Shown in pieces: positions 1-64,000 of a DNA stretch of 64,000 bases. Origin of the DNA: Streptococcus infantis ATCC 700779 (GTDB lineage: Bacteria > Bacillota > Bacilli > Lactobacillales > Streptococcaceae); NCBI RefSeq assembly GCF_000187465.1, contig NZ_GL732439.1, forward strand, positions 149,341-213,340, written 5' to 3'. Under the pieces are notes generated by a model. That model was given only the letters and a program-made list of their open reading frames with translations. It was not told the DNA's origin and ran no database searches. The translations under genes were made by a program, and so were the position numbers. Each line of letters begins with the position of its first letter. Position 1 is the stretch's first letter.

Positions 1-107
1 ACACTTTTTTTTTGCGCTCTTTTAAAGTTTGAGAGTAGCGAGGGATAATTGGACAGAATCCAAAAAAAACAGTAAAATAGAGGAATACCAATCTAAATGA
101 AATTTGA

Positions 108-1061
<954 letters not shown>

Positions 1062-1062
1062 G

Positions 1063-2361
1063 ATGAATAAAAACGAAACGAATCAGTGGATAGCTAACTA
1101 TCGGACAGACCAACCGCATTTTGGTTTGGAGAGGATGATGAAGCTATTAGCCCTACGTGGCAATCCCCATCTGAAACTCAAGGTTATCCATATCGGAGGA
1201 ACCAATGGTAAGGGATCTACTATAGCCTTTTTGAAGAATATGTTGGGAAAGATGGGGCTAAGAGTTGGAGTCTTTAGCTCACCCTATCTGATTCATTACA
1301 CGGATCAGATTGCCATTAATGAGGAATCTATCCCAGAAGCAAGATTAGAGACCATGATGGTAGACTATCGCTCACTACTTGAGGGGGAGCATGCTCAAGC
1401 CTTGCAAGGAACGACAGAATTCGAGATTATCACTGCTATAGCCTATGACTATTTTGCTTCTGAGCAAGTCGATGTGGCCATTATGGAAGTCGGTATGGGT
1501 GGACTTTTGGATAGTACCAATGTTTGTCAGCCTATCTTAACAGGTATTACGACCATTGGCCTGGATCACGTAGCTTTACTAGGGGATAGCTTGGAAGCTA
1601 TCGCGGAGCAGAAAGCTGGAATTATCAAACAAGGAGTTCCCTTGGTAACAGGAAATATTGTCCCAGAAGCCCTAGCAGTTATCAACCAAATCGCGGAAGC
1701 GAAAGCGGCTCCTAGACTTGTTTATGGGGAAGATTATCAAGTTAGCCATCATGAGAGTATGGAGACGGGAGAAGTCTTTGACTATACAAGCCCGCTTAGA
1801 CAAGGTCGCTTCCAGACAGGATTGCTGGGTTTGCACCAGATAGAGAATGCTGGGATGGCACTAGCTTTACTTGATACTTTTTGTAAAGAAGATGGTCGAG
1901 AACTAGCAAGCAATGACTTGCTTGCTCAAGCTTTGGAAGAAACAAGCTGGCCTGGACGCTTTGAAGTTGTTTCTAGAAGACCTTTGATGATTTTAGACGG
2001 GGCTCACAATCCCCATGCTGTCAAGGCTTTGTTAGCTAGCTTGGAAGAACGATTTGCTGATTATCACAAGGAAATACTTTTTACATGTATCAAAACCAAG
2101 GCCTTGGAGGATATGTTAGACTTGTTAGAAACTTTGCCAGATACTGAGTTGACGTTGACTCACTTTGATGACGGTCGAGCGACAGACGAAAAAGTACTAA
2201 AAAAAGTAGCTTATTCTAGAAATTTCAACTATCAAAGTTGGCAGGAATTTCTAGACCAAAAAATGACAGAAAATGAAGAGAAAAAAACAGTTAGGATAGT
2301 AACGGGCTCATTATACTTTTTAGCCCAAGTGAGAGCCTATCTGATGGAGAGGAAAAATTAG
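1063..2361 (+). CDS. folC: Bifunctional folylpolyglutamate/dihydrofolate synthase
   Basis: Adds glutamate to dihydropteroate and extends polyglutamate tails on folates, using ATP. The P-loop GGTNGKGST lies at residues 45-53, and the Mur-ligase-like second domain carries DGAHNPHAV near 317-325, as in FolC/MurC-type ligases. 432 residues is normal. The ATG follows the folP stop by one base, so translational coupling is likely. Second gene of the folate operon (sulB in pneumococcal naming). Confidence 0.95.
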   Translation: MNKNETNQWIANYRTDQPHFGLERMMKLLALRGNPHLKLKVIHIGGTNGKGSTIAFLKNMLGKMGLRVGVFSSPYLIHYTDQIAINEESIPEARLETMMVDYRSLLEGEHAQALQGTTEFEIITAIAYDYFASEQVDVAIMEVGMGGLLDSTNVCQPILTGITTIGLDHVALLGDSLEAIAEQKAGIIKQGVPLVTGNIVPEALAVINQIAEAKAAPRLVYGEDYQVSHHESMETGEVFDYTSPLRQGRFQTGLLGLHQIENAGMALALLDTFCKEDGRELASNDLLAQALEETSWPGRFEVVSRRPLMILDGAHNPHAVKALLASLEERFADYHKEILFTCIKTKALEDMLDLLETLPDTELTLTHFDDGRATDEKVLKKVAYSRNFNYQSWQEFLDQKMTENEEKKTVRIVTGSLYFLAQVRAYLMERKN

Positions 2362-2364
2362 AGA

Positions 2365-2919
2365 ATGGATACACAAAAAATTGAAGAAGCTGTAAAAATG
2401 ATTATCGAGGCAGTTGGTGAGGATGCAAATCGTGAAGGTTTGCAGGAAACACCTGCCCGTGTTGCTCGTATGTACCAAGAGATTTTTTCAGGACTTGGTC
2501 AAACTGCGGAGGAGCATTTGTCAAAATCCTTTGAAATTATTGATGACAATATGGTAGTAGAAAAGGATATCTTTTTCCATACCATGTGTGAACATCACTT
2601 CTTGCCATTTTATGGGAAAGCTCATATCGCCTACATTCCAGACGGACGTGTGGCAGGTTTGTCAAAGCTAGCTCGTACTGTGGAAGTTTATGCTAAAAAG
2701 CCACAGATTCAAGAGCGCTTGAATATCGAAGTGGCTGATGCTTTGATGGACTATCTTGGTGCCAAGGGTGCTTTCGTTGTTATTGAAGCAGAGCATATGT
2801 GTATGAGCATGCGTGGTGTTCGAAAACCAGGAACTGCAACCTTGACAACAGTAGCTCGTGGAGTTTTTGAGACAGACAAAGATCTTCGAGATCAAGCATA
2901 CCGTCTCATGGGGTTATAA
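2365..2919 (+). CDS. folE: GTP cyclohydrolase I
   Basis: Converts GTP to 7,8-dihydroneopterin triphosphate, the first committed folate step. The zinc-binding motifs [11 protein letters not shown] (about residues 72-82) and EHMCMSMRG (about 142-150) are intact, as is the C-terminal [10 protein letters not shown] signature. The 184-residue length matches the bacterial type IA enzyme. It starts three bases after folC ends (sulC in pneumococcus). Confidence 0.97.
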
Positions 2920-2957
2920 AAATCGATTCAAACGATTTTTTCTAGAAAGGACTAGTT

Positions 2958-3770
2958 ATGGATCAATTGCGTATTAAAGATCTAGAAATTTTTGCCTATC
3001 ATGGTCTTTTCCCGAGTGAGAAAGAACTAGGTCAAAAATTTATCATTGATGCAAGCTTATCCTATGATATGACCAAGGCTGCTACGGACTTAGATTTGGA
3101 AGCTTCTGTCCATTATGGCGAGCTCTGTCAGCAATGGACGACTTGGTTTCAGGAAACCACTGAAGACTTGATTGAAACAGTTGCCTACAAACTAGTAGAG
3201 CGCACTTTTGAAACCTATCCAATAGTTCAAGAAATTAAACTGGAACTCAAAAAACCATGGGCGCCTATTCATCTACCACTAGACACCTGTTCAGTAACCA
3301 TCCATCGTTGCAAACAAAGAGCCTTTATTGCTCTAGGTAGCAATATGGGGGATAAAACGGCTAATCTCAAGCAAGCTCTTGAAAAAATAAGTACTCGTGG
3401 GATTCGTATTCTCAAAAAGTCTAGTGTGATTACAACTGAGCCTTGGGGTGGTGTCGAGCAAGATAGTTTTGCCAATCAGGTGGTTGAAGTAGAAACTTGG
3501 CTGCCGGCTCCAATCTTGTTAGAAACCTTGTTGGACATTGAGGCAGAAATGGGTCGGGTTAGAGAAGTGCATTGGGGACCTCGTTTGATTGATTTGGACT
3601 TGCTCTTTGTGGAGGATCAGGTCATTTATAACGATAATCTCATCTTGCCGCATCCTTATCTTGCTGAGCGACTCTTTGTCTTAGAGTCGCTGCAGGAAAT
3701 TGCACCTCATTTCATCCATCCAGTCCTAGGACAACCGATTCGTCACTTATATCAAGAATTGAAAAAATAA
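2958..3770 (+). CDS. folBK: Bifunctional dihydroneopterin aldolase / HPPK
   Basis: A fusion of two consecutive folate enzymes. Residues 1 to about 118 are dihydroneopterin aldolase (Fol[16 protein letters not shown] near the N-terminus). Residues from about 121 are hydroxymethyldihydropterin pyrophosphokinase (Fol[10 protein letters not shown], then [11 protein letters not shown], the HPPK signature). The FolB-FolK fusion is the known SulD arrangement of pneumococcus and relatives. A clear AGAAAGG ribosome site precedes the ATG. Last gene of the operon; a hairpin follows immediately. Confidence 0.95.
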
Positions 3771-3771
3771 G

Positions 3772-3802
3772 AAAACTCTAGTCAGAAGGCTAGAGTTTTT
3801 AA
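3772..3802. terminator. Bidirectional terminator between folBK and the DUF960 gene
   Basis: Inverted repeat AAAACTCTAG / CTAGAGTTTT with an 8-nt loop and T-rich flanks on both strands. It sits between convergent genes and overlaps the DUF960 stop codon. Confidence 0.85.
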
Positions 3803-4116
3803 AATAGGTCATTTTCTTCAGGTAGGAGGATGGTTTCCTTACCGTCCATATCCATAACAAGTACTTTCGGTGGGTACAATGGGTCAAAGGGATGATTAAA
3901 ATCGAAGTCAATCGTAGTCGGTAGATGCTCACTTGAAAAACGGAAGGTGATGGAACCGTTACTGTTTAAGAGCTGAAATTCTAACTCATCTTCTAATTCA
4001 AAAACATGCTTTAAAAAATGATCAATAATGTACCAGATTGAGTCGATAACATCGTCTGGGAGATTGGTTACCACACCAAAGCTGGCACAACGTCTATGAG
4101 AATCCGTAAAAGCCAT
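3799..4116 (-). CDS. DUF960 family protein
   Basis: A 105-residue soluble acidic protein. The N-terminal RxASFGVVTNLPDDVIDSIW pattern and the central FRFSSEHL segment resemble the DUF960 family found in streptococci and staphylococci, whose function is unknown to me. It has no membrane segment or catalytic motif. A good AGGAGG ribosome site precedes the ATG on the minus strand. It is convergent with the folate operon and divergent from ccpA. The gene is real by codon pattern and ribosome site; the family assignment is from memory. Confidence 0.75.
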   Translation of the reverse strand: MAFTDSHRRCASFGVVTNLPDDVIDSIWYIIDHFLKHVFELEDELEFQLLNSNGSITFRFSSEHLPTTIDFDFNHPFDPLYPPKVLVMDMDGKETILLPEENDLF

Positions 4117-4239
4117 CCATGCCTCCTACTTAATTTTTTATTATCATACTGCAAACTGGCCTAAAAATCAAGAAAAGTAAACTAATTTACAAAAATATGA
4201 TTATCGGTGAAATTTTTTCAAAGAAAGTTCAATTAATCC

Positions 4240-4268
4240 TTGAAAATGCTTACAATTAGTGGTAAACT
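4240..4268 (+). promoter_or_regulatory. ccpA promoter with cre-like site
   Basis: TTGAAA (4240-4245) and TAAACT (4263-4268) are spaced by 17 bp. TGAAAATGCTTACA (4241-4254) overlaps the -35 box and resembles a catabolite-responsive element with CG changed to TG. This suggests, but does not prove, autoregulation by CcpA. Confidence 0.5.
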
Positions 4269-4320
4269 AGTAGTGGTGTAAACATGAAAACAAAATTTTC
4301 AACATTAGAAAGGAAACGGT

Positions 4321-5328
4321 ATGAACACAGATGATACAGTAACAATTTATGACGTTGCCCGAGAAGCAGGAGTTTCAATGGCAACTGTCAGTCGTGTAGT
4401 CAATGGCAACAAGAATGTCAAAGAAAACACTCGTAAGAAAGTTCTAGAGGTGATTGATCGCCTAGACTATCGCCCAAATGCAGTAGCTCGTGGCTTGGCA
4501 AGCAAACGTACAACAACTGTTGGGGTTGTCATCCCAGATATCACTAACACGTATTTTGCTGCGCTAGCAAAAGGGATTGATGATATTGCAGAGATGTACA
4601 AATATAACATCGTCCTTGCGAATAGTGATGAGGATGATGAAAAAGAAGTGGCAGTAGTGAATACACTCTTTTCAAAACAAGTTGATGGTATTATCTTTAT
4701 GGGCTATCACTTAACAGAGAAAATTCGCTCAGAGTTTTCACGTTCACGTACTCCTGTAGTTCTTGCAGGAACAGTGGATGTAGAACACCAGCTTCCAAGT
4801 GTTAATATTGATTATAAGAATGCTACTGCGGATGCTGTTCGCCATTTGTTGAAGCGTAACAAAAAAATTGCCTTTGTGAGTGGTCCATTGGTAGATGATA
4901 TTAACGGTAAAATTCGCTTGGTTGGCTACAAAGAAGCTTTGAAAGCAGCAGGAGTTAACTATAGTGAAGGACTTGTATTTGAATCTAAATATCGCTATGA
5001 TGATGGTTATGCTCTGGCAGAGCGCTTAGTTTCTTCTAAAGCAACTGCAGCGATTGTGACTGGTGATGAATTGGCAGCTGGTCTCTTGAACGGCTTGGCT
5101 GATCATGGAGTTTCAGTACCAGAAGACTTTGAAATCATTACGAGTGATGATTCTCAAATTGCTCGCTTTACTCGACCAAGCCTTACAACTATCGCACAAC
5201 CCTTGTATGACTTAGGTGCGATTAGTATGCGTATGTTGACTAAAATTATGCATAAAGAGGAATTAGAAGAACGTGAAGTCCTCCTACCTCATGGTTTGAC
5301 AGAGCGCAAATCAACTCGCAAAAAGTAA
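4321..5328 (+). CDS. ccpA: Catabolite control protein A
   Basis: LacI/GalR-family master regulator of carbon catabolite control; with HPr-Ser46-P it binds cre sites. The N-terminal helix-turn-helix reads YDVAREAGVSMATVSRVVNG (about residues 10-29), followed by the hinge helix (NAVARGLASKRT) and a periplasmic-binding-protein-like core. 335 residues is normal for streptococcal CcpA. A GGAAACGG ribosome site precedes the ATG. It stands alone between DUF960 (divergent) and the asparaginase gene (convergent). It is the likely regulator of the cre site at spuA in this window. Confidence 0.95.
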   Translation: MNTDDTVTIYDVAREAGVSMATVSRVVNGNKNVKENTRKKVLEVIDRLDYRPNAVARGLASKRTTTVGVVIPDITNTYFAALAKGIDDIAEMYKYNIVLANSDEDDEKEVAVVNTLFSKQVDGIIFMGYHLTEKIRSEFSRSRTPVVLAGTVDVEHQLPSVNIDYKNATADAVRHLLKRNKKIAFVSGPLVDDINGKIRLVGYKEALKAAGVNYSEGLVFESKYRYDDGYALAERLVSSKATAAIVTGDELAAGLLNGLADHGVSVPEDFEIITSDDSQIARFTRPSLTTIAQPLYDLGAISMRMLTKIMHKEELEEREVLLPHGLTERKSTRKK

Positions 5329-5330
5329 TA

Positions 5331-5366
5331 AAAAACCAGGAATCTAGCTGATTTCCTGGTTTTTTA
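5331..5366. terminator. Bidirectional terminator between ccpA and asparaginase
   Basis: The hairpin AAAAAACCAGGAAxxx/xxxTTTCCTGGTTTTTT lies between convergent genes; both strands end in T-runs. Confidence 0.85.
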
Positions 5367-6329
5367 TTATCCTTCCATATATGTTTGGAGTTGTTCGCCC
5401 TTAAGTCCAGCATTGATTGCGATAAGAAGCTTTAGTCTTGCTTTTTGAGCGTTTAGTTCTTTTACAAAATATACACCATCATTCTGAAGACAAACACCAC
5501 CGCCTTCGTAGGCGTAAACAGGTTCTGCAATCCCATTGAAACAACGTGAGACTAGTGCAATAGGAAGTCCTGCTTGACTGAGAGATTTTAATTTTTCAGC
5601 TGTTTCCTTGGGTACATTTCCAGCACCAAAAGCCTGAATAATCAATCCATCTAGTTGGTCAACAGGAAGTAAATCGAGAAGTTCATCGGTCATGCCCGCA
5701 TAAACAGGGATAATAGGGACCAACCCTTGAATGCTCTCAAGGTCAAAACGAACACGAGGTTCTGCCGTTTTGAAGTAGAGAATTTCCTGCTTCATAATGA
5801 GCCCGAGTGGTCCATGAGTCGGTGTTTGAAAGGTACTAACGTTAGTAGTATGCGTTTTTGTGACATATTTGGCGGCGTGAATTTCATCGTTCATAACGAC
5901 CAAGACACCCTTATCTGCAGCCTTGTCATCACTGGCCACACGTAAGGCGCTAAGATAGTTGTAGACACCATCACTTCCCAGTTCATTAGAAGATCTCATG
6001 GCACCTGTCAGGACGATAGGCATATGAGGTACCTCCATGGTGTCGAGGAAATAAGCCGTTTCTTCTAGTGTATCTGTCCCATGTGTAATGACAACACCAT
6101 CATAGGACGATGCCTCTTGTTTAATTTTATGGTAGAGGGCTAACATATGCTTAGGCTTGATGTGTGGACTAGGCAAATTTAAAAAATCCAAGGAATGGAC
6201 TTCGATACCTTCGAGAGGATTAGAGATATGATTCATAGGGTTATCAGCACTAGTCCTTACAGCTCCAGATTCATCTGCCTGCATGGAGATAGTGCCACCA
6301 GTATGTAAAACAAGGATTTTCTTAGTCAT
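5367..6329 (-). CDS. ansA: L-asparaginase, type I-like
   Basis: Hydrolyses L-asparagine to aspartate and ammonia. The two family signatures are present: LHTGGTISM at residues 8-16, containing the nucleophilic Thr, and VITHGTDTLEETA around residue 80-92. 320 residues without a signal peptide indicates the cytoplasmic enzyme. It is divergent from the HAD hydrolase gene across a 65-bp promoter region. Confidence 0.9.
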   Translation of the reverse strand: MTKKILVLHTGGTISMQADESGAVRTSADNPMNHISNPLEGIEVHSLDFLNLPSPHIKPKHMLALYHKIKQEASSYDGVVITHGTDTLEETAYFLDTMEVPHMPIVLTGAMRSSNELGSDGVYNYLSALRVASDDKAADKGVLVVMNDEIHAAKYVTKTHTTNVSTFQTPTHGPLGLIMKQEILYFKTAEPRVRFDLESIQGLVPIIPVYAGMTDELLDLLPVDQLDGLIIQAFGAGNVPKETAEKLKSLSQAGLPIALVSRCFNGIAEPVYAYEGGGVCLQNDGVYFVKELNAQKARLKLLIAINAGLKGEQLQTYMEG

Positions 6330-6394
6330 GATTCACTCACTTTTTCTGAAATGTGGTATAATCATTGTATCATAAAAGAAAGGAATGAGATAGA

Positions 6395-7786
6395 ATGGAA
6401 GTCAAAGCTGTGTTTTTTGATATTGATGGAACGCTTGTAAATGATAGTAAGAGTGTTTTGAAGTCCACAAAGGAAGCTATCAAGATTGTGAAAGAACAAG
6501 GGGTGCTTGTTGGGGTAGCAACAGGGCGAGGACCTTTTTTTGTTAAGGATTTGATGGACGATTTGGACCTGGATTTTGCAGTGACCTACAATGGCCAATA
6601 TATCTTTAACAAAGATCGTGTTCTTTTTGCTAGCCCTATTGATAAGAGAAGCCTCAGACAAATCATCTCGTATGCCAAGGAAAATCGAAAAGAGATTGCC
6701 ATGGGAACGCGACAAGACGTTGTCGGTTCTCGGATTATGTCCTTTGGGCTCAGCCCTCTTTCACAACTCGTCAGTCGATTTGTACCTAAATTTTTGACTC
6801 GTACTGTTAGTCATTCCTTTAATCGTATGGTCAGTAAGGCCCTTCCTCAGAAGGAAGATGATTTGTTGAACTTAATCAATCAACCAATCTATCAGGTGCT
6901 TATGTTGATGACGCCTGAGGAGACAAACCATGCTGCTGAAGCATTAAATCATTTGAAATTTACCAGAAGTAATCCATTCGCGGCCGATATTATCAATCAA
7001 GGAAATTCTAAGTTAGAGGGTATCCGTCGTGTCGGGAAAGAGTATGGTTTTGATCTCAATCAAGTCATGGCCTTTGGGGACTCAGATAATGATTTGGAAA
7101 TGTTGGCTGGTGTTGGGATGTCTGTTGCCATGGGAAATGGTAGTAGCAGCGTAAAAGAAGTTGCTAAGCATATTACTGCCAGCAACCAAAATGATGGGAT
7201 TCACAAGGCTTTGGAATATTTTGGAGTTTTGTCTTCTGAAAAAGTCTTTGTCAGTCGTGACTATCATTTTAACAAGGTTAAAACCTTCCATCATATGATG
7301 GACGAGCGAACTCAAGAAGAACCAATAGCTTGGGATTTGCAAGGGGCAACTCATCGCGCCGGCTTTAAGATTGAAGAGTTAGTTGAATTTGTCCGTGCTG
7401 CAAGCAATTCTGAAGAGGAATTTCAACAAGCTGTACAAGATTTGCACCAGGCACTTGATGTATCAGCAGATAAAGTTTCTCAAAAAATACCGGCTAAAAG
7501 TACTTTGGTTGGACAAGTCGATGCCTTGATTGATACTCTCTATTTTACGTATGGTAGTTTTGTACTGATGGGAGTAGATCCAGAGCGGATATTCGAGATT
7601 GTCCATCAGGCAAACATGGGTAAAATATTCCCAGATGGCAAGGCACAGTTTGATCCTGTGACTCACAAGATACTTAAGCCAGAAGGCTGGGAGGAGAAGT
7701 ATGCTCCAGAACCAGCTATCAAGAAGGAACTTGCGCGTCAGATTAGAGCTTATGAACGTCATAAAGAAAGAAAAAATAAACAATAA
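6395..7786 (+). CDS. Cof-type HAD hydrolase with MazG-like C-terminal domain
   Basis: Residues 1 to about 275 form a Cof/HAD-IIB phosphatase: catalytic FFDIDGTLV at 7-15 and metal-binding GDSDNDLEML near 229-238. The remaining ~185 residues are not part of a normal ~270-residue Cof protein. That tail is alpha-helical and contains FKIEELVEF near 328-336 and DALIDTLYFTYG near 377-388, followed by a long segment resembling all-alpha NTP pyrophosphohydrolases (MazG/PRA-PH type). The tail assignment is inference from the E-rich and D-rich helices. A role in clearing non-canonical nucleotides or sugar phosphates is possible. An AAAGGAATGAG ribosome site precedes the ATG. Confidence 0.85.
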   Translation: MEVKAVFFDIDGTLVNDSKSVLKSTKEAIKIVKEQGVLVGVATGRGPFFVKDLMDDLDLDFAVTYNGQYIFNKDRVLFASPIDKRSLRQIISYAKENRKEIAMGTRQDVVGSRIMSFGLSPLSQLVSRFVPKFLTRTVSHSFNRMVSKALPQKEDDLLNLINQPIYQVLMLMTPEETNHAAEALNHLKFTRSNPFAADIINQGNSKLEGIRRVGKEYGFDLNQVMAFGDSDNDLEMLAGVGMSVAMGNGSSSVKEVAKHITASNQNDGIHKALEYFGVLSSEKVFVSRDYHFNKVKTFHHMMDERTQEEPIAWDLQGATHRAGFKIEELVEFVRAASNSEEEFQQAVQDLHQALDVSADKVSQKIPAKSTLVGQVDALIDTLYFTYGSFVLMGVDPERIFEIVHQANMGKIFPDGKAQFDPVTHKILKPEGWEEKYAPEPAIKKELARQIRAYERHKERKNKQ

Positions 7787-7812
7787 AAAGGAGCGCATTG
7801 GCTCCTTTTTTT
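7786..7812 (+). terminator. Terminator after the HAD hydrolase
   Basis: AAAAGGAGCgcattgGCTCCTTTTTTT: a stem with a T-run, placed between convergent genes. Confidence 0.85.
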
Positions 7813-7819
7813 AGTCTAA

Positions 7820-8272
7820 TTATAAAGTTTTATCCTTGTCTCGGACGACGAGAAGGTCAACGCTTGTGTGGCGAAGGATATATTCAGATGAAGATCCGAC
7901 AAGCAACCGTTCGAAGGCGTTAAGTCCTGTTGCTCCAACCAAAATCAAATCAACGTGTTCTTGATCAGGGATTGTTTTAGCCAAAAGAGTTTTAGGATTT
8001 CCCATTTCGATGACAACTTGAATATCTTTAAGACCAGCGTCTCTTGCACGCTTTTCGTATTCTGCCATCAACTCTTGTGCCTCGACTTGTAACTCTTCGT
8101 AAACTTCTGCATCGAATGTTGAAATGCTTTGAAGAGCACGAGTATCGATTACATGCGCAATGGTTAATTTAGCCTGGTTACGTAATGCTGACTGAACTCC
8201 TTTGATAAAAGCCAAATCAGCTTCTTTAGAACCGTCGACTGCTACCATGATGTTTTCGTAACGTTGTGTCAT
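7820..8272 (-). CDS. Universal stress protein (UspA family)
   Basis: An ATP-binding-type Usp of 150 residues. YENIMVAVDGSKEADLA starts near residue 4, and the C-terminal GATGLNAFERLLVGSSSEYI carries the G-2x-G-9x-G(S/T) nucleotide loop. The reading frame is open 48 codons further upstream. GAGGAGG lies 9 nt before the ATG at 8272, and the family N-terminus begins MTQRYENI, so this start is chosen. Role in stress survival is family knowledge only. Confidence 0.9.
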   Translation of the reverse strand: MTQRYENIMVAVDGSKEADLAFIKGVQSALRNQAKLTIAHVIDTRALQSISTFDAEVYEELQVEAQELMAEYEKRARDAGLKDIQVVIEMGNPKTLLAKTIPDQEHVDLILVGATGLNAFERLLVGSSSEYILRHTSVDLLVVRDKDKTL

Positions 8273-8416
8273 AGCAAAAACCTCCTCATTTCTTATCACC
8301 TTCATTGTAATCCTTTTCACTAAAAAAGTAAAGTAAAAAATGATAGCAAACAAGATGCTTTTGACTTTGGTTTTGAGAGTGTTATAATTAAAGGAGAGAA
8401 GGCAAGAGGAGATCAT

Positions 8417-9256
8417 ATGACAAAAATTGCGGTACTTTCAGATATCCATGGAAATACAAGAGCACTGGAAGCTGTTTTAGCAGATGCGGAGAAGGCAGGC
8501 GCTGAGGAATATTGGCTCTTGGGAGATATTCTCATGCCTGGGACAGGACGAAAAAATATTCTCAGACGATTAGAGGACTTGCCGATTACGATTCGAGTTC
8601 TGGGAAATTGGGAAGAGAGTTTATGGCGAGCAGCTCATCGAAAATTAGATACAAGTAGACCTAGCCATCGCTACCTCTTGCGCCAATGCCAGTATATTAT
8701 GGAAGAAATTAGTCTAGATGATATTGAAGCTCTACAGGCATTTCCCATGCACACACACCGCCAGTTTGGAAATCTGAAGGTAGGGATAAGCCATCATTTG
8801 CCGGATAAAAATTGGGGGCGAGAGTTGATTCATCTGGGAAAACAAGAGGACTTTGACCGTCTTGTCACCAATCCGGACTGTGATATTGCCATTTATGGTC
8901 ATATCCATCAGCAGTTTCTTCGCTATGGAAGTGGTGGGCAACTGATTTTAAATCCAGGCTCAATTGGGCAACCGTTCTTTTTATCAGCAAGTCTACGTGA
9001 GGATTTGCGGGCCCAGTACATGATTTTGGAGTTTGATGACAGGGGATTAAAAGATATAGATTTTCGTCGTGTTGATTACGATGTTGAGTCAGAATTACAA
9101 TTGGCTAGAGATTTGAAATTGCCCTACTATGAGGTATACTATGAAAGCTTAGTCAACGGAATTCACCATACCCATAATCAGGACTTGTTGCACGAAATCG
9201 CTCAGAGTCAAGGACATGATGTTGAATTGGACGACTGGCTTAGTCGTAACTCTTGA
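8417..9256 (+). CDS. Metallophosphoesterase family protein
   Basis: Calcineurin-like phosphoesterase of the YfcE/MJ0936-type fold. The metal ligands are visible in order: SDIHGN (8-13), GDILMPG (near 36), GNWEE (near 72), and YGHIHQQF near 163-170. 279 residues is longer than the minimal YfcE type and has an acidic C-terminal extension. The substrate is unknown; a cyclic nucleotide or phosphodiester is typical for the family. A GAGGAGATCAT ribosome site precedes the ATG. It is divergent from the universal stress gene and upstream of an Rrf2 regulator. Confidence 0.85.
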   Translation: MTKIAVLSDIHGNTRALEAVLADAEKAGAEEYWLLGDILMPGTGRKNILRRLEDLPITIRVLGNWEESLWRAAHRKLDTSRPSHRYLLRQCQYIMEEISLDDIEALQAFPMHTHRQFGNLKVGISHHLPDKNWGRELIHLGKQEDFDRLVTNPDCDIAIYGHIHQQFLRYGSGGQLILNPGSIGQPFFLSASLREDLRAQYMILEFDDRGLKDIDFRRVDYDVESELQLARDLKLPYYEVYYESLVNGIHHTHNQDLLHEIAQSQGHDVELDDWLSRNS

Positions 9257-9326
9257 CATTACAACTCTAGGAGATATAATAAATATAAGAGAAGAATGAG
9301 CTTTGTTGATAATAAAGGAGGACTGC

Positions 9327-9758
9327 ATGCAAATTTCAAGCCGATTTACCATTGCGACACATATGTTGGTAATCATTGCCCTAAAAGGGAAGGAAAGCAA
9401 GGTGACTAGTGATTTTCTCGCTAGTAGTGTTGGAGTCAATCCTGTTATTATCCGAAAAACTTTGTCCCAACTGAAAAAAGCAGACTTGATTTCCGTCGCG
9501 CGTGGAACTGGAGGGGCAGAGATTATCAAAGAGCTAGAGGACATCAGTCTTTTGGATATTTATCAAGCGGTGGAATGCCTTGGAAAGACTGGACAACTCT
9601 TTAGTTTCCATGATAATCCTAATCCTGACTGTCCAGTAGGAGCCAATATCCATGGGGTTTTAGATGAAAAGTTAGATAAAATTCAAGAAGCCATGGAAGA
9701 AGAATTAAGCCAAACTAGTCTGGCCCGAGTAGTGGCGGATGCAGAAGCAAGAATCTAA
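9327..9758 (+). CDS. Rrf2 family transcriptional regulator
   Basis: A winged-helix regulator of the Rrf2 family: ISSRFTIATHMLVII at the N-terminus, then the LASSVGVNPVIIRKTLSQLKKA DNA-recognition region and wing ARGTGGAE. It has only two cysteines (AVECLG and NPDCPVG), unlike the three-cysteine Fe-S cluster of IscR/NsrR, so it is closer to YwnA-type regulators. The start at 9327 is chosen because AAAGGAGG lies 6 nt upstream; an upstream TTG in frame would overlap that site. 143 residues. The target is unknown. Confidence 0.88.
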   Translation: MQISSRFTIATHMLVIIALKGKESKVTSDFLASSVGVNPVIIRKTLSQLKKADLISVARGTGGAEIIKELEDISLLDIYQAVECLGKTGQLFSFHDNPNPDCPVGANIHGVLDEKLDKIQEAMEEELSQTSLARVVADAEARI

Positions 9759-9763
9759 AATTA

Positions 9764-9788
9764 AGAGGACCTAAGGTCCTCTTTTTAT
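9764..9788 (+). terminator. Terminator after the Rrf2 regulator
   Basis: AGAGGACCtaAGGTCCTCTTTTT: a perfect stem followed by a T-run. Confidence 0.9.
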
Positions 9789-9833
9789 TTTTAGCTAATT
9801 ATGATGAAATTTAATTAGATAAAGGAGGAAGAA

Positions 9834-9932
9834 ATGTATCTCGTTGTAGGAATTGTATCAGCCTTTATCCGTGAATTTGTAGCTCTATGTGTGACATTAA
9901 AGTGGCTCTTTGTGTTCTTCTACGGATTATGA
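9834..9932 (+). CDS. 32-residue hydrophobic membrane peptide
   Basis: A short frame with an excellent ribosome site (AAAGGAGG, 6 nt before the ATG). It begins MYLVVGIVSAFIREFVAL and ends in KWLFVFFYGL. The peptide is almost wholly hydrophobic with one internal Arg-Glu pair and one Lys, as in single-pass small membrane proteins. It lies between two strong terminators (after the Rrf2 gene and at 10004-10038), forming its own short unit. No known family is recognised. The ribosome site and the isolated unit make it a good candidate for a real small protein. Confidence 0.6.
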   Translation: MYLVVGIVSAFIREFVALCVTLKWLFVFFYGL

Positions 9933-10003
9933 TTCCTAGCTCTTCTTTTATCCTATAAGGGAATTCTTTGGTCATAAAAGTCTCTATTTTAACTCGTTCA
10001 TGT

Positions 10004-10038
10004 AAAAAAGCAAGAATTTTTTAGTTCTTGCTTTTTTA
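10004..10038. terminator. Bidirectional terminator downstream of the small peptide and spuA
   Basis: AAAAAAGCAAGAA/TTCTTGCTTTTTT stem with T-runs on both strands. Confidence 0.88.
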
Positions 10039-10079
10039 TTGATTATTTATGACGTGCTGTCTTATTGAAGTCTATAGCC

Positions 10080-13000
10080 CTATTTTTCCTCTTTTTTCTT
10101 TAGGAAGCTTCCAAGTCCAAGAAGAGACAGAATGCTGAATCCAGCAAGAGCAAGAGGTGATTTGTTTTCAGTTCCTGTGTTTGGAAGGACTTTTTGAGAA
10201 AGACCCTCTACAACAGTTTCTTGAGTTTCAGGCTGGACAGCTAGGTTTTGGGCCTGATTTTGTTCTACTTTCAAGCTAGAAAGATCAAATTCTGGCTTTT
10301 CTTCCACAGCTGGAGCGACAATGGCACCACCTTGAGACAAGCGGAGAACGACAGCAGTGAGAGCGTTCAATTTCAAGCCTTTTTCAGTCCATTCGAGACC
10401 TTGAGGGTTGGCAATTCCTACCGGTCCTGCTTGGTTTTCATCAGCCAAGACTTCGGCCTTTCTCAAGTGGGCAAAGTCTGTTTCTAGAGTGAATTCACGT
10501 TCTTTATCATCTGCATTGACAAAGACAGCGTAGATATCCCCATTTGGAGCAGTAATTTGGTAGCCGATGACCACGTCTTCTTTTTCAACACCATTTTGTC
10601 CTGGGACAGTAATGAGGCGGACACGCTCCTTGATATCTTCAAGACTCTTGAGTCGGAAGGCATCTGTAGATTTACGAAGGGCAATCAAACCTTTCATGTA
10701 GTCGCGACTCTTAACATTTTCAGGATATGCTTTTTTATCTGTTGCCTTGGTCCAGTCAAATTTGTTGACAGCATCGCTAGAGTCATAAGAGTCATGGATG
10801 AAGTAAGGATAGACAAATGGATTGCCATCCTTATCACGCAACAAGTGAGATTTGTTTGGAACCTTATCCTCTGAAACAGGAGTTTTGTAGGCTGGGTCCA
10901 AGAATTGTTTGGTACGTCCATATTCCTGACCAGAGTGGATAAATGGTGTTCCTTGTGCTGTTAAGACCATGAGGTTTCCAAGTCGTAAACGACGATGGAT
11001 TTCCGCATAGTTTTCGGCCTTACTTGGGTCTTTTTTGATAGATTGGGCAATGATGTCAAAGAGAGTCAAGTTATCGTGGGCTGCGATATACTGAATAACA
11101 TCTCCTGGGTTGTCCGCTTCAAAATTGGTTGGTTGAGCAATGAGGTTCTTAAAGATGGTATTGACATCACGTTTGCCACCTGTGATAAAGGCAGGCTGCC
11201 CTTCGTTTGGATAGCCAGACTTGAGGTTGTTGCGGATGTCGTCTGAAAAGACAGCGACAGTATCTGTTTTCTTCATCCAATCTTGGTCAGCAGGTTGTAC
11301 AGGCGTATTTTCATCACCAGTGTAGGTTCTCCAGCCTTCACCTAACATGATAAGGTTTGGATTGAGGGCGCGTGCAGCCTTGTAAGCTTCTTCGATTGAA
11401 GCCGCATCGTGATCACCCATCATATCGAAACGGAAACCATCCACTTTGTAGGTGTCAACCAGATACTTGATAGAGTCTACCAAGACACGTTTAGACATAT
11501 AATGGGTTGTTCCTAAACGACCACCACCAAAGCTAGTACGTGGCGAACCATCAGCATCCATGAAGTGATAGTAGTTTGGCTCAAGGTCTTCAAAGATATC
11601 GACGTTGGCAGTATGGTTGTAGACCACGTCCAAGATAGCTCCCATGCCACGTTTATGGATTTCGTTGATGAGATTTTTGAATTCCGCGATACGTTTTTCT
11701 GGATCCTTGGGATTGCTAGAGTACATACCAGTCAAGGAGAAGTAGTTTTGAGGGTCATATCCCCAGTTGTAGTTGCTGTTGCTTGAAGCATAGGCAGATA
11801 ATCGCTCTTTGTTTTTCAATTCATTGACATAGTAGTAAGACAAGACTGGGAGAAGTTGGATGTGGGTCACGCCCAAATCTTTGAGATAATCGAGCTTCTC
11901 GATAAAGGCTTCAAAGGTACCAAATGGCTTAGTCAAGTCTTTTGCGATGGTAGGATCTGAAGTGAAGTCACGAACATGAGCTTCATAGATGACGGCATCT
12001 TCACGCGATTTGAAGTTGCGAATCTTACCATAAGTCAAGTTTTGCGGACCTAGTTTTGATGGGTCCACAAAGGCAGCTTTAGCTACTTTATGGGCAGGGT
12101 CTGTTTTTGCTAGATCACTATTCCAAGCTGCTAATGATTTGGCATAAGGGTCAAGAACGAGGACAGTTTTACCTTGGCGTTCGATTTGGTAGTGGTAGTA
12201 GTAGCCAGTGTAGTTGCTGATGCCAAGTCCTGAATTCTCATCCAAGGTTTGGTTCCAAGTTCCTTTTTCTCCCTTTTTAAGATCGACGGTTCCAACAACT
12301 TTTTCAGGGTCCTTCTTGTCATAGACGACAACGGAAACCTTATCAGCACTTGGAGACCAGAGAGTCAAATCAACACGTTTGCCATCTTCTTTAAGAGTTG
12401 CACCGAGTGGGCCATCGTAACTATAAGTCTCGTCTTTGAGACGCCAGCTAGAACGTGTGGTAAATCGGTCTGAATTGTAGCTGACAGTGTAAGGGTTTTG
12501 AGTGTCAGAGAAGTCGCCGATATAGGTCACTTTCTTACCAGCTTCATCCACTTCCACGTCTGTGATAGCTACTTTATTTCCTTGATAATCAGTGATGCCG
12601 GAGTGTTTGAGGATATCGTCTTTCTTAGCTCCAACTAGTGTAGAGAAACTACTTTCGATACGAGATTTAGCCACGTGTTGGGCACCAGTCATACGAATAT
12701 CGTGCACGTAATAAGGGTTGGTGTAGATGGTTTCATCATCATCCTTGAGGAAAATCTGACTGTGATTTTTTAGATCAGTGAATTTATAATCTTCTTTTCT
12801 GATTTTCACATCATCGCCTTTCTTGCTTTCGTCTAGTAGTAAAAATCCAAATTCTCTAGCGGCTTCATTGAGTGGAATATCGATGTAGCGTCCGTGTTTT
12901 CCTGTTGCGGTAAAGTCAGTACCGTCAGGCCATTCTCCACTGCTTGGCTTTTTGACATCTCCCCAATACCAGAGTGATTTTTTATCATAGTTACCATCAG

Positions 13001-13817
13001 TACGGTAGTAGTTGACGCGGACAGTTCCCGCAGGCTGAGGTTGGTAGTTGTAAACTTTGTAGTTTTCATCTAGCCAAGCTTCATTCATTTTTGGAGATAG
13101 ACGCTCTACAGAACGGTCTCCAGTAAGATTATCCCCTTTTGTATTATTGATGAGGAAGCTGACTTTCTTGGCTTGTTCATTTTTGAGTTTGACATCTAGG
13201 TAATAGCCATAATCGTCTTGTTTGGCATCTTTAAATGACTGGGCTCCATTTGGCCAATTTTCAGAAGGTTTTTCTACATCGTCCCAAGTCCAGAGACCTT
13301 GAGAATCCTTAGCTTTTTCTGGGAGTTTTTTTACATGGATACGGAAGTAGTTGTCTGCGATTGGAGTTTCAGAATTAGTTTCTACTTTTGTTTTTTCATC
13401 TGAAACTGGACTTGCAGCTACTTCAGTTTTTTTATCCTCTGAAGTTGTGGCTGGCTCTTCTTTCTTTTCTACTTGATCGCTAGAAGGATTGGTTGTAGCA
13501 CCCTCAGCTTTAGCACTTTCAGTAGTTAAAGCTACTTCAGATTCTTTAGCCTTTTCTTCAGTTTTAAGGGAATCGTTTTCATTGTTTTGACCAGAAACAG
13601 GAATTGGAGCTGGCATAGAATCTGTATCTGCAGGGTTAACAGTAACAGCGCTTACATTTTCTCTAGTGCTTGATAAATTCTCATCTGCAGCAACATGAGG
13701 AGTTGCAAGAGCTAGTAGGATAAAGCTCGCTCCGATAAGGACTGATCCTGTTCCGTTTTTCAAAGAACGGATACTATAAACCATTTTTTTCTCGCGTTGG
13801 GGGAATATGTTCTTCAT
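10080..13817 (-). CDS. spuA: Cell-wall-anchored pullulanase (alpha-glucan debranching)
   Basis: Hydrolyses alpha-1,6 linkages in pullulan and glycogen at the cell surface; in pneumococcus SpuA binds host glycogen and is a virulence factor. Seen: a YSIRSLKNGTGS-type signal peptide, a Glu/Thr/Lys-rich linker to about residue 150, and two tandem CBM41-like modules (WTWDDVEKPSENWPNG and a second WYWGDVKKPSSGEWPDG). The GH13 domain carries DVVYNHT, FRFDMMG (nucleophile Asp), LGEGW (acid/base Glu) and AAHDN. A sortase signal LPNTG sits at about residue 1211, followed by a hydrophobic stretch and KKKEEK. The start is the ATG at 13817, 7 nt after GGAG; an in-frame TTG precedes it. 1245 residues is full length. 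Confidence 0.97.
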   Translation of the reverse strand: MKNIFPQREKKMVYSIRSLKNGTGSVLIGASFILLALATPHVAADENLSSTRENVSAVTVNPADTDSMPAPIPVSGQNNENDSLKTEEKAKESEVALTTESAKAEGATTNPSSDQVEKKEEPATTSEDKKTEVAASPVSDEKTKVETNSETPIADNYFRIHVKKLPEKAKDSQGLWTWDDVEKPSENWPNGAQSFKDAKQDDYGYYLDVKLKNEQAKKVSFLINNTKGDNLTGDRSVERLSPKMNEAWLDENYKVYNYQPQPAGTVRVNYYRTDGNYDKKSLWYWGDVKKPSSGEWPDGTDFTATGKHGRYIDIPLNEAAREFGFLLLDESKKGDDVKIRKEDYKFTDLKNHSQIFLKDDDETIYTNPYYVHDIRMTGAQHVAKSRIESSFSTLVGAKKDDILKHSGITDYQGNKVAITDVEVDEAGKKVTYIGDFSDTQNPYTVSYNSDRFTTRSSWRLKDETYSYDGPLGATLKEDGKRVDLTLWSPSADKVSVVVYDKKDPEKVVGTVDLKKGEKGTWNQTLDENSGLGISNYTGYYYHYQIERQGKTVLVLDPYAKSLAAWNSDLAKTDPAHKVAKAAFVDPSKLGPQNLTYGKIRNFKSREDAVIYEAHVRDFTSDPTIAKDLTKPFGTFEAFIEKLDYLKDLGVTHIQLLPVLSYYYVNELKNKERLSAYASSNSNYNWGYDPQNYFSLTGMYSSNPKDPEKRIAEFKNLINEIHKRGMGAILDVVYNHTANVDIFEDLEPNYYHFMDADGSPRTSFGGGRLGTTHYMSKRVLVDSIKYLVDTYKVDGFRFDMMGDHDAASIEEAYKAARALNPNLIMLGEGWRTYTGDENTPVQPADQDWMKKTDTVAVFSDDIRNNLKSGYPNEGQPAFITGGKRDVNTIFKNLIAQPTNFEADNPGDVIQYIAAHDNLTLFDIIAQSIKKDPSKAENYAEIHRRLRLGNLMVLTAQGTPFIHSGQEYGRTKQFLDPAYKTPVSEDKVPNKSHLLRDKDGNPFVYPYFIHDSYDSSDAVNKFDWTKATDKKAYPENVKSRDYMKGLIALRKSTDAFRLKSLEDIKERVRLITVPGQNGVEKEDVVIGYQITAPNGDIYAVFVNADDKEREFTLETDFAHLRKAEVLADENQAGPVGIANPQGLEWTEKGLKLNALTAVVLRLSQGGAIVAPAVEEKPEFDLSSLKVEQNQAQNLAVQPETQETVVEGLSQKVLPNTGTENKSPLALAGFSILSLLGLGSFLKKKEEK

Positions 13818-13848
13818 CAATAGTCTCCTATAAATTTATTTTAAAATT

Positions 13849-13886
13849 AGTATAACACGGGGTAAAAAATTATGCAAGCGTTTTCC
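13849..13886 (-). promoter_or_regulatory. spuA promoter with overlapping cre site
   Basis: On the minus strand TTGCAT (13872-13877) and TATACT (13849-13854) are 17 bp apart. A cre-like sequence, TGCAAGCGTTTTCC on the plus strand (13873-13886), covers the -35 box. It differs from the consensus in the last base. This position predicts repression by CcpA in preferred sugars. Confidence 0.7.
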
Positions 13887-13908
13887 TAGATGTTTTTTTA
13901 TGCCAACA

Positions 13909-13941
13909 AGAAACTCTCCTTATTCTTTAAGGAGAGTTTTT
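13909..13941. terminator. Hairpin between the methyltransferase gene and spuA promoter
   Basis: AAACTCTCCTTA/TAAGGAGAGTTTTT stem. The T-run is strong on the plus strand and weaker on the minus strand, where the methyltransferase transcript would arrive. Confidence 0.6.
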
Positions 13942-14035
13942 ATAATAGAAGTAGTTGGAAAGAAGTAGATAGAAAAGCTTGATAACTGAAGAAAAAATGA
14001 AGTAGAATTATTTCAGCGCTTGTTCTAAGAAGTGA

Positions 14036-14614
14036 TTATCTTATCGCCGATGTGAGAAATAGTTGAGAAGGTTTATCAAGGAAAAGAGTGTCGGAACTAT
14101 AAAGTATTTGGGTCTGAATGTCTGAGAAGCCATGATTTTTAAGAGTCTCCTCAAGTTCCGAAATAATAAAACCATGGTTTTCTCCATCTGGTACGGTATA
14201 ATCAGCGATAAATAGTTGTCCTCCGAGAGTCAAATGTTCTTTGAACATAGCTAGACCGGAATCAAAATGAGGCATGTGATGAAGAACACGACTAACGATA
14301 ATGAGATCGAATGTTTGCTCCAATGGCTTAAGCACTAAGTCTTGTTGAATCAAGTGTAGATTTTCAAGTTTTTGGTTTTCAACCTTGATACGAGCTTGCT
14401 CCAGCATTTTTTCTGCGATGTCAACCAAGGTCACTGACTTGGATTGTTTGGCTAGAGGAAGAGCGATAAGTCCAGTTCCTCCTCCAAAATCTAGGATTGA
14501 TTTGGTGGATAGCTCAGAGACTTGTTGCTTGATCTCTGCATTTACAAGGTCTGCTAGAAATTGGTTTTTGGGAGAATCGAAAGATTCTGCTCGATGATTA
14601 AAATGATGTTCCAT
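14036..14614 (-). CDS. Class I SAM-dependent methyltransferase
   Basis: A 192-residue Rossmann-fold methyltransferase. Motif I ILDFGGGTGLIALPLA lies near residues 40-55, motif II VTLVDIAEKML near 61, and VSRVLHHMPH near 107 is of the UbiE/COQ5 type. The substrate cannot be read from sequence; it may be a small molecule. The gene stands alone, divergent from recJ. Confidence 0.85.
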   Translation of the reverse strand: MEHHFNHRAESFDSPKNQFLADLVNAEIKQQVSELSTKSILDFGGGTGLIALPLAKQSKSVTLVDIAEKMLEQARIKVENQKLENLHLIQQDLVLKPLEQTFDLIIVSRVLHHMPHFDSGLAMFKEHLTLGGQLFIADYTVPDGENHGFIISELEETLKNHGFSDIQTQILYSSDTLFLDKPSQLFLTSAIR

Positions 14615-14833
14615 GTCAATAGTGTAGCATAAAGAGAGGATGTTTTAAAATGTTGGCTAGGTCTTGTTGGAAAGGGATAGAGTTATCGACTGGTGTTTAG
14701 CTTCTTTTTTAAGCTTGATAAGGACCAGAGTTTTTTGGGATTTTGATTGAAAGAGTTAAGGAAATAAAGAGGAGAAAAACTTGAAATCATGTTATAATAA
14801 AACGATAGAATCGTAAGAAAGAGTGGATGAATT

Positions 14834-17053
14834 TTGATTATTCCGACTTATAATTGGCAATTTGCACCTCAAGTTGAGGATGCAGATTTTACAAAAATCG
14901 CCAAGAAAGCTGGGCTAGGGCCTGAAGCTGCTCGTTTATTATTTAGCCGTGGTATTAAGGATGAAGATAGTTTGTCTCGTTTTTTGGCACCAAGTCTAGA
15001 TGATTTACACGATCCCTATCTTCTCCACGATATGGACAAGGCAGTGAATCGTATTCGTCGTGCTATAGAGCAGGGGGAATTTATCCTCGTTTATGGAGAC
15101 TACGATGCAGATGGGATGACATCAGCTTCTATCATTAAAGAAACATTAGAACAATTAGGAGCCGAGTGTTTAGTCTATCTTCCTAATCGTTTTACAGATG
15201 GTTATGGTCCTAATGCCAGTGTCTACAAGTACTTCATTGAGCAACAAGGGATATCCTTGATTGTAACCGTAGATAATGGAGTTGCAGGGCATGAGGCTAT
15301 TGACTTGGCTCAATCTATGGGAGTAGATGTTATTGTAACGGATCACCATTCTCTACCAGAGGTCTTACCAGATGCTCATGCAATCGTTCATCCGGAGCAT
15401 CCTGAATCAGACTATCCTTTTAAACATTTGGCGGGTTGTGGAGTGGCTTTTAAACTAGCTTGTGCCCTCTTGGAGGAAGTGCAGGTTGAGTTGCTTGATT
15501 TGGTTGCTATTGGGACGATTGCAGACATGGTCAGCTTGACAGATGAAAATCGAATCATGGTTCAGTACGGTTTAGAAGTTTTGCGCAATACCCAAAGACT
15601 AGGCCTCCAAGAACTATTTGAAATAGCAGGGATTTCTAGCAGTGACCTTACAGAAGAAACTGTTGGTTTTCAGTTAGCACCACGATTAAATGCCCTAGGA
15701 CGCTTGGATGATCCTAATCCTGCTATTGAGTTACTAACTGGCTTTGATGATGAAGAGGTACGTGAGATTGCCCTCATGATTCAAGATAAAAATGAAGAAC
15801 GCAAGGAAATCGTTCAAGCCATTTATGAAGAAGCTAAAAGTTTGGTAGACCCTAACAAAAGTGTTCAAGTTTTAGCCAAAGAAGGTTGGAACCCAGGAGT
15901 GCTTGGGATTGTAGCTGGTCGCTTGTTGGAAGAATTAGGACAGACAGTTATTGTTCTGAATATTGAAGATGGCCGTGCCAAGGGGAGTGCTCGAAGTATT
16001 GAAGCAGTCGATATCTTTGAAGCCTTGAATCCGCATCGGGAACTTTTTATTGCCTTTGGTGGGCATGCAGGCGCTGCAGGTATGACACTTGAAGCGGAAC
16101 AGCTAGACGCCTTATCGGAAATTTTAGAAACCTATGTAAAAGACAAAGGGATAGATGCCAAGGGCAAGAATACATTATATCTAGATGAAGAATTAGATTT
16201 GGAAAGCCTAAGTTTAGAGACGGTTAAAAGTTTTGAACGATTAGCTCCTTTTGGAATGGATAACCAAAAACCTATTTTTTATATTCGAGATTTTCAAGTT
16301 GAAAATGCTCGTTCTATGGGAGCGGGAGACAGTCATCTAAAATTGAAGATTTCCAAAGGGACCGCGAGCTTTGAGGTAGTAGCTTTTGGTCAAGGATCAA
16401 AGGCTACAGAATTTTCTCAGGTAAAACAACTGGAATTGGCAGTTACCCTTTCTGTTAACCAGTGGAATGGGCAAACAACCCTCCAGTTGATGATGGTAGA
16501 TGCCCGTGTGGACAGTGTTCAACTTTTTAACATCCGTAGTAAGAGTTTAGAGCTACCAGAGGGAGTGCCTGTCCTAGATTTTACCAGCGATTTACCAGAA
16601 ATGCTTTCTAGCCCAGCAATCGTTGTAAAAAATATTCCCGAGGATCTCAGTCTTCTCAAACAAGTGTTTCAAGAACAGGATTTCTCTGCTATTTACTTTA
16701 AAAATGATATCGCTAAAGCATACTATTTGACAGGTTATGGTACAAGAGAGCAATTCGCTAAGCTTTATAAGACAATCTACCAGTTCCCAGAATTTGATAT
16801 TCGTTATAAGCTCAAGGACTTATCAGCTTATTTGAAGATAGAACAGATTTTGCTAGTCAAAATGATTCAGATTTTTGAAGAACTTGGTTTTGTCACAATT
16901 GATAATGGTGTAATGAAAGTAAATAAAGATGCTGATAAACGGGACATCGCTGAAAGTCAGATTTATCAAAATCTCAAACAAACTGTTAAAGATCAAGAAA
17001 TGATGGCACTTGGAACAGTACAGGAAATCTATGATTTCCTAATGGAAAAATAG
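14834..17053 (+). CDS. recJ: Single-stranded-DNA exonuclease RecJ
   Basis: 5'-3' ssDNA exonuclease of recombination and mismatch repair. DHH-family motifs are present: VYGDYDADGMTSAS near residue 91-104, VTVDNGV near 147, VTDHHS near 166, and the DHHA1 motif FGGHAGAAGMT near 412. An OB-like domain and the long Firmicute C-terminal extension follow. The start is TTG, giving the conserved N-terminus MIIPTY. 739 residues is normal for streptococci. A -10 box TATAAT lies about 40 bp upstream. Confidence 0.95.
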   Translation: MIIPTYNWQFAPQVEDADFTKIAKKAGLGPEAARLLFSRGIKDEDSLSRFLAPSLDDLHDPYLLHDMDKAVNRIRRAIEQGEFILVYGDYDADGMTSASIIKETLEQLGAECLVYLPNRFTDGYGPNASVYKYFIEQQGISLIVTVDNGVAGHEAIDLAQSMGVDVIVTDHHSLPEVLPDAHAIVHPEHPESDYPFKHLAGCGVAFKLACALLEEVQVELLDLVAIGTIADMVSLTDENRIMVQYGLEVLRNTQRLGLQELFEIAGISSSDLTEETVGFQLAPRLNALGRLDDPNPAIELLTGFDDEEVREIALMIQDKNEERKEIVQAIYEEAKSLVDPNKSVQVLAKEGWNPGVLGIVAGRLLEELGQTVIVLNIEDGRAKGSARSIEAVDIFEALNPHRELFIAFGGHAGAAGMTLEAEQLDALSEILETYVKDKGIDAKGKNTLYLDEELDLESLSLETVKSFERLAPFGMDNQKPIFYIRDFQVENARSMGAGDSHLKLKISKGTASFEVVAFGQGSKATEFSQVKQLELAVTLSVNQWNGQTTLQLMMVDARVDSVQLFNIRSKSLELPEGVPVLDFTSDLPEMLSSPAIVVKNIPEDLSLLKQVFQEQDFSAIYFKNDIAKAYYLTGYGTREQFAKLYKTIYQFPEFDIRYKLKDLSAYLKIEQILLVKMIQIFEELGFVTIDNGVMKVNKDADKRDIAESQIYQNLKQTVKDQEMMALGTVQEIYDFLMEK

Positions 17054-17063
17054 AAGAAAAGAA

Positions 17064-17090
17064 GCTGAGGTGAATAATCTCAGTTTTTTT
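17064..17090 (+). terminator. Terminator after recJ
   Basis: CTGAG(gtgaataat)CTCAG followed by seven Ts. Confidence 0.75.
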
Positions 17091-17155
17091 AACCACTCTT
17101 ATTGATTTAATTATTTGTGTTTGTTAAAACTTCATGTATTAAAAATATAACTATT

Positions 17156-17172
17156 TGTAACATGACTTAAAT
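17156..17172 (+). promoter_or_regulatory. Possible WalR (VicR) box upstream of the LysM-CHAP gene
   Basis: TGTAAC-N5-TTAAAT partly fits the WalR consensus TGTWAH-N5-TGTWAH (the second half matches only 4 of 6). LysM and cell-wall hydrolase genes are typical WalR targets, so the context supports it weakly. Confidence 0.3.
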
Positions 17173-17266
17173 ATAACTCTAAAACAAATGTCATCTAAAT
17201 CAGGTATGATTCTCTTTGTAAACAACAAATAGGAAATGATAAACAAAATAAAGGGAGAAATTTATT

Positions 17267-17923
17267 ATGAAAAAAACAGTTGCTAAACTGACTCTTGGTT
17301 TGACGTCCACCGCTATTTTAGCGTCTGTAGGTGCTCAAACTGTTAGCGCATCTTCTTACGTTGTCCAAGACGGAGATTCATTTTTTGCTATTGCTACTGC
17401 AAATGGCATGGATCCTTATGAGTTGGCAGCAAATAACGGGAAAAGCATTTTTGATATGATCCACCCAGGGGATGTGCTAGAAGTAAGCGGTCCAGCTCAG
17501 GCTACTTATTCATACGGTGCTCCGGCTTCTGAGGCAACTAGTACTTTGAATCCTGCTTCAGATGATGATGTTGTCGTGAATACTCCGACAGACTATGGAA
17601 ACTCATATCCTGTTGGTCAGTGTACATGGGGCGTGAAAGAATTGGCTCCTTGGGCTAGTAACTGGTGGGGAAATGCTAATACTTGGGCGATTTATGCTAG
17701 TGCTCAAGGTTATCGTGTAGGAGATGTTCCAGTAGTAGGTGCAATCGCCGTTTGGGACGGTGGTGAATATGGACACGTTGCTTATGTGACAGATGTACAA
17801 AATGAGAATTCTATCCAGGTATTGGAAGCAAACTACAGACGTCAAAAACAAATTGCTAACTATCGTGGTTTCTTTAATCCACATGAATTTTTAGGTAAAG
17901 TTACTTACATTTATCCAAACTAA
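17267..17923 (+). CDS. Secreted LysM-CHAP domain protein
   Basis: A predicted exported cell-wall protein of 218 residues. Residues 1-29 form a signal peptide ending near VSASS. A LysM module (YVVQDGDSFFAIATANGMDP to GDVLEVSG) follows at about 31-72, then a Ser/Thr/Asp-rich linker. The C-terminal CHAP domain has GQCTWGVKELAPWASNWWGN (catalytic Cys near residue 118) and YGHVAYVTDV (catalytic His near 172). It probably cleaves or remodels peptidoglycan. A strong ribosome site precedes it, and it is a monocistronic unit between terminators. Confidence 0.9.
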   Translation: MKKTVAKLTLGLTSTAILASVGAQTVSASSYVVQDGDSFFAIATANGMDPYELAANNGKSIFDMIHPGDVLEVSGPAQATYSYGAPASEATSTLNPASDDDVVVNTPTDYGNSYPVGQCTWGVKELAPWASNWWGNANTWAIYASAQGYRVGDVPVVGAIAVWDGGEYGHVAYVTDVQNENSIQVLEANYRRQKQIANYRGFFNPHEFLGKVTYIYPN

Positions 17924-17931
17924 AGATGATT

Positions 17932-17964
17932 AAAAAGATTTAGAGTTTCTAAATCTTTTTTTAT
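17932..17964 (+). terminator. Terminator after the LysM-CHAP gene
   Basis: AAAAGATTTAGA/TCTAAATCTTTTTTT stem with a T-run. Confidence 0.9.
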
Positions 17965-18246
17965 TTGTGAGTAAGCTCCTTATTACGATTTTTTGCCGAG
18001 TAGTTGCTTGTGAAGTAAGGCCCTAGCTCCTTTGGCGGATAGCGATTTCGCAAAGAGAAAACAAAGCAAAGCGATTCGGTTATCAGTGGTGAATGAACTC
18101 TAGCTAAAATCCTATCTTCATTTTGAAAATTAGTAAAAAAATGGTATAATGAGAGGAAAAGATTCGGATAAAAGTAAATTGAACTTTTAAAAAAAGAGAG
18201 TTGTGAAGACTCTACAAACACGTTATAGTAATGCTTCGGAGGAAAA
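17965..18246. other. Intergenic region upstream of RNase J2
   Basis: No credible gene. It contains a -10 TATAAT near 18143 about 100 bp before the RNase J2 start, so a long 5' leader is likely. The ribosome site is GGAGG at 18238-18242. The first half (17970-18110) has local inverted sequence such as GCGATTTCGC but no recognised RNA family. Confidence 0.5.
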
Positions 18247-19908
18247 ATGACCAATATTAAATTAACAACTCTGGGCGGTGTTCGTGAAAATGGAAAAAAC
18301 ATGTACATCGCAGAAATTAATGACTCAATCTTTGTTTTAGATGCAGGCTTGAAATATCCTGAAAATGAGCAGTTGGGTGTCGATGTCGTTATTCCAAATA
18401 TGGAATATCTGTTTGAAAATAGCGACCGTATTGCAGGTGTCTTTTTAACGCACGGACATGCGGATGCGATTGGAGCTCTTCCTTATCTTTTGTCAGAAGT
18501 GAAAGTTCCTGTTTTTGGTTCAGAGTTGACAATTGAGCTTGCTAAGCTTTTTGTTAAAGGAAATGATAGTGCTAAAAAATTCGATGACTTCCATGTTATT
18601 GATGAAAATACAGAAATCGACTTTGGCGGTACGGAGGTTTCCTTCTTCCGCACAACTCATTCTATCCCAGAGAGTCTGGGTGTCGTTTTAAAAACATCTG
18701 AAGGAAGTATCGTTTATACAGGGGACTTCAAATTTGACCAAACGGCTAGCGAATCATACGCAACAGATTTCGGACGTCTAGCTGAAATTGGTCGTGAAGG
18801 AGTTTTGGCTCTTCTAAGTGATTCTGCAAATGCTGACAGTAATATTCAAGTAGCCAGCGAAAGTGAAGTTGGTGATGAAATTACGCAAACCATTTCTGAC
18901 TGGGATGGACGTATCATCGTAGCTGCCGTTGCAAGTAACCTTTCTCGTATTCAGCAAGTCTTTGATGCTGCTGCAGATACAGGACGTCGCGTTGTTTTGA
19001 CTGGATTTGATATTGAAAATATCGTTCGTACAGCCATTCGCTTGAAAAAATTGTCATTGGCTAACGAAAGTCTCTTGATTAAACCTAAAGATATGTCTCG
19101 TTTTGAAGACCACGAGTTAATTATCCTAGAAACCGGTCGTATGGGTGAACCAATTAATGGACTCCGTAAAATGTCAATCGGTCGTCACCGCTATGTTGAA
19201 ATCAAGGATGGAGACTTGGTTTATATCGTTACAACGCCATCAATCGCTAAAGAAGCTGTTATGGCACGTGTAGAAAATATGGTCTACCAAGCAGGTGGTG
19301 TCGTTAAACCGATCACTCAAAGCTTGCGTGTATCAGGACATGGGAATGCGCGTGATCTTCAATTGATGATCAATCTCTTGCAACCTCAGTATCTCTTCCC
19401 AATCCAGGGTGAATACCGTGAGTTGGACGCTCATGCCAAGGCTGCTATGGCTGTTGGGTTGTTGCCAGAACGCATTTTTATCCCGAAAAAAGGCACAACC
19501 ATGTCTTATGAACATGGGGACTTTGTCCCGTCTGGTGCAGTTGCTGCAGGTGATGTCTTGATTGACGGAAATGCCATCGGGGATGTTGGGAACGTGGTTC
19601 TTCGTGACCGCAAGGTCTTGTCAGAAGATGGTATCTTTATCGTAGCTATCACTGTTAACCGTCGTGAGAAGAAAATTATCGCTAAAGCGCGAGTACATAC
19701 GCGTGGATTTGTCTATCTCAAGAAGAGTCGCGATATTTTACGTGAAAGTACAGAGTTGGTGAACCAAACTGTTGAAGACTATCTCCAAGGGGAGGACTTT
19801 GACTGGGCTGATCTTAAAGGTAAGGTTCGTGACAATTTGGCTAAATTCCTTTTTGAACAAACGAAACGTCGTCCAGCCATTTTACCAGTAGTCATGGAAG
19901 CAAAATAA
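18247..19908 (+). CDS. rnjB: Ribonuclease J2
   Basis: Beta-CASP metallo-beta-lactamase RNase, partner of RNase J1 in mRNA decay and 5'-end trimming. The metal-binding loop reads THGHADAIGALPYLL near residues 74-88, where J1 enzymes have HGHxDHxG. The second Asp-His pair is therefore altered, as in J2 paralogues of weak catalytic activity. Downstream motifs TTHSIPES, YTGDFKFD and VSGHGNARD are present. 553 residues matches J2. The esterase gene follows after a short hairpin, and the neighbourhood recJ ... rnjB-estA is as in pneumococcus. Confidence 0.9.
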   Translation: MTNIKLTTLGGVRENGKNMYIAEINDSIFVLDAGLKYPENEQLGVDVVIPNMEYLFENSDRIAGVFLTHGHADAIGALPYLLSEVKVPVFGSELTIELAKLFVKGNDSAKKFDDFHVIDENTEIDFGGTEVSFFRTTHSIPESLGVVLKTSEGSIVYTGDFKFDQTASESYATDFGRLAEIGREGVLALLSDSANADSNIQVASESEVGDEITQTISDWDGRIIVAAVASNLSRIQQVFDAAADTGRRVVLTGFDIENIVRTAIRLKKLSLANESLLIKPKDMSRFEDHELIILETGRMGEPINGLRKMSIGRHRYVEIKDGDLVYIVTTPSIAKEAVMARVENMVYQAGGVVKPITQSLRVSGHGNARDLQLMINLLQPQYLFPIQGEYRELDAHAKAAMAVGLLPERIFIPKKGTTMSYEHGDFVPSGAVAAGDVLIDGNAIGDVGNVVLRDRKVLSEDGIFIVAITVNRREKKIIAKARVHTRGFVYLKKSRDILRESTELVNQTVEDYLQGEDFDWADLKGKVRDNLAKFLFEQTKRRPAILPVVMEAK

Positions 19909-19923
19909 GGATTAAATAGCAAG

Positions 19924-19951
19924 AGAGAAAGTCGAGTTTCGGCTTTTTCTT
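19924..19951 (+). terminator. Weak terminator after RNase J2
   Basis: AAAGTCGAgttTCGGCTTTTTCT stem with an imperfect T-run; read-through into the esterase gene is plausible. Confidence 0.5.
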
Positions 19952-19976
19952 ATCTCAAACGAATAAGGAGCAAGTT

Positions 19977-20756
19977 ATGGCAGTAATGAAGATTGAGTAT
20001 TACTCAGAAGTTTTAGGTATGGAGTGGGGAGTAAATGTACTCTATCCGGATGCATCTCGGGTGACAGAGCCAAACAGTAAAGATATTCCAGTTCTCTATC
20101 TCCTTCATGGAATGTCAGGGAACCACAACAGTTGGCTCAAACGGACCAATGTAGAACGCTTGCTACGTGGGACCAATCTGATTGTTGTCATGCCAAATAC
20201 AAACAACGGCTGGTATACAGATACTCAGTATGGCTATAACTATTACACAGCTCTAGCAGAAGAGTTGCCTAAGGTGCTCAAACGCTTCTTCCCCAATATG
20301 ACCAACGAGCGAGATAAAACCTTCATTGCTGGTTTATCAATGGGCGGCTACGGTTCCTTTAAGTTAGCACTGTCAACTGACCGTTTCTCCCATGCAGCTA
20401 GCTTTTCTGGGGCGCTTAGCTTCGAGAAGTTTTCTCCTGAGAGTCAAGATTTAGGAACGCGTGCCTACTGGCGAGGTGTTTTTGGCAAAGTTAATGATTG
20501 GGTGAATAGCCCTTACTCGCTTGAGACCCTTGCCAAAAAGTCAGACAAGGAGACCAAACTCTGGGTTTGGTGTGGCGAACAAGATTATCTCTATTCTGCC
20601 AATAATCTAGCAGTTAAAAATCTTAAGAAACTTGGTTTAGATGTGACTTATAGCCATAGTGCAGGAACCCATGAGTGGTATTATTGGGAAAAGCAATTGG
20701 AACGTTTTTTAACTACCTTGCCAATTGATTTTGTTTTGGAAGAACGTTTATCCTAA
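19977..20756 (+). CDS. estA: Tributyrin esterase
   Basis: Alpha/beta-hydrolase of the esterase D / EstA family acting on short-chain acyl esters. The oxyanion loop [13 protein letters not shown] lies near residues 41-53, nucleophile motif GLSMGGYGS near 119-127, and the catalytic His is in [14 protein letters not shown] near the C-terminus. The 259-residue length fits pneumococcal EstA, which is known to deacetylate sialic acids and host glycans. No signal peptide is visible. AAGGAG precedes the ATG. Confidence 0.9.
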
Positions 20757-20802
20757 TTTTAGCTTTCTTTCAGCTTGTTTTAGTAGAATAAAGAATCTAT
20801 CT

Positions 20803-20847
20803 TTAGAATGGGAATCCATGACTTAAAGATGGGTTCTTATTTTTTTA
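20803..20847 (+). terminator. Weak hairpin with T-run after estA
   Basis: AGAATGGGAATCCAT...ATGGGTTCTT followed by seven Ts; the stem is imperfect. Confidence 0.4.
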
Positions 20848-20862
20848 GAAAGGTGGGCAATT

Positions 20863-21564
20863 ATGGGCTGGATTATTCGTGTGTTATGTCGGTTTTTACT
20901 AGGGATTTTACGTATGTTTTGGCGCCTTGTATGGACGCTTATCTTCTTCATTCTCATCACTTTTGGGATTCTCTGGTATGTGACAGGTAATTTACCTGCT
21001 ACTTTAAATCAAGTTAGCAAAGTGGTTCGAGTCGGCCAAGCAGGTTGGGATCAATGGCAAGAAACTGGCAAGTTGCAAGGTTTGTCTCAGACAGATCATC
21101 ATCAAGATTCAGGAGCAAAATGGTCAAAGGCGCAAGCAACTATCTATATTGATCCTCAAATGGATGCCACTTTCCAAAAGGCCTACCGTGAAGCAATTGC
21201 TAACTGGAACCAGACAGGGGCATTTAACTTTGAGCTTGTAACAGAAGCGGATCAGGCCGATATTTTCGCTACCGAAATGAATGATGGTTCGACAGCTGTA
21301 GCAGGTGAGGCGGAGAGTCAGACAAATCTCCTAACCAAACAATTCATTTCAGTGACCGTTCGCTTGAATCATTATTATCTATCCAATCCAAACTATGGAT
21401 ATACCGATGATCGTATCATGCATACAGCAGAGCATGAACTAGGTCATGCGATTGGTTTGGAACACACCAATGAAGTTTCGGTTATGCAACCAGCAGGCTC
21501 TTATTATGGAATCCAAGCTCAAGATGTAAAAGAAGTTCAAGAACTATATGAGTCTGGGGAATAA
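20863..21564 (+). CDS. Membrane-anchored matrixin-like zinc metalloprotease
   Basis: A 233-residue protein with a strongly hydrophobic N-terminal anchor (about residues 5-40), a Gln/Lys-rich linker, and a metzincin catalytic domain. The zinc motif HELGHAIGLEHT (HExxHxxGxxH) lies near residue 191-202, followed by the Met-turn VMQP. This is the peptidase M10A (matrixin-like) signature. The catalytic domain is predicted to face the outside of the membrane. The substrate is unknown. A good ribosome site (AGAAAGG) precedes the ATG. Confidence 0.85.
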   Translation: MGWIIRVLCRFLLGILRMFWRLVWTLIFFILITFGILWYVTGNLPATLNQVSKVVRVGQAGWDQWQETGKLQGLSQTDHHQDSGAKWSKAQATIYIDPQMDATFQKAYREAIANWNQTGAFNFELVTEADQADIFATEMNDGSTAVAGEAESQTNLLTKQFISVTVRLNHYYLSNPNYGYTDDRIMHTAEHELGHAIGLEHTNEVSVMQPAGSYYGIQAQDVKEVQELYESGE

Positions 21565-21618
21565 GTGATTTTCTAAGGAAACTGGAGCTCTCTGATTTAA
21601 GCAATACAGGGGGCTTTT

Positions 21619-21634
21619 TGCTATAATGGAATTA
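21619..21634 (+). promoter_or_regulatory. Extended -10 promoter placing uvrC at the transcript start
   Basis: TGCTATAAT (21619-21627) is an extended -10. The ATG at 21634 is seven bases after the hexamer, where transcription is expected to begin. No ribosome site exists between them. Confidence 0.55.
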
Positions 21635-23460
21635 TGAATAACTTGATTAAATCAAAACTGGAGCTCTTGCCTACTAGCCCTGGTTGTTACATTCACAAAG
21701 ATAAAAACGGCACTATCATTTATGTAGGAAAGGCTAAAAATCTGCGCAATCGGGTGCGCTCCTACTTCCGTGGGAGCCATGATACCAAGACAGAAGCTCT
21801 GGTATCTGAGATTGTAGATTTTGAGTTTATTGTTACGGAGTCTAATATTGAAGCCTTGCTTCTTGAAATCAACCTCATCAAGGAAAACAAGCCTAAGTAC
21901 AATATTATGCTCAAGGATGATAAGTCTTATCCCTTTATCAAAATCACAAATGAGCGCTATCCTCGCTTGATTATCACCCGTCAGGTCAAAAAAGACGGAG
22001 GTCTCTATTTTGGTCCCTATCCGGATGTGGGGGCAGCCAATGAAATCAAACGGCTATTGGATCGGATTTTCCCTTTTCGCAAGTGTACCAATCCTCCTTC
22101 TAAGGTTTGTTTTTATTACCATATCGGCCAGTGTATGGCTCATACGGTTTGTCGCAAGGATGAAGCTTATTTTAAAGCAATGTCCCAAGAAGTCTCTGAT
22201 TTTCTCAAGGGACAAGACGATAAAATCATTGATGACCTCAAGGAGAAGATGGCTGTGGCAGCCCAAAGTATGGAGTTTGAACGTGCCGCGGAATACCGTG
22301 ATTTGATTCAGGCTATTGGCACCCTTCGGACTAAGCAACGAGTCATGGCTAAAGACCTCCAAAACCGTGATGTATTTGGTTACTACGTGGATAAGGGTTG
22401 GATGTGTGTTCAGGTTTTCTTTGTCCGTCAAGGTAAACTGATTGAACGCGATGTCAATCTCTTTCCTTATTACAATGACCCAGATGAAGATTTCTTGACC
22501 TATGTGGGACAGTTTTATCAAGAAAAATCTCACTTGGTACCTAATGAAATTTTGATACCTCAGGATATTGATGGAGAAGCCGTTAAGGCTTTGGTAGATA
22601 CCAAGGTTCTTAAGCCCCAACGTGGTGAGAAGAAGCAACTAGTCAATCTGGCTATCAAAAACGCTCGTGTTAGTTTAGAGCAGAAGTTTAATCTATTAGA
22701 GAAATCAGTTGAAAAGACTCAAGGAGCTATTGAAAATCTTGGGCGACTTCTACAAATTCCAACCCCAGTCCGTATCGAGTCTTTTGATAACTCTAATATT
22801 ATGGGGACTAGTCCAGTCTCAGCTATGGTTGTTTTTGTTAACGGAAAACCGAGCAAGAAGGATTACCGTAAGTATAAAATCAAGACTGTGGTCGGACCAG
22901 ATGACTATGCAAGTATGCGAGAGGTTATTCGTAGACGTTATGGACGGGTCCAGCGTGACGGTTTGACACCGCCAGATCTAATCGTAATCGATGGTGGTCA
23001 GGGACAGGTTAATATTGCTAAGCAGGTTATTCAAGAAGAGTTAGGCTTAGATATTCCGATTGCAGGACTTCAAAAGAATGACAAGCACCAAACCCATGAA
23101 TTACTTTTTGGAGATCCGCTTGAGGTGGTAGAGTTGTCTCGAAATTCTCAGGAATTTTTCCTCTTGCAACGCATTCAGGACGAGGTACACCGCTTTGCCA
23201 TTACATTCCACCGTCAACTTCGTTCTAAAAATTCCTTCTCCTCTCAATTGGATGGAATTGAAGGCTTGGGGCCAAAACGTAAGCAGAATTTGATGAAATA
23301 TTTCAAATCTCTGACAAAAATCAAGGAAGCTAGCGTGGACGAGATTGTTGCAGTTGGTATACCAAGAGCAGTGGCAGAGGCAGTTCATCAACACTTAAAT
23401 CTAGAAGAAGACTCAGCGCTAGCTCAAGTAGCTGAGAAACCTCTTGAATACAAGGAATAA
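21634..23460 (+). CDS. uvrC: Excinuclease ABC subunit C
   Basis: Makes both incisions in nucleotide excision repair with UvrA and UvrB. The N-terminal GIY-YIG nuclease reads [19 protein letters not shown] near 15-33, the central UVR motif lies near 205-240, the RNase H-like endonuclease domain includes [20 protein letters not shown] near 380, and a helix-hairpin-helix pair ([16 protein letters not shown]) sits at the C-terminus. 608 residues is normal. The start lacks a ribosome site and is likely leaderless. Confidence 0.95.
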
Positions 23461-23528
23461 AGTAGCAATGGAATGTTTTGGCTTTAGTGGGTGCAAGCTA
23501 GTCGGATTTGTGGTAAAATAGATAAGAT

Positions 23529-24479
23529 ATGACAAAAGAATTTCATCATGTAACGGTCATGCTCCATGAGACCATTGATATGCTAGATGTAAAACCTGAT
23601 GGTATTTACGTTGATGCGACCTTGGGAGGAGCAGGACACAGCGAGTATTTATTAAGTAAGTTAAGCGAGAAAGGGCATCTCTATGCCTTTGACCAAGACC
23701 AGAATGCCATTGATAATGCGCAAAAACGATTGGCTCCCTATATCGAAAAGGGAATGGTCACCTTCATCAAGGATAATTTCCGTCATTTGAAGGACCGCTT
23801 ACATGACTTAGGTGTGACTGAAATTGATGGAATTTGTTATGATTTAGGTGTGTCAAGCCCGCAGTTGGATCAGCGTGAACGTGGTTTTTCCTATAAGAAG
23901 AATGCACCGCTGGATATGCGCATGAATCAGGAAGCTAGTTTGACCGCTTATGAAGTCGTTAATCACTACGACTACCATGATTTGGTAAGAATCTTTTTCA
24001 AATATGGAGAGGACAAGTTTTCCAAACAGATTGCTCGAAAAATTGAACAGGCGCGTGAACAGAAACCGATTGAGACAACAACCGAATTGGCAGAGATTAT
24101 TAAATCTGCCAAACCGGCAAAGGAGCTCAAGAAAAAAGGTCACCCAGCCAAACAAATTTTCCAAGCTATCCGTATAGAGGTCAATGATGAACTGGGTGCT
24201 GCAGATGAATCAATCCAGCAGGCTATGGATATGTTGGCTCTAGATGGCAGAATATCAGTGATTACCTTCCATTCGCTGGAAGATCGCTTGACTAAGCAAC
24301 TATTTAAGGAAGTTTCGACAGTGAAGGTTCCAAAAGGCTTGCCATTCATCCCGGATGATCTCAAGCCTAAGATGGAATTAGTCTCTCGCAAGCCGATTCT
24401 ACCAAGCAAGGAGGAGTTGGAAGCCAATAATCGTTCCCACTCAGCCAAGCTACGAGTAGCTCGAAAAATTCACAAGTAA
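23529..24479 (+). CDS. rsmH: 16S rRNA (cytosine-1402-N4)-methyltransferase
   Basis: RsmH (MraW) methylates 16S rRNA C1402. Motif [15 protein letters not shown] lies near residues 28-41, [11 protein letters not shown] near 105, and HSLEDRLTK near 251. 316 residues is normal. First gene of the division-wall cluster rsmH-ftsL-pbp2x-mraY, with about 9, 3 and 1 bp between genes. An extended -10 TGGTAAAAT ends 9 nt before the ATG and no ribosome site is visible, so the leader is about three nucleotides. Confidence 0.95.
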
Positions 24480-24488
24480 GGGGATAAA

Positions 24489-24806
24489 ATGGTAGACAAA
24501 AGAGAAACGACGAGCCAGTTACTGCAAGCTCGTATCAAGAGATTTTCACGTGTTGAGAAGGCCTTTTACCTTTCGATTGCCATTACAGCCCTGATCTTAG
24601 CAGTAAGTGTTGTCTATATGCAAACAAAGCTCCTGCAAGTTCAGAGTGAGTTAACAACAGTTAATAATCAAATCGAAGAAAAGAAGACCGAACTAGATGA
24701 TGTCAAGCAAGAAGTTAATGAATTGATCCGATCAGAACGCTTGACAGGAATTGCAGACTCGCAAGAGTTGCAATTAAACAATGGAAATATCCGATCGGCG
24801 GAGTAA
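24489..24806 (+). CDS. ftsL: Cell division protein FtsL
   Basis: A small bitopic divisome protein that forms a complex with DivIB/FtsQ and DivIC/FtsB and supports PBP2x-FtsW. It has a short basic cytoplasmic N-terminus, one membrane helix (about residues 25-47), then a periplasm-side coiled coil (LLQVQSELTTVNNQIEEKK onward). 105 residues and the position between rsmH and pbp2x fit FtsL. Confidence 0.93.
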   Translation: MVDKRETTSQLLQARIKRFSRVEKAFYLSIAITALILAVSVVYMQTKLLQVQSELTTVNNQIEEKKTELDDVKQEVNELIRSERLTGIADSQELQLNNGNIRSAE

Positions 24807-24809
24807 TAT

Positions 24810-27065
24810 ATGAAAACATGGAAAGAAAAAATAGTACACTTTGCCATTAAGAATCGCAGAACTCCTCTAGAAAACCGCAGACGAGTTGGGAAAAGCCTTA
24901 GTCTCTTGGCTGTCATTCTCTTTGCTGTTTTTTTGGTTAACTTTGCGGTGATTATTGGTACGGGAAAGAAGTTTGGTGTTGACCTGGTCAAAGAAGCATA
25001 TAAGGTTCATCAAACAACTCGAACAGTCCCTGCTAAGAGGGGAACCATTTATGATCGTAATGGAACTCCGATTGCAGAAGATGCAACCTCCTACAATGTT
25101 TATGCGGTCATTGATAAGGATTATAAGTCTGCGAATGGAGATATTCTATATGTTGAGGAATCTCAGTACAATAAGGTAGCCGAAATTTTCCATAAGTACT
25201 TGGATATGGAGGAGACCTATGTCAAAGATCAACTCTCTCAACCCAATCTCAAACAGGTTTCCTTTGGTACTAAAGGAAATGGGATTACCTACGCAAATAT
25301 GATGTCCATAAAAAAGGATCTAGAAGCTGCCAAGGTTGAGGGAGTGGATTTTACCACAAGCCCCAATCGAAGTTATCCAAATGGGAAATTTGCTTCATCC
25401 TTCATTGGTCTAGCCCAGCTCCATGAAAATGAAGATGGTTCAAAGAGTCTTATTGGAACATCTGGTATTGAAAGCTCCTTGAATAGCTTGTTAGCAGGGA
25501 CAGATGGTATTATTACCTATGAAAAAGACCGTCTAGGTAATATCGTTCCTGGTACAGAACAAGTCACCCAACAGACCGTAAACGGGAAAGACGTCTATAC
25601 GACCCTATCTAGTCCTTTGCAGTCCTTTATGGAAAGTCAAATGGATGCCTTTCAAGAGAAAGTAAAAGGCAAGTATATGACAGCGACCTTGGTCAGTGCA
25701 AAGACCGGTGAAATCCTCGCTACCACCCAACGACCTACCTTTAATGCAGATACTAAAGAAGGAATCACTGAGGACTTTGTTTGGCGTGATATTCTTTATC
25801 AAAGTAACTATGAACCAGGATCAGCCATGAAGGTTATGACGTTAGCTTCTTCTATTGATAATAATACCTTCCCAAGTGGAGAATACTTCAATAGCAGTGA
25901 ATTTAAAATGGCGGATGCGACGACTCGAGATTGGGATGTTAATGATGGTTTGACTACTGGTGGGATGATGACTTTCTTACAAGGTTTCGCTCACTCCAGT
26001 AATGTTGGAATGAGTCTACTTGAACAAAAAATGGGAGATGCTACTTGGTTGGATTATCTAAAACGCTTTAAATTTGGGGTTCCAACTCGCTTTGGCTTGA
26101 CAGATGAATACGCTGGTCAACTTCCAGCTGATAATATTGTTAGTATTGCTCAAAGCTCATTTGGGCAAGGAATTTCAGTGACACAAACACAAATGCTTCG
26201 TGCCTTTACAGCTATTGCTAATGATGGAGTTATGCTGGAGCCAAAATTTATAAGTGCTATTTATGATACTAACAATCAGTCTGTACGTAAGTCACAAAAA
26301 GAAATAGTAGGAAATCCTGTTTCCAAAGAGACAGCAAGCACAACTCGAAATCACATGATCTTAGTTGGGACGGACCCTCTATATGGAACTATGTATAATC
26401 ACTACACAGGAAAGCCAATTATAACAGTTCCTGGACAAAATGTAGCCCTCAAGTCTGGTACAGCCCAAATCGCTGATGAGAAAAATGGAGGATACTTGGT
26501 TGGTTCTACCAATTATATTTTCTCAGTTGTGACTATGAATCCTGCTGAAAATCCTGATTTTATCTTGTATGTAACGGTTCAACAACCTGAACATTATTCA
26601 GGTATCCAGTTGGGAGAATTTACCACCCCAATCTTGGAGCGTGCTTCTGCGATGAAAGAATCTCTCAATCTTCAATCAACTGCTAAAAGTCTGGATCAGG
26701 TTACCACTACGACTAACTATGCTATGCCTTCGACAAAAGACTATAGCCCTGGAGATTTGGCAGAAGAACTACGACGTAACCTTGTTCAACCAATCGTTAT
26801 CGGTTCAGGAACGAAAATCAAAGAAAGTTCAGTGGCAGAAGGAACCAATCTAGACGCAAATGCGCAGATCTTACTCCTTTCTGACAAGGTAGAAGAGATG
26901 CCTGATTTGTATGGTTGGTCTAAGAAGAATGTCGAAACTTTTGCAAAATGGCTGGATATCGAAGTTGAATTTGAAGGTACAGGAGAAACTGTAAAAAAAC
27001 AAAGTGTTCGTACCAATACAGCTTTAAAAAATATACAGAAAATAAAAATAACTTTAGGAGATTAG
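24810..27065 (+). CDS. pbpX: Penicillin-binding protein 2X (septal transpeptidase)
   Basis: Class B PBP that cross-links septal peptidoglycan with FtsW; a primary beta-lactam target. A membrane anchor lies near residues 30-50, then the dimerisation domain, the transpeptidase domain and two C-terminal PASTA domains. The active-site motifs are S338-A-M-K (nucleophile Ser338), HSSN near 395-398, and KSGTAQ near 548-553. Penicillin-sensitive pneumococci have STMK; Thr to Ala at this position is a well-known low-affinity substitution. Length is 751 residues against 750 in the R6 reference as I remember it. Third gene of the division cluster. Confidence 0.97.
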
Positions 27066-27066
27066 A

Positions 27067-28047
27067 ATGCTAGTTTCTATCTTTTCTGGAATCCTTACTT
27101 TTGTTCTTACAGTGGTAGGAATTCCAGCTTTTATCCGTTTTTACCGTAAAGCACAGATTACTGGTCAACAGATGCATGAGGATGTTAAGCAACACCAGGC
27201 AAAAGCTGGGACGCCGACAATGGGAGGAATTGTCTTCCTCGTAACAAGCGTTTTAGTTAGTTTAGTTCTTGCACTTTTTACTAATCAACTAACCAACAAT
27301 GTTGGAATGATCCTCTTTATTCTCGTTTTGTATGGTTTGGTTGGCTTCTTAGATGATTTCCTCAAGGTTTTTCGTAAAATCAATGAAGGGCTCAATCCTA
27401 AACAAAAGTTCTTGCTTCAATTAGTAGGAGGAGTTATCTTCTATCTCTTTTATGAAAGAGGCGGGGATGTCTTAAATGTATTTGGGTATCCATTGCACTT
27501 AGGCTTTCTTTACATTTTCTTTGCTCTCTTCTGGTTAGTTGGTTTTTCAAATGCTGTTAACTTGACTGATGGAATTGATGGCTTGGCAAGTATCTCAGTA
27601 GTGATTAGCCTATCTGCCTACGGAGTCATTGCTTATGTACAAAATCAATTGGATATTCTCTTAGTGATTCTTGCCATGATTGGTGGTCTTCTTGGTTTCT
27701 TTGTCTTTAACCATAAGCCTGCTAAGGTATTCATGGGAGATGTCGGAAGTCTTGCTCTTGGAGGAATGTTGGCCGCTATTTCTATGGCGCTGCACCAAGA
27801 ATGGACGCTACTCCTGATTGGTATAGTGTATGTTTTTGAAACAACATCTGTCATGATGCAAGTTACCTACTTTAAGTTGAGTGGCGGAAAACGTATCTTC
27901 CGAATGACACCAGTTCATCACCATTTTGAGTTGGGTGGATTTTCAGGTAAAGGTCAAGCCTGGAGTGAGTGGAAGGTCGATTTCTTCTTCTGGGGAGTGG
28001 GCTTGCTTGCTAGTCTTCTAACGTTAGCTATTATGTACTTGTTCTAA
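27067..28047 (+). CDS. mraY: Phospho-N-acetylmuramoyl-pentapeptide transferase
   Basis: Makes lipid I by moving phospho-MurNAc-pentapeptide onto undecaprenyl phosphate at the inner membrane face. Ten hydrophobic helices; signature motifs FLDDFLK near 98, [10 protein letters not shown] near 168-177, and the His-rich [11 protein letters not shown] near 278-288. 326 residues is the streptococcal length. It starts one base after pbp2x ends. Confidence 0.96.
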
Positions 28048-28067
28048 AAATAGAATGATAAATCATA

Positions 28068-28107
28068 GAAAAAGAGAAGGATTTTTCCCTTCTCTTTTTC
28101 TATTTTT
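28068..28107 (+). terminator. Terminator of the rsmH-mraY cluster
   Basis: GAAAAAGAGAAGG/CCTTCTCTTTTTC stem followed by TATTTTT. Confidence 0.88.
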
Positions 28108-28166
28108 GAATCCTTTTCTCAAAAAAAGTAAAAATATGGTAAAATGGAAAAAAGAAAGTTGAGATT

Positions 28167-28688
28167 ATGAGTTATTTTAAAAAGTATACATTTGACAAAT
28201 CTAAGTTTAAGTTAGGGATGCGAACGTTTAAAACAGGAATCGCTGTTTTTTTGGTCCTTATGATTTTTGGTTTTTTTGGATGGAAGGGACTTCAAATCGG
28301 AGCGCTAACGGCTGTCTTTAGTTTGAGAGAAGACTTTGATAAGAGTGTTCATTTTGGTACTTCTCGTATTTTAGGGAATAGCATCGGTGGTTTTTATGCA
28401 CTCATTTTCTTCCTCCTAAATAATTTTTTTCATGGAGCCTTTTTGGTAACTCTCCTGGTTGTTCCGATTTGTACCATGTTAACCATTATGACAAATGTCG
28501 CCATGAATAATAAGTCGGGAGTCATCGGTGGAGTTGCAGCCATGTTGATTATTACCCTATCAATTCCGAGCGGAGAGACTGTTTTGTACGTGTTTGCTCG
28601 AGTTTTTGAGACTTTTATGGGTGTTTTTGTAGCAATTCTAGTAAATTATGATATTGATCGCTTGCGGAGTCTCATACAGAAAAAATAA
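28167..28688 (+). CDS. Aromatic acid exporter (FUSC-like) family membrane protein
   Basis: A 173-residue integral membrane protein with a basic N-terminus (FKLGMRTFKTGIAVFL) and four to five hydrophobic helices; IGALTAVFSLREDFDKSV and RILGNSIGG resemble the conserved loop of the small FUSC/ArAE (YgaE/YqjA-like) family. Transport substrate is unknown. It has its own -10 TAAAAT at about 28140 and precedes the glnR promoter. Confidence 0.75.
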   Translation: MSYFKKYTFDKSKFKLGMRTFKTGIAVFLVLMIFGFFGWKGLQIGALTAVFSLREDFDKSVHFGTSRILGNSIGGFYALIFFLLNNFFHGAFLVTLLVVPICTMLTIMTNVAMNNKSGVIGGVAAMLIITLSIPSGETVLYVFARVFETFMGVFVAILVNYDIDRLRSLIQKK

Positions 28689-28693
28689 AATAA

Positions 28694-28710
28694 TGTCATA
28701 AGATATGACA
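28694..28710 (+). promoter_or_regulatory. GlnR operator upstream of glnRA
   Basis: TGTCA-TAAGATA-TGACA fits the GlnR/TnrA consensus TGTNA-N7-TNACA exactly. It ends eight bases before the -35 box, so GlnR-glutamine binding would repress glnRA. Confidence 0.85.
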
Positions 28711-28717
28711 TTAACAA

Positions 28718-28746
28718 TTGACGATTGAATTTTTTTAGACTATAAT
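28718..28746 (+). promoter_or_regulatory. glnRA promoter
   Basis: TTGACG (28718-28723), 17 bp, TATAAT (28741-28746). Confidence 0.85.
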
Positions 28747-28770
28747 AGACAGAAAGAAGAGGAAGTGCAC

Positions 28771-29127
28771 ATGAAGGAAAAAGAATTTCGTCGCAATATG
28801 GCAGTTTTCCCCATTGGTAGTGTTATGAAGCTGACCGATCTTTCGGCGCGTCAAATTCGTTATTATGAAGATCAGGAGTTGATAAAACCTGATCGAAACG
28901 AAGGTAACCGCCGGATGTATTCTTTAAATGATATGGATCGGTTGCTTGAGATTAAGGACTATATCTCTGAAGGTCTGAACATTGCTGCTATCAAGAAAAA
29001 ATATGCCGAACGTGAGGCGAAAGCCAAGAAACCAGTTAGTCAAACTGAGGTTCGTCGTGCCCTTCGGAATGAAGTTCTTCAACAAAGTCGCTTTGCTTCT
29101 CAACAATCACCTTTTGGTCGCGGTTAG
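28771..29127 (+). CDS. glnR: MerR-family nitrogen regulator GlnR
   Basis: Represses glutamine uptake and synthesis genes when bound to feedback-inhibited glutamine synthetase. MerR-type winged helix: [19 protein letters not shown] near residues 14-32, with [15 protein letters not shown] following. The C-terminal tail ([13 protein letters not shown]) is the segment that senses GlnA. The ATG at 28771 is preferred over the GTG two codons upstream because the AGAGGAAG ribosome site spaces better and the family starts MKEKEFRR. 118 residues. glnA follows 35 bp downstream. Confidence 0.95.
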
Positions 29128-29162
29128 GCAACCGCAAGTCGTCATATATAAGGAGAAAAACC

Positions 29163-30509
29163 ATGCCAATCACAGCTGCAGATATTCGTCGTGAAGTTAA
29201 GGAAAAAAATGTAACCTTTATCCGTCTCATGTTTTCAGATATTTTGGGAACAATGAAAAACGTCGAAATTCCTGCTACAGATGAACAACTAGACAAGGTC
29301 TTGTCAAACAAGGCTATGTTTGATGGATCTTCTATTGAAGGGTTTGTTCGTATCAATGAATCAGATATGTACTTGTACCCTGACCTGGACACTTGGACTG
29401 TCTTCCCTTGGGGAGATGAGAACGGTAGTGTCGCAGGATTGATCTGTGATGTCTATACAACAGAAGGAGTGCCATTTGCTGGAGATCCTCGAAGCAATCT
29501 TAAACGAGCTCTTCATCACATGGAGAAAGTTGGATTCAAATCTTTCAACCTTGGTCCGGAACCAGAATTCTTCCTATTCAAGCTTGATGAAAATGGAGAC
29601 CCAACTCTTGAGGTGAATGACAAGGGTGGTTACTTTGATTTGGCGCCTACAGACCTTGCCGATAATACCCGTCGTGAGATTGTAAATGTCCTGACTAAAA
29701 TGGGATTTGAGGTAGAGGCTAGTCACCACGAAGTTGCCGTAGGTCAACATGAGATTGACTTTAAGTATGATGAAGTTCTTCGTGCTTGTGACAAGATTCA
29801 AATCTTTAAACTTGTTGTAAAAACAATTGCGCGTAAACATGGTTTGTATGCAACCTTTATGGCTAAACCTAAATTTGGTATCGCTGGTTCAGGAATGCAC
29901 TGCAATATGTCCTTGTTTGATGATGAAGGGAACAACGCCTTCTTTGATCCAAATGATCCAAAAGGAATGCAATTGTCAGAAACAGCCTATCATTTCCTTG
30001 GTGGTTTGATCAAGCACGCCTACAACTACACAGCTATCATGAACCCGACAGTTAACTCATACAAACGTTTGGTTCCAGGGTATGAAGCACCTGTTTACAT
30101 CGCTTGGGCTGGTCGTAACCGTTCACCGTTGGTGCGCGTTCCTGCTACTCGTGGAATGGGAACACGTTTGGAATTGCGCTCAGTAGACCCAATGGCAAAT
30201 CCATATATCGCAATGGCTGTTCTTTTGGAAGTTGGTTTGCACGGTATTGAAAACAAAATCGAAGCACCAGCGCCAATCGAAGAAAACATCTATATCATGA
30301 CTGCAGAAGAGCGTAAAGAGGCTGGCATCACAGACCTTCCATCAACTCTTCACAACGCTTTGAAGGCCATGACAGAAGACGAAGTGGTTAAAGCAGCTCT
30401 AGGTGAACACATCTACACTAGCTTCCTTGAAGCCAAACGAATTGAGTGGGCAAGCTATGCAACCTTCGTTTCACAATGGGAAATTGATAATTATTTAGAC
30501 CTTTACTAA
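29163..30509 (+). CDS. glnA: Glutamine synthetase type I
   Basis: ATP-dependent amidation of glutamate with ammonia; forms dodecamers. Family motifs: [12 protein letters not shown] near 55, the ATP site region [19 protein letters not shown] near 234-252, and [18 protein letters not shown] near 297. 448 residues is the GSI-alpha type, which lacks adenylylation and is controlled by feedback and GlnR. AAGGAG precedes the ATG. Confidence 0.97.
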
Positions 30510-30582
30510 TAGAGAAGAAAGATTGTCTGAGGGTAAGCAGTCATACAGCAGTCTAAGCAATCGAATACTTATAACCCCTAAA

Positions 30583-30611
30583 TTAGCGATTTCGGTCGCT
30601 ATTTATTTTTC
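30583..30611 (+). terminator. glnA terminator
   Basis: TAGCGAtttcggTCGCTA stem followed by TTTATTTTT. Confidence 0.7.
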
Positions 30612-30819
30612 GAAAAATCCTCTTGATTCTTTTGCAAATTAAATCTATCATCAAACGTGTAGAAGAAAACCAAGGAGTCATTATAGAAAAATTCAATTTT
30701 GAAAACAATATCGGGAAAGAAAACAAACTGCCTCAAATCGAAATCTACAAGCTCACTAACTTTTGCAAGCTTCAAAATTACACATCTGTAAATATTTTTT
30801 TGAAAGATATATTTGAACC

Positions 30820-30926
30820 TATAGTGAATTGAGACTAGAATAGTACACTGCATCTGCTAAAACATTTCTAGAAATTAATTTAACTTTCCTAATCGATTTG
30901 TTCACATCTTATTTCAATCTACTATA
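30820..30926. repeat. RUP element (107-bp repeat unit of pneumococcus)
   Basis: The ends are inverted repeats: TATAGTGAATTGAGAC at the left and TTTCAATCTACTATA at the right. The distance from the outer T to the outer A is exactly 107 bp, the published RUP length. RUPs are thought to be mobilised in trans by an IS630-type transposase that targets TA. It sits between glnA and the silent hsdS cassette. Confidence 0.85.
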
Positions 30927-31199
30927 TTATCCCAATAAATGATGATGGCGATCGTTTTGTTTATGCTTGTCGATTTTTGAATCTTGAACGACCAGAAGAA
31001 TATTTCTGCCGAGGTTGCTAAACGAAAAAACCTGAAAATATTGAATTTTAGTACGAACAACTATAGGCAGAAAAAGTGGAGGTTTTGAATATTCGTTTGG
31101 AAGTAAAAAATTAAACTATCTACAATCTCATCAACAATAAACCTATTTTAACTCCATTATCTATAGGCATATTTTTACGCCTTTTTATATATTTGAAGC
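30927..31199. other. Decayed sequence between RUP and hsdS cassette
   Basis: No intact gene. A stop-broken plus-strand frame can be followed (fragments IPINDDGDRFVYACRF and AEKVEVLNIRLEV), suggesting an old pseudogene of unknown identity. Near 31186 the sequence becomes recognisable as hsdS. Confidence 0.4.
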
Positions 31200-31205
31200 A
31201 CATAA

Positions 31206-31235
31206 GAAACATTATGAGAAGTTTGCTGATGGAAG
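31206..31235 (+). repeat. Inverted repeat arm (30 bp), upstream of TRD1, silent copy
   Basis: Identical on the opposite strand to 35238-35267 within the active hsdS. It encodes KHYEKFADGS-like residues just before TRD1. Exchange here swaps TRD1 together with TRD2. Confidence 0.85.
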
Positions 31236-31695
31236 CACTCAAGAAATTGATGTTCCTTATGATATTCCTGAGAATTGGAAGTGGGTGAGGATAAAATCAA
31301 TTTATTGGAATTTTGGGCAAAATAAGCCAGAGAAATTCTTTAGGTATATAGATACGTCTAGTATTGATAGAAAAAAGAATATAATCAACTATAAAAATCT
31401 ACAATATCTTTCACCTGAACAAGCTCCTTCCCGTGCTAGAAAATTAGTTTCGCAGAATAGTGTCTTATTTTCAACAGTTAGACCATATCTAAAAAATATT
31501 GCTGTAGTTAGAGAACTTAAAGAGTATTTGATAGCTAGTACAGCATTTATTGTTTTGGATACTTTACTTAACGAAACATATTTGAAATATTATTTATTAT
31601 CAGATAATTTTATCAATCGTGTTAATAATAAATCTACTGGAACAAGTTATCCTGCAATCAATGATTATAATTTTAATCTATTGTTAATTGCTATC

Positions 31696-32004
31696 CCTCC
31701 GCTAGCCGAACAACAACGAATAGTAGAAGTAATCGAATCAGCTTTAGAAAAAGTAGATGAATATGCTGAAAGTTATAATAGACTAGAACAGCTAGATAAA
31801 GAATTTCCAGATAAACTAAAAAAATCTATTCTTCAATATGCTATGCAAGGAAAATTAGTTGAACAAGACCCAAATGATGAATCAGTCGAAGTTTTACTTG
31901 AAAAAATACGAGCAGAAAAACAAAAACTCTTCGAAGAAGGCAAGATTAAAAAGAAAGATTTAGAGATTTCAATTGTTTCCCAAGGAGATGATAACTCTTA
32001 TTAT
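31696..32004 (+). repeat. Inverted repeat arm (309 bp), between TRD1 and TRD2, silent copy
   Basis: Near-identical on the opposite strand to 34427-34735. The first 74 bp (31696-31769) are perfect, followed by a more divergent ~34-bp stretch, then a perfect 56-bp block (31804-31859) and long blocks with isolated mismatches. It encodes the conserved central helices of HsdS. Confidence 0.9.
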
Positions 32005-32528
32005 GAGGAAGTACCAAATACTTGGCAACTTTTTAAATTAAAAAATTTATTGCAATTGGATAATGGAACTAAACAACAAAATGAACGTCTTATTTATTGG
32101 GATGTAAAGACTTTACGAGGGATTAAGGATGCTGAATTTAAAGAAAAAGGCAATAAAGTACATTCAAAAGATACAGTAATTCTTGTAGATGGAGAAAATT
32201 CAGGAGAGTTATTTATAATACCTCATGATGGATATATGGGGTCAACGTTTAAGAAAATTCACTATCTAGAAGCTGGGTCAAAGAAATATATAGATTTATA
32301 TATAGACAGTAAAAAAGAACTTTTAAAAAATTCAAAAACTGGATCTGCGATCCCTCATCTTAATAAAACATTATTTAAAGAACTTATAGTCGCCCTTCCT
32401 CCAATCCAAGAACAAAAACGTATATCAAGTAAAATCACTCAAATATTCTCACAAATTAATCGACTAATTTAGTATAATAGTTTTACGTGCGGTGGAATTT
32501 CTATCAAACATAAGATAGGAGTTTTACG

Positions 32529-33326
32529 TTGAAAGATTTTGAATTACATTTGAAGAAAGATGGTTTAGCTGAAAATACTGTGCGTTCGTACCTTTATGGT
32601 GTTCGATTTTTCTTGGAGAATTACGAACTCAAAATGGAAGATTTATTTGAATACAAGGGATATTTATTAGACAATTTTAAACCTAAAACTGTCAATTTGC
32701 GCCTACAAGGAGTAAATAAATATCTGGTCTTTATTGGTCATGATGATTTGAAATTAAAATTTGTCAAAGTACAGCAAAAACCGTTTTTAGAAGATGTCAT
32801 TAGCCATGCTGATTACCTTTTTCTTAAACGTAGTTTGAAAAAAGATGGTATTTTAAAATGGCATTTTGTCGTTTGGTTTTTAGGTGCAACTGGGGCTCGT
32901 GTAAGTGAACTTATTAAACTAAAAGTAGAGCATGTAGAAATCGGTTATTTTGACATTTACTCAAAAGGTGGTAAAATTCGTAGACTGTACATTCCTAAAA
33001 AATTAAGAAATAGTTGTCTTAGTTGGTTAGAATCAGAAAATCGCCGAAGTGGTTATTTATTTTTGAATAAATTTAACGAACCAATTACAGCAAGAGGAGT
33101 TGCTCAACAGTTAAAAAATTATGCAGATAAATACAAAATGAATTCTAAAGTAGTCTATCCTCATTCTTTTAGACATTTATTTGCTAAGAATTTTTTAGCG
33201 AAGTATAACGATATTGCTTTGCTAGCAGATTTGATGGGGCATGAAAGTATAGAAACTACTCGAATTTATCTAAGAAAAACAGCTACCGAACAACAAAATA
33301 TTGTAGATAAAATTGTTAATTGGTAA
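32529..33326 (+). CDS. creX: Tyrosine recombinase of the hsdS inversion system
   Basis: A 265-residue phage-integrase-family recombinase. Catalytic residues: Arg124 (GARVSEL), His212 and Arg215 (HSFRH), His238 (MGHES) and Tyr247 (TRIYL), all present. It has a short SAM-like N-terminal core-binding domain. The start is TTG with AGGAG nine bases upstream. It sits between the two silent hsdS cassettes, as CreX (also called PsrA/IvrR) does in pneumococcal SpnIII, where it promotes inversion between hsdS repeats. The gene itself lies inside the 309-bp inversion interval, so it flips with the DNA it inverts. Confidence 0.92.
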   Translation: MKDFELHLKKDGLAENTVRSYLYGVRFFLENYELKMEDLFEYKGYLLDNFKPKTVNLRLQGVNKYLVFIGHDDLKLKFVKVQQKPFLEDVISHADYLFLKRSLKKDGILKWHFVVWFLGATGARVSELIKLKVEHVEIGYFDIYSKGGKIRRLYIPKKLRNSCLSWLESENRRSGYLFLNKFNEPITARGVAQQLKNYADKYKMNSKVVYPHSFRHLFAKNFLAKYNDIALLADLMGHESIETTRIYLRKTATEQQNIVDKIVNW

Positions 33327-33371
33327 AAAAATAACAGGTGGTCAAATTGACTATCTGCTATTTTTTTGTGA

Positions 33372-33945
33372 TTATGGCTCTTATTATGGGAATATACCTA
33401 TGAATTGGGTTGTTATAAAAATAAAAGATATTTTTTCAATAAATACAGGTCTTTCTTACAAGAAGGGCGATTTAAGCATTAATAATAAAGGTGTTAGAAT
33501 TATACGTGGTGGTAATATTAAGCCTTTAGAATTTTCTCTTTTAGATAATGATTACTACATTGATACACAATTCATCTCCTCTGAGCAAGTTTATTTAAAA
33601 CATAATCAGCTAATAACACCTGTATCAACCTCTTTAGAACATATTGGAAAGTTTGCAAGAATCGATAAAGATTATGATGGTGTTGTGGCTGGTGGATTTA
33701 TTTTCCAATTAACACCATTCGAAAGTTCAGAGATTACTTCAAAATTTCTATTATTTAACTTGTCCTCTCCGTTATTTTATAAACAATTGAAATCAATAAC
33801 TAAACTATCAGGTCAAGCTTTATATAATATTCCTAAAACTACACTGAGCGAGCTATTAATTCCGTTAGCTCCTTTTGAGGTACAGGAACTTATTACTCAG
33901 AAAGTTGAGAAACTTTTTGAAAAAGTAAGTCAATTCCCTGAGTAA
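33372..33945 (+). pseudogene. hsdS'': Silent hsdS cassette 2 (TRD2 only)
   Basis: A partial specificity gene with a single C-terminal target-recognition domain. It opens at GSYYGNIPMNWVVIKIKD, which aligns to NSYYKQLPRNW of the active gene, and ends EKLFEKVSQFPE, matching the active C-terminus QKVSQLSE. It has no start signal of its own; the frame runs upstream into the end of creX. Its TRD differs from the other two TRD2s. It is convergent with the active hsdS and the two frames overlap tail to tail by 53 bp. It fills the hsdS'' position of the SpnIII locus. Confidence 0.8.
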
Positions 33946-33947
33946 TA
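33891..33947. repeat. Imperfect palindrome encoding both convergent hsdS C-termini
   Basis: The outer 10 bp arms TATTACTCAG/CTGAGTAATA are perfect; the inner arms match at about 12 of 18 positions around a central G. Each strand encodes the last ~17 residues and stop of an HsdS. Confidence 0.75.
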
Positions 33948-35458
33948 CGCATTTGTTCATTCCTAGGTAATACAGGAATCAATATGTTCCCCAAGTTATT
34001 TTTACTAACACCTCCAATTATTCCAGATTTATTTTTTTGGAAATCACTTAAAAATTGTGGACTTTGAAGAAAATAATAAAGAAATTTATTTTCTCCGTAG
34101 TAAAATGATAAATTGCACAACTTATTACCAAAGCAGACATCTTGTTTCAACAGTCCTATTTTGCGTCCAGCACTGCCACCTTCTAAGCACAGCAATACAG
34201 AATTGAAATAGCTAATTTTGAATTTTGACAAATAGTTATCGGGAATTCTAATGCCGTTATCATAATTAATGGTATTATCAAAATTGACATCCTTGGTAGC
34301 AATATAATTAATCCCATCTACTCCAGAAAAATATTTTTTCTTTTCAGTAGAGTTAATACTATTTCCAGTGTAGAGATTGGAGACGCTGTCTAGAGTTGAA
34401 AGCATCCAGTTTCTCGGTAACTGCTTATAATAAGAGTTATCATCTCCTTGGGAAACAATTGAAATCTTCAAATCTTTCTTTTTAATCTTGCCTTCTTCAA
34501 AGAGTTTTTGTTTTTCTGCTCGTATTTTTTCAAGTAAAACTTCGACTGGTTCATCATTTGGGTCTTGTTCTACTAATTTTCCTTGCATAGCATATTGAAG
34601 AATAGATTTTTTTAGTTTATCTGGAAAAATTTTATCTAACTTTTGTAGTTGATTGTAGCTCTCAGCATATTCATCTACTTTTTCTAAAGCTGATTCGATT
34701 ACTTCTACTATTCGTTGTTGTTCGGCTAGCGGAGGCAATAGCATAGGAACTTCATATTTTAAAAATTTTATTGAAGCTAAATTTTTTATCGCTGAACCTA
34801 TAGAATGCTCTTTTAGTGTATTAATCAAACTCGTAAACATCCATTTAAAATACTGTGAATCTATTATATCTGAGTTTAACGTAAGTTTTAATAATGCTTG
34901 ATTTATAACTCCATTATAATAATTTGAAGGTATTTGAAAGATTTCTCCAATAGTACCTGCACAAGATATTAAAATATCTCCTGCTTTTATTGAAAAATTT
35001 TTTAAACGTATATAATCACTCTCTTTTAACCAATAGTCTCCATAATCTATAGTTTTTCTTATAGCATTACCTTGTTCATAAACCTTATATGTATGTTCTC
35101 CTTTCGGAACAAACATTGACTTTGTTATAGAACTACCAAAAGGACCTCTTTTTATTGAGCCGTCCTCTAATGCACAAATGTCTGGTAAATAAACTATGGC
35201 CCATCCTTTAGGTATATTATGTTTAAACTCTTTTATACTTCCATCAGCAAACTTCTCATAATGTTTCCCATCATCACCACGAAATATCTCGGTTTCCTTT
35301 TTATCTCGTTTGATTTTTCCTTCACTGATAAGTTTTTCTTTTTCAGCTTTAATTCTCTTTAACAATTCACTTGCAGGTTCGTCATTGGGATTTTGCGGCA
35401 CTAATTTCCCTTCCATCGCTCTTTGGAGAATGCTTGCTTTAAGTTGTTCTGGTGTCAT
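33893..35458 (-). CDS. hsdS: Type I restriction-modification specificity subunit, expressed copy
   Basis: DNA-recognition subunit of the HsdR2M2S complex. 521 residues: N-terminal conserved helix (MTPEQLKASILQRAMEGKL), TRD1 (from IPKGWAIVYLPDICALEDG), central conserved helices (LPPLAEQQRIVEVIESALEK to YAMQGKLVEQDPNDEP), TRD2 (from LPRNWMLSTLDSVSNLYTG), then a short C-terminal helix. The central region carries internal similarity to the N-terminal region, as in all HsdS. It overlaps hsdM by one base (TAATG) with GGAGG before it, so translation is coupled. Its TRDs can be replaced from the silent cassettes through inverted repeats at 35238-35267, 34427-34735 and a 10-bp core at 34427-34436. Confidence 0.95.
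   Translation of the reverse strand: MTPEQLKASILQRAMEGKLVPQNPNDEPASELLKRIKAEKEKLISEGKIKRDKKETEIFRGDDGKHYEKFADGSIKEFKHNIPKGWAIVYLPDICALEDGSIKRGPFGSSITKSMFVPKGEHTYKVYEQGNAIRKTIDYGDYWLKESDYIRLKNFSIKAGDILISCAGTIGEIFQIPSNYYNGVINQALLKLTLNSDIIDSQYFKWMFTSLINTLKEHSIGSAIKNLASIKFLKYEVPMLLPPLAEQQRIVEVIESALEKVDEYAESYNQLQKLDKIFPDKLKKSILQYAMQGKLVEQDPNDEPVEVLLEKIRAEKQKLFEEGKIKKKDLKISIVSQGDDNSYYKQLPRNWMLSTLDSVSNLYTGNSINSTEKKKYFSGVDGINYIATKDVNFDNTINYDNGIRIPDNYLSKFKISYFNSVLLCLEGGSAGRKIGLLKQDVCFGNKLCNLSFYYGENKFLYYFLQSPQFLSDFQKNKSGIIGGVSKNNLGNILIPVLPRNEQMRITQGIDLLFQKVSQLSE
34427..34735 (-). repeat. Inverted repeat arm (309 bp), active hsdS copy
   Basis: Partner of 31696-32004. Inversion between them moves about 2.4 kb including creX and cassette 2 and exchanges TRD2. 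Confidence 0.9.
35238..35267 (-). repeat. Inverted repeat arm (30 bp), active hsdS copy
   Basis: Partner of 31206-31235. Inversion between them moves about 4.0 kb and exchanges TRD1 and TRD2 together. Confidence 0.85.
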
Positions 35459-36921
35459 TATTTGTCCTCCAACAACTGCAAAATATCAGCTAATACATTA
35501 TCAATCTTATGATTTAAAGTTGCTCTTTCCGCTTGATAATTCTGAATCAACTCAAAGGGATTTAAGATTTCCTCTTCCTCTTTTGGAAAACCACACTGGT
35601 CTAAATTATAATTCAACTCAGCCAATTCACTAGGTGTAAATGATTTAGATTTGTAGAACTTACCTTCCAGAATCTCTTCACGATTTTCCCACCAGTCACG
35701 AACAGGATTGAAGTGTTCTGACTTCATCGGCTTAGTTTTCGAGAAATTTTTATAACCATCTGGCATATCTAAACGATAAAACCAAGTTTCTTCTGTTTTC
35801 TTTGTTTTATCAAAGAAAAGAATGTTCGTATGGATTCCTGTATACGGTGCAAAGACACTATGAGGCAACCTAATAATCGTATGCAAGTTGAACTCATCTA
35901 CCAGTTTTTGTTTCAAGCGAGTTTTTACACCTTCACCAAATAGAAAACCATCAGGTAAAATAACTCCAACACGACCATTTTCTTTCAAACGATACATAAT
36001 GACAGCCATAAATAAATCAGCCGTTTCAGAACTCCGTAATTCTGCTGGAAAGTTATTTTTTATTGTTTCTAATTCTGACCCTCCAAAAGGTGGATTCATC
36101 ATAATAATGTCAAATTTTTCATCATCCGTATATTCACGAACATTTTTCTCCAAAGTATTTCCATGAACAATTTTAGGGTCATCGATTTCGTGAAGAAACA
36201 GATTTGTAACTGCTAAAAGATGAGGAAATGCTTTCTTTTCAATACCAAAAACAGCTGTATTATATTTTTTGGTATCTTCACTAGTTTTACGTTGACTACT
36301 TAAACGGTTCAGAGTCGAAGTTAAGAAGCCTCCTGTTCCGCAAGCAAGGTCTGCCATTGATTCTCCAAGCTTTGGGTCAAGAACTTCGGCGATAAAATCA
36401 GTCGCTGCACGTGGCGTATAAAATTCTCCTGAGTTGCCAGCATTTTGAATATCTTTAAGAATTTTTTCGTAAATATCATTAAACGAATGACGATCTTCAG
36501 GGCTATTGAAATCAACTTCATCAATAACATTGATGACTTGGCGTAACAAGACGCCATTTTTCATATAGTTGTTCGCATCTTCAAAAGCTGATTTAACAAT
36601 CGTTTTTCGAATAGGCATATTTGAAGTTATTTCAAGCTCTTTCAACTCTTTGAATAACTTGTTATTGACAAAATCAAGTAATTCATCGCCTGTCAATACC
36701 CGTTCCCCATTTTGAGCATGAGCCCAATTCCGCCATTTTAATTCCTCTGGGATAATTGACTCATACTCGTCTTCTTCTAATTCCCAAACCATTTCACGGC
36801 TATCATAAATTTTTAAGAATAATAACCAAGACATTTGCTCAATACGTTGAGCATCACCATTAACACCAGCATCGTTTCGAGTGATATCTTGAATTCTTTT
36901 TACAAATGATGTAATTGACAT
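35458..36921 (-). CDS. hsdM: Type I restriction-modification DNA methyltransferase subunit
   Basis: N6-adenine methyltransferase of the type I complex. Residues 1 to about 150 are the HsdM N-terminal helical domain; the SAM motif ADLACGTGGFLTSTL lies near 190-204 and the catalytic MMNPPFGGSELE near 275-286. 487 residues is normal. It begins 12 bp after hsdR ends, with AAAGGAAAG as ribosome site. Middle gene of hsdR-hsdM-hsdS. Confidence 0.96.
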   Translation of the reverse strand: MSITSFVKRIQDITRNDAGVNGDAQRIEQMSWLLFLKIYDSREMVWELEEDEYESIIPEELKWRNWAHAQNGERVLTGDELLDFVNNKLFKELKELEITSNMPIRKTIVKSAFEDANNYMKNGVLLRQVINVIDEVDFNSPEDRHSFNDIYEKILKDIQNAGNSGEFYTPRAATDFIAEVLDPKLGESMADLACGTGGFLTSTLNRLSSQRKTSEDTKKYNTAVFGIEKKAFPHLLAVTNLFLHEIDDPKIVHGNTLEKNVREYTDDEKFDIIMMNPPFGGSELETIKNNFPAELRSSETADLFMAVIMYRLKENGRVGVILPDGFLFGEGVKTRLKQKLVDEFNLHTIIRLPHSVFAPYTGIHTNILFFDKTKKTEETWFYRLDMPDGYKNFSKTKPMKSEHFNPVRDWWENREEILEGKFYKSKSFTPSELAELNYNLDQCGFPKEEEEILNPFELIQNYQAERATLNHKIDNVLADILQLLEDK

Positions 36922-36933
36922 ACTTTCCTTTCA

Positions 36934-39267
36934 TTAAGCTACTGTAAATAGCTCTTTCTCCAATTCTTTAATTGCTTGTAAATATCGTTTTTTATCTCCA
37001 AAATAAGTATTGATGATTTTGAAGGTTCCACCATATATCTGAAATTCTGGAAGTTTTAATGTTTCAATGCTTTCGAGTTCTCCAATACCTTTATCCATGT
37101 ATTTGTCCAGTAAAATTTCCAAAACAGCACGCGCTTCCTCACTATATTTATATAAATATCCGCTTTGTTTGAGTTTATTGACACGTTCCGTTTTGGTTAA
37201 TTCTTTTTGACCATAGGCAAGTTTTAGGAGTAAATCAAAATCATCGATTTCTTGTTCTGATATTCCCTCCGACTCTCGAATAGCATCTAGATAAACTCCT
37301 TTTTTATAAAGTTCGTCTAAGATAAGCTTCTTTTTATCCGCCGTATGCCAAACTGTGATAAAATCGTTCAAAGTGGCGTAGCTACCTAAGATATTCTTCC
37401 GAGTGTAGTCGGTCAGGCTTTCGGTAATCAGTTTCCCATTTTCGTCCAATACTTGAACAGTAGAATTAAGAATGGTAACCTGCTTATCTGTAACGATATA
37501 TTTTTCTACTGGGTCACCACCTTCGTTTACAAAACCAGGTGTAGTACCATTGTTTGTTTTTGCGCCCGTTTCCAGAACCTTCACTGGTTCACCATCAAAA
37601 TCAGGGTCAGCAAACAAATTGGTAACATTTCGAAAATCAATAATCGTAAAAAATTCTTTCCCCTTTTGAGGATAAAGACGTGTGCCACGACCAATAATTT
37701 GTTTAAATTCAGTCATGGATTGGATATTAGAGTCTAAAACAATCAAACGACATGTTTTAGCATTAACTCCTGTCGTTAATAATTTAGACGTTGTTACAAT
37801 AGCGGGAAAATTAGAATTGACATCCATAAAGTTATCCAGTTGAGCTTTTCCTTCAGCGTTGTCACCAGTTACTTGCATGACATAACGATAGTCTTCTTGG
37901 ACTAAGTCTAGATTCTCTTTTACAAGCGCAGCACGCATTCGCTCGGCATGGTCAATATCAACACAAAAAACAATTGTCTTATCAAATCGTGCATTGTTTT
38001 GCTTCATATAATCAGAAACAAACTTGGCAACTCTTTGCGTTCTATCATCAATGACAATGGTTTTGTCAAAATCTTTCCTGCCGTAGTACCTATCTTCTAT
38101 TAATTGTCCGTTAGTATCAACTTTTCCAGTTTCTGGACGATAACCATCCACATCCACATCTAAATTAACCCTCATAACACGATATGGAGCCAAAAAACCA
38201 TCCTCGATTCCCTGTTTTAAACTATAAGTATAGATTGGCTCACCAAAGTATTCCATATTGGAAGCATTCTTGGTTTCTGTAGGAGTAGCGGTCATCCCAA
38301 TTTGTGTAGCAGAACTGAAATAATCAATCACCTTGCGCCAGTTACTGTCTTCCTTAGCTGAGCCACGGTGCGCTTCATCAATTATGATTAAATCAAAGAA
38401 ATCTTTGTCGAACTTTTGATAATGTGTTTCAGTTCCATCTTCACCAGTTAGTTGCTGATAAAGCCCCAGATAAATTTCAAAAGAATTTAATTTTTCAGGA
38501 GCAGTCAAAAGTTTTGGTGTAATTTTCGTCATTACCTTTTCGAATGGCTTAAAGTCTTCAGCCATCGTTTGGTCTACTAAGATGTTTCTATCCGCTAAGA
38601 ATAAAACTCGTTTAGCCAAACCAGCTTTTCGAAGGCGATGAATAATTTGAAAAGCCATGAACGTTTTCCCCGTTCCTGTTGCCATCACAAACATTACTCG
38701 TTTTTGTCCTCTGGCAACTGTTTCAATAGTACGGTTGATAGCTATTTGCTGATAATAGCGTGGCGTTTTCATTGAGAAGGCGTCTGTATAGTATGGAGTT
38801 GAGATAGCTTCTGTAATTTCGTACGTCAATCCTTTTTCCTTCGTCATACGAGAAAATAATTCTTCACGAGTAGGGAATTCGTCTAACTCCAGTTCACGTT
38901 CTTCTCTCGTGATACGGTCGTGTTCAATAAAGCCATCACCATTCGAAGAATAAACAAATGGAACATCTAAAATCTCTCCATATTCAATAGCTTGTTGTAA
39001 TCCTGCTCGAACGCTGTGTTTATTATCCTTTGCCTCAACAATTGCAATTCGAGTTCCAAATTGGTAATACAGTGAGTAGTCTGATTTTTTTCCTTCTTTA
39101 CGTCGAGCCTTATCTCCTCTAACCTCAATTCGACCATCAGTGAAGTATTCTTCGTAAGCGATATGCTCACCATTTTTCCATCCTTTGGATACAATAGCAG
39201 GAGTGATGAAATTTGCTTTAATATCCTCCTCACTCATTTCTTTCTTAGACTTTATAAACTCAACCAT
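36934..39267 (-). CDS. hsdR: Type I restriction endonuclease / translocase subunit
   Basis: ATP-driven DNA translocase and nuclease. A PD-(D/E)xK-like nuclease core lies near residues 60-82 (KKSDYSLYYQF then IAIVEAKDNK). Walker A MATGTGKTFMAF sits near 195-206, DEAH box IIDEAHRGS near 295, GMTATPTE near 322, and motif VI IGRGTRLYPQKGK near 510. 777 residues is the short HsdR form seen in streptococci. GGAGGG precedes the ATG. First gene of the leftward operon; a possible -10 TATAAT is at 39336-39341 on the minus strand. Confidence 0.95.
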   Translation of the reverse strand: MVEFIKSKKEMSEEDIKANFITPAIVSKGWKNGEHIAYEEYFTDGRIEVRGDKARRKEGKKSDYSLYYQFGTRIAIVEAKDNKHSVRAGLQQAIEYGEILDVPFVYSSNGDGFIEHDRITREERELELDEFPTREELFSRMTKEKGLTYEITEAISTPYYTDAFSMKTPRYYQQIAINRTIETVARGQKRVMFVMATGTGKTFMAFQIIHRLRKAGLAKRVLFLADRNILVDQTMAEDFKPFEKVMTKITPKLLTAPEKLNSFEIYLGLYQQLTGEDGTETHYQKFDKDFFDLIIIDEAHRGSAKEDSNWRKVIDYFSSATQIGMTATPTETKNASNMEYFGEPIYTYSLKQGIEDGFLAPYRVMRVNLDVDVDGYRPETGKVDTNGQLIEDRYYGRKDFDKTIVIDDRTQRVAKFVSDYMKQNNARFDKTIVFCVDIDHAERMRAALVKENLDLVQEDYRYVMQVTGDNAEGKAQLDNFMDVNSNFPAIVTTSKLLTTGVNAKTCRLIVLDSNIQSMTEFKQIIGRGTRLYPQKGKEFFTIIDFRNVTNLFADPDFDGEPVKVLETGAKTNNGTTPGFVNEGGDPVEKYIVTDKQVTILNSTVQVLDENGKLITESLTDYTRKNILGSYATLNDFITVWHTADKKKLILDELYKKGVYLDAIRESEGISEQEIDDFDLLLKLAYGQKELTKTERVNKLKQSGYLYKYSEEARAVLEILLDKYMDKGIGELESIETLKLPEFQIYGGTFKIINTYFGDKKRYLQAIKELEKELFTVA

Positions 39268-39860
39268 ATTGAACCCTCCGCATTCTAAAAATCTACTCCT
39301 CCATAAAATAAACTATCAGAACAAATTATACTTCTATTATATCATATTTATAAAAATACTCTGCTAAATTGTTGAAAATAAGTATACAATATACTTTAGC
39401 ATCGAGTCAGATTATCTCCGCATAACACCGCTATTTTTCGCTGTTTTCGGCAGGCGACTTATTATCATTCTACAAGCACTTTCAGTCGGGCTGGTGAGCT
39501 ATTTTTCAAAAATAAATAATCACATTTAAACATTTTGAAAGTATAAAATATCTACATCAGCCGTTCAAAAATTGGCGTAAATTTTACCATAATATTTTTG
39601 TTTAAATAAAGATTTTTTTATGTCAAACGGATTTTAACAATGCGGATGCTTCCTATTTTGCTTCTCTTTTTACGCTACTACCGGTTTTCTCAAAGTTTGT
39701 CAGTGGAGGTAGTTCTTTCAGTTGGGGAATGTTTTTGATTGTTATCATAGACTGTACTTTATTGATAGTTTTCACGATTCAGATTTTTTATATTTTTTGG
39801 AGATTGTTTCAAAAGTGGAGAGAATTATCTGATAAATAAAACCATTTTGGAGGTTAGACA
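39268..39860. other. Intergenic region between hsdR and the DUF2812 gene
   Basis: The first ~100 bp hold the hsdR leader and promoter (minus strand). The middle (39360-39600) shows no gene and no clear repeat. The last ~220 bp hold a truncated membrane-protein frame described separately. Confidence 0.5.
39621..39838 (+). pseudogene. 3' remnant of a small membrane protein gene
   Basis: An open frame with no start codon until late and an in-frame stop just upstream; it reads as a hydrophobic segment (FSWGMFLIVIIDCTLLIVFT) and ends in FQKWRELSDK. This looks like the tail of a gene whose front was deleted. It ends 22 bp before the DUF2812 gene and may have been its operon partner. Confidence 0.4.
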
Positions 39861-40373
39861 ATGAATAGCAAAGTACAATTTCGAATGTTTACCATTTTTG
39901 ATTTGGATAAGGTAGAAGATTATTTGCATGAGATGCATTTGAAAGGTTGGAAATTTAAATCGAATCGTTTTGGCTTTTTCTATTTTGAACCATGCCGACC
40001 AGATGATGTGATTTACCGTGTGTGGAATACTAGCAACCTTAGAAAAAATGAGGTAGATTTACAAAATATTAAGGATAGAGGATGGGAATATGTGAAAAAT
40101 TGTTCTTATACTGTTTTTCAAAAAGCAACTTGTGATGTAGATTTAAATGATCATTCTTTCATGGACAATCGTCTTCGATGGGCTGATGTGAAATCTAGAC
40201 TTCGTACATCTACAGTTTCTATCTCTGGCGGTCTAGTTGTTTGTATGAGCTTGTTTCGCGAAAGTCTCTCTCAGTCTTTCTTCCTTATCTTTGCCCTTTA
40301 TGCCCTCATGATTTCCTATCTAATCTATAGTTTTTACAGACTTAAAAAGAAATATCTTGTGAATGTAAGATGA
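39861..40373 (+). CDS. DUF2812 domain-containing membrane protein
   Basis: 170 residues. The N-terminal ~110 residues match the DUF2812 pattern (FDLDKVEDYLHEMHLKGWKF near 15-34 and DRGWEYVKNCSY near 72-83). Two membrane helices follow near 115-160 with a basic tail. DUF2812 proteins usually sit beside PadR-type regulators; none is present here, though the decayed remnant just upstream may be a lost partner. Function unknown. GGAGG precedes the ATG. Confidence 0.8.
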   Translation: MNSKVQFRMFTIFDLDKVEDYLHEMHLKGWKFKSNRFGFFYFEPCRPDDVIYRVWNTSNLRKNEVDLQNIKDRGWEYVKNCSYTVFQKATCDVDLNDHSFMDNRLRWADVKSRLRTSTVSISGGLVVCMSLFRESLSQSFFLIFALYALMISYLIYSFYRLKKKYLVNVR

Positions 40374-40397
40374 TTTTCTAGGTCCTCAGACTGATTT

Positions 40398-40424
40398 TTA
40401 GCACTCTTGATAAAAGAGTGCTAA
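40398..40424. promoter_or_regulatory. CIRCE operator 1 (perfect)
   Basis: TTAGCACTC-N9-GAGTGCTAA exactly fits the HrcA operator. It is followed by TTTTTT, so as RNA it would also form a terminator for the DUF2812 transcript. It lies 18 bp upstream of the hrcA -35 box. Confidence 0.95.
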
Positions 40425-40441
40425 TTTTTTGAGTTTTTGTC

Positions 40442-40469
40442 TTGACATTCTTTTCTAAGGGTGTATAAT
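40442..40469 (+). promoter_or_regulatory. hrcA-grpE promoter
   Basis: TTGACA (40442-40447), 16 bp, TATAAT (40464-40469); a near-consensus vegetative promoter flanked by two CIRCE operators. Confidence 0.9.
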
Positions 40470-40480
40470 AGAATCATAAG

Positions 40481-40507
40481 TTAGCACTTGGATGCGTCGA
40501 GTGCTAA
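40481..40507. promoter_or_regulatory. CIRCE operator 2
   Basis: TTAGCACTT-N9-GAGTGCTAA, one mismatch from perfect, about 12 bp downstream of the -10 box and therefore in the transcribed leader. Confidence 0.92.
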
Positions 40508-40535
40508 AAAAGATCTATCAGAGAGGAGTGACGAG

Positions 40536-41570
40536 ATGGTTACGGAACGTCAGCAGAATATTTTAAATCTGATTATTGACATCTTTACCAAAACGCACGA
40601 ACCTGTTGGATCTAAAGCCTTGCAAGAGTCTATTAACTCCAGTAGTGCTACCATTCGAAATGACATGGCAGCTCTAGAAAAGCAAGGTTTGCTTGAAAAG
40701 GCACATACTTCCAGTGGTCGGATGCCGAGTGTGGCTGGATTTCAATACTATGTCAAACACTCCTTATCCTTCGACCGTTTAGCCGAGAATCAAGTTTATG
40801 AGATTGTAAAAGCCTTTGATCAAGAATTCTTCAAGCTTGAGGATATTCTTCAAGAGGCAACGAAAATCTTGTCAGACTTGAGTGGTTGTACGGTTGTAGC
40901 GCTGGATGTAGAACCAAGTAGGCAGAAGCTGACAGCTTTTGATATTGTTGTCCTCGGGCAACATACAGCTCTTGCTGTTTTTACGCTTGATGAGTCTAGA
41001 ACAGTTACCAGTCAGTTTTTGATTCCGAGAAATTTCTTGCAGGAGGATTTGAACCGCCTCAAGACCATGATTCAAGAACGTTTCCTGGATCAGACTGTTT
41101 TGGATATTCACTACAAGATTCGGACGGAGATTCCGCAAATTATCCAACGTTACTTCACAACAACGGATAATGTTATGGATCTTATTGAGCATATCTTCAA
41201 AGAAATGTTCAATGAAAATATCGTGGTTTCTGGCAAAGTCAATCTTTTGAATTTCGCTAATTTAGCGGCCTATCAATTTTTTGATCAGCCACAAAAGGTA
41301 GCTTTGGAAATTCGAGAGAATCTGATTGGCGACCAGATGCAAAGTGTCCGAGTGGCTGATAGCCAAGAATCTTGTCTTGCTGACTTAGCAGTGATTAGCA
41401 GTAAGTTCCTGATTCCCTATCGTGGGTTTGGAATTCTTGCGATTATAGGACCGATAAATCTGGATTATCAACAATTGGTTAATCAACTTAATGTTGTCAA
41501 TCGAGTTTTGACTATGAAGTTGACGGATTTTTACCGCTATCTCAGCAGCAATCACTATGAAGTGAATTAA
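40536..41570 (+). CDS. hrcA: Heat-inducible transcription repressor HrcA
   Basis: Represses heat-shock genes by binding CIRCE; activity is titrated through GroEL. N-terminal winged helix with [20 protein letters not shown] near residues 26-45, then the GAF-like and dimerisation domains. The longer frame would start inside CIRCE 2; the ATG at 40536 follows GAGAGGAG and gives the family N-terminus [10 protein letters not shown], so it is chosen (344 residues). Confidence 0.95.
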
Positions 41571-41596
41571 GATTGAAATCATTAAAGGAGGCGAAA

Positions 41597-42112
41597 ATGG
41601 CCCAAGATATAAAAAATGAAAAAGTAAAAGAAGAGGAAGTTGTTGAACCAGTAGAAGAAACAACTCCCGAGAAGTCGGAATTGGACTTGGCTAATGAACG
41701 TGCCGAGGAGTTTGAAAACAAATATCTTCGTGCCCACGCAGAAATGCAAAACATTCAGCGTCGTGCCAATGAAGAGCGCCAACTTTTGCAACGTTATCGT
41801 AGCCAAGATTTAGCAAAAGCAATCTTGCCATCGCTTGATAACCTTGAACGAGCTCTTGCTGTTGAAGGTTTGACAGATGATGTCAAAAAAGGACTAGAAA
41901 TGGTCCAAGAAAGCTTGATTCACGCTCTGAAAGAAGAAGGAATTGAAGAAATTCCAGCGGACGGTGAATTTGACCATAATTACCATATGGCCATTCAAAC
42001 AGTTCCAGCTGATGATGAGCATCCGGCAGATACCATCGCACAAGTCTTTCAAAAAGGCTACAAACTACATGACCGTATCCTACGCCCAGCCATGGTGGTT
42101 GTGTATAACTAG
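41597..42112 (+). CDS. grpE: Nucleotide exchange factor GrpE
   Basis: Releases ADP from DnaK. Acidic disordered N-terminus, long coiled coil ([20 protein letters not shown] region), then the beta domain with [11 protein letters not shown] and [16 protein letters not shown] signature at the C-terminus. The ATG at 41597 follows AAAGGAGG and matches the known MAQDIKNE start; the frame extends eight codons upstream without a better site. 171 residues. Confidence 0.95.
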
Positions 42113-44195
<2,083 letters not shown>

Positions 44196-44205
44196 GGAAA
44201 AAACA

Positions 44206-44649
44206 ATGGTTACTAATATTAATCTATTTGAATCACAAGATTCTAAGCAACAATATGAGGCGTTTGTCAAATTGGCAAATGAAAATTATAATGAGCTCAA
44301 GAATCAAATTAAAACACAATTTCAAGATAGTAAAGAAGGATTAGAGGAATATAAAGTAAATATTCTTGCTGAGCATGAATATAAAGAATATGGTATAAAT
44401 ATAATTAACAATGTGCTTTTTGGGATTTTTTTACCCGCTATTATGGTCCATTTAACGACTACGGTTGCGATAAATTTGCAATTAGAGAATAATAATTTAG
44501 CTGCAGCTTTAATTGGAACAGTTATAGGAGGATTGTTTGTTATTGTAACGGTTTATTATTTAGGTAAGCAAAGTAAAAATAGTAAAAATAGAAAAAAATC
44601 TATTTCTTTAAACAAAGCAATCTTGTTTTTAGAAAACTATGAACTTTAG
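44206..44649 (+). CDS. Small membrane protein between dnaK and dnaJ
   Basis: 147 residues: a charged coiled-coil-like N-terminus (FESQDSKQQYEAFVKLANEN near 6-25), two membrane helices at about 62-85 and 93-118, and a basic tail. It starts ten bases after the dnaK stop with AAGGAAAAAA as ribosome site, so it is probably cotranscribed with dnaK. Base composition is more AT-rich than its chaperone neighbours, suggesting later insertion into the operon. No known function. Confidence 0.75.
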   Translation: MVTNINLFESQDSKQQYEAFVKLANENYNELKNQIKTQFQDSKEGLEEYKVNILAEHEYKEYGINIINNVLFGIFLPAIMVHLTTTVAINLQLENNNLAAALIGTVIGGLFVIVTVYYLGKQSKNSKNRKKSISLNKAILFLENYEL

Positions 44650-44668
44650 TTGAATAAATTGAAAAATC

Positions 44669-44697
44669 CAGAGGTTGCAACCCAGCCTCTGTTTTTC
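44669..44697 (+). terminator. Hairpin after the dnaK-linked membrane protein
   Basis: CAGAGG...CCTCTG followed by TTTTTC; moderate strength. Confidence 0.6.
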
Positions 44698-44843
44698 GGT
44701 AAAAAGGGAATAAACCTGATTGATGTTGGGTTTGATTCACAATATCAATAGAAAGGAACAAAGAGCGTTCGGGGAATTGAACTCGAGCTCTTAAGTTTCT
44801 TACTCAATATGAAAGAAAGGAACTGAACCCGACCTAAATTCTC

Positions 44844-44892
44844 GGAAAAAAGATAAATCTGTCTAGGAGCATCGCTCCTGCGTCAGATTTCC
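44844..44892 (+). promoter_or_regulatory. Nested hairpin in the dnaJ leader
   Basis: Outer GGAAA..TTTCC, middle AAATCTG/CAGATTT and inner AGGAGC-atc-GCTCCT stems, followed by TATTTTTC and then dnaJ 38 bp later. It could be an attenuator, or part of a dispersed repeat. Confidence 0.5.
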
Positions 44893-44929
44893 TATTTTTC
44901 AGTCGAATTTTACGGTCTTGGTATCTTAA

Positions 44930-46066
44930 ATGAACAATACTGAATTTTATGACCGTTTGGGCGTTTCAAAGAATGCATCTCAAGATGAGATTAAGAAAGC
45001 CTATCGGAAATTATCTAAAAAATATCACCCAGATATCAACAAAGAACCTGGTGCTGAGGAAAAGTACAAGGAAGTTCAAGAAGCCTATGAGACTTTAAGT
45101 GACGAACAAAAGCGGGCAGCTTATGACCAATATGGTGCGGCTGGAGCCAACGGTGGCTTTGGTGGTGCAGGCGGTTTCGGTGGCTTCGATGGTGCAGGTG
45201 GTTTTGGTGGATTTGAAGATATCTTCTCAAGTTTTTTCGGCGGAGGCGGTTCTTCTCGCAATCCAAACGCTCCTCGTCAAGGTGATGACCTCCAGTATCG
45301 CGTCAATTTGACTTTTGAAGAAGCCATCTTTGGTACTGAAAAAGAAGTCAAATACAATCGTGAATCAAGCTGTCGTACTTGTAACGGATCAGGTGCTAAG
45401 CCTGGAACAAGTCCAGTTACTTGTGGACGCTGTCACGGTTCTGGTGTTATCAACGTCGATACTCAAACACCGCTTGGTATGATGCGTCGCCAAGTAACCT
45501 GTGATGTCTGTCATGGTCGCGGAAAAGAAATCAAAGATCCATGTACAACATGTCATGGAACAGGTCATGAAAAACAAGCCCACAGTGTCCATGTGAAAAT
45601 TCCAGCAGGTGTCGAAACTGGTCAACAAATTCGTCTAGCTGGTCAAGGGGAAGCAGGCTTTAACGGTGGTCCTTATGGAGACTTGTATGTAGTCGTTTCT
45701 GTTGAAGCAAGCGATAAATTTGAGCGTGAAGGAACAACTATTTTCTACAAGTTAAACCTCAATATCGTCCAAGCAACTCTTGGTGATACTGTCGATATCC
45801 CAACCGTTCACGGTGATGTTGAATTGGTGATTCCAGAGGGAACTCAAACCGGTAAACGATTCCGTCTACGCGGTAAGGGAGCTCCAAGCCTTCGTGGTGG
45901 TGCTGTTGGTGACCAATACGTGACGGTTAATGTCGTGACTCCGACAGGCTTGAACGATCGCCAAAAAGCAGCCTTGAAAGAATTCGCAGCTGCAGGTGAT
46001 TTGAAAGTCAATCCAAAGAAAAAAGGCTTCTTTGACCATATAAAAGATGCCTTTGAGGGTGAATAA
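44930..46066 (+). CDS. dnaJ: Chaperone protein DnaJ (Hsp40)
   Basis: Stimulates DnaK ATPase. J-domain with YHPDINKE (HPD motif) near 32-39, a Gly/Phe-rich linker (71-110), four CxxCxGxG zinc repeats between about 145 and 215 ([32 protein letters not shown]), then the substrate-binding C-terminal domains. 378 residues. The ribosome site is weak. Confidence 0.97.
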
Positions 46067-46097
46067 AACAAAAGAGCCATAAGGCTCTTTTTTGTTT
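46067..46097. terminator. Terminator between dnaJ and a convergent gene
   Basis: AACAAAAGAGCC/GGCTCTTTTTTGTT with a T-run. Confidence 0.88.
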
Positions 46098-46135
46098 GTA
46101 GTTAGTAACGGAGAAAAGATTCTCTGACTGATCTG

Positions 46136-46777
46136 CTATTGATACTTTTGAGTGAGCAGGCCGGCTTCATCCATTTCCTGGATGAGTTGCTTGATTTCCG
46201 CTTCTTTACCAGGTTTCACGGTGACAGTATCAATATGCTTAATCGCCGAATTATCCTGAATATCTACCAAGGTCAATGCTTTTTCATAGAATGCGACACC
46301 CTTTTTTAGGCTCTCCTGATCCTTCCAATATAGAATTGAGTAATTAGGATTTGGTTTCTTTCCGATTCCTTGTAAATAATTCCTACTTTCCTCCTCTAAA
46401 AATTGTATTAAACCATGATTGAATAAGTTATCTTCTACTGAGTGATAGGAGATATCTCCTGTGTTTAAGACATAGACTTTGAGTCGGTTTTTAGTTAGGT
46501 TTGGACTTTCTTTAAGGACTGGGTGGCTATTGATGACCTCATCTGAGAAAGTCACATAAAAATCCAAGCCTCCCCCCTCGTATTGATAGTGTCCGTTTGA
46601 TTCAACTTTCTCAGGAGGCAGGTCAAGGGAGATAAAGATTTGTTTTAAGGTTTCATTTCCTTCTCGGATGTCACTTGATGAAGCCTTGAAAAGATTGGTC
46701 ACAAGTAGAAATGCTAGGGTTACAAAAAGACAGAAGCAACCAAAAATAATCAAGATGACTTTTAAAAACTGTTTCAT
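46136..46777 (-). CDS. N-terminally membrane-anchored protein of unknown function
   Basis: 213 residues. One hydrophobic helix near the start (VILIIFGCFCLFVTLAFLL, about 7-25), with no lipobox in the usual position, then a soluble extracytoplasmic domain with no motif I recognise. The C-terminal region ends with a helical stretch (EAEIKQLIQEMDEAGLL). The start ATG follows GGGAGGGAC. It is leftward, upstream of the dnaJ terminator, and separate from the HIT operon by ~80 bp. Confidence 0.7.
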   Translation of the reverse strand: MKQFLKVILIIFGCFCLFVTLAFLLVTNLFKASSSDIREGNETLKQIFISLDLPPEKVESNGHYQYEGGGLDFYVTFSDEVINSHPVLKESPNLTKNRLKVYVLNTGDISYHSVEDNLFNHGLIQFLEEESRNYLQGIGKKPNPNYSILYWKDQESLKKGVAFYEKALTLVDIQDNSAIKHIDTVTVKPGKEAEIKQLIQEMDEAGLLTQKYQ

Positions 46778-46860
46778 GTTTAGTCCCTCCCTTTTCTGTT
46801 AGGAGCTGGTAATCCAAGATGGATTTAAGGGGATATAAGGAAAGTTGGATGCTTTCTTTT

Positions 46861-47148
46861 TTAGTTTTCTTCAGTTTCTCGTAGTTCTTTTATCACAGCA
46901 AGTCTTGCTTGGAGGTCTTTCTCTAAGACTTTAAATTTGTAAGTGAGGTCTTCTTGATACTCCTTGATGACTTCTTTTTGTTGATTGATAATTTGTAAGC
47001 TATTTTGGATAACATCTAAATCACCTTTGATTGCTTCAACGCGATCAGTTGTATCTAAAACTTCTTCAGTGATAACTTCACGATTTTTAACGAGGAGGTA
47101 AGATCCGACTGCTGATCCAGCAAAAAGTAGTAAATTTGATAGTTTCAT
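46861..47148 (-). CDS. Small coiled-coil membrane protein downstream of HIT
   Basis: 95 residues: an N-terminal hydrophobic segment (LLLFAGSAVGSYLLV at 6-20), then a long charged helix likely to form a coiled coil to the end. It starts nine bases after the HIT gene stop with a good ribosome site (AAGGAG), so both are one transcript. It resembles YtxH-type small proteins in design only; function unknown. Confidence 0.75.
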   Translation of the reverse strand: MKLSNLLLFAGSAVGSYLLVKNREVITEEVLDTTDRVEAIKGDLDVIQNSLQIINQQKEVIKEYQEDLTYKFKVLEKDLQARLAVIKELRETEEN

Positions 47149-47157
47149 AGGAACTCC

Positions 47158-47568
47158 TTAAGCATTTTTGATCGTTTCAGCGACTTGGGCAAGTTTGTCA
47201 AAGTCAGGTTCATGGGCAACAAAGTCAATTTTTAGGTCATCATCGGCACCATAACGAGGAACGAGGTGGACATGGGTATGGAAAACGGTTTGTCCAGCGA
47301 TTTCTTCGCAGTTGGCGATGATATTCATGCCTTCAGCTTGGGTAGCCTTCATGACCTTTTGAGCAATAACCGGAATCTTTGCAAAGAGTTGGCTAGCGCT
47401 CGCAGCATCCATTTCTAAAAGATTGCGATAGTGTTCTTTAGGTACGACCAAGGTATGACCAGGTGTTACTTGAGAAATATCAAGAAAGGCAAGGACTTGC
47501 TCATCCTCATAAACCTTGGCTGCAGGGATTTCTCCTGCTAAAATCTTACAAAAAATACAATCTGACAT
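47158..47568 (-). CDS. hit: HIT family hydrolase
   Basis: Histidine-triad nucleotide-binding protein: zinc-ligand CIFCKIL near residues 3-9 and the catalytic triad HTHVHLVP near 97-104. Probably hydrolyses AMP-linked substrates. The ATG at 47568 follows GAGGTGG; an in-frame GTG three codons upstream overlaps that site and is rejected. 136 residues. Divergent from ecsA. Confidence 0.92.
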   Translation of the reverse strand: MSDCIFCKILAGEIPAAKVYEDEQVLAFLDISQVTPGHTLVVPKEHYRNLLEMDAASASQLFAKIPVIAQKVMKATQAEGMNIIANCEEIAGQTVFHTHVHLVPRYGADDDLKIDFVAHEPDFDKLAQVAETIKNA

Positions 47569-47635
47569 AAAAACCACCTCTAGTGTATTGAATTTTGATA
47601 TAATATAGCTACATTATACCAGATTCGGAGAAAAT

Positions 47636-48367
47636 ATGTTAGAAATTAAAAACCTGACAGGAGGCTATGTTCATGTCCCTGTCTTGAAAGATGTGTCCTT
47701 TACAGTTGAGAGCGGACAGTTGGTAGGTTTGATAGGTTTGAATGGTGCGGGGAAATCTACGACTATCAATGAGATTATTGGTCTTTTGACGCCATATAGT
47801 GGGGCGATTAAGATTGACGGATTGACTCTAGGAGAGGATGCTACGAGCTATCGCAAGAAAATTGGTTATATCCCTGAAACTCCTAGCTTGTATGAAGAAT
47901 TGACTCTCAAAGAGCATATTGAGACAGTTGCTATGGCCTATGGTATCGAGCAAAATATTGCTTTTGAACGTGTGGAGCCGCTTTTAAAAATGTTCCGTTT
48001 GGATCAAAAATTGGATTGGTTTCCAGTTCATTTTTCCAAAGGGATGAAGCAAAAGGTTATGATTATCTGTGCCTTTGTAGTGGATCCTAGTCTCTTTATC
48101 GTAGACGAACCTTTCCTTGGTCTTGACCCTTTGGCGATTTCAGATTTGATTCAACTTCTAGAAGCGGAAAAGAAAAAAGGAAAGTCTATCCTTATGAGTA
48201 CCCACGTTCTTGATTCTGCTGAAAAGATGTGTGACTCTTTTGTCATTCTTCACAAAGGTCAAGTAAGAGCCAAAGGAAATCTCCAACAACTCCGAGAGGC
48301 CTTTGATATGTCAGAAGCAAGCCTCAATGATATCTATTTGGCTCTGACCAAAGAGGAGGAGCTATGA
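47636..48367 (+). CDS. ecsA: ABC transporter ATP-binding protein, EcsA type
   Basis: Walker A GLNGAGKST near residues 35-43; signature FSKGMKQKV near 136-144 (the EcsA variant of LSGGQ); Walker B FIVDEPFLGLD near 158-168; switch His in STHVLDS. 243 residues. It overlaps the permease gene by four bases. In Bacillus the EcsAB pair affects protein secretion, competence and peptide handling; the substrate here is unproven. Confidence 0.9.
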   Translation: MLEIKNLTGGYVHVPVLKDVSFTVESGQLVGLIGLNGAGKSTTINEIIGLLTPYSGAIKIDGLTLGEDATSYRKKIGYIPETPSLYEELTLKEHIETVAMAYGIEQNIAFERVEPLLKMFRLDQKLDWFPVHFSKGMKQKVMIICAFVVDPSLFIVDEPFLGLDPLAISDLIQLLEAEKKKGKSILMSTHVLDSAEKMCDSFVILHKGQVRAKGNLQQLREAFDMSEASLNDIYLALTKEEEL

Positions 48368-49413
48368 AGGACTTGTTTTTAAAACGAAAGCAGGAATTTC
48401 GCAAGGAATGCTTGGGCTATCTCCGTTATGTGCTCAATGACCATTTTGTCTTATTTTTGTTGGTGTTGTTAGGATTTTTGGCTTACCAGTACAACCAGTT
48501 GCTCCAACACTTTCCTGAGAATCATTTCCCAATCCTAATTTTGATTGGGATGATATCTATTTTACTTTTGCTTTGGGGTGGTATTGCGACCTATCTAGAA
48601 GCGCCTGACAAACTATTCCTTTTAGTTGCTGAAGAAGAGGTGAGAAAACACATCCAGAAGCAAAGTCTGATTTCTTTCATCTTTTGGGTCAGTGTGCAGA
48701 CTCTCTTTTTGCTCCTGTTTGCGCCTTTATTCTTAGCCATGGGTCTTGGTTTGCCGATTTTTGGAGTCTATCTCCTTGTCTTGGGGATAGTAAAATATGT
48801 GATTTTTCGCCAAAAGTCTAGCAATTTTTTCCTTGGAAATGGACTTGACTGGGATTATGTTATTGCCCAGGAAAGCAAACGTAAGCAGTTCTTGCTTCGA
48901 TTTTTTGCTCTCTTTACCCAGGTCAAGGGAATTTCAAACAGTGTTAAGCGCCGAGCTTATCTGGACTTTATTCTCAAGGGAGTTCAGAAAGTACCAGGAA
49001 AAATCTGGCAGAACCTCTATCTTCGTTCCTATCTGAGAAATGGAGATTTATTCGCCCTTAGTCTGCGACTCATAATCCTATCTTTGACCGCTCTCATCTT
49101 CATTGAGCAATCTTGGATTGCAGTCGCAATTGTAATTTTATTCAATTATCTTTTGTTATTCCAGCTTCTAGCCCTCTATCATGCCTTTGACTATCAATAT
49201 TTGACGCAATTATTCCCAGGAGGTAAGGGGCAAAAAGAGAAAGGCTTGAAGGAAATTTTGAGAGCGATTGGGGTCTTTGTATTAATCTTGGAAAGTCTCA
49301 TAGGATTGCTTGTTTTTAAGGACAAAATTCTTGTTCTAGCACTTGTGGGAGCAAGTCTTGTCTTGCAATTTCTTTATTTGCCGTATCAACTGAGAAGATT
49401 GGTTGACGAATAG
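48364..49413 (+). CDS. ecsB: ABC transporter permease, EcsB type
   Basis: 349 residues with about seven to eight membrane helices, starting with a basic cytoplasmic stretch (LFLKRKQEFRKECLGYLRYV) typical of EcsB. Partner of the ATPase directly upstream (ATGA overlap). Confidence 0.88.
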   Translation: MKDLFLKRKQEFRKECLGYLRYVLNDHFVLFLLVLLGFLAYQYNQLLQHFPENHFPILILIGMISILLLLWGGIATYLEAPDKLFLLVAEEEVRKHIQKQSLISFIFWVSVQTLFLLLFAPLFLAMGLGLPIFGVYLLVLGIVKYVIFRQKSSNFFLGNGLDWDYVIAQESKRKQFLLRFFALFTQVKGISNSVKRRAYLDFILKGVQKVPGKIWQNLYLRSYLRNGDLFALSLRLIILSLTALIFIEQSWIAVAIVILFNYLLLFQLLALYHAFDYQYLTQLFPGGKGQKEKGLKEILRAIGVFVLILESLIGLLVFKDKILVLALVGASLVLQFLYLPYQLRRLVDE

Positions 49414-49460
49414 CATAAAAATTAGTAGAATAATAAGGAAACTTTATTCGGAGGAAAGAA

Positions 49461-50255
49461 ATGGACTTGGGTGATATTGAGCTAACGCTAACCCCGATAT
49501 CTGGGAAGAGCGGAAAAGCTTATATGGGAAGTTATCCTGATGGAAAACGTGTTTTTATAAAAATGAATACTTCTCCAATCCTGCCTGGTTTAGCTAGAGA
49601 GCAAATTGCACCACAATTGCTCTGGAGCCGTCGTTTACCAGACGGCCGTGATATGTCCGCTCAGGAATGGTTGACAGGAAAAATTTTGACGCCAAGCGAT
49701 ATGAACCGTAAACAAATTATCGATATTTTGACACGTTTACACTGTTCACGTCCCTTAATGACCCAGTTGACACGATTGGGATATGCAATGGAAACACCTT
49801 CGGATTTACTTCAGTCATGGGTAAACAAGGCTCCGGATGCTTTAAAAAACAACCAGTATCTACGTATGGTTTTAGGTGATTTGCGTGAGAATCTTCCTGG
49901 CTTTAGGGAAGACTATGCAACCATAGTCCATGGAGATGTTCGTCATAGCAACTGGTTTGAGACAGAGAGTGGCTTGATTTATTTAGTAGATTGGGATTCC
50001 GTTCGCTTGACTGATCGTATGTTTGATGTGGCCTATCTGCTCTGTCACTATATTCCAGAGTATCAGTGGCAAGAGTGGCTTGCTAATTATGGCTATAAGT
50101 ATAATCAAACTGTCTTGAATAAGTTATATTGGTATGGTCAACTGTCATTTTTGAGCCTCATTACCAAATACTATGAAAATCAAGATTTGGATAATGTAAA
50201 TCGGGAAATCTATGCTTTGCGTAGCTTCCGAGAAAAGTATGGAAAGAAAAAATGA
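49461..50255 (+). CDS. ccrZ: Cell-cycle regulator CcrZ (choline/ethanolamine-kinase-like fold)
   Basis: A 264-residue aminoglycoside-phosphotransferase/choline-kinase-fold protein. Brenner-type motif [11 protein letters not shown] near residues 155-165 and metal-binding LVDWDSVR near 175-182. In pneumococcus CcrZ, encoded just upstream of trmB, couples division to DnaA-driven initiation of replication; identity here rests on sequence resemblance and the same gene pair. GGAGG precedes the ATG. It overlaps trmB by four bases. Confidence 0.9.
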
Positions 50256-50887
50256 GAGTTAGAAATCGTAAAGGGGCAACAGAACTGTTAGAGGCTAATC
50301 CGCAGTATGTTGTCTTAAACCCCGCAGAAGCTAAAGGAAAGTGGCGAGATTTATTTGGCAATGACAATCCAATCCATGTAGAGGTTGGTAGCGGTAAAGG
50401 TGCTTTCGTAACAGGAATGGCCAAACAAAATCCTGGAATCAACTATATCGGGATTGATATTCAGAAGTCTGTATTAAGCTATGCCCTAGACAAGGTCTTA
50501 GAAGTTGGAGTTCCCAACATCAAACTTTTATGGGTTGATGGTTCAGAATTGACCAATTATTTTGAAGATGGTGAAATCGACCGCTTGTATTTGAATTTCT
50601 CGGATCCATGGCCTAAAAAACGCCATGAGAAGCGTCGTTTGACTTATAAGAGCTTCTTGGACACTTTCAAACGAATCTTACCTGAACACGGTGAAATTCA
50701 TTTCAAGACAGATAATCGTGGCTTGTTTGAATATAGCTTAGTGAGCTTTTCACAATATGGCATGAAACTCAAGGACGTTTGGTTAGATTTACATGCCATC
50801 GACTTTGAAGGAAATGTCATGACTGAGTATGAGCAAAAGTTTTCAAGCAAGGGTCAAGTCATTTATAGAGTTGAAGCTCAGTTTTAA
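50252..50887 (+). CDS. trmB: tRNA (guanine-46-N7)-methyltransferase
   Basis: Forms m7G46 in tRNA. SAM motif [11 protein letters not shown] near residue 44-54, [15 protein letters not shown] near 116-130, and [13 protein letters not shown] near 151. 211 residues. Translationally coupled to ccrZ by an ATGA overlap. Confidence 0.95.
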
Positions 50888-50944
50888 TGTAAAGACTTGT
50901 TAGTGAAAAACTGTCGTTCACTCAAATATAATGTAAATATGTAC

Positions 50945-50996
50945 CTCAAGGATTTAGTTTTGTCTTCGACAGGACTAAATCCTTGAGTTTTTTTAA
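50945..50996 (+). terminator. ccrZ-trmB terminator
   Basis: CTCAAGGATTTAGT/ACTAAATCCTTGAG long stem followed by TTTTTTT. Confidence 0.95.
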
Positions 50997-51057
50997 TAGA
51001 TTTGGGATTTTGATAAGTGTGTACTTGTGCCCTGATAAGTGGTATAATGAAGGGGTT

Positions 51058-52209
51058 ATGAGAAGAAGCATAAAACCTTTTGTAGTCTATCTTTTCTTTC
51101 TCCTTGTGATAGGTGGTTTGATTTTTTTGGATCATCAACATCATCGACAGGCAGATGTGCAAGTAGAAAAAGCTGAGAAAACTACTCAAACCAGTGAAAC
51201 AGATAAGGAAAAGGTTGTTGAAGATAGATTAGCCACAATGACCTTGGAGGAGAAAGTCGGGCAATTATTCTGGGCTAGAGTTCCTGCCGATCATCAAATA
51301 GAAGATCTCAAATCCTATCATTTGTCTGGTTATATCTTATTTGGACGAGATTTTGAAGGACGAACCTTAGAGGATATGAAAGTTTTGACAAGTCGCTACC
51401 AAGCCGCTTCAAAGACTCCTTTATTGATTGGTTCCGATGAAGAAGGAGGAACAGTAACTCGTATCAGTTCTATTTTGGATACTTCTTTCCAATCTCCTAT
51501 GACCCTTTATCATCAAGGAGGGATGGAGGATGTTCTTTCTGATACTAGGAAAAAGGCAGAGGTGCTGAAATCTGTTGGTATCAATGCTGGACTCTTTCCA
51601 GTTGCGGATCTTGCAGGTGATTCATCAGCCTTTATTTACGATCGGACCATCGGACAAGATGCCCAAACAACTGCAAGTTATGTTAAGCAAGTTGTAGAAG
51701 AACTTCAAAAGAATAAGGTCGGTTCAACCTTGAAGCATTTCCCAGGGTATGGTGATAATGGAGACAGTCATACCGACATTATCCAAGACAACCGCTCTTT
51801 GGAAGATTTAAGACAAGCAGATTTTCTACCCTTTCAAGCTGGCATAGATGCAGGTGCGGATAGTATTTTAATTTCTCACAACATCCTGACTAAAATTGAT
51901 ACAGTGCCGTCATCTATCTCGCCAAAAATCAACGAAATTCTTCGCAAGGAGCTGAATTTTAAAGGTGTCATAATGACGGATGATTTAGATATGGCAGGAT
52001 TAGCCGATTTTGTCAGTCAGGATGAAGCTGCTCTCCAGGTAATATTAGCTGGAAATGATCTAATCCTAGGTTCTTCCTACCAAACTCAGATTCCTTATCT
52101 ATTAAAGAAAATTTCTTCTGGGGACTTGACAGAAGAACGTATTGATGAGTCTGTAAGACGTATTTTAGCATGGAAATATGACTTGGGATTATTCGATATG
52201 TCTCAGTAA
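51058..52209 (+). CDS. Glycoside hydrolase family 3 protein (beta-N-acetylhexosaminidase-like)
   Basis: A secreted or membrane-anchored GH3/NagZ-like enzyme. N-terminal hydrophobic anchor (VVYLFFLLVIGGLIFL, about 9-24), a Glu/Lys/Thr linker, then the GH3 barrel: KHFPGYGDNGDSHTD near 225-239 (NagZ signature with His replaced by Tyr in FPGHG) and nucleophile-bearing VIMTDDLDMAGL near 304-315. 383 residues from the chosen ATG at 51058. The frame is open 25 codons upstream, but a TGGTATAAT extended -10 ends 10 bases before this ATG, which places the start here. Confidence 0.85.
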   Translation: MRRSIKPFVVYLFFLLVIGGLIFLDHQHHRQADVQVEKAEKTTQTSETDKEKVVEDRLATMTLEEKVGQLFWARVPADHQIEDLKSYHLSGYILFGRDFEGRTLEDMKVLTSRYQAASKTPLLIGSDEEGGTVTRISSILDTSFQSPMTLYHQGGMEDVLSDTRKKAEVLKSVGINAGLFPVADLAGDSSAFIYDRTIGQDAQTTASYVKQVVEELQKNKVGSTLKHFPGYGDNGDSHTDIIQDNRSLEDLRQADFLPFQAGIDAGADSILISHNILTKIDTVPSSISPKINEILRKELNFKGVIMTDDLDMAGLADFVSQDEAALQVILAGNDLILGSSYQTQIPYLLKKISSGDLTEERIDESVRRILAWKYDLGLFDMSQ

Positions 52210-52336
52210 AAGGAAACGTCATTTATAAAATCATGCAGAAACCTTTGAAGGAAAGCCTTCTATTGGTTGTGAAAAGGTCAAATCCTTGCAGGTTGGATTG
52301 ATTTGTGTTATACTAATAACAAGAATATAAGAAAGA

Positions 52337-52360
52337 GAGGCGGGGAGATATCTTCGCCTC
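52337..52360 (+). promoter_or_regulatory. Hairpin in the rimP leader
   Basis: GAGGCGgggagatatcttCGCCTC stem-loop lying 15-38 bp before the rimP start; a candidate leader structure of the rimP-infB operon. Confidence 0.45.
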
Positions 52361-52374
52361 TTGCTTATGAGGAG

Positions 52375-52854
52375 GTGGACGCAATCGCAACTATCGTTGA
52401 ATTAGTCAGAGAAGTCGTAGAACCTGTTATTGAAGCTCCTTTTGAACTCGTAGATATCGAGTACGGAAAGATTGGCAGTGACATGATTCTTAGTATTTTT
52501 GTAGACAAGCCTGAAGGAATCACCTTGAATGATACGGCAGACTTGACTGAAATTATCAGTCCTGTCCTAGATACTATCAAGCCGGATCCCTTCCCAGAAC
52601 AATATTTCCTAGAAATAACAAGTCCAGGATTGGAGCGTCCTTTGAAAACCAAGGAAGCAGTCGCTGGAGCGGTTGGGAAATACATCCATGTCGGGCTCTA
52701 TCAAGCCATCGATAAGCAAAAGGTTTTTGAAGGAACCTTGTTGTCCTTTGAAGAGGATGAGTTAACTATGGAATATATGGATAAAACTCGCAAGAAAACA
52801 GTCCGAATTCCATATAACTTGGTATCAAAAGCACGTTTAGCAGTAAAATTATAG
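52375..52854 (+). CDS. rimP: Ribosome maturation factor RimP
   Basis: Required for 30S assembly. It shows [20 protein letters not shown] near residues 23-42 and [12 protein letters not shown] near 82-93, the family signature. The GTG at 52375 gives the known N-terminus [13 protein letters not shown]; the frame is open upstream but that part is not conserved. The ribosome site GAGGA abuts the start unusually closely. 159 residues. First gene of rimP-nusA-ylxR-ylxQ-infB. Confidence 0.93.
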
Positions 52855-52895
52855 AAAGAAAGGATAACTTTTGAGAATTCAAAAGTAAAAAGAAC

Positions 52896-54032
52896 ATGAG
52901 TAAAGAAATGCTAGAGGCCTTCCGCATTTTGGAAGAAGACAAGGGAATCAAGAAAGAAGATATCATCGACGCAGTCGTAGAATCACTTCGTTCTGCTTAC
53001 CGTAGACGCTATGGTCAATCTGATAGTGTAGCTATTGATTTCAACGAAAAGACAGGGGACTTTACTGTCTATACTGTCCGTGAAGTTGTTGATGAAGTAT
53101 TTGATAGCCGTTTGGAAATCAGTTTAAAAGATGCCCTTGCTATTAATTCAGCCTATGAGCTTGGTGACAAAATCAAATTTGAAGAGGCACCAGGGGAGTT
53201 TGGTCGTGTAGCAGCCCAATCTGCGAAACAAACAATCATGGAAAAAATGCGTAAGCAAACACGTGCCATTACCTACAATACATACAAAGAGCATGAACAA
53301 GAAATCATGTCAGGTACAGTAGAACGTTTTGACAACCGCTTCATTTATGTCAATCTTGGCAGCATCGAAGCCCAATTGTCTAAACAAGACCAAATTCCTG
53401 GAGAAGTTTTTGCTTCTCATGACCGTATTGAAGTCTATGTCTACAAAGTGGAAGACAACCCTCGTGGAGTTAACGTTTTTGTAAGTCGTAGCCATCCAGA
53501 AATGATCAAGCGTTTGATGGAACAAGAAATTCCAGAAGTGTACGATGGAACTGTTGAAATCATGAGCGTAGCCCGTGAAGCAGGTGACCGTACAAAGGTT
53601 GCTGTTCGTAGTCACAATCCTAACGTGGATGCTATCGGAACAATCGTTGGACGTGGTGGAGCGAACATCAAGAAAATCACTAGCAAATTCCACCCAGCTC
53701 GCTACGATGCTAAGAGTGACCGCATGGTACCGGTAGAAGAAAACATCGACGTTATCGAGTGGGTAGCAGATCCAGCTGAGTTTATTTACAATGCTATTGC
53801 TCCTGCTGAAGTTGACCAAGTTATCTTTGATGAAAATGACAGCAAACGTGCCTTAGTCGTTGTGCCGGATAACAAACTATCACTTGCTATCGGTCGTCGT
53901 GGACAAAATGTTCGCTTAGCAGCACATTTGACTGGTTACCGTATCGATATCAAGTCTGCAAGTGAATTTGAAGCTATGGAAGAAGCAGGTCAAGTGGATT
54001 ACGCTGAAACAGACGAATTGACTGAAGAATAA
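52896..54032 (+). CDS. nusA: Transcription termination/antitermination factor NusA
   Basis: Binds RNA polymerase and nascent RNA. N-terminal domain (1-125), S1 domain (about 130-200), then two KH domains including [15 protein letters not shown] near 251-265 and [17 protein letters not shown] near 331-347. 378 residues: the Firmicute form without C-terminal acidic repeats. AGAAAGGA lies well upstream. Confidence 0.96.
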
Positions 54033-54053
54033 GATCTGCTATAGGAGGGAAAG

Positions 54054-54347
54054 ATGAAAACAAGAAAAATCCCTTTGCGCAAGTCTGTTGTTTCCAACGA
54101 TGTGATTGACAAGCGAGATTTACTTCGTATTGTCAAGAATAAAGAAGGTGAGGTCTTTATCGACTCGACAGGCAAGGCTAATGGCCGGGGTGCTTATATC
54201 AAGCTAGACAATGCAGAAGCCCTAGAGGCTAAAAAGAAAAAAGTCTTTAACCGTAGCTTTAATATGGAAGTCGAAGAAAGCTTTTATGACGAGTTGATCG
54301 CCTATGTTGATCACAAAGTAAAAAGAAGAGAGTTAGGACTTGAATAA
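54054..54347 (+). CDS. ylxR: YlxR family RNA-binding protein
   Basis: 97 residues, basic, with IPLRKSVVSN (Cys of the usual RKC motif replaced by Ser) and GRGAYIK near 43-49. Recent work on family members links YlxR to RNase P control (RnpM). GGAGGG precedes the ATG; it overlaps ylxQ by eight bases. Confidence 0.92.
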   Translation: MKTRKIPLRKSVVSNDVIDKRDLLRIVKNKEGEVFIDSTGKANGRGAYIKLDNAEALEAKKKKVFNRSFNMEVEESFYDELIAYVDHKVKRRELGLE

Positions 54348-54639
54348 GCAAAAAGTAAGTAATCTCTTGGGATTGGCTCAGCGAGCAGGGAAAATCATCT
54401 CGGGTGAAGAAATGGTAGTCAAAGCCATTCAAGACCGGAAAGTTAAATTGGTATTTCTAGCTTATGATGCTAGCCCAAATCTAACCAAGAAGATTCAGGA
54501 TAAAAGCCACTATTATCAAGTAGAAGTTATTACCGTGTTTTCAACACTGGAATTAAGCATAGCAGTCGGGAAATCAAGAAAAGTTTTGGCTGTGACAGAT
54601 GCTGGATTTACAAAGAAAATGAGGTCTCTTATGGAATAG
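54340..54639 (+). CDS. ylxQ: YlxQ, L7Ae-family RNA-binding protein
   Basis: 99 residues; [19 protein letters not shown] near 9-27 and [18 protein letters not shown] near 35-52 are the L7Ae/L30e fold signature. TTG start overlapping the end of ylxR, implying coupling. It probably binds a kink-turn RNA. Confidence 0.92.
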
Positions 54640-54655
54640 AAGAGGAGGACATGAT

Positions 54656-57397
54656 TTGTCTAAGAAAAGATTGTACGAAATCGCAAAAGAACTTGGAAAA
54701 GAAAGTAAGGAAGTTGTAACGCGTGCAAAAGAGCTGGGCTTGGAAGTGAAAAGCCATGCTTCAAGCGTAGAGGCTGCTGCTGCTGAAAAAATTATAGCTA
54801 GCTTTAAGCCTGCTGCTCCTAAGGCAGAGGCAAAACCTGCAGCGGCAAAAGCAAGTGAAGCGAAGGTAGAAAGTAAACCAACTACGCCAGCAACTCCTAA
54901 GGAAGAAAAAGTTGTAGCTGCAAGACCACAGAGTCGAAACTTTAAGGCGGAACGTGAAGCGCGTGCCAAAGAGCAAGCGGAACGACGCAAGCAAAACAAG
55001 GGTAACAACCGCGATCAACAACAAAACGGTAACCGTCAAAAGAACGATAACCGTAATGGTGGCAAACCTGGTCAAGGGAACCGTGACAATCGTCGTTTTA
55101 ACGACCAAGGGAAGAAACCACAAGGCCAAGGAAATCGTGGCAATGATTATCGCCAACAAGCTGATAATCGTCCCAACCAAGCTGGTCCTCGTATTGACTT
55201 TAAAGCTCGAGCAGCAGCTCTGAAGGCTGAGCAAAATGCAGAATACGCACGCTCAAGCGAGGAACGCTTCAAACAGTCTCAAGTTGCCAAAGAAGCCTTG
55301 GCTCAAGCTAATAAACGCAAGGAGCCAGAAGAAATCTTTGAAGAAGTTGCTAAACTAGCTGAACAAACTCAGCCTGTAGTTGAAGTAGCTCCTGTAGCCA
55401 AAGAGGCTGTGGTGGATACACGTCGTAAAAAGCAAGCTCGACCAGCTAAAGAACGTGATGATTATGATCACGAGGAAGATGGTCCTAGAAAACAACAAAA
55501 GAATCGAAGTAGTCAGAATCAAGTGAGAAATCAAAGAAATAGTAACTGGAATAACAATAAGAAAAATAAAAAAGGCAATAAACAAAATAACCGTAATCAG
55601 GCTCCAAAACCTATTACAGAGCGTAAATTCCATGAATTGCCAACAGAATTTGAATATACAGATGGTATGACCGTTGCGGAAATCGCAAAACGTATCAAAC
55701 GTGAACCAGCTGAGATTGTTAAGAAACTATTTATGATGGGTGTTATGGCCACTCAAAACCAATCTTTGGATGGAGAAACAATCGAACTCCTCATGGTTGA
55801 TTATGGAATTGAAGCTAAACAAAAGGTAGAAGTGGACAATGCGGATATCGAACGTTTCTTCGTAGAAGATGGATATCTAAATGAAGACAAGTTGGTTGAA
55901 CGTCCACCAGTTGTAACTATCATGGGACACGTTGACCATGGTAAAACAACCCTTTTGGATACCCTACGTAATTCTCGTGTCGCTACAGGAGAAGCAGGTG
56001 GTATCACTCAGCATATTGGTGCCTACCAGATTGAGGAAAATGGTAAGAAGATTACCTTCCTTGATACACCAGGACACGCGGCCTTTACTTCTATGCGTGC
56101 ACGTGGTGCCTCTGTTACCGATATTACGATCTTGGTCGTAGCGGCAGATGACGGGGTTATGCCTCAAACTATCGAAGCCATCAACCACTCAAAAGCAGCT
56201 AATGTTCCAATCATTGTTGCTATTAACAAGATTGATAAACCAGGTGCCAACCCAGAACGTGTAATCGGCGAATTGGCTGAACACGGTGTTATGTCAACAG
56301 CTTGGGGTGGAGATTCTGAGTTTGTAGAAATCTCAGCTAAATTCAACCAAAATATCGATGAACTCTTGGAAACTGTTCTTCTTGTAGCTGAAATTCAAGA
56401 GCTCAAAGCAGACCCAACCGTTCGTGCCATCGGTACTGTTATCGAAGCTCGCTTGGATAAAGGAAAAGGTGCGGTTGCAACCCTCCTTGTTCAACAAGGT
56501 ACCTTGAATGTCCAAGACCCAATCGTTGTTGGTAATACTTTCGGACGTGTCCGTGCCATGACCAATGACCTTGGACGTCGTGTTAAGGTTGCAGGACCAT
56601 CAACACCAGTATCTATTACAGGTTTGAACGAAGCACCGATGGCGGGTGATCACTTTGCCGTTTATGAAGATGAAAAATCTGCTCGTGCAGCTGGTGAAGA
56701 ACGTGCCAAACGTGCTCTTATGAAGCAACGTCAAGCTACACAGCGTGTAAGCCTTGAAAACCTCTTTGATACTCTTAAAGCTGGTGAACTCAAGTCTGTT
56801 AACGTCATCATCAAAGCCGATGTCCAAGGTTCAGTTGAAGCCCTTTCTGCCTCACTACAAAAGATTGATGTGGAAGGTGTAAAAGTTACTATCGTCCACT
56901 CAGCAGTTGGTGCTATCAACGAATCTGACGTGACTCTTGCGGAAGCTTCAAATGCCTTCATCGTAGGTTTCAATGTACGTCCTACACCACAAGCTCGCCA
57001 ACAAGCAGAAGCAGACGATGTAGAAATCCGTCTCCACAGCATCATCTACAAGGTTATCGAAGAGATGGAAGAAGCCATGAAAGGTATGCTTGATCCAGAA
57101 TTTGAAGAAAAAGTTATCGGTGAGGCGATTATCCGTGAAACCTTCAAAGTGTCTAAAGTCGGAACAATCGGTGGATTTATGGTTACTAGCGGTAAAGTTA
57201 CCCGTGACTCTAAAGTCCGTGTTATTCGTGACGGTGTCGTTATTTACGATGGTGAACTTGCAAGCTTGAAACACTATAAAGATGACGTCAAAGAAGTTAC
57301 AAACGGCCGTGAAGGTGGTCTCATGATTGATGGCTACAATGATATCAAGATGGATGATGTGATTGAAGCCTATGTCATGGAAGAAATTAAACGCTAA
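54656..57397 (+). CDS. infB: Translation initiation factor IF-2
   Basis: GTPase that brings fMet-tRNA to the 30S subunit. An N-terminal helical module ([18 protein letters not shown]), a long Ala/Lys then Asn/Gln/Arg-rich disordered region (about 60-310), a second IF2N module ([20 protein letters not shown]), the G domain with [11 protein letters not shown] near 424, DTPGHAAF near 470 and NKIDKP near 524, then domains II-IV. 913 residues. The start is TTG after AGGAGGAC. Confidence 0.96.
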
Positions 57398-57647
57398 GAT
57401 TTTTGCTCCTTTCTTAGGTGGTGTGGGACGCAAGCAAACCCAAGGTTTCATTGCTTATTTTTGAGCCTAGAGTCTCAAAAATCCCCAGTGATTGAACTGA
57501 ATGATCAGCCCAATCACTTTCACCACGGCGAAAGAAGCGGATGATTTCAAATTGAACTTCGTTTCAATTTGAATTGAAAATCAATAAGTTTAAAAATAGC
57601 TAGGTCTGCTGGCCTAGCTTTTGATTCAATAGAGAGGAAGGAATAGC
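57398..57647. other. infB-rbfA intergenic region
   Basis: 250 bp without a gene: the repeat copy at 57413-57486, a second inverted pair (CAAATTGAA...TTCAATTTG near 57550-57572), a GCTAGG/CCTAGC hairpin at 57598-57624, and the rbfA ribosome site GAGAGGAAGG. Confidence 0.5.
57413..57486 (-). repeat. Intergenic repeat copy B
   Basis: Reverse-complement relative of 42242-42318 (see copy A), with the same TTTTTGAG/CTCAAAAA stem. Confidence 0.65.
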
Positions 57648-57998
57648 ATGGGAAATCATTTCCGTACGGATCGTGTAGGCATGGAAATCAAGCGTGAAGT
57701 CAATGAGATTTTGCAAAAGAAAGTCCGTGATCCTCGTGTCCAAGGCGTGACCATCACAGATGTTCAGATGCTAGGTGACTTATCTGTAGCTAAGGTTTAC
57801 TACACCATTTTGAGTAATCTTGCTTCAGATAATCAAAAGGCCCAAATTGGCCTTGAAAAAGCAACCGGAACTATCAAACGTGAGCTTGGTCACAATTTGA
57901 AATTGTATAAAATTCCAGACTTGACCTTTGTCAAAGACGAATCCATCGAGTATGGAAACAAGATTGACGAAATGTTACGCAATCTGGATAAGAAATAA
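57648..57998 (+). CDS. rbfA: Ribosome-binding factor A
   Basis: Late 30S assembly factor with a KH-like fold: [20 protein letters not shown] near residues 6-25, VRDPRV, then [20 protein letters not shown] near 73. 116 residues. Separated from infB by a repeat-bearing spacer. Confidence 0.95.
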
Positions 57999-58024
57999 GA
58001 AAGAGGGATAACCCTCTTTTTTGT
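57998..58024 (+). terminator. rbfA terminator
   Basis: AAGAGGGataaCCCTCTTTTTT stem with T-run. Confidence 0.88.
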
Positions 58025-58116
58025 ATAAAAAATAAGGCAGCGGGTGAAAACGCTTTATATTTTTTTAAATATGTGGTATGATATTGTATAATATAAAATT
58101 TAAGGGAGATATTAAA

Positions 58117-58896
58117 ATGGCTGAGCAAGATTTAGCTATGCAAGTATTGGAACAAGTGGTGAAACTACCTGTTGTGAAAGTTGATCGTTCAAAGTTTTTA
58201 GTGGATAAGTTTTCTAAAGAATTAGATCCGAAGGATATCTCAACATTATTGGAGCAGGGTCCTTCTAGCTTGCTATCTCAGGAAATCTTAGATAGAGTTG
58301 CTAATGCTTGTATTATGGATAATGTCTTGCTGGCCAGTGGGACCTCTGTTTTGGCTGGATTGCCTGGTGGGCTTGCCATGGCAATTACCATACCAGCAGA
58401 TGTAGCTCAATTTTATGCTTTTTCATTAAAATTAGCTCAAGAATTGGGATATATTTACGGTTACGATGACCTTTGGGCTTCTCGTGATGAATTAAGTGAG
58501 GATGCTCAAAATACCCTCTTGCTATATCTTGGTGTCATGCTTGGGGTAAATGGTACAGCTGCCTTGCTTCGAGCAGGAGGTGTTGCTGTTGCTAAGCAAG
58601 TGATGAAAACTGTTCCTCAGAAAGCCTTGACAAAGACGCTCTGGTATCCAATTTTGAAAAAAGTTTTGAAAATTTTTGGTGTTAATCTGACAAAGGGAGG
58701 CCTAGCCAAAGGAATGGGGAAATTCATTCCTATCTTAGGTGGTATTATTTCAGGTGGCTTAACATTTGCGACCATGAAACCAATGGGAGAAAGCTTGCAA
58801 CAGGAGTTATCTAAATTAGTTAACTATAATGAAGAGCAATATCAAGAAGATATAGAAACTATTCGAAAAGAAGCAGAAATCATCGAAGCAGAGTAA
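58117..58896 (+). CDS. EcsC-like protein of unknown function
   Basis: 259 residues with several glycine/alanine-rich hydrophobic helices (LAGLPGGLAMAITIPADVAQ near 79-98, then LLYLGVMLGVNGTAALLRAG near 142-161) and a third near GKFIPILGGIISGGLTFA. This arrangement resembles EcsC-family proteins, which are membrane-associated and poorly understood. The acidic C-terminus ends in EAEIIEAE. The ATG at 58117 follows AAGGGAG; upstream codons overlap the TATAAT -10 (58087-58092). It forms a single-gene unit between terminators. Confidence 0.75.
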   Translation: MAEQDLAMQVLEQVVKLPVVKVDRSKFLVDKFSKELDPKDISTLLEQGPSSLLSQEILDRVANACIMDNVLLASGTSVLAGLPGGLAMAITIPADVAQFYAFSLKLAQELGYIYGYDDLWASRDELSEDAQNTLLLYLGVMLGVNGTAALLRAGGVAVAKQVMKTVPQKALTKTLWYPILKKVLKIFGVNLTKGGLAKGMGKFIPILGGIISGGLTFATMKPMGESLQQELSKLVNYNEEQYQEDIETIRKEAEIIEAE

Positions 58897-58903
58897 TAGG
58901 AAG

Positions 58904-58935
58904 AAACTAGTAGGCTTGTACTGCTAGTTTTTTTA
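58904..58935 (+). terminator. Terminator after the EcsC-like gene
   Basis: AAACTAGTAGgcttgtaCTGCTAGTTTTTTT stem with T-run. Confidence 0.85.
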
Positions 58936-58997
58936 TCCAAGCCCTTGTGGTATAATGAAAAAAGAAAATCCTGTGTGAAAACAGAATGGAGGTTCTC

Positions 58998-59231
58998 ATG
59001 GACAATATAATCGATGTATCAATTCCAGTTGCGGAAGTGGTGGATAAACATCCAGAAGTTTTAGATATTTTGGTTGAGCTTGGTTTTAAACCTCTTGCAA
59101 ATCCCTTGATGCGAAATACGGTTGGGCGTAAAGTATCGCTTAAACAAGGCTCAAAGCTTGAAGGGACTCCTATGGATAAGATTGTGCGTACGCTTGAAGC
59201 AAATGGTTACGAAGTGATCGGGTTAGACTAA
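58998..59231 (+). CDS. DUF1858 domain protein
   Basis: 77 residues, a small helical domain: VAEVVDKHPEVLDILVELGF near 10-29. The ATG at 58998 is used because GGAGG lies nine bases upstream; the longer frame begins within that site. It overlaps the next gene by one base (TAATG). DUF1858 domains often accompany hemerythrin/DUF438 proteins and are suspected to bind redox-active ligands. Confidence 0.9.
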   Translation: MDNIIDVSIPVAEVVDKHPEVLDILVELGFKPLANPLMRNTVGRKVSLKQGSKLEGTPMDKIVRTLEANGYEVIGLD

Positions 59232-60565
59232 TGACAGATGAACGTATTCATATCCTGCGGGATATTTTATTAGAATTGCATAATGGAGCCTCTCCAGAGT
59301 CCGTTCAGGAACGCTTTGATGCGACCTTTACTGGTGTATCAGCTATCGAGATTTCTCTTATGGAGCATGAGTTGATGAACTCTGACTCAGGCGTAACCTT
59401 TGAAGATGTCATGGAACTCTGTGATGTTCATGCCAATCTCTTTAAAAATGCTGTTAAGGGTGTCGAAGTTGAGGACACCGATCATCCTGGTCACCCTGTG
59501 CGTGTCTTTAAGGATGAAAATCTAGCCCTCCGTGCTGCTCTGATTCGGGTCCGTAGATTGCTCTCGACTTATGAATCTGTGGACGATGAGGAAATGCTGG
59601 CGGAGATGCGTAAGGGTTTGGTACGTCAGATGGGGCTTGTTGGTCAATTTGATATCCACTACCAGCGCAAGGAAGAGCTCTTTTTTCCTATCATGGAACG
59701 TTATGGACATGATTCACCTCCCAAAGTCATGTGGGGAGTGGATGATCAGATTAGGGATCTCTTTCAAACAGCCTTAGTGGCAACTAAGTCGCTCCCAGAA
59801 GTGCCAATTTCCACCGTAAAGGAAGCTTTTGAAGCTTTTGCGACAGAGTTTGAAAGTATGATTTTTAAGGAAGAATCAATCCTTCTCATGATTCTGCTTG
59901 AATCCTTTACCCAGGATGACTGGATTCAGATTGCTGAGGAAAGTGATGCCTATGGATATGCTATTATCCGCCCGTCTGAGAAATGGGTTCCTGAACGTCA
60001 ACGTTTTGTTGAGGAGAAAAGTGTAGAAGAACCAACTCAGCCAGAAACTGTAGATGGACAAGTTCAGCAAGTGATCGATACGCCAGAAGGTCAGTTTACT
60101 ATCACCTTTACACCAAAGGAAAAGGAAACGGTGCTAGATCGCAATAGCCAGCAGGCTTTTGGCAATGGTTATCTCTCAGTTGAACAAGCCAATCTTATCC
60201 TTAATCACCTCCCTATGGAGATTACCTTTGTTAATAAGAATGATATCTTCCAGTATTATAATGACAATACTCCAGCGGATGAAATGATTTTCAAGAGGAC
60301 ACCGTCTCAAGTTGGACGAAATGTCGAACTCTGCCACCCGCCAAAATATTTGGATAAAGTCAAAACGATTATGCAAGGTCTTCGTGAGGGGAAAAAAGAC
60401 AAGTACGAGATGTGGTTCAAGTCCGAGTCACGAGGTAAGTTTGTCCATGTTACCTACGCTGCAGTACATGATGAAAATGGGGAATTTCAAGGAGTCTTGG
60501 AATATGTTCAGGATATCCAACCTTACCGTGAGATTGATACAGACTTTTTCCGTGGATTAGAATAA
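59231..60565 (+). CDS. DUF438 / hemerythrin-like / PAS sensor protein
   Basis: 444 residues in three parts. DUF438 (about 1-80). A hemerythrin-like four-helix part with spaced His/Glu ligands (CDVHANLF near 65, DTDHPGHP near 83, FDIHYQRKEELFFPIMERYGH near 139, FKEESILL near 216). A C-terminal PAS domain (about 330-440, with NGYLSVEQANLILNHLPMEI and FHGV-like FQGVLEYVQDI). The likely role is sensing iron, oxygen or NO. It is translationally coupled to the DUF1858 gene. Confidence 0.9.
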   Translation: MTDERIHILRDILLELHNGASPESVQERFDATFTGVSAIEISLMEHELMNSDSGVTFEDVMELCDVHANLFKNAVKGVEVEDTDHPGHPVRVFKDENLALRAALIRVRRLLSTYESVDDEEMLAEMRKGLVRQMGLVGQFDIHYQRKEELFFPIMERYGHDSPPKVMWGVDDQIRDLFQTALVATKSLPEVPISTVKEAFEAFATEFESMIFKEESILLMILLESFTQDDWIQIAEESDAYGYAIIRPSEKWVPERQRFVEEKSVEEPTQPETVDGQVQQVIDTPEGQFTITFTPKEKETVLDRNSQQAFGNGYLSVEQANLILNHLPMEITFVNKNDIFQYYNDNTPADEMIFKRTPSQVGRNVELCHPPKYLDKVKTIMQGLREGKKDKYEMWFKSESRGKFVHVTYAAVHDENGEFQGVLEYVQDIQPYREIDTDFFRGLE

Positions 60566-60574
60566 GGAGAAAAA

Positions 60575-60829
60575 ATGAGTTACGAGCAAGAATTTATGAA
60601 GGAATTTGAAGCCTGGGTTAATACCCAAATCATGATTAACGATATGGCACATAAGGAAAGTCAAAAGGTCTATGAAGAAGATCAAGATGAGCGCGCTAAA
60701 GATGCCATGATTCGCTACGAGAGTCGCTTGGATGCCTACCAGTTCTTACTAGGTAAATTTGAAAACTTCAAGGCAGGCAAGGGATTCCATGATTTACCAG
60801 AAGGTTTGTTTGGCGAGAGAAATTATTAA
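60575..60829 (+). CDS. DUF1912 family protein
   Basis: 84 residues, highly charged and helical (EQEFMKEFEAWVNTQIMIND at 4-23). AAGGAG precedes the ATG, nine bases after the DUF438 gene. A streptococcal family of unknown function, probably cotranscribed with the sensor. Confidence 0.85.
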   Translation: MSYEQEFMKEFEAWVNTQIMINDMAHKESQKVYEEDQDERAKDAMIRYESRLDAYQFLLGKFENFKAGKGFHDLPEGLFGERNY

Positions 60830-60846
60830 TGTTTAGAAATTGGAAA

Positions 60847-61024
60847 GGAGGCTGGGACAAAAGTCCTAGCCTCTCAATTGTCTTTGGATTGTCGAGCAAG
60901 ACGCAGTGGTTGAGTGGGCTCTACTACGCTGATTTTATCAGCTTTTACAGCCCTACTCAACTGTGCGGAGGTGGGACGACGAAATCGAATTCTAACGAAT
61001 TACCGATTTCTGTCCCACTCTCTT
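60847..61024 (+). repeat. Structured ~178-bp intergenic repeat
   Basis: Three consecutive hairpins: AGGCTGGGAC/GTCCTAGCCT; TGAGTGGGCT/AGCCCTACTCA around GCTGATTTTATCAGC; and GTGGGAC..GAAATCG..CGATTTC.GTCCCAC. Such tripartite sequences recur in mitis-group genomes from my recollection. It ends with TTTTTC and probably acts as the terminator of the DUF1858-DUF1912 operon. Confidence 0.6.
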
Positions 61025-61049
61025 TTTCATTGTTCCTTGAACCTTTTTG

Positions 61050-61065
61050 TGTTACAATGTTAGCA
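61050..61065 (+). promoter_or_regulatory. Extended -10 promoter at the DUF4651 start
   Basis: TGTTACAAT (61050-61058) with the ATG seven bases downstream at 61065; no ribosome site between, suggesting a leaderless transcript. Confidence 0.5.
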
Positions 61066-61355
61066 TGAAAACGAAAAATATTATTAAAACAGGTTTAGTC
61101 GTGGCAGGGCTTGGAGCACTTGCCTTTGGTGCCAAGAAAGTAGCTGATGATCACAAACTCATGAAGACACAGGAAGAGTTAACTGCTATTGTGCGTGGCT
61201 ATTTTTCAGAAATGGGTGAGATTGGGACTCTATATGTCCAAGTATACGAAAGTAGCCTAGAACGTCTTGTTGGTGGTGTCATTTTTGAAGATGGTCGTCA
61301 CTATACCTTTGTCTATGAAGATGAAGATCTCATCTACGAGGAGGAAGTCTTATGA
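61065..61355 (+). CDS. DUF4651-like membrane-anchored protein
   Basis: 96 residues: a basic N-terminus and hydrophobic helix (TGLVVAGLGALAFGA at 8-22), then a soluble alpha/beta domain (VRGYFSEMGEIGTLYVQVYE near 44-63; FVYEDEDLIYEEEVL at the end). Unknown function. The ATG at 61065 is chosen because the frame upstream runs through the -10 box. It overlaps the thioredoxin-like gene by four bases. Confidence 0.85.
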   Translation: MKTKNIIKTGLVVAGLGALAFGAKKVADDHKLMKTQEELTAIVRGYFSEMGEIGTLYVQVYESSLERLVGGVIFEDGRHYTFVYEDEDLIYEEEVL

Positions 61356-61669
61356 TTTCTCCTAAGAGTTTAGAAGAATTAGCGGATTTAGTAGAGCAGG
61401 ATGGCAAAAAGGTCTTCCTTTTTGTTGCGGATTGGTGTGGCGATTGTCGTTATATCTATCCTGCCTTGCCAGAGATTGAAGAGACAAATCCAGAGTTCAC
61501 TTTTATACGGGTAGACCGAGATGAGTACATGGAACTTGCTAAACTTTGGGATGTTTACGGAATTCCTAGTCTTGTTGTATTAGACAAGGACAAGGAGATT
61601 GGGCGCTTTGTCAATCGTAACCGTAAAACTAAGGAAGAGATTAATCACTTTTTAGCAGGATTGAAATAG
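61352..61669 (+). CDS. Thioredoxin family protein
   Basis: 105 residues with the redox motif ADWCGDCRYIYP near 27-38 (CGDC rather than CGPC) and the cis-proline GIPSLVVLDK near 70-79. Cytoplasmic thiol-disulfide function is likely. It is coupled to the upstream DUF4651 gene and precedes ytpR by nine bases. Confidence 0.92.
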   Translation: MISPKSLEELADLVEQDGKKVFLFVADWCGDCRYIYPALPEIEETNPEFTFIRVDRDEYMELAKLWDVYGIPSLVVLDKDKEIGRFVNRNRKTKEEINHFLAGLK

Positions 61670-61678
61670 GAGAAAAGA

Positions 61679-62329
61679 ATGATTTTTACATACAATAAAG
61701 AATATGTCGGCGATGTCCTTATGGTCATCGTGAAAAACAGTGAAGATGCCAAACTAGATGTTGAGCGTAAAGGTAATGTAGCGCGTATTTTCCTAAAGGA
61801 AACTGCCGAAACTGTCGCTTGGAATATTTTTGAAGTTTCTAGCTTATTTGAGATTGAGAATCGTGGCCAAGTATTTCTAACAGACGACCAAGTAGCTCGT
61901 TTGAATCAAGAATTGCAGGCACAAGGTTTTTCTGAAGAAATCATTAACGACAAGGAACCAAAATTTGTGGTTGGTGAGATTGTAGAGATGGTTGCGCATC
62001 CAGATAGTGATCACTTGAATATCTGCCAAGTTGCTGTTGGAAATGACAAAACAGTACAAATCGTGGCAGGTGCTCCAAATGCGCGTGTCGGTTTGAAAAC
62101 TATTGTAGCTCTTCCAGGAGCTATGATGCCAAAAGGCAATCTCATTTTCCCAGGTGAACTTCGTGGTGAAAAGAGTTTTGGGATGATGTGTAGTCCTCGT
62201 GAACTTGCCTTGCCAAATGCTCCACAAAAACGTGGTGTTATTGAATTATCAGAAGACCAGGTAGTTGGAACACCCTTTGACTCAGCTACACACTGGACTC
62301 GATTACCAACGACAACAGCGAATTGTTGA
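61679..62329 (+). CDS. ytpR: YtpR family tRNA-binding protein
   Basis: 216 residues with a PheT-like EMAP/OB tRNA-binding domain: EIVEMVAHPDSDHLNICQV near 100-118, VAGAPNARVG near 131 and GMMCSPRELALP near 168. The last residues (TRLPTTTANC) differ from the shorter end I remember for the pneumococcal protein, so the C-terminus may be altered by a local rearrangement downstream. AGGAGAAAAG precedes the ATG. Confidence 0.9.
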   Translation: MIFTYNKEYVGDVLMVIVKNSEDAKLDVERKGNVARIFLKETAETVAWNIFEVSSLFEIENRGQVFLTDDQVARLNQELQAQGFSEEIINDKEPKFVVGEIVEMVAHPDSDHLNICQVAVGNDKTVQIVAGAPNARVGLKTIVALPGAMMPKGNLIFPGELRGEKSFGMMCSPRELALPNAPQKRGVIELSEDQVVGTPFDSATHWTRLPTTTANC

Positions 62330-62463
62330 GTGTGTAACTTTGCTCGTGAAATCCTAGAAATCTTTTGGCGAAAGTTTTTTAAGTCTTGAATTGTGCACCT
62401 AGTTTGACAATTCAGGACAAATGAATAACCATGTCGCCCTACTAACGTTGAGGAGAAATATTT

Positions 62464-63135
62464 ATGCCTGATTTTGCTAAAATAGATAAAAAGTCTGTAT
62501 ATACTACGATCATTGGTTTGTTTCTAATGGCAGCGTTGTCTTTGACAAAGATAATACCTGAACTTTCTTTGTCAGGTCTCACTGTACTGATTGGTATTCT
62601 CTTTTTCTTTGTTCTTGAACATTTTGATAAAAAATCACATATAGAATCAGGTTTGCGCTTTAAATCATTTTTCGATGATTTGAAAAAACAAGGGGTAATT
62701 CTTTTGGTCTTGCTTCCTGTAGGAACCGCTGCAGCAACTTTGCTTATCGGCGATATGATATTTAAGGGCGCTTTTGCTAGTCATATTTTGGGAAGAACGG
62801 ATGGTATGTTATCCTTCGATAAAATACCGCTCCTTATGGTTCAAATAGTAATCGCAGCCTTGGGGGAAGAAATTGCATGGAGAGGTTTCTTTCTTGGTAA
62901 GTCAATGAGAATTATACCATTTTGGCTTTGTGCCATTCTATCTTCTTTATTGTTCGCGATAGCCCATATTTCTAGTGGAAGCGTTGGGCTTGTAAGCTAC
63001 GATATTTTCATGATTTTTGTTGATAGTATCATCTATGCAATGATTTATAAAAAGTCTGGGAATTGTTTGATTTCTACACTTTCTCATATTCTTGGAAATG
63101 CAACAGGAATTCTTTTGCTAATGATGTATAGCTAG
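62464..63135 (+). CDS. CPBP-family intramembrane protease (Abi-like)
   Basis: 223 residues, about seven to eight membrane helices. Active-site motifs: EEIAWRGFFLG near 137-147 (EExxxR), AIAHISSG near 160-167 and a third motif with LSHILGN near 206-212. Type II CAAX-prenyl-endopeptidase-like family; in lactic streptococci such proteins often give bacteriocin self-immunity or process peptides. No bacteriocin gene is visible nearby. AGGAGAAA precedes the ATG. Confidence 0.88.
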   Translation: MPDFAKIDKKSVYTTIIGLFLMAALSLTKIIPELSLSGLTVLIGILFFFVLEHFDKKSHIESGLRFKSFFDDLKKQGVILLVLLPVGTAAATLLIGDMIFKGAFASHILGRTDGMLSFDKIPLLMVQIVIAALGEEIAWRGFFLGKSMRIIPFWLCAILSSLLFAIAHISSGSVGLVSYDIFMIFVDSIIYAMIYKKSGNCLISTLSHILGNATGILLLMMYS

Positions 63136-63276
63136 ACAGATTTTAATGTTATCTAGCTAATAAAGGATTTTCATTATAGGGAGGAAATGGTCACTATCAG
63201 CAAAAGAGGGCTAGATGACTTGATTTATAAAAGTAAGGAATCTTGCTAAAAACTTGAATAATAAAAAGCATTGTTT

Positions 63277-63300
63277 TGTACAGACCCCAAAAAGTTAGAC
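63277..63300 (+). mobile_element. Possible insertion-sequence end (IS3/IS150-type) remnant
   Basis: TGTACAGACCCCAAAAAGTT followed by AGAC resembles the terminal repeat of streptococcal IS3-family elements. No transposase gene is present, so at most a scrap remains. Confidence 0.35.
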
Positions 63301-63313
63301 AATTAATTTATCC

Positions 63314-63354
63314 AAAGGATTTAGTTCTGTATTGCACAAGACGGAGTCCTTTTG
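63314..63354 (+). terminator. Hairpin with T-run before the small membrane protein
   Basis: AAAGGATTTAGT...CGGAGTCCTTTT; an imperfect stem that may be part of the insertion-sequence end. Confidence 0.45.
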
Positions 63355-63373
63355 CTATCTTTATAAGTTTTAC

Positions 63374-63571
63374 ATGATTTACTTGTGGTTTATCCTCATA
63401 ATTTCCATAATGGCTATCGGTATTTTATCCCTTGGAGTAGTAGCTGGTATGGGAGGAAAACTTACGTTTGGTTTCTTTGTTTTATCTTTTTTAGGTGTAG
63501 TTCTATTTAGTTTCTATATTTTTAGTATTCTAAAAGAGATAAAGGAATTAAAGCAAATAAAAGGTAAGTGA
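63374..63571 (+). CDS. Small two-helix membrane protein, unknown
   Basis: About 65 residues from the ATG at 63374 (the frame is open from 63332). Two hydrophobic helices (YLWFILIISIMAIGILSLGV and FFVLSFLGVVLFSFYIFSIL) and a Lys/Glu-rich tail ending IKGK. No clear ribosome site, and it adjoins insertion-sequence debris, so it may be a fragment rather than a working gene. Confidence 0.45.
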   Translation: MIYLWFILIISIMAIGILSLGVVAGMGGKLTFGFFVLSFLGVVLFSFYIFSILKEIKELKQIKGK

Positions 63572-63793
63572 ATAGATAGACGTAATCTAATTTGAATTGT
63601 CTTTATCTGGGCTATACATCCGTATCTTGAACAGGTTACTAAAAAGTTACTAAAATTTGAAAAATGAGTCTATTTTGAAAGATTCAAAAGTCCTAAAACC
63701 CTATTAAATCAAGGATATAAGATTTAAAAAGTGTATTCATAGAACTGTTTAATCACTAAAAGTGATTTATAATCTTTGACAGAGGGAAATAAG

Positions 63794-64000
63794 ATGGCAA
63801 AAAATGTAGTCATTACAGGTGCAACATCAGGTATTGGTGAAGCCATTGCGCGTGCTTATCTAGAAAAGGGTGAGAATGTTGTACTCACAGGGCGTCGAAC
63901 AGAAAGACTCGAGGTCTTAAAAAACGAGTTTTCAGAAGCCTTTCTGAATCAAAAAGTCTGGACCTTTCCATTAGATGTTACAGATATGAGCATGGTAAAA
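63794..64000 (+). CDS. Short-chain dehydrogenase/reductase (5' part, cut by window end)
   Basis: The first 69 codons of an SDR oxidoreductase. The NAD(P)-binding motif VVITGATSGIGEAIA (TGxxxGxG) lies at residues 5-19, LTGRRTERLE near 31-40 (Arg pair suggesting NADP preference) and the LDVTD motif near 62-66. AGAGGGAAATAAG precedes the ATG. The catalytic YxxxK lies beyond the window. Confidence 0.9.
   Translation, partial: MAKNVVITGATSGIGEAIARAYLEKGENVVLTGRRTERLEVLKNEFSEAFLNQKVWTFPLDVTDMSMVK

Follow-up and report, generated by a model that had tools for sequence, protein, structure and literature searches.

A putative counterpart of the inverting pneumococcal SpnIII/ivr/cod Type I RM locus in a Streptococcus close to S. 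infantis

Does a streptococcus close to S. infantis carry a six-state version of the inverting SpnIII/ivr/cod Type I RM locus of S. pneumoniae, and is such a switch in itself a trait of pathogens? Available literature excerpts connect the pneumococcal switch with capsule, colony opacity and virulence, and the accessible part of a genome comparison places the full system in S. pneumoniae alone and describes it as missing from the commensals examined, S. infantis among them (PMC6722419). No report of an S. infantis locus of this kind was found in the open-licence literature. In the window (the whole 64-kb stretch of DNA analysed here), a sequence-only reading had proposed a six-state locus of SpnIII/ivr type, an assignment with which gene order, recombinase family, neighbouring genes, three repeat classes and permuted TRDs in relatives all agree. 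That this relative of S. infantis carries the equivalent of the inverting pneumococcal locus, with six HsdS proteins and specificities, has in our estimate a probability of about 0.9. In a comparison with seven genomes the host falls nearest to S. infantis, the nearest named genome being that of S. infantis STn400.

Positions 31206-35458 of the window contain a complete hsdS, a pair of partial hsdS cassettes and the gene for an intact tyrosine recombinase, with intact hsdM and hsdR upstream (Table 1); open reading frames and Methylase_S stretches place the hsdS in active position, the cassettes and the recombinase where the sequence-only reading had put them, and its tally of two TRD1s and three TRD2s (one each in the active gene, one each in cassette 1, a further TRD2 in cassette 2) also holds. 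The locus is flanked by glnA on one side (GlnA, 29163-30509) and by hrcA-grpE-dnaK on the other (HrcA at 40488, GrpE at 41573, DnaK at 42372), each product scoring above its own NCBIfam cut-off. In pneumococcus the hsd genes are SPD_0450-0455 and dnaK is SPD_0460, and the source text available places glnA next to the hsd locus. The assembly of the window's genome holds a single copy of the locus in a single arrangement. Terminator-like sites numbered 6 in 30500-39600, compared with 3.8 +/- 1.9 in shuffled sequence, and a scan for promoter-like patterns was uninformative (43 found versus 39.6 +/- 5.6 in shuffles).

Table 1. Features of the hsd locus, in window coordinates.
Feature	Position	Strand	Remarks
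hsdR, restriction subunit, 777 aa	36937-39267	-	EcoAI/FtnUII family model over cut-off; ATGTGKT, DEAH and EAK present
hsdM, N6-adenine methyltransferase subunit, 487 aa	35461-36921	-	DLACGTG and NPPF present; 100% identical to G039 HsdM
hsdS in active position, 521 aa	33896-35458	-	Constant N-terminus, TRD1-a, central repeat, TRD2-a
TRD1-a, 171 aa, active position	34724-35236	-	S. sanguinis KO16 has a 95% identical TRD1 in its silent cassette
TRD2-a, 177 aa, active position here	33896-34426	-	In S. infantis STn400, part of cassette 2
Cassette 1 (presumed silent), IR1 at 31206 to end	31206-32472	+	Two Methylase_S stretches; without the hsdS N-terminal module
TRD1-b, 157 aa, cassette 1	31237-31707	+	Predicted CAC half-site
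TRD2-b, 155 aa, cassette 1	32005-32469	+	
CreX/PsrA-type tyrosine recombinase, 265 aa, TTG start	32529-33326	+	Between the two cassettes
Terminator-like hairpin and T run	33335-33357	+	3' of recombinase stop, 5' of TRD2-c; pattern match only
Cassette 2 (presumed silent), mechanical ORF	33313-33945	+	One Methylase_S stretch
TRD2-c, 185 aa, cassette 2	33388-33942	+	Predicted CTT half-site
IR1, cassette arm	31206-31244	+	30 bp exact (31206-31235), 39 nt at 90%
IR1, active-gene arm	35229-35267	-	30 bp exact = 35238-35267
IR2, cassette 1 arm	31696-32004	+	309 bp, 16 mismatches to other arm
IR2, active-gene arm	34427-34735	-	309 bp, 16 mismatches to cassette 1 arm
IR3 site, cassette 2, CTCTTATTATGGGAA	33378-33392	+	Full 15-bp form as in G039
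IR3 partner, start of active TRD2, CTCTTATTATAAGCA	34422-34436	-	Retains the 10-bp core; the 5 bp to its right have diverged
Third TRD2-start site, cassette 1, CTCTTATTATGAGGA	31995-32009	+	

The recombinase retains R124, K149, H212, R215, H238 and Y247, which we take to be its catalytic set, and it is 98% identical to the enzyme of G039, a genome whose locus has the published pneumococcal repeat and allele lengths, and 98-100% identical to those of STn400 (L051) and S. taonis (L045). A loss-of-function lesion in this gene had been named beforehand as grounds for abandoning the six-state reading; none was found, the six key residues being present and the gene intact. A PsrA Y247A mutant is named in the available part of PMC7096588. 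In another relative (G228) the recombinase gene is frameshifted, with an open frame of 208 aa.

In the mechanism that we propose, the recombinase would invert DNA between the active hsdS and the two silent cassettes, with other pathways probably acting at the long repeats too, as reported in pneumococcus. Inversion at IR1 would exchange TRD1 and TRD2 together, at IR2 it would exchange TRD2 with cassette 1, and at IR3 TRD2 with cassette 2; the outcome, which a configuration model puts at 8 DNA configurations and 6 alleles, would be six HsdS proteins and therefore six methylation specificities. The part of Li et al. (2016) available to us likewise describes 8 arrangements produced by inversions in pneumococcus. 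Partner repeats lie in the same reading phase, and the six predicted alleles, judged by frames and lengths and not by building recombinant sequences, are open at 521, 499, 529, 507, 485 and 515 aa. A pneumococcus-like 15-bp IR3 pair is absent from the window, where the two sites of the pair agree at 12 of 15 positions and have the 10-bp core CTCTTATTAT in common (33378-33387 / 34427-34436). This core occurs four times in the 64 kb, compared with 0.27 expected, three of the occurrences lying at the three TRD2 starts, and a count of four was reached in none of 100 shuffles. Pneumococcus has longer or better matched repeats, so the frequencies of the six states need not be the same here.

The predicted exchanges have counterparts in related genomes. 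In STn400 the window segment 33370-34444 is present inverted at 99.3% identity, with the same two TRD2s swapped and the exchange bounded on both sides by CTCTTATTAT, which at 10 bp is too short for this to be a repeat misassembly; the active gene there combines TRD1-b with TRD2-c and encodes an HsdS of 515 aa, as predicted for b+c. The S. taonis locus is colinear with window positions 31206-34570 at 98.6% identity and has hsdM joined via TRD1-b/TRD2-b, which is one IR1 inversion away from the window arrangement, and its HsdS has the 485 aa predicted for b+b. Each of the three TRD2s occupies the active slot in one of these three genomes. Within G039, a 1086-bp segment bounded by CTCTTATTATGGGAA is found, 100% identical, in opposite orientations at two overlapping ends of one contig, ends that are imperfectly assembled (L037 has a fold-back with two copies of glnA, and the hsdS next to hsdM in L038 is interrupted after 135 aa). 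The IR2 arms of L051 differ at only 4 of 309 positions, and the phase of that assembly across IR2 may therefore be wrong, in which case the IR1 and IR3 exchanges alone are required, not IR2; the two arms in L051 were too alike for mismatches to locate the IR2 crossover. The arrangements compared are those of sister genomes from other strains (window versus L051: glnA 97.6%, hrcA 95.8%, pbp2X 83.5%), and a search of the strain's own assembly for the junction between the active gene and TRD2-c recovered the pattern in cassette 1 alone. Ongoing switching in this strain is inferred, as are silence of the cassettes, methylation by each allele and any effect on expression.

The alternative that survives best is a partly locked locus, in which IR1 and IR2 switch and TRD2-c is stranded by its degraded IR3 partner, leaving four states, not six. 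The only complete 15-bp site in the window is that of cassette 2, the configuration model yields 4 alleles without IR3, and the pneumococcal 15-bp inversion is described, in the sources as far as available, as strictly CreX-dependent and as abolished or impaired by single-base changes in the site (PMC6620402, citing Li et al.). We nevertheless consider this reading unlikely: STn400 and the window differ by exactly the TRD2-a/TRD2-c exchange despite a mismatched TRD2-a site in both (GAGCA or AAGCA versus GGGAA), and 6 of 11 loci have a mismatched IR3 pair in which the 10-bp core is retained.

These 11 loci come from 12 carriers among 284 genomes of the genus; S. azizii (G059), represented by a 4.4-kb contig with no site in one scan and a different repeat in another, was left out of the site table, G039 was counted once with both contig ends read, and S. 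taonis and S. suis HCJ31 (L047) are listed with one IR1 arm each. Three TRD2-start sites were present in 11 of 11 loci with a search pattern restricted to certain codons at the core, which other forms would escape. Within each locus the three TRD2 starts have one and the same core, whose type switches as a set between loci (7 TA, 4 CC, the CC type being that of S. sanguinis KO16, where the recombinase is 97% identical), whereas the right five bases match at the IR3 pair in 5 of 11 loci only. Tentatively, and at somewhat less than even odds, we suggest that strand exchange may take place at the 10-bp core CTCT(TA or CC)TTAT, the right half (GGGAA) being dispensable; its overlap with the published CreX core ATTATGGGAA is confined to the left half of the latter. 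If so, loci would accept TRDs with varied 3' flanks, one TRD library could circulate between commensal and pathogenic streptococci, and whole alleles would be shared, the b+c allele of STn400, with CACN7CTT as its predicted site (spacer by analogy with SpnIIIF), corresponding to pneumococcal allele F.

Relative to G039, HsdM is 100% and HsdR 98.1% identical, compared with 81-89% at the DNA level for glnA, hrcA and grpE, and by this difference the locus has clearly moved between species. Such movement also accords with a second alternative, in which the permuted TRDs of relatives reflect uptake of whole TRD blocks by transformation and the locus is a frozen relic; the active IR2 arm carrying TRD1-a is odd in this respect, with its 16 mismatches to the window's cassette arm, compared with 0 for the active arm of L051. 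For parts of the pattern, TRDs imported by transformation offer another explanation. As an account of the whole, uptake into a frozen locus is quite improbable, given that the L051 exchange is reciprocal, with both of its ends at the 10-bp core, that all three TRD2s are found in active slots across the three genomes, that both IR3 orientations lie inside one G039 contig and that the recombinase of the window is intact.

The six-state inverting locus would draw on five TRDs, which the sequence-only reading could not match to a known set. That statement fails for TRD1-b and TRD2-c, each 96% identical to a TRD of the pneumococcal-type locus of G039, and stands for TRD1-a, TRD2-a and TRD2-b, which have no match among the G039 TRDs; in the available part of a survey of 19 pneumococcal loci, only five TRDs are described. 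TRDs were picked by sequence patterns, and those with other borders were missed in clusters, for example the cassette TRD1 of G228. A search of solved structures found HsdS relatives (best matches 3okg for cassette 1, 3.7e-34, and 1yf2 for the active gene, 1.2e-11), yet yielded no motif for TRD1-a, TRD2-a or TRD2-b. That genomes of the S. infantis group have a complete copy, apparently in working order, with an identical HsdM and two shared TRDs, means that the switch by itself is no mark of a pathogen; it also points to interspecies exchange of the locus and offers a natural comparison for the role of each allele outside pneumococcus.

Among known systems, SsuCC20p of Streptococcus suis is likewise a recombinase-dependent hsdS inversion system present in several streptococci, and tvr/SpnIV is likewise a phase-variable Type I system of pneumococcus, but that the window locus belongs to either type is exceedingly improbable, its position, recombinase and repeats being those of ivr. 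SsuCC20p has four TRDs, 14-bp repeats of another sequence and a location in a prophage region, and tvr, in the account available, moves by excision-reintegration; the 14-bp repeat TAAATCATCATTTA of SsuCC20p has no match with 0 or 1 mismatches in the window, and one with 2 mismatches, compared with 1.6 expected. The likeness to SpnIII/ivr/cod (SpnD39III, Spn556II) extends to the order hsdR-hsdM-hsdS followed by one-TRD cassette, recombinase and two-TRD cassette, to the position adjoining glnA and close to dnaK, to the three inverted-repeat classes and, through G039, to the identical HsdM and 2 of 5 TRDs at 96%. The window locus differs in an IR1 of 30 bp exact versus 85 in pneumococcus, an IR2 with 16 mismatches in 309 and an IR3 reduced to a 10-bp core versus 15 bp. 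It also differs from the SpnD39III enzyme set proper (motifs A-F) in that the five pneumococcal TRDs are not all present, two of its five matching those of G039. The L051 and L045 loci share with it the same three TRD2s and the same TRD1-b, in other slots (active b+c in L051 and b+b in L045); L051 has another second TRD1 in place of TRD1-a, and the second TRD1 of L045 lies beyond the contig end.

The six-state hsdS switch proposed in the sequence-only reading is, as judged from its sequence, real and intact, and very probably switches. The active hsdS (TRD1-a and TRD2-a), cassette 1 (TRD1-b and TRD2-b), cassette 2 (TRD2-c) and the recombinase are all in place in this 1.9-Mb Streptococcus genome. 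The loss-of-function lesion that would have spoken against switching was not seen in the recombinase, which keeps R124, K149, H212, R215, H238 and Y247 (for Y247 of PsrA, see PMC7096588). All motifs sought in HsdR and HsdM were kept. To one side of the locus lie PBP2X and GlnA, to the other HrcA, GrpE, DnaK and DnaJ (each above its NCBIfam cut-off). Among seven genomes compared, that of S. infantis STn400 (G220) was closest to positions 52001-60000 (95% over 5.4 kb, 86% over 2.4 kb). The stretch from glnA to cassette 1 has no long open reading frame; S. sanguinis KO16 has a 127-aa open frame (L050 12842-13225) where its sequence aligns there. Elsewhere in the genome of the window, a weak second Methylase_S match (G000:C1:1237939-1238334; 21.2 bits against a 22-bit cut-off) possibly marks another Type I system.

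Features of the hsd locus and its surroundings in the window
Feature	Position	Strand
hsdR-hsdM-hsdS	39267 to 33896	minus
Cassette 2, recombinase, cassette 1		plus
Segment inverted in STn400	33370-34444	
Cluster of IR2 mismatches	31770-31803	
Stretch from glnA to cassette 1	30560-31200	
pbp2X	24810-27065	
Fourth CTCTTATTAT copy	21498-21507	

Three classes of inverted repeat pair the active gene with the cassettes. The arms of IR2, 309 bp long, differ at 16 positions, and 11 of these differences form one cluster. The window differs from pneumococcus in IR1, 30 bp and exact (85 bp there), and in the third pair (IR3, cassette 2 with the active TRD2 start), which has only CTCTTATTAT in common (15 bp there); for the three pneumococcal classes, publications give 85, 333 (or 298) and 15 bp (PMC4190663; PMC4948785). 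G039, a relative with a 2.1-Mb genome and a locus that seems to be of pneumococcal type, carries repeats of 85 bp and 15 bp (the latter CTCTTATTATGGGAA) at contig end L038. The shared repeats of partner genes are in register, and a configuration model of the locus yielded 8 configurations and 6 alleles, in agreement with the six combinations foreseen earlier, with predicted HsdS lengths of 521 (a+a, the present state), 499, 529, 507, 485 and 515 aa.

Relatives carry exchanged arrangements. In S. infantis STn400 (locus L051), a segment of the window is inverted at 99.3% identity; the 10-bp core CTCTTATTAT delimits the exchange on either side in the junction alignment, and TRD2-a differs from that of the window by a single base directly past this core. 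The active hsdS of L051 combines TRD1-b with TRD2-c (515 aa), cassette 2 holds TRD2-a, and cassette 1 holds TRD2-b with a different TRD1. In S. taonis ST22-14 (L045), hsdM is adjoined by TRD1-b and TRD2-b (485 aa), and the locus is colinear at 98.6% with cassette 1, recombinase and cassette 2 of the window, its contig stopping within IR2. In the configuration model, one IR1 inversion leads from the window to L045, and three, one per repeat, lead to L051 (its other TRD1 taken as the TRD1-a slot). With just 4 differences between its 309-bp IR2 arms, L051 could be misassembled in its phase across IR2; the IR1 and IR3 exchanges are required whichever phase is correct. The two ends of a G039 contig (L037 and L038) overlap by ~7 kb with a few mismatches and gaps, and hold a 1086-bp segment, 100% identical, in opposite orientations and flanked by the 15-bp repeat. 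This assembly is imperfect: glnA occurs twice in the L037 fold-back, and the L038 hsdS adjoining hsdM breaks off at 135 aa. The two orientations would be most simply explained by inversion heterogeneity in the sequenced population, and the overlap with opposite IR3 orientations, the fold-back and the broken hsdS are probably the assembly trace of such a mixture.

Within each of 11 loci, all three TRD2 starts had an identical core, CTCTTATTAT in 7 loci and CTCTCCTTAT in 4. The IR3 pair agreed in the five bases that follow the core in 5/11 loci. Given the kinship of these loci and the conserved residues encoded at the sites, none of the counts in this comparison are independent. The published core is ATTATGGGAA, and the 5 bp upstream also have a role (PMC6620402). 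IR1 contained matching CATTAT or CCTTAT in 10/11 loci, the exception being G228, whose recombinase (L077 8653-9279) is frameshifted, with a 208-aa open frame in a 794-base match and the rest of the locus present; G228 thus reads as a natural recombinase mutant. The fourth CTCTTATTAT copy, outside the locus, is probably due to chance.

Of 284 genomes of the genus, 12 have the recombinase gene (E <= 1e-50); the comparison with the window covered 11 loci, drawn from 10 genomes. In L051, L045, G228, L046, G039 and G176, hsdM is 98.9-99.9% and hsdR 97.6-99.8% identical to the window (HsdM and HsdR proteins of G039, 100% and 98.1%); both genes fall to 93-94% in S. sanguinis KO16 and to 77-80% in S. 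entericus, S. suis HCJ31 and S. gallolyticus BSJ31. The flanks of G228, L046, G039 and G176 are more diverged (glnA 87.9-88.7%, hrcA 81.2-82.2%, grpE 84.9-86.2%); dnaK, at 92.9-95.1% and read partially in three (11-75% of its length), contrasts less with the hsd genes. In L051 and L045 the flanks are also nearer to the window (hrcA 95.8 and 94.9%). Near-identical hsd genes amid diverged flanks mean that the locus has been exchanged between species at its common chromosomal site. The pbp2X of the window is 83.5% identical to that of STn400, against 97.6% for nearby glnA; it is mosaic, probably through interspecies exchange. Recombinases 60-80% identical occur in L052-L067, mostly metagenome bins titled Streptococcaceae, Sporosarcina, Lactobacillus, Lachnospiraceae, Veillonella, Fibrobacter or Prevotellaceae, and 5 of 6 of these loci checked have inverted repeats containing ATTAT.

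The TRD set had been thought unmatched, which holds for TRD1-a, TRD2-a and TRD2-b (in no G039 TRD cluster) and fails for TRD1-b and TRD2-c, 96% identical to G039 domains. The G039 TRDs (TRD1 163 and 157 aa; TRD2 185, 186 and 186 aa), with a 173-aa constant part taken from the window, reproduce 5/5 published allele lengths (A1-A5: 1566, 1569, 1569, 1551 and 1551 bp; Li et al., PMC4948785), A5 being read here as CAC plus TTC. The motifs are CRAAN8CTT (A1), CRAAN9TTC (A2) and CRAAN8CTG (A3), CTG being common to A3 and A4 (PMC4948785), and TRD1.2 and TRD2.3 correspond to CAC and CTT (Manso et al., 2014, Table 1; PMC4190663). On this reading, CAC belongs to the 157-aa TRD1 and CTT to the 185-aa TRD2. 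Coordinates in a survey of pneumococcal loci (PMC7557576) make TRD2.3 the shortest TRD2 (544-554 bp in 16 of 17 spans, one 576; TRD2.1 and 2.2, 558-565 bp). TRD1-b and TRD2-c are thus predicted to specify CAC and CTT, presupposing that G039 is pneumococcal-type, as its repeat and allele lengths support. The excerpted text of that survey, covering 19 loci, describes just five known TRDs. L046 (titled S. pneumoniae 19F, a name on which we do not rely) has a TRD2 of cluster TRD2-4, in no G039 cluster.

A recombinase-dependent hsdS switch, SsuCC20p, is described in S. suis (Roodsant et al., 2023; PMC10790761); the literature covered also includes PMC7394358 and PMC12548398. The comparison excerpted from PMC6722419 places the complete locus in S. 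pneumoniae strains only, missing from the commensals compared, S. infantis among them; the window, L051 and L045 extend or contradict it for the S. infantis group. This is a known kind of switch in a host for which that comparison had not reported it, and three of its TRDs (TRD1-a, TRD2-a and TRD2-b) lie outside the assigned specificities.
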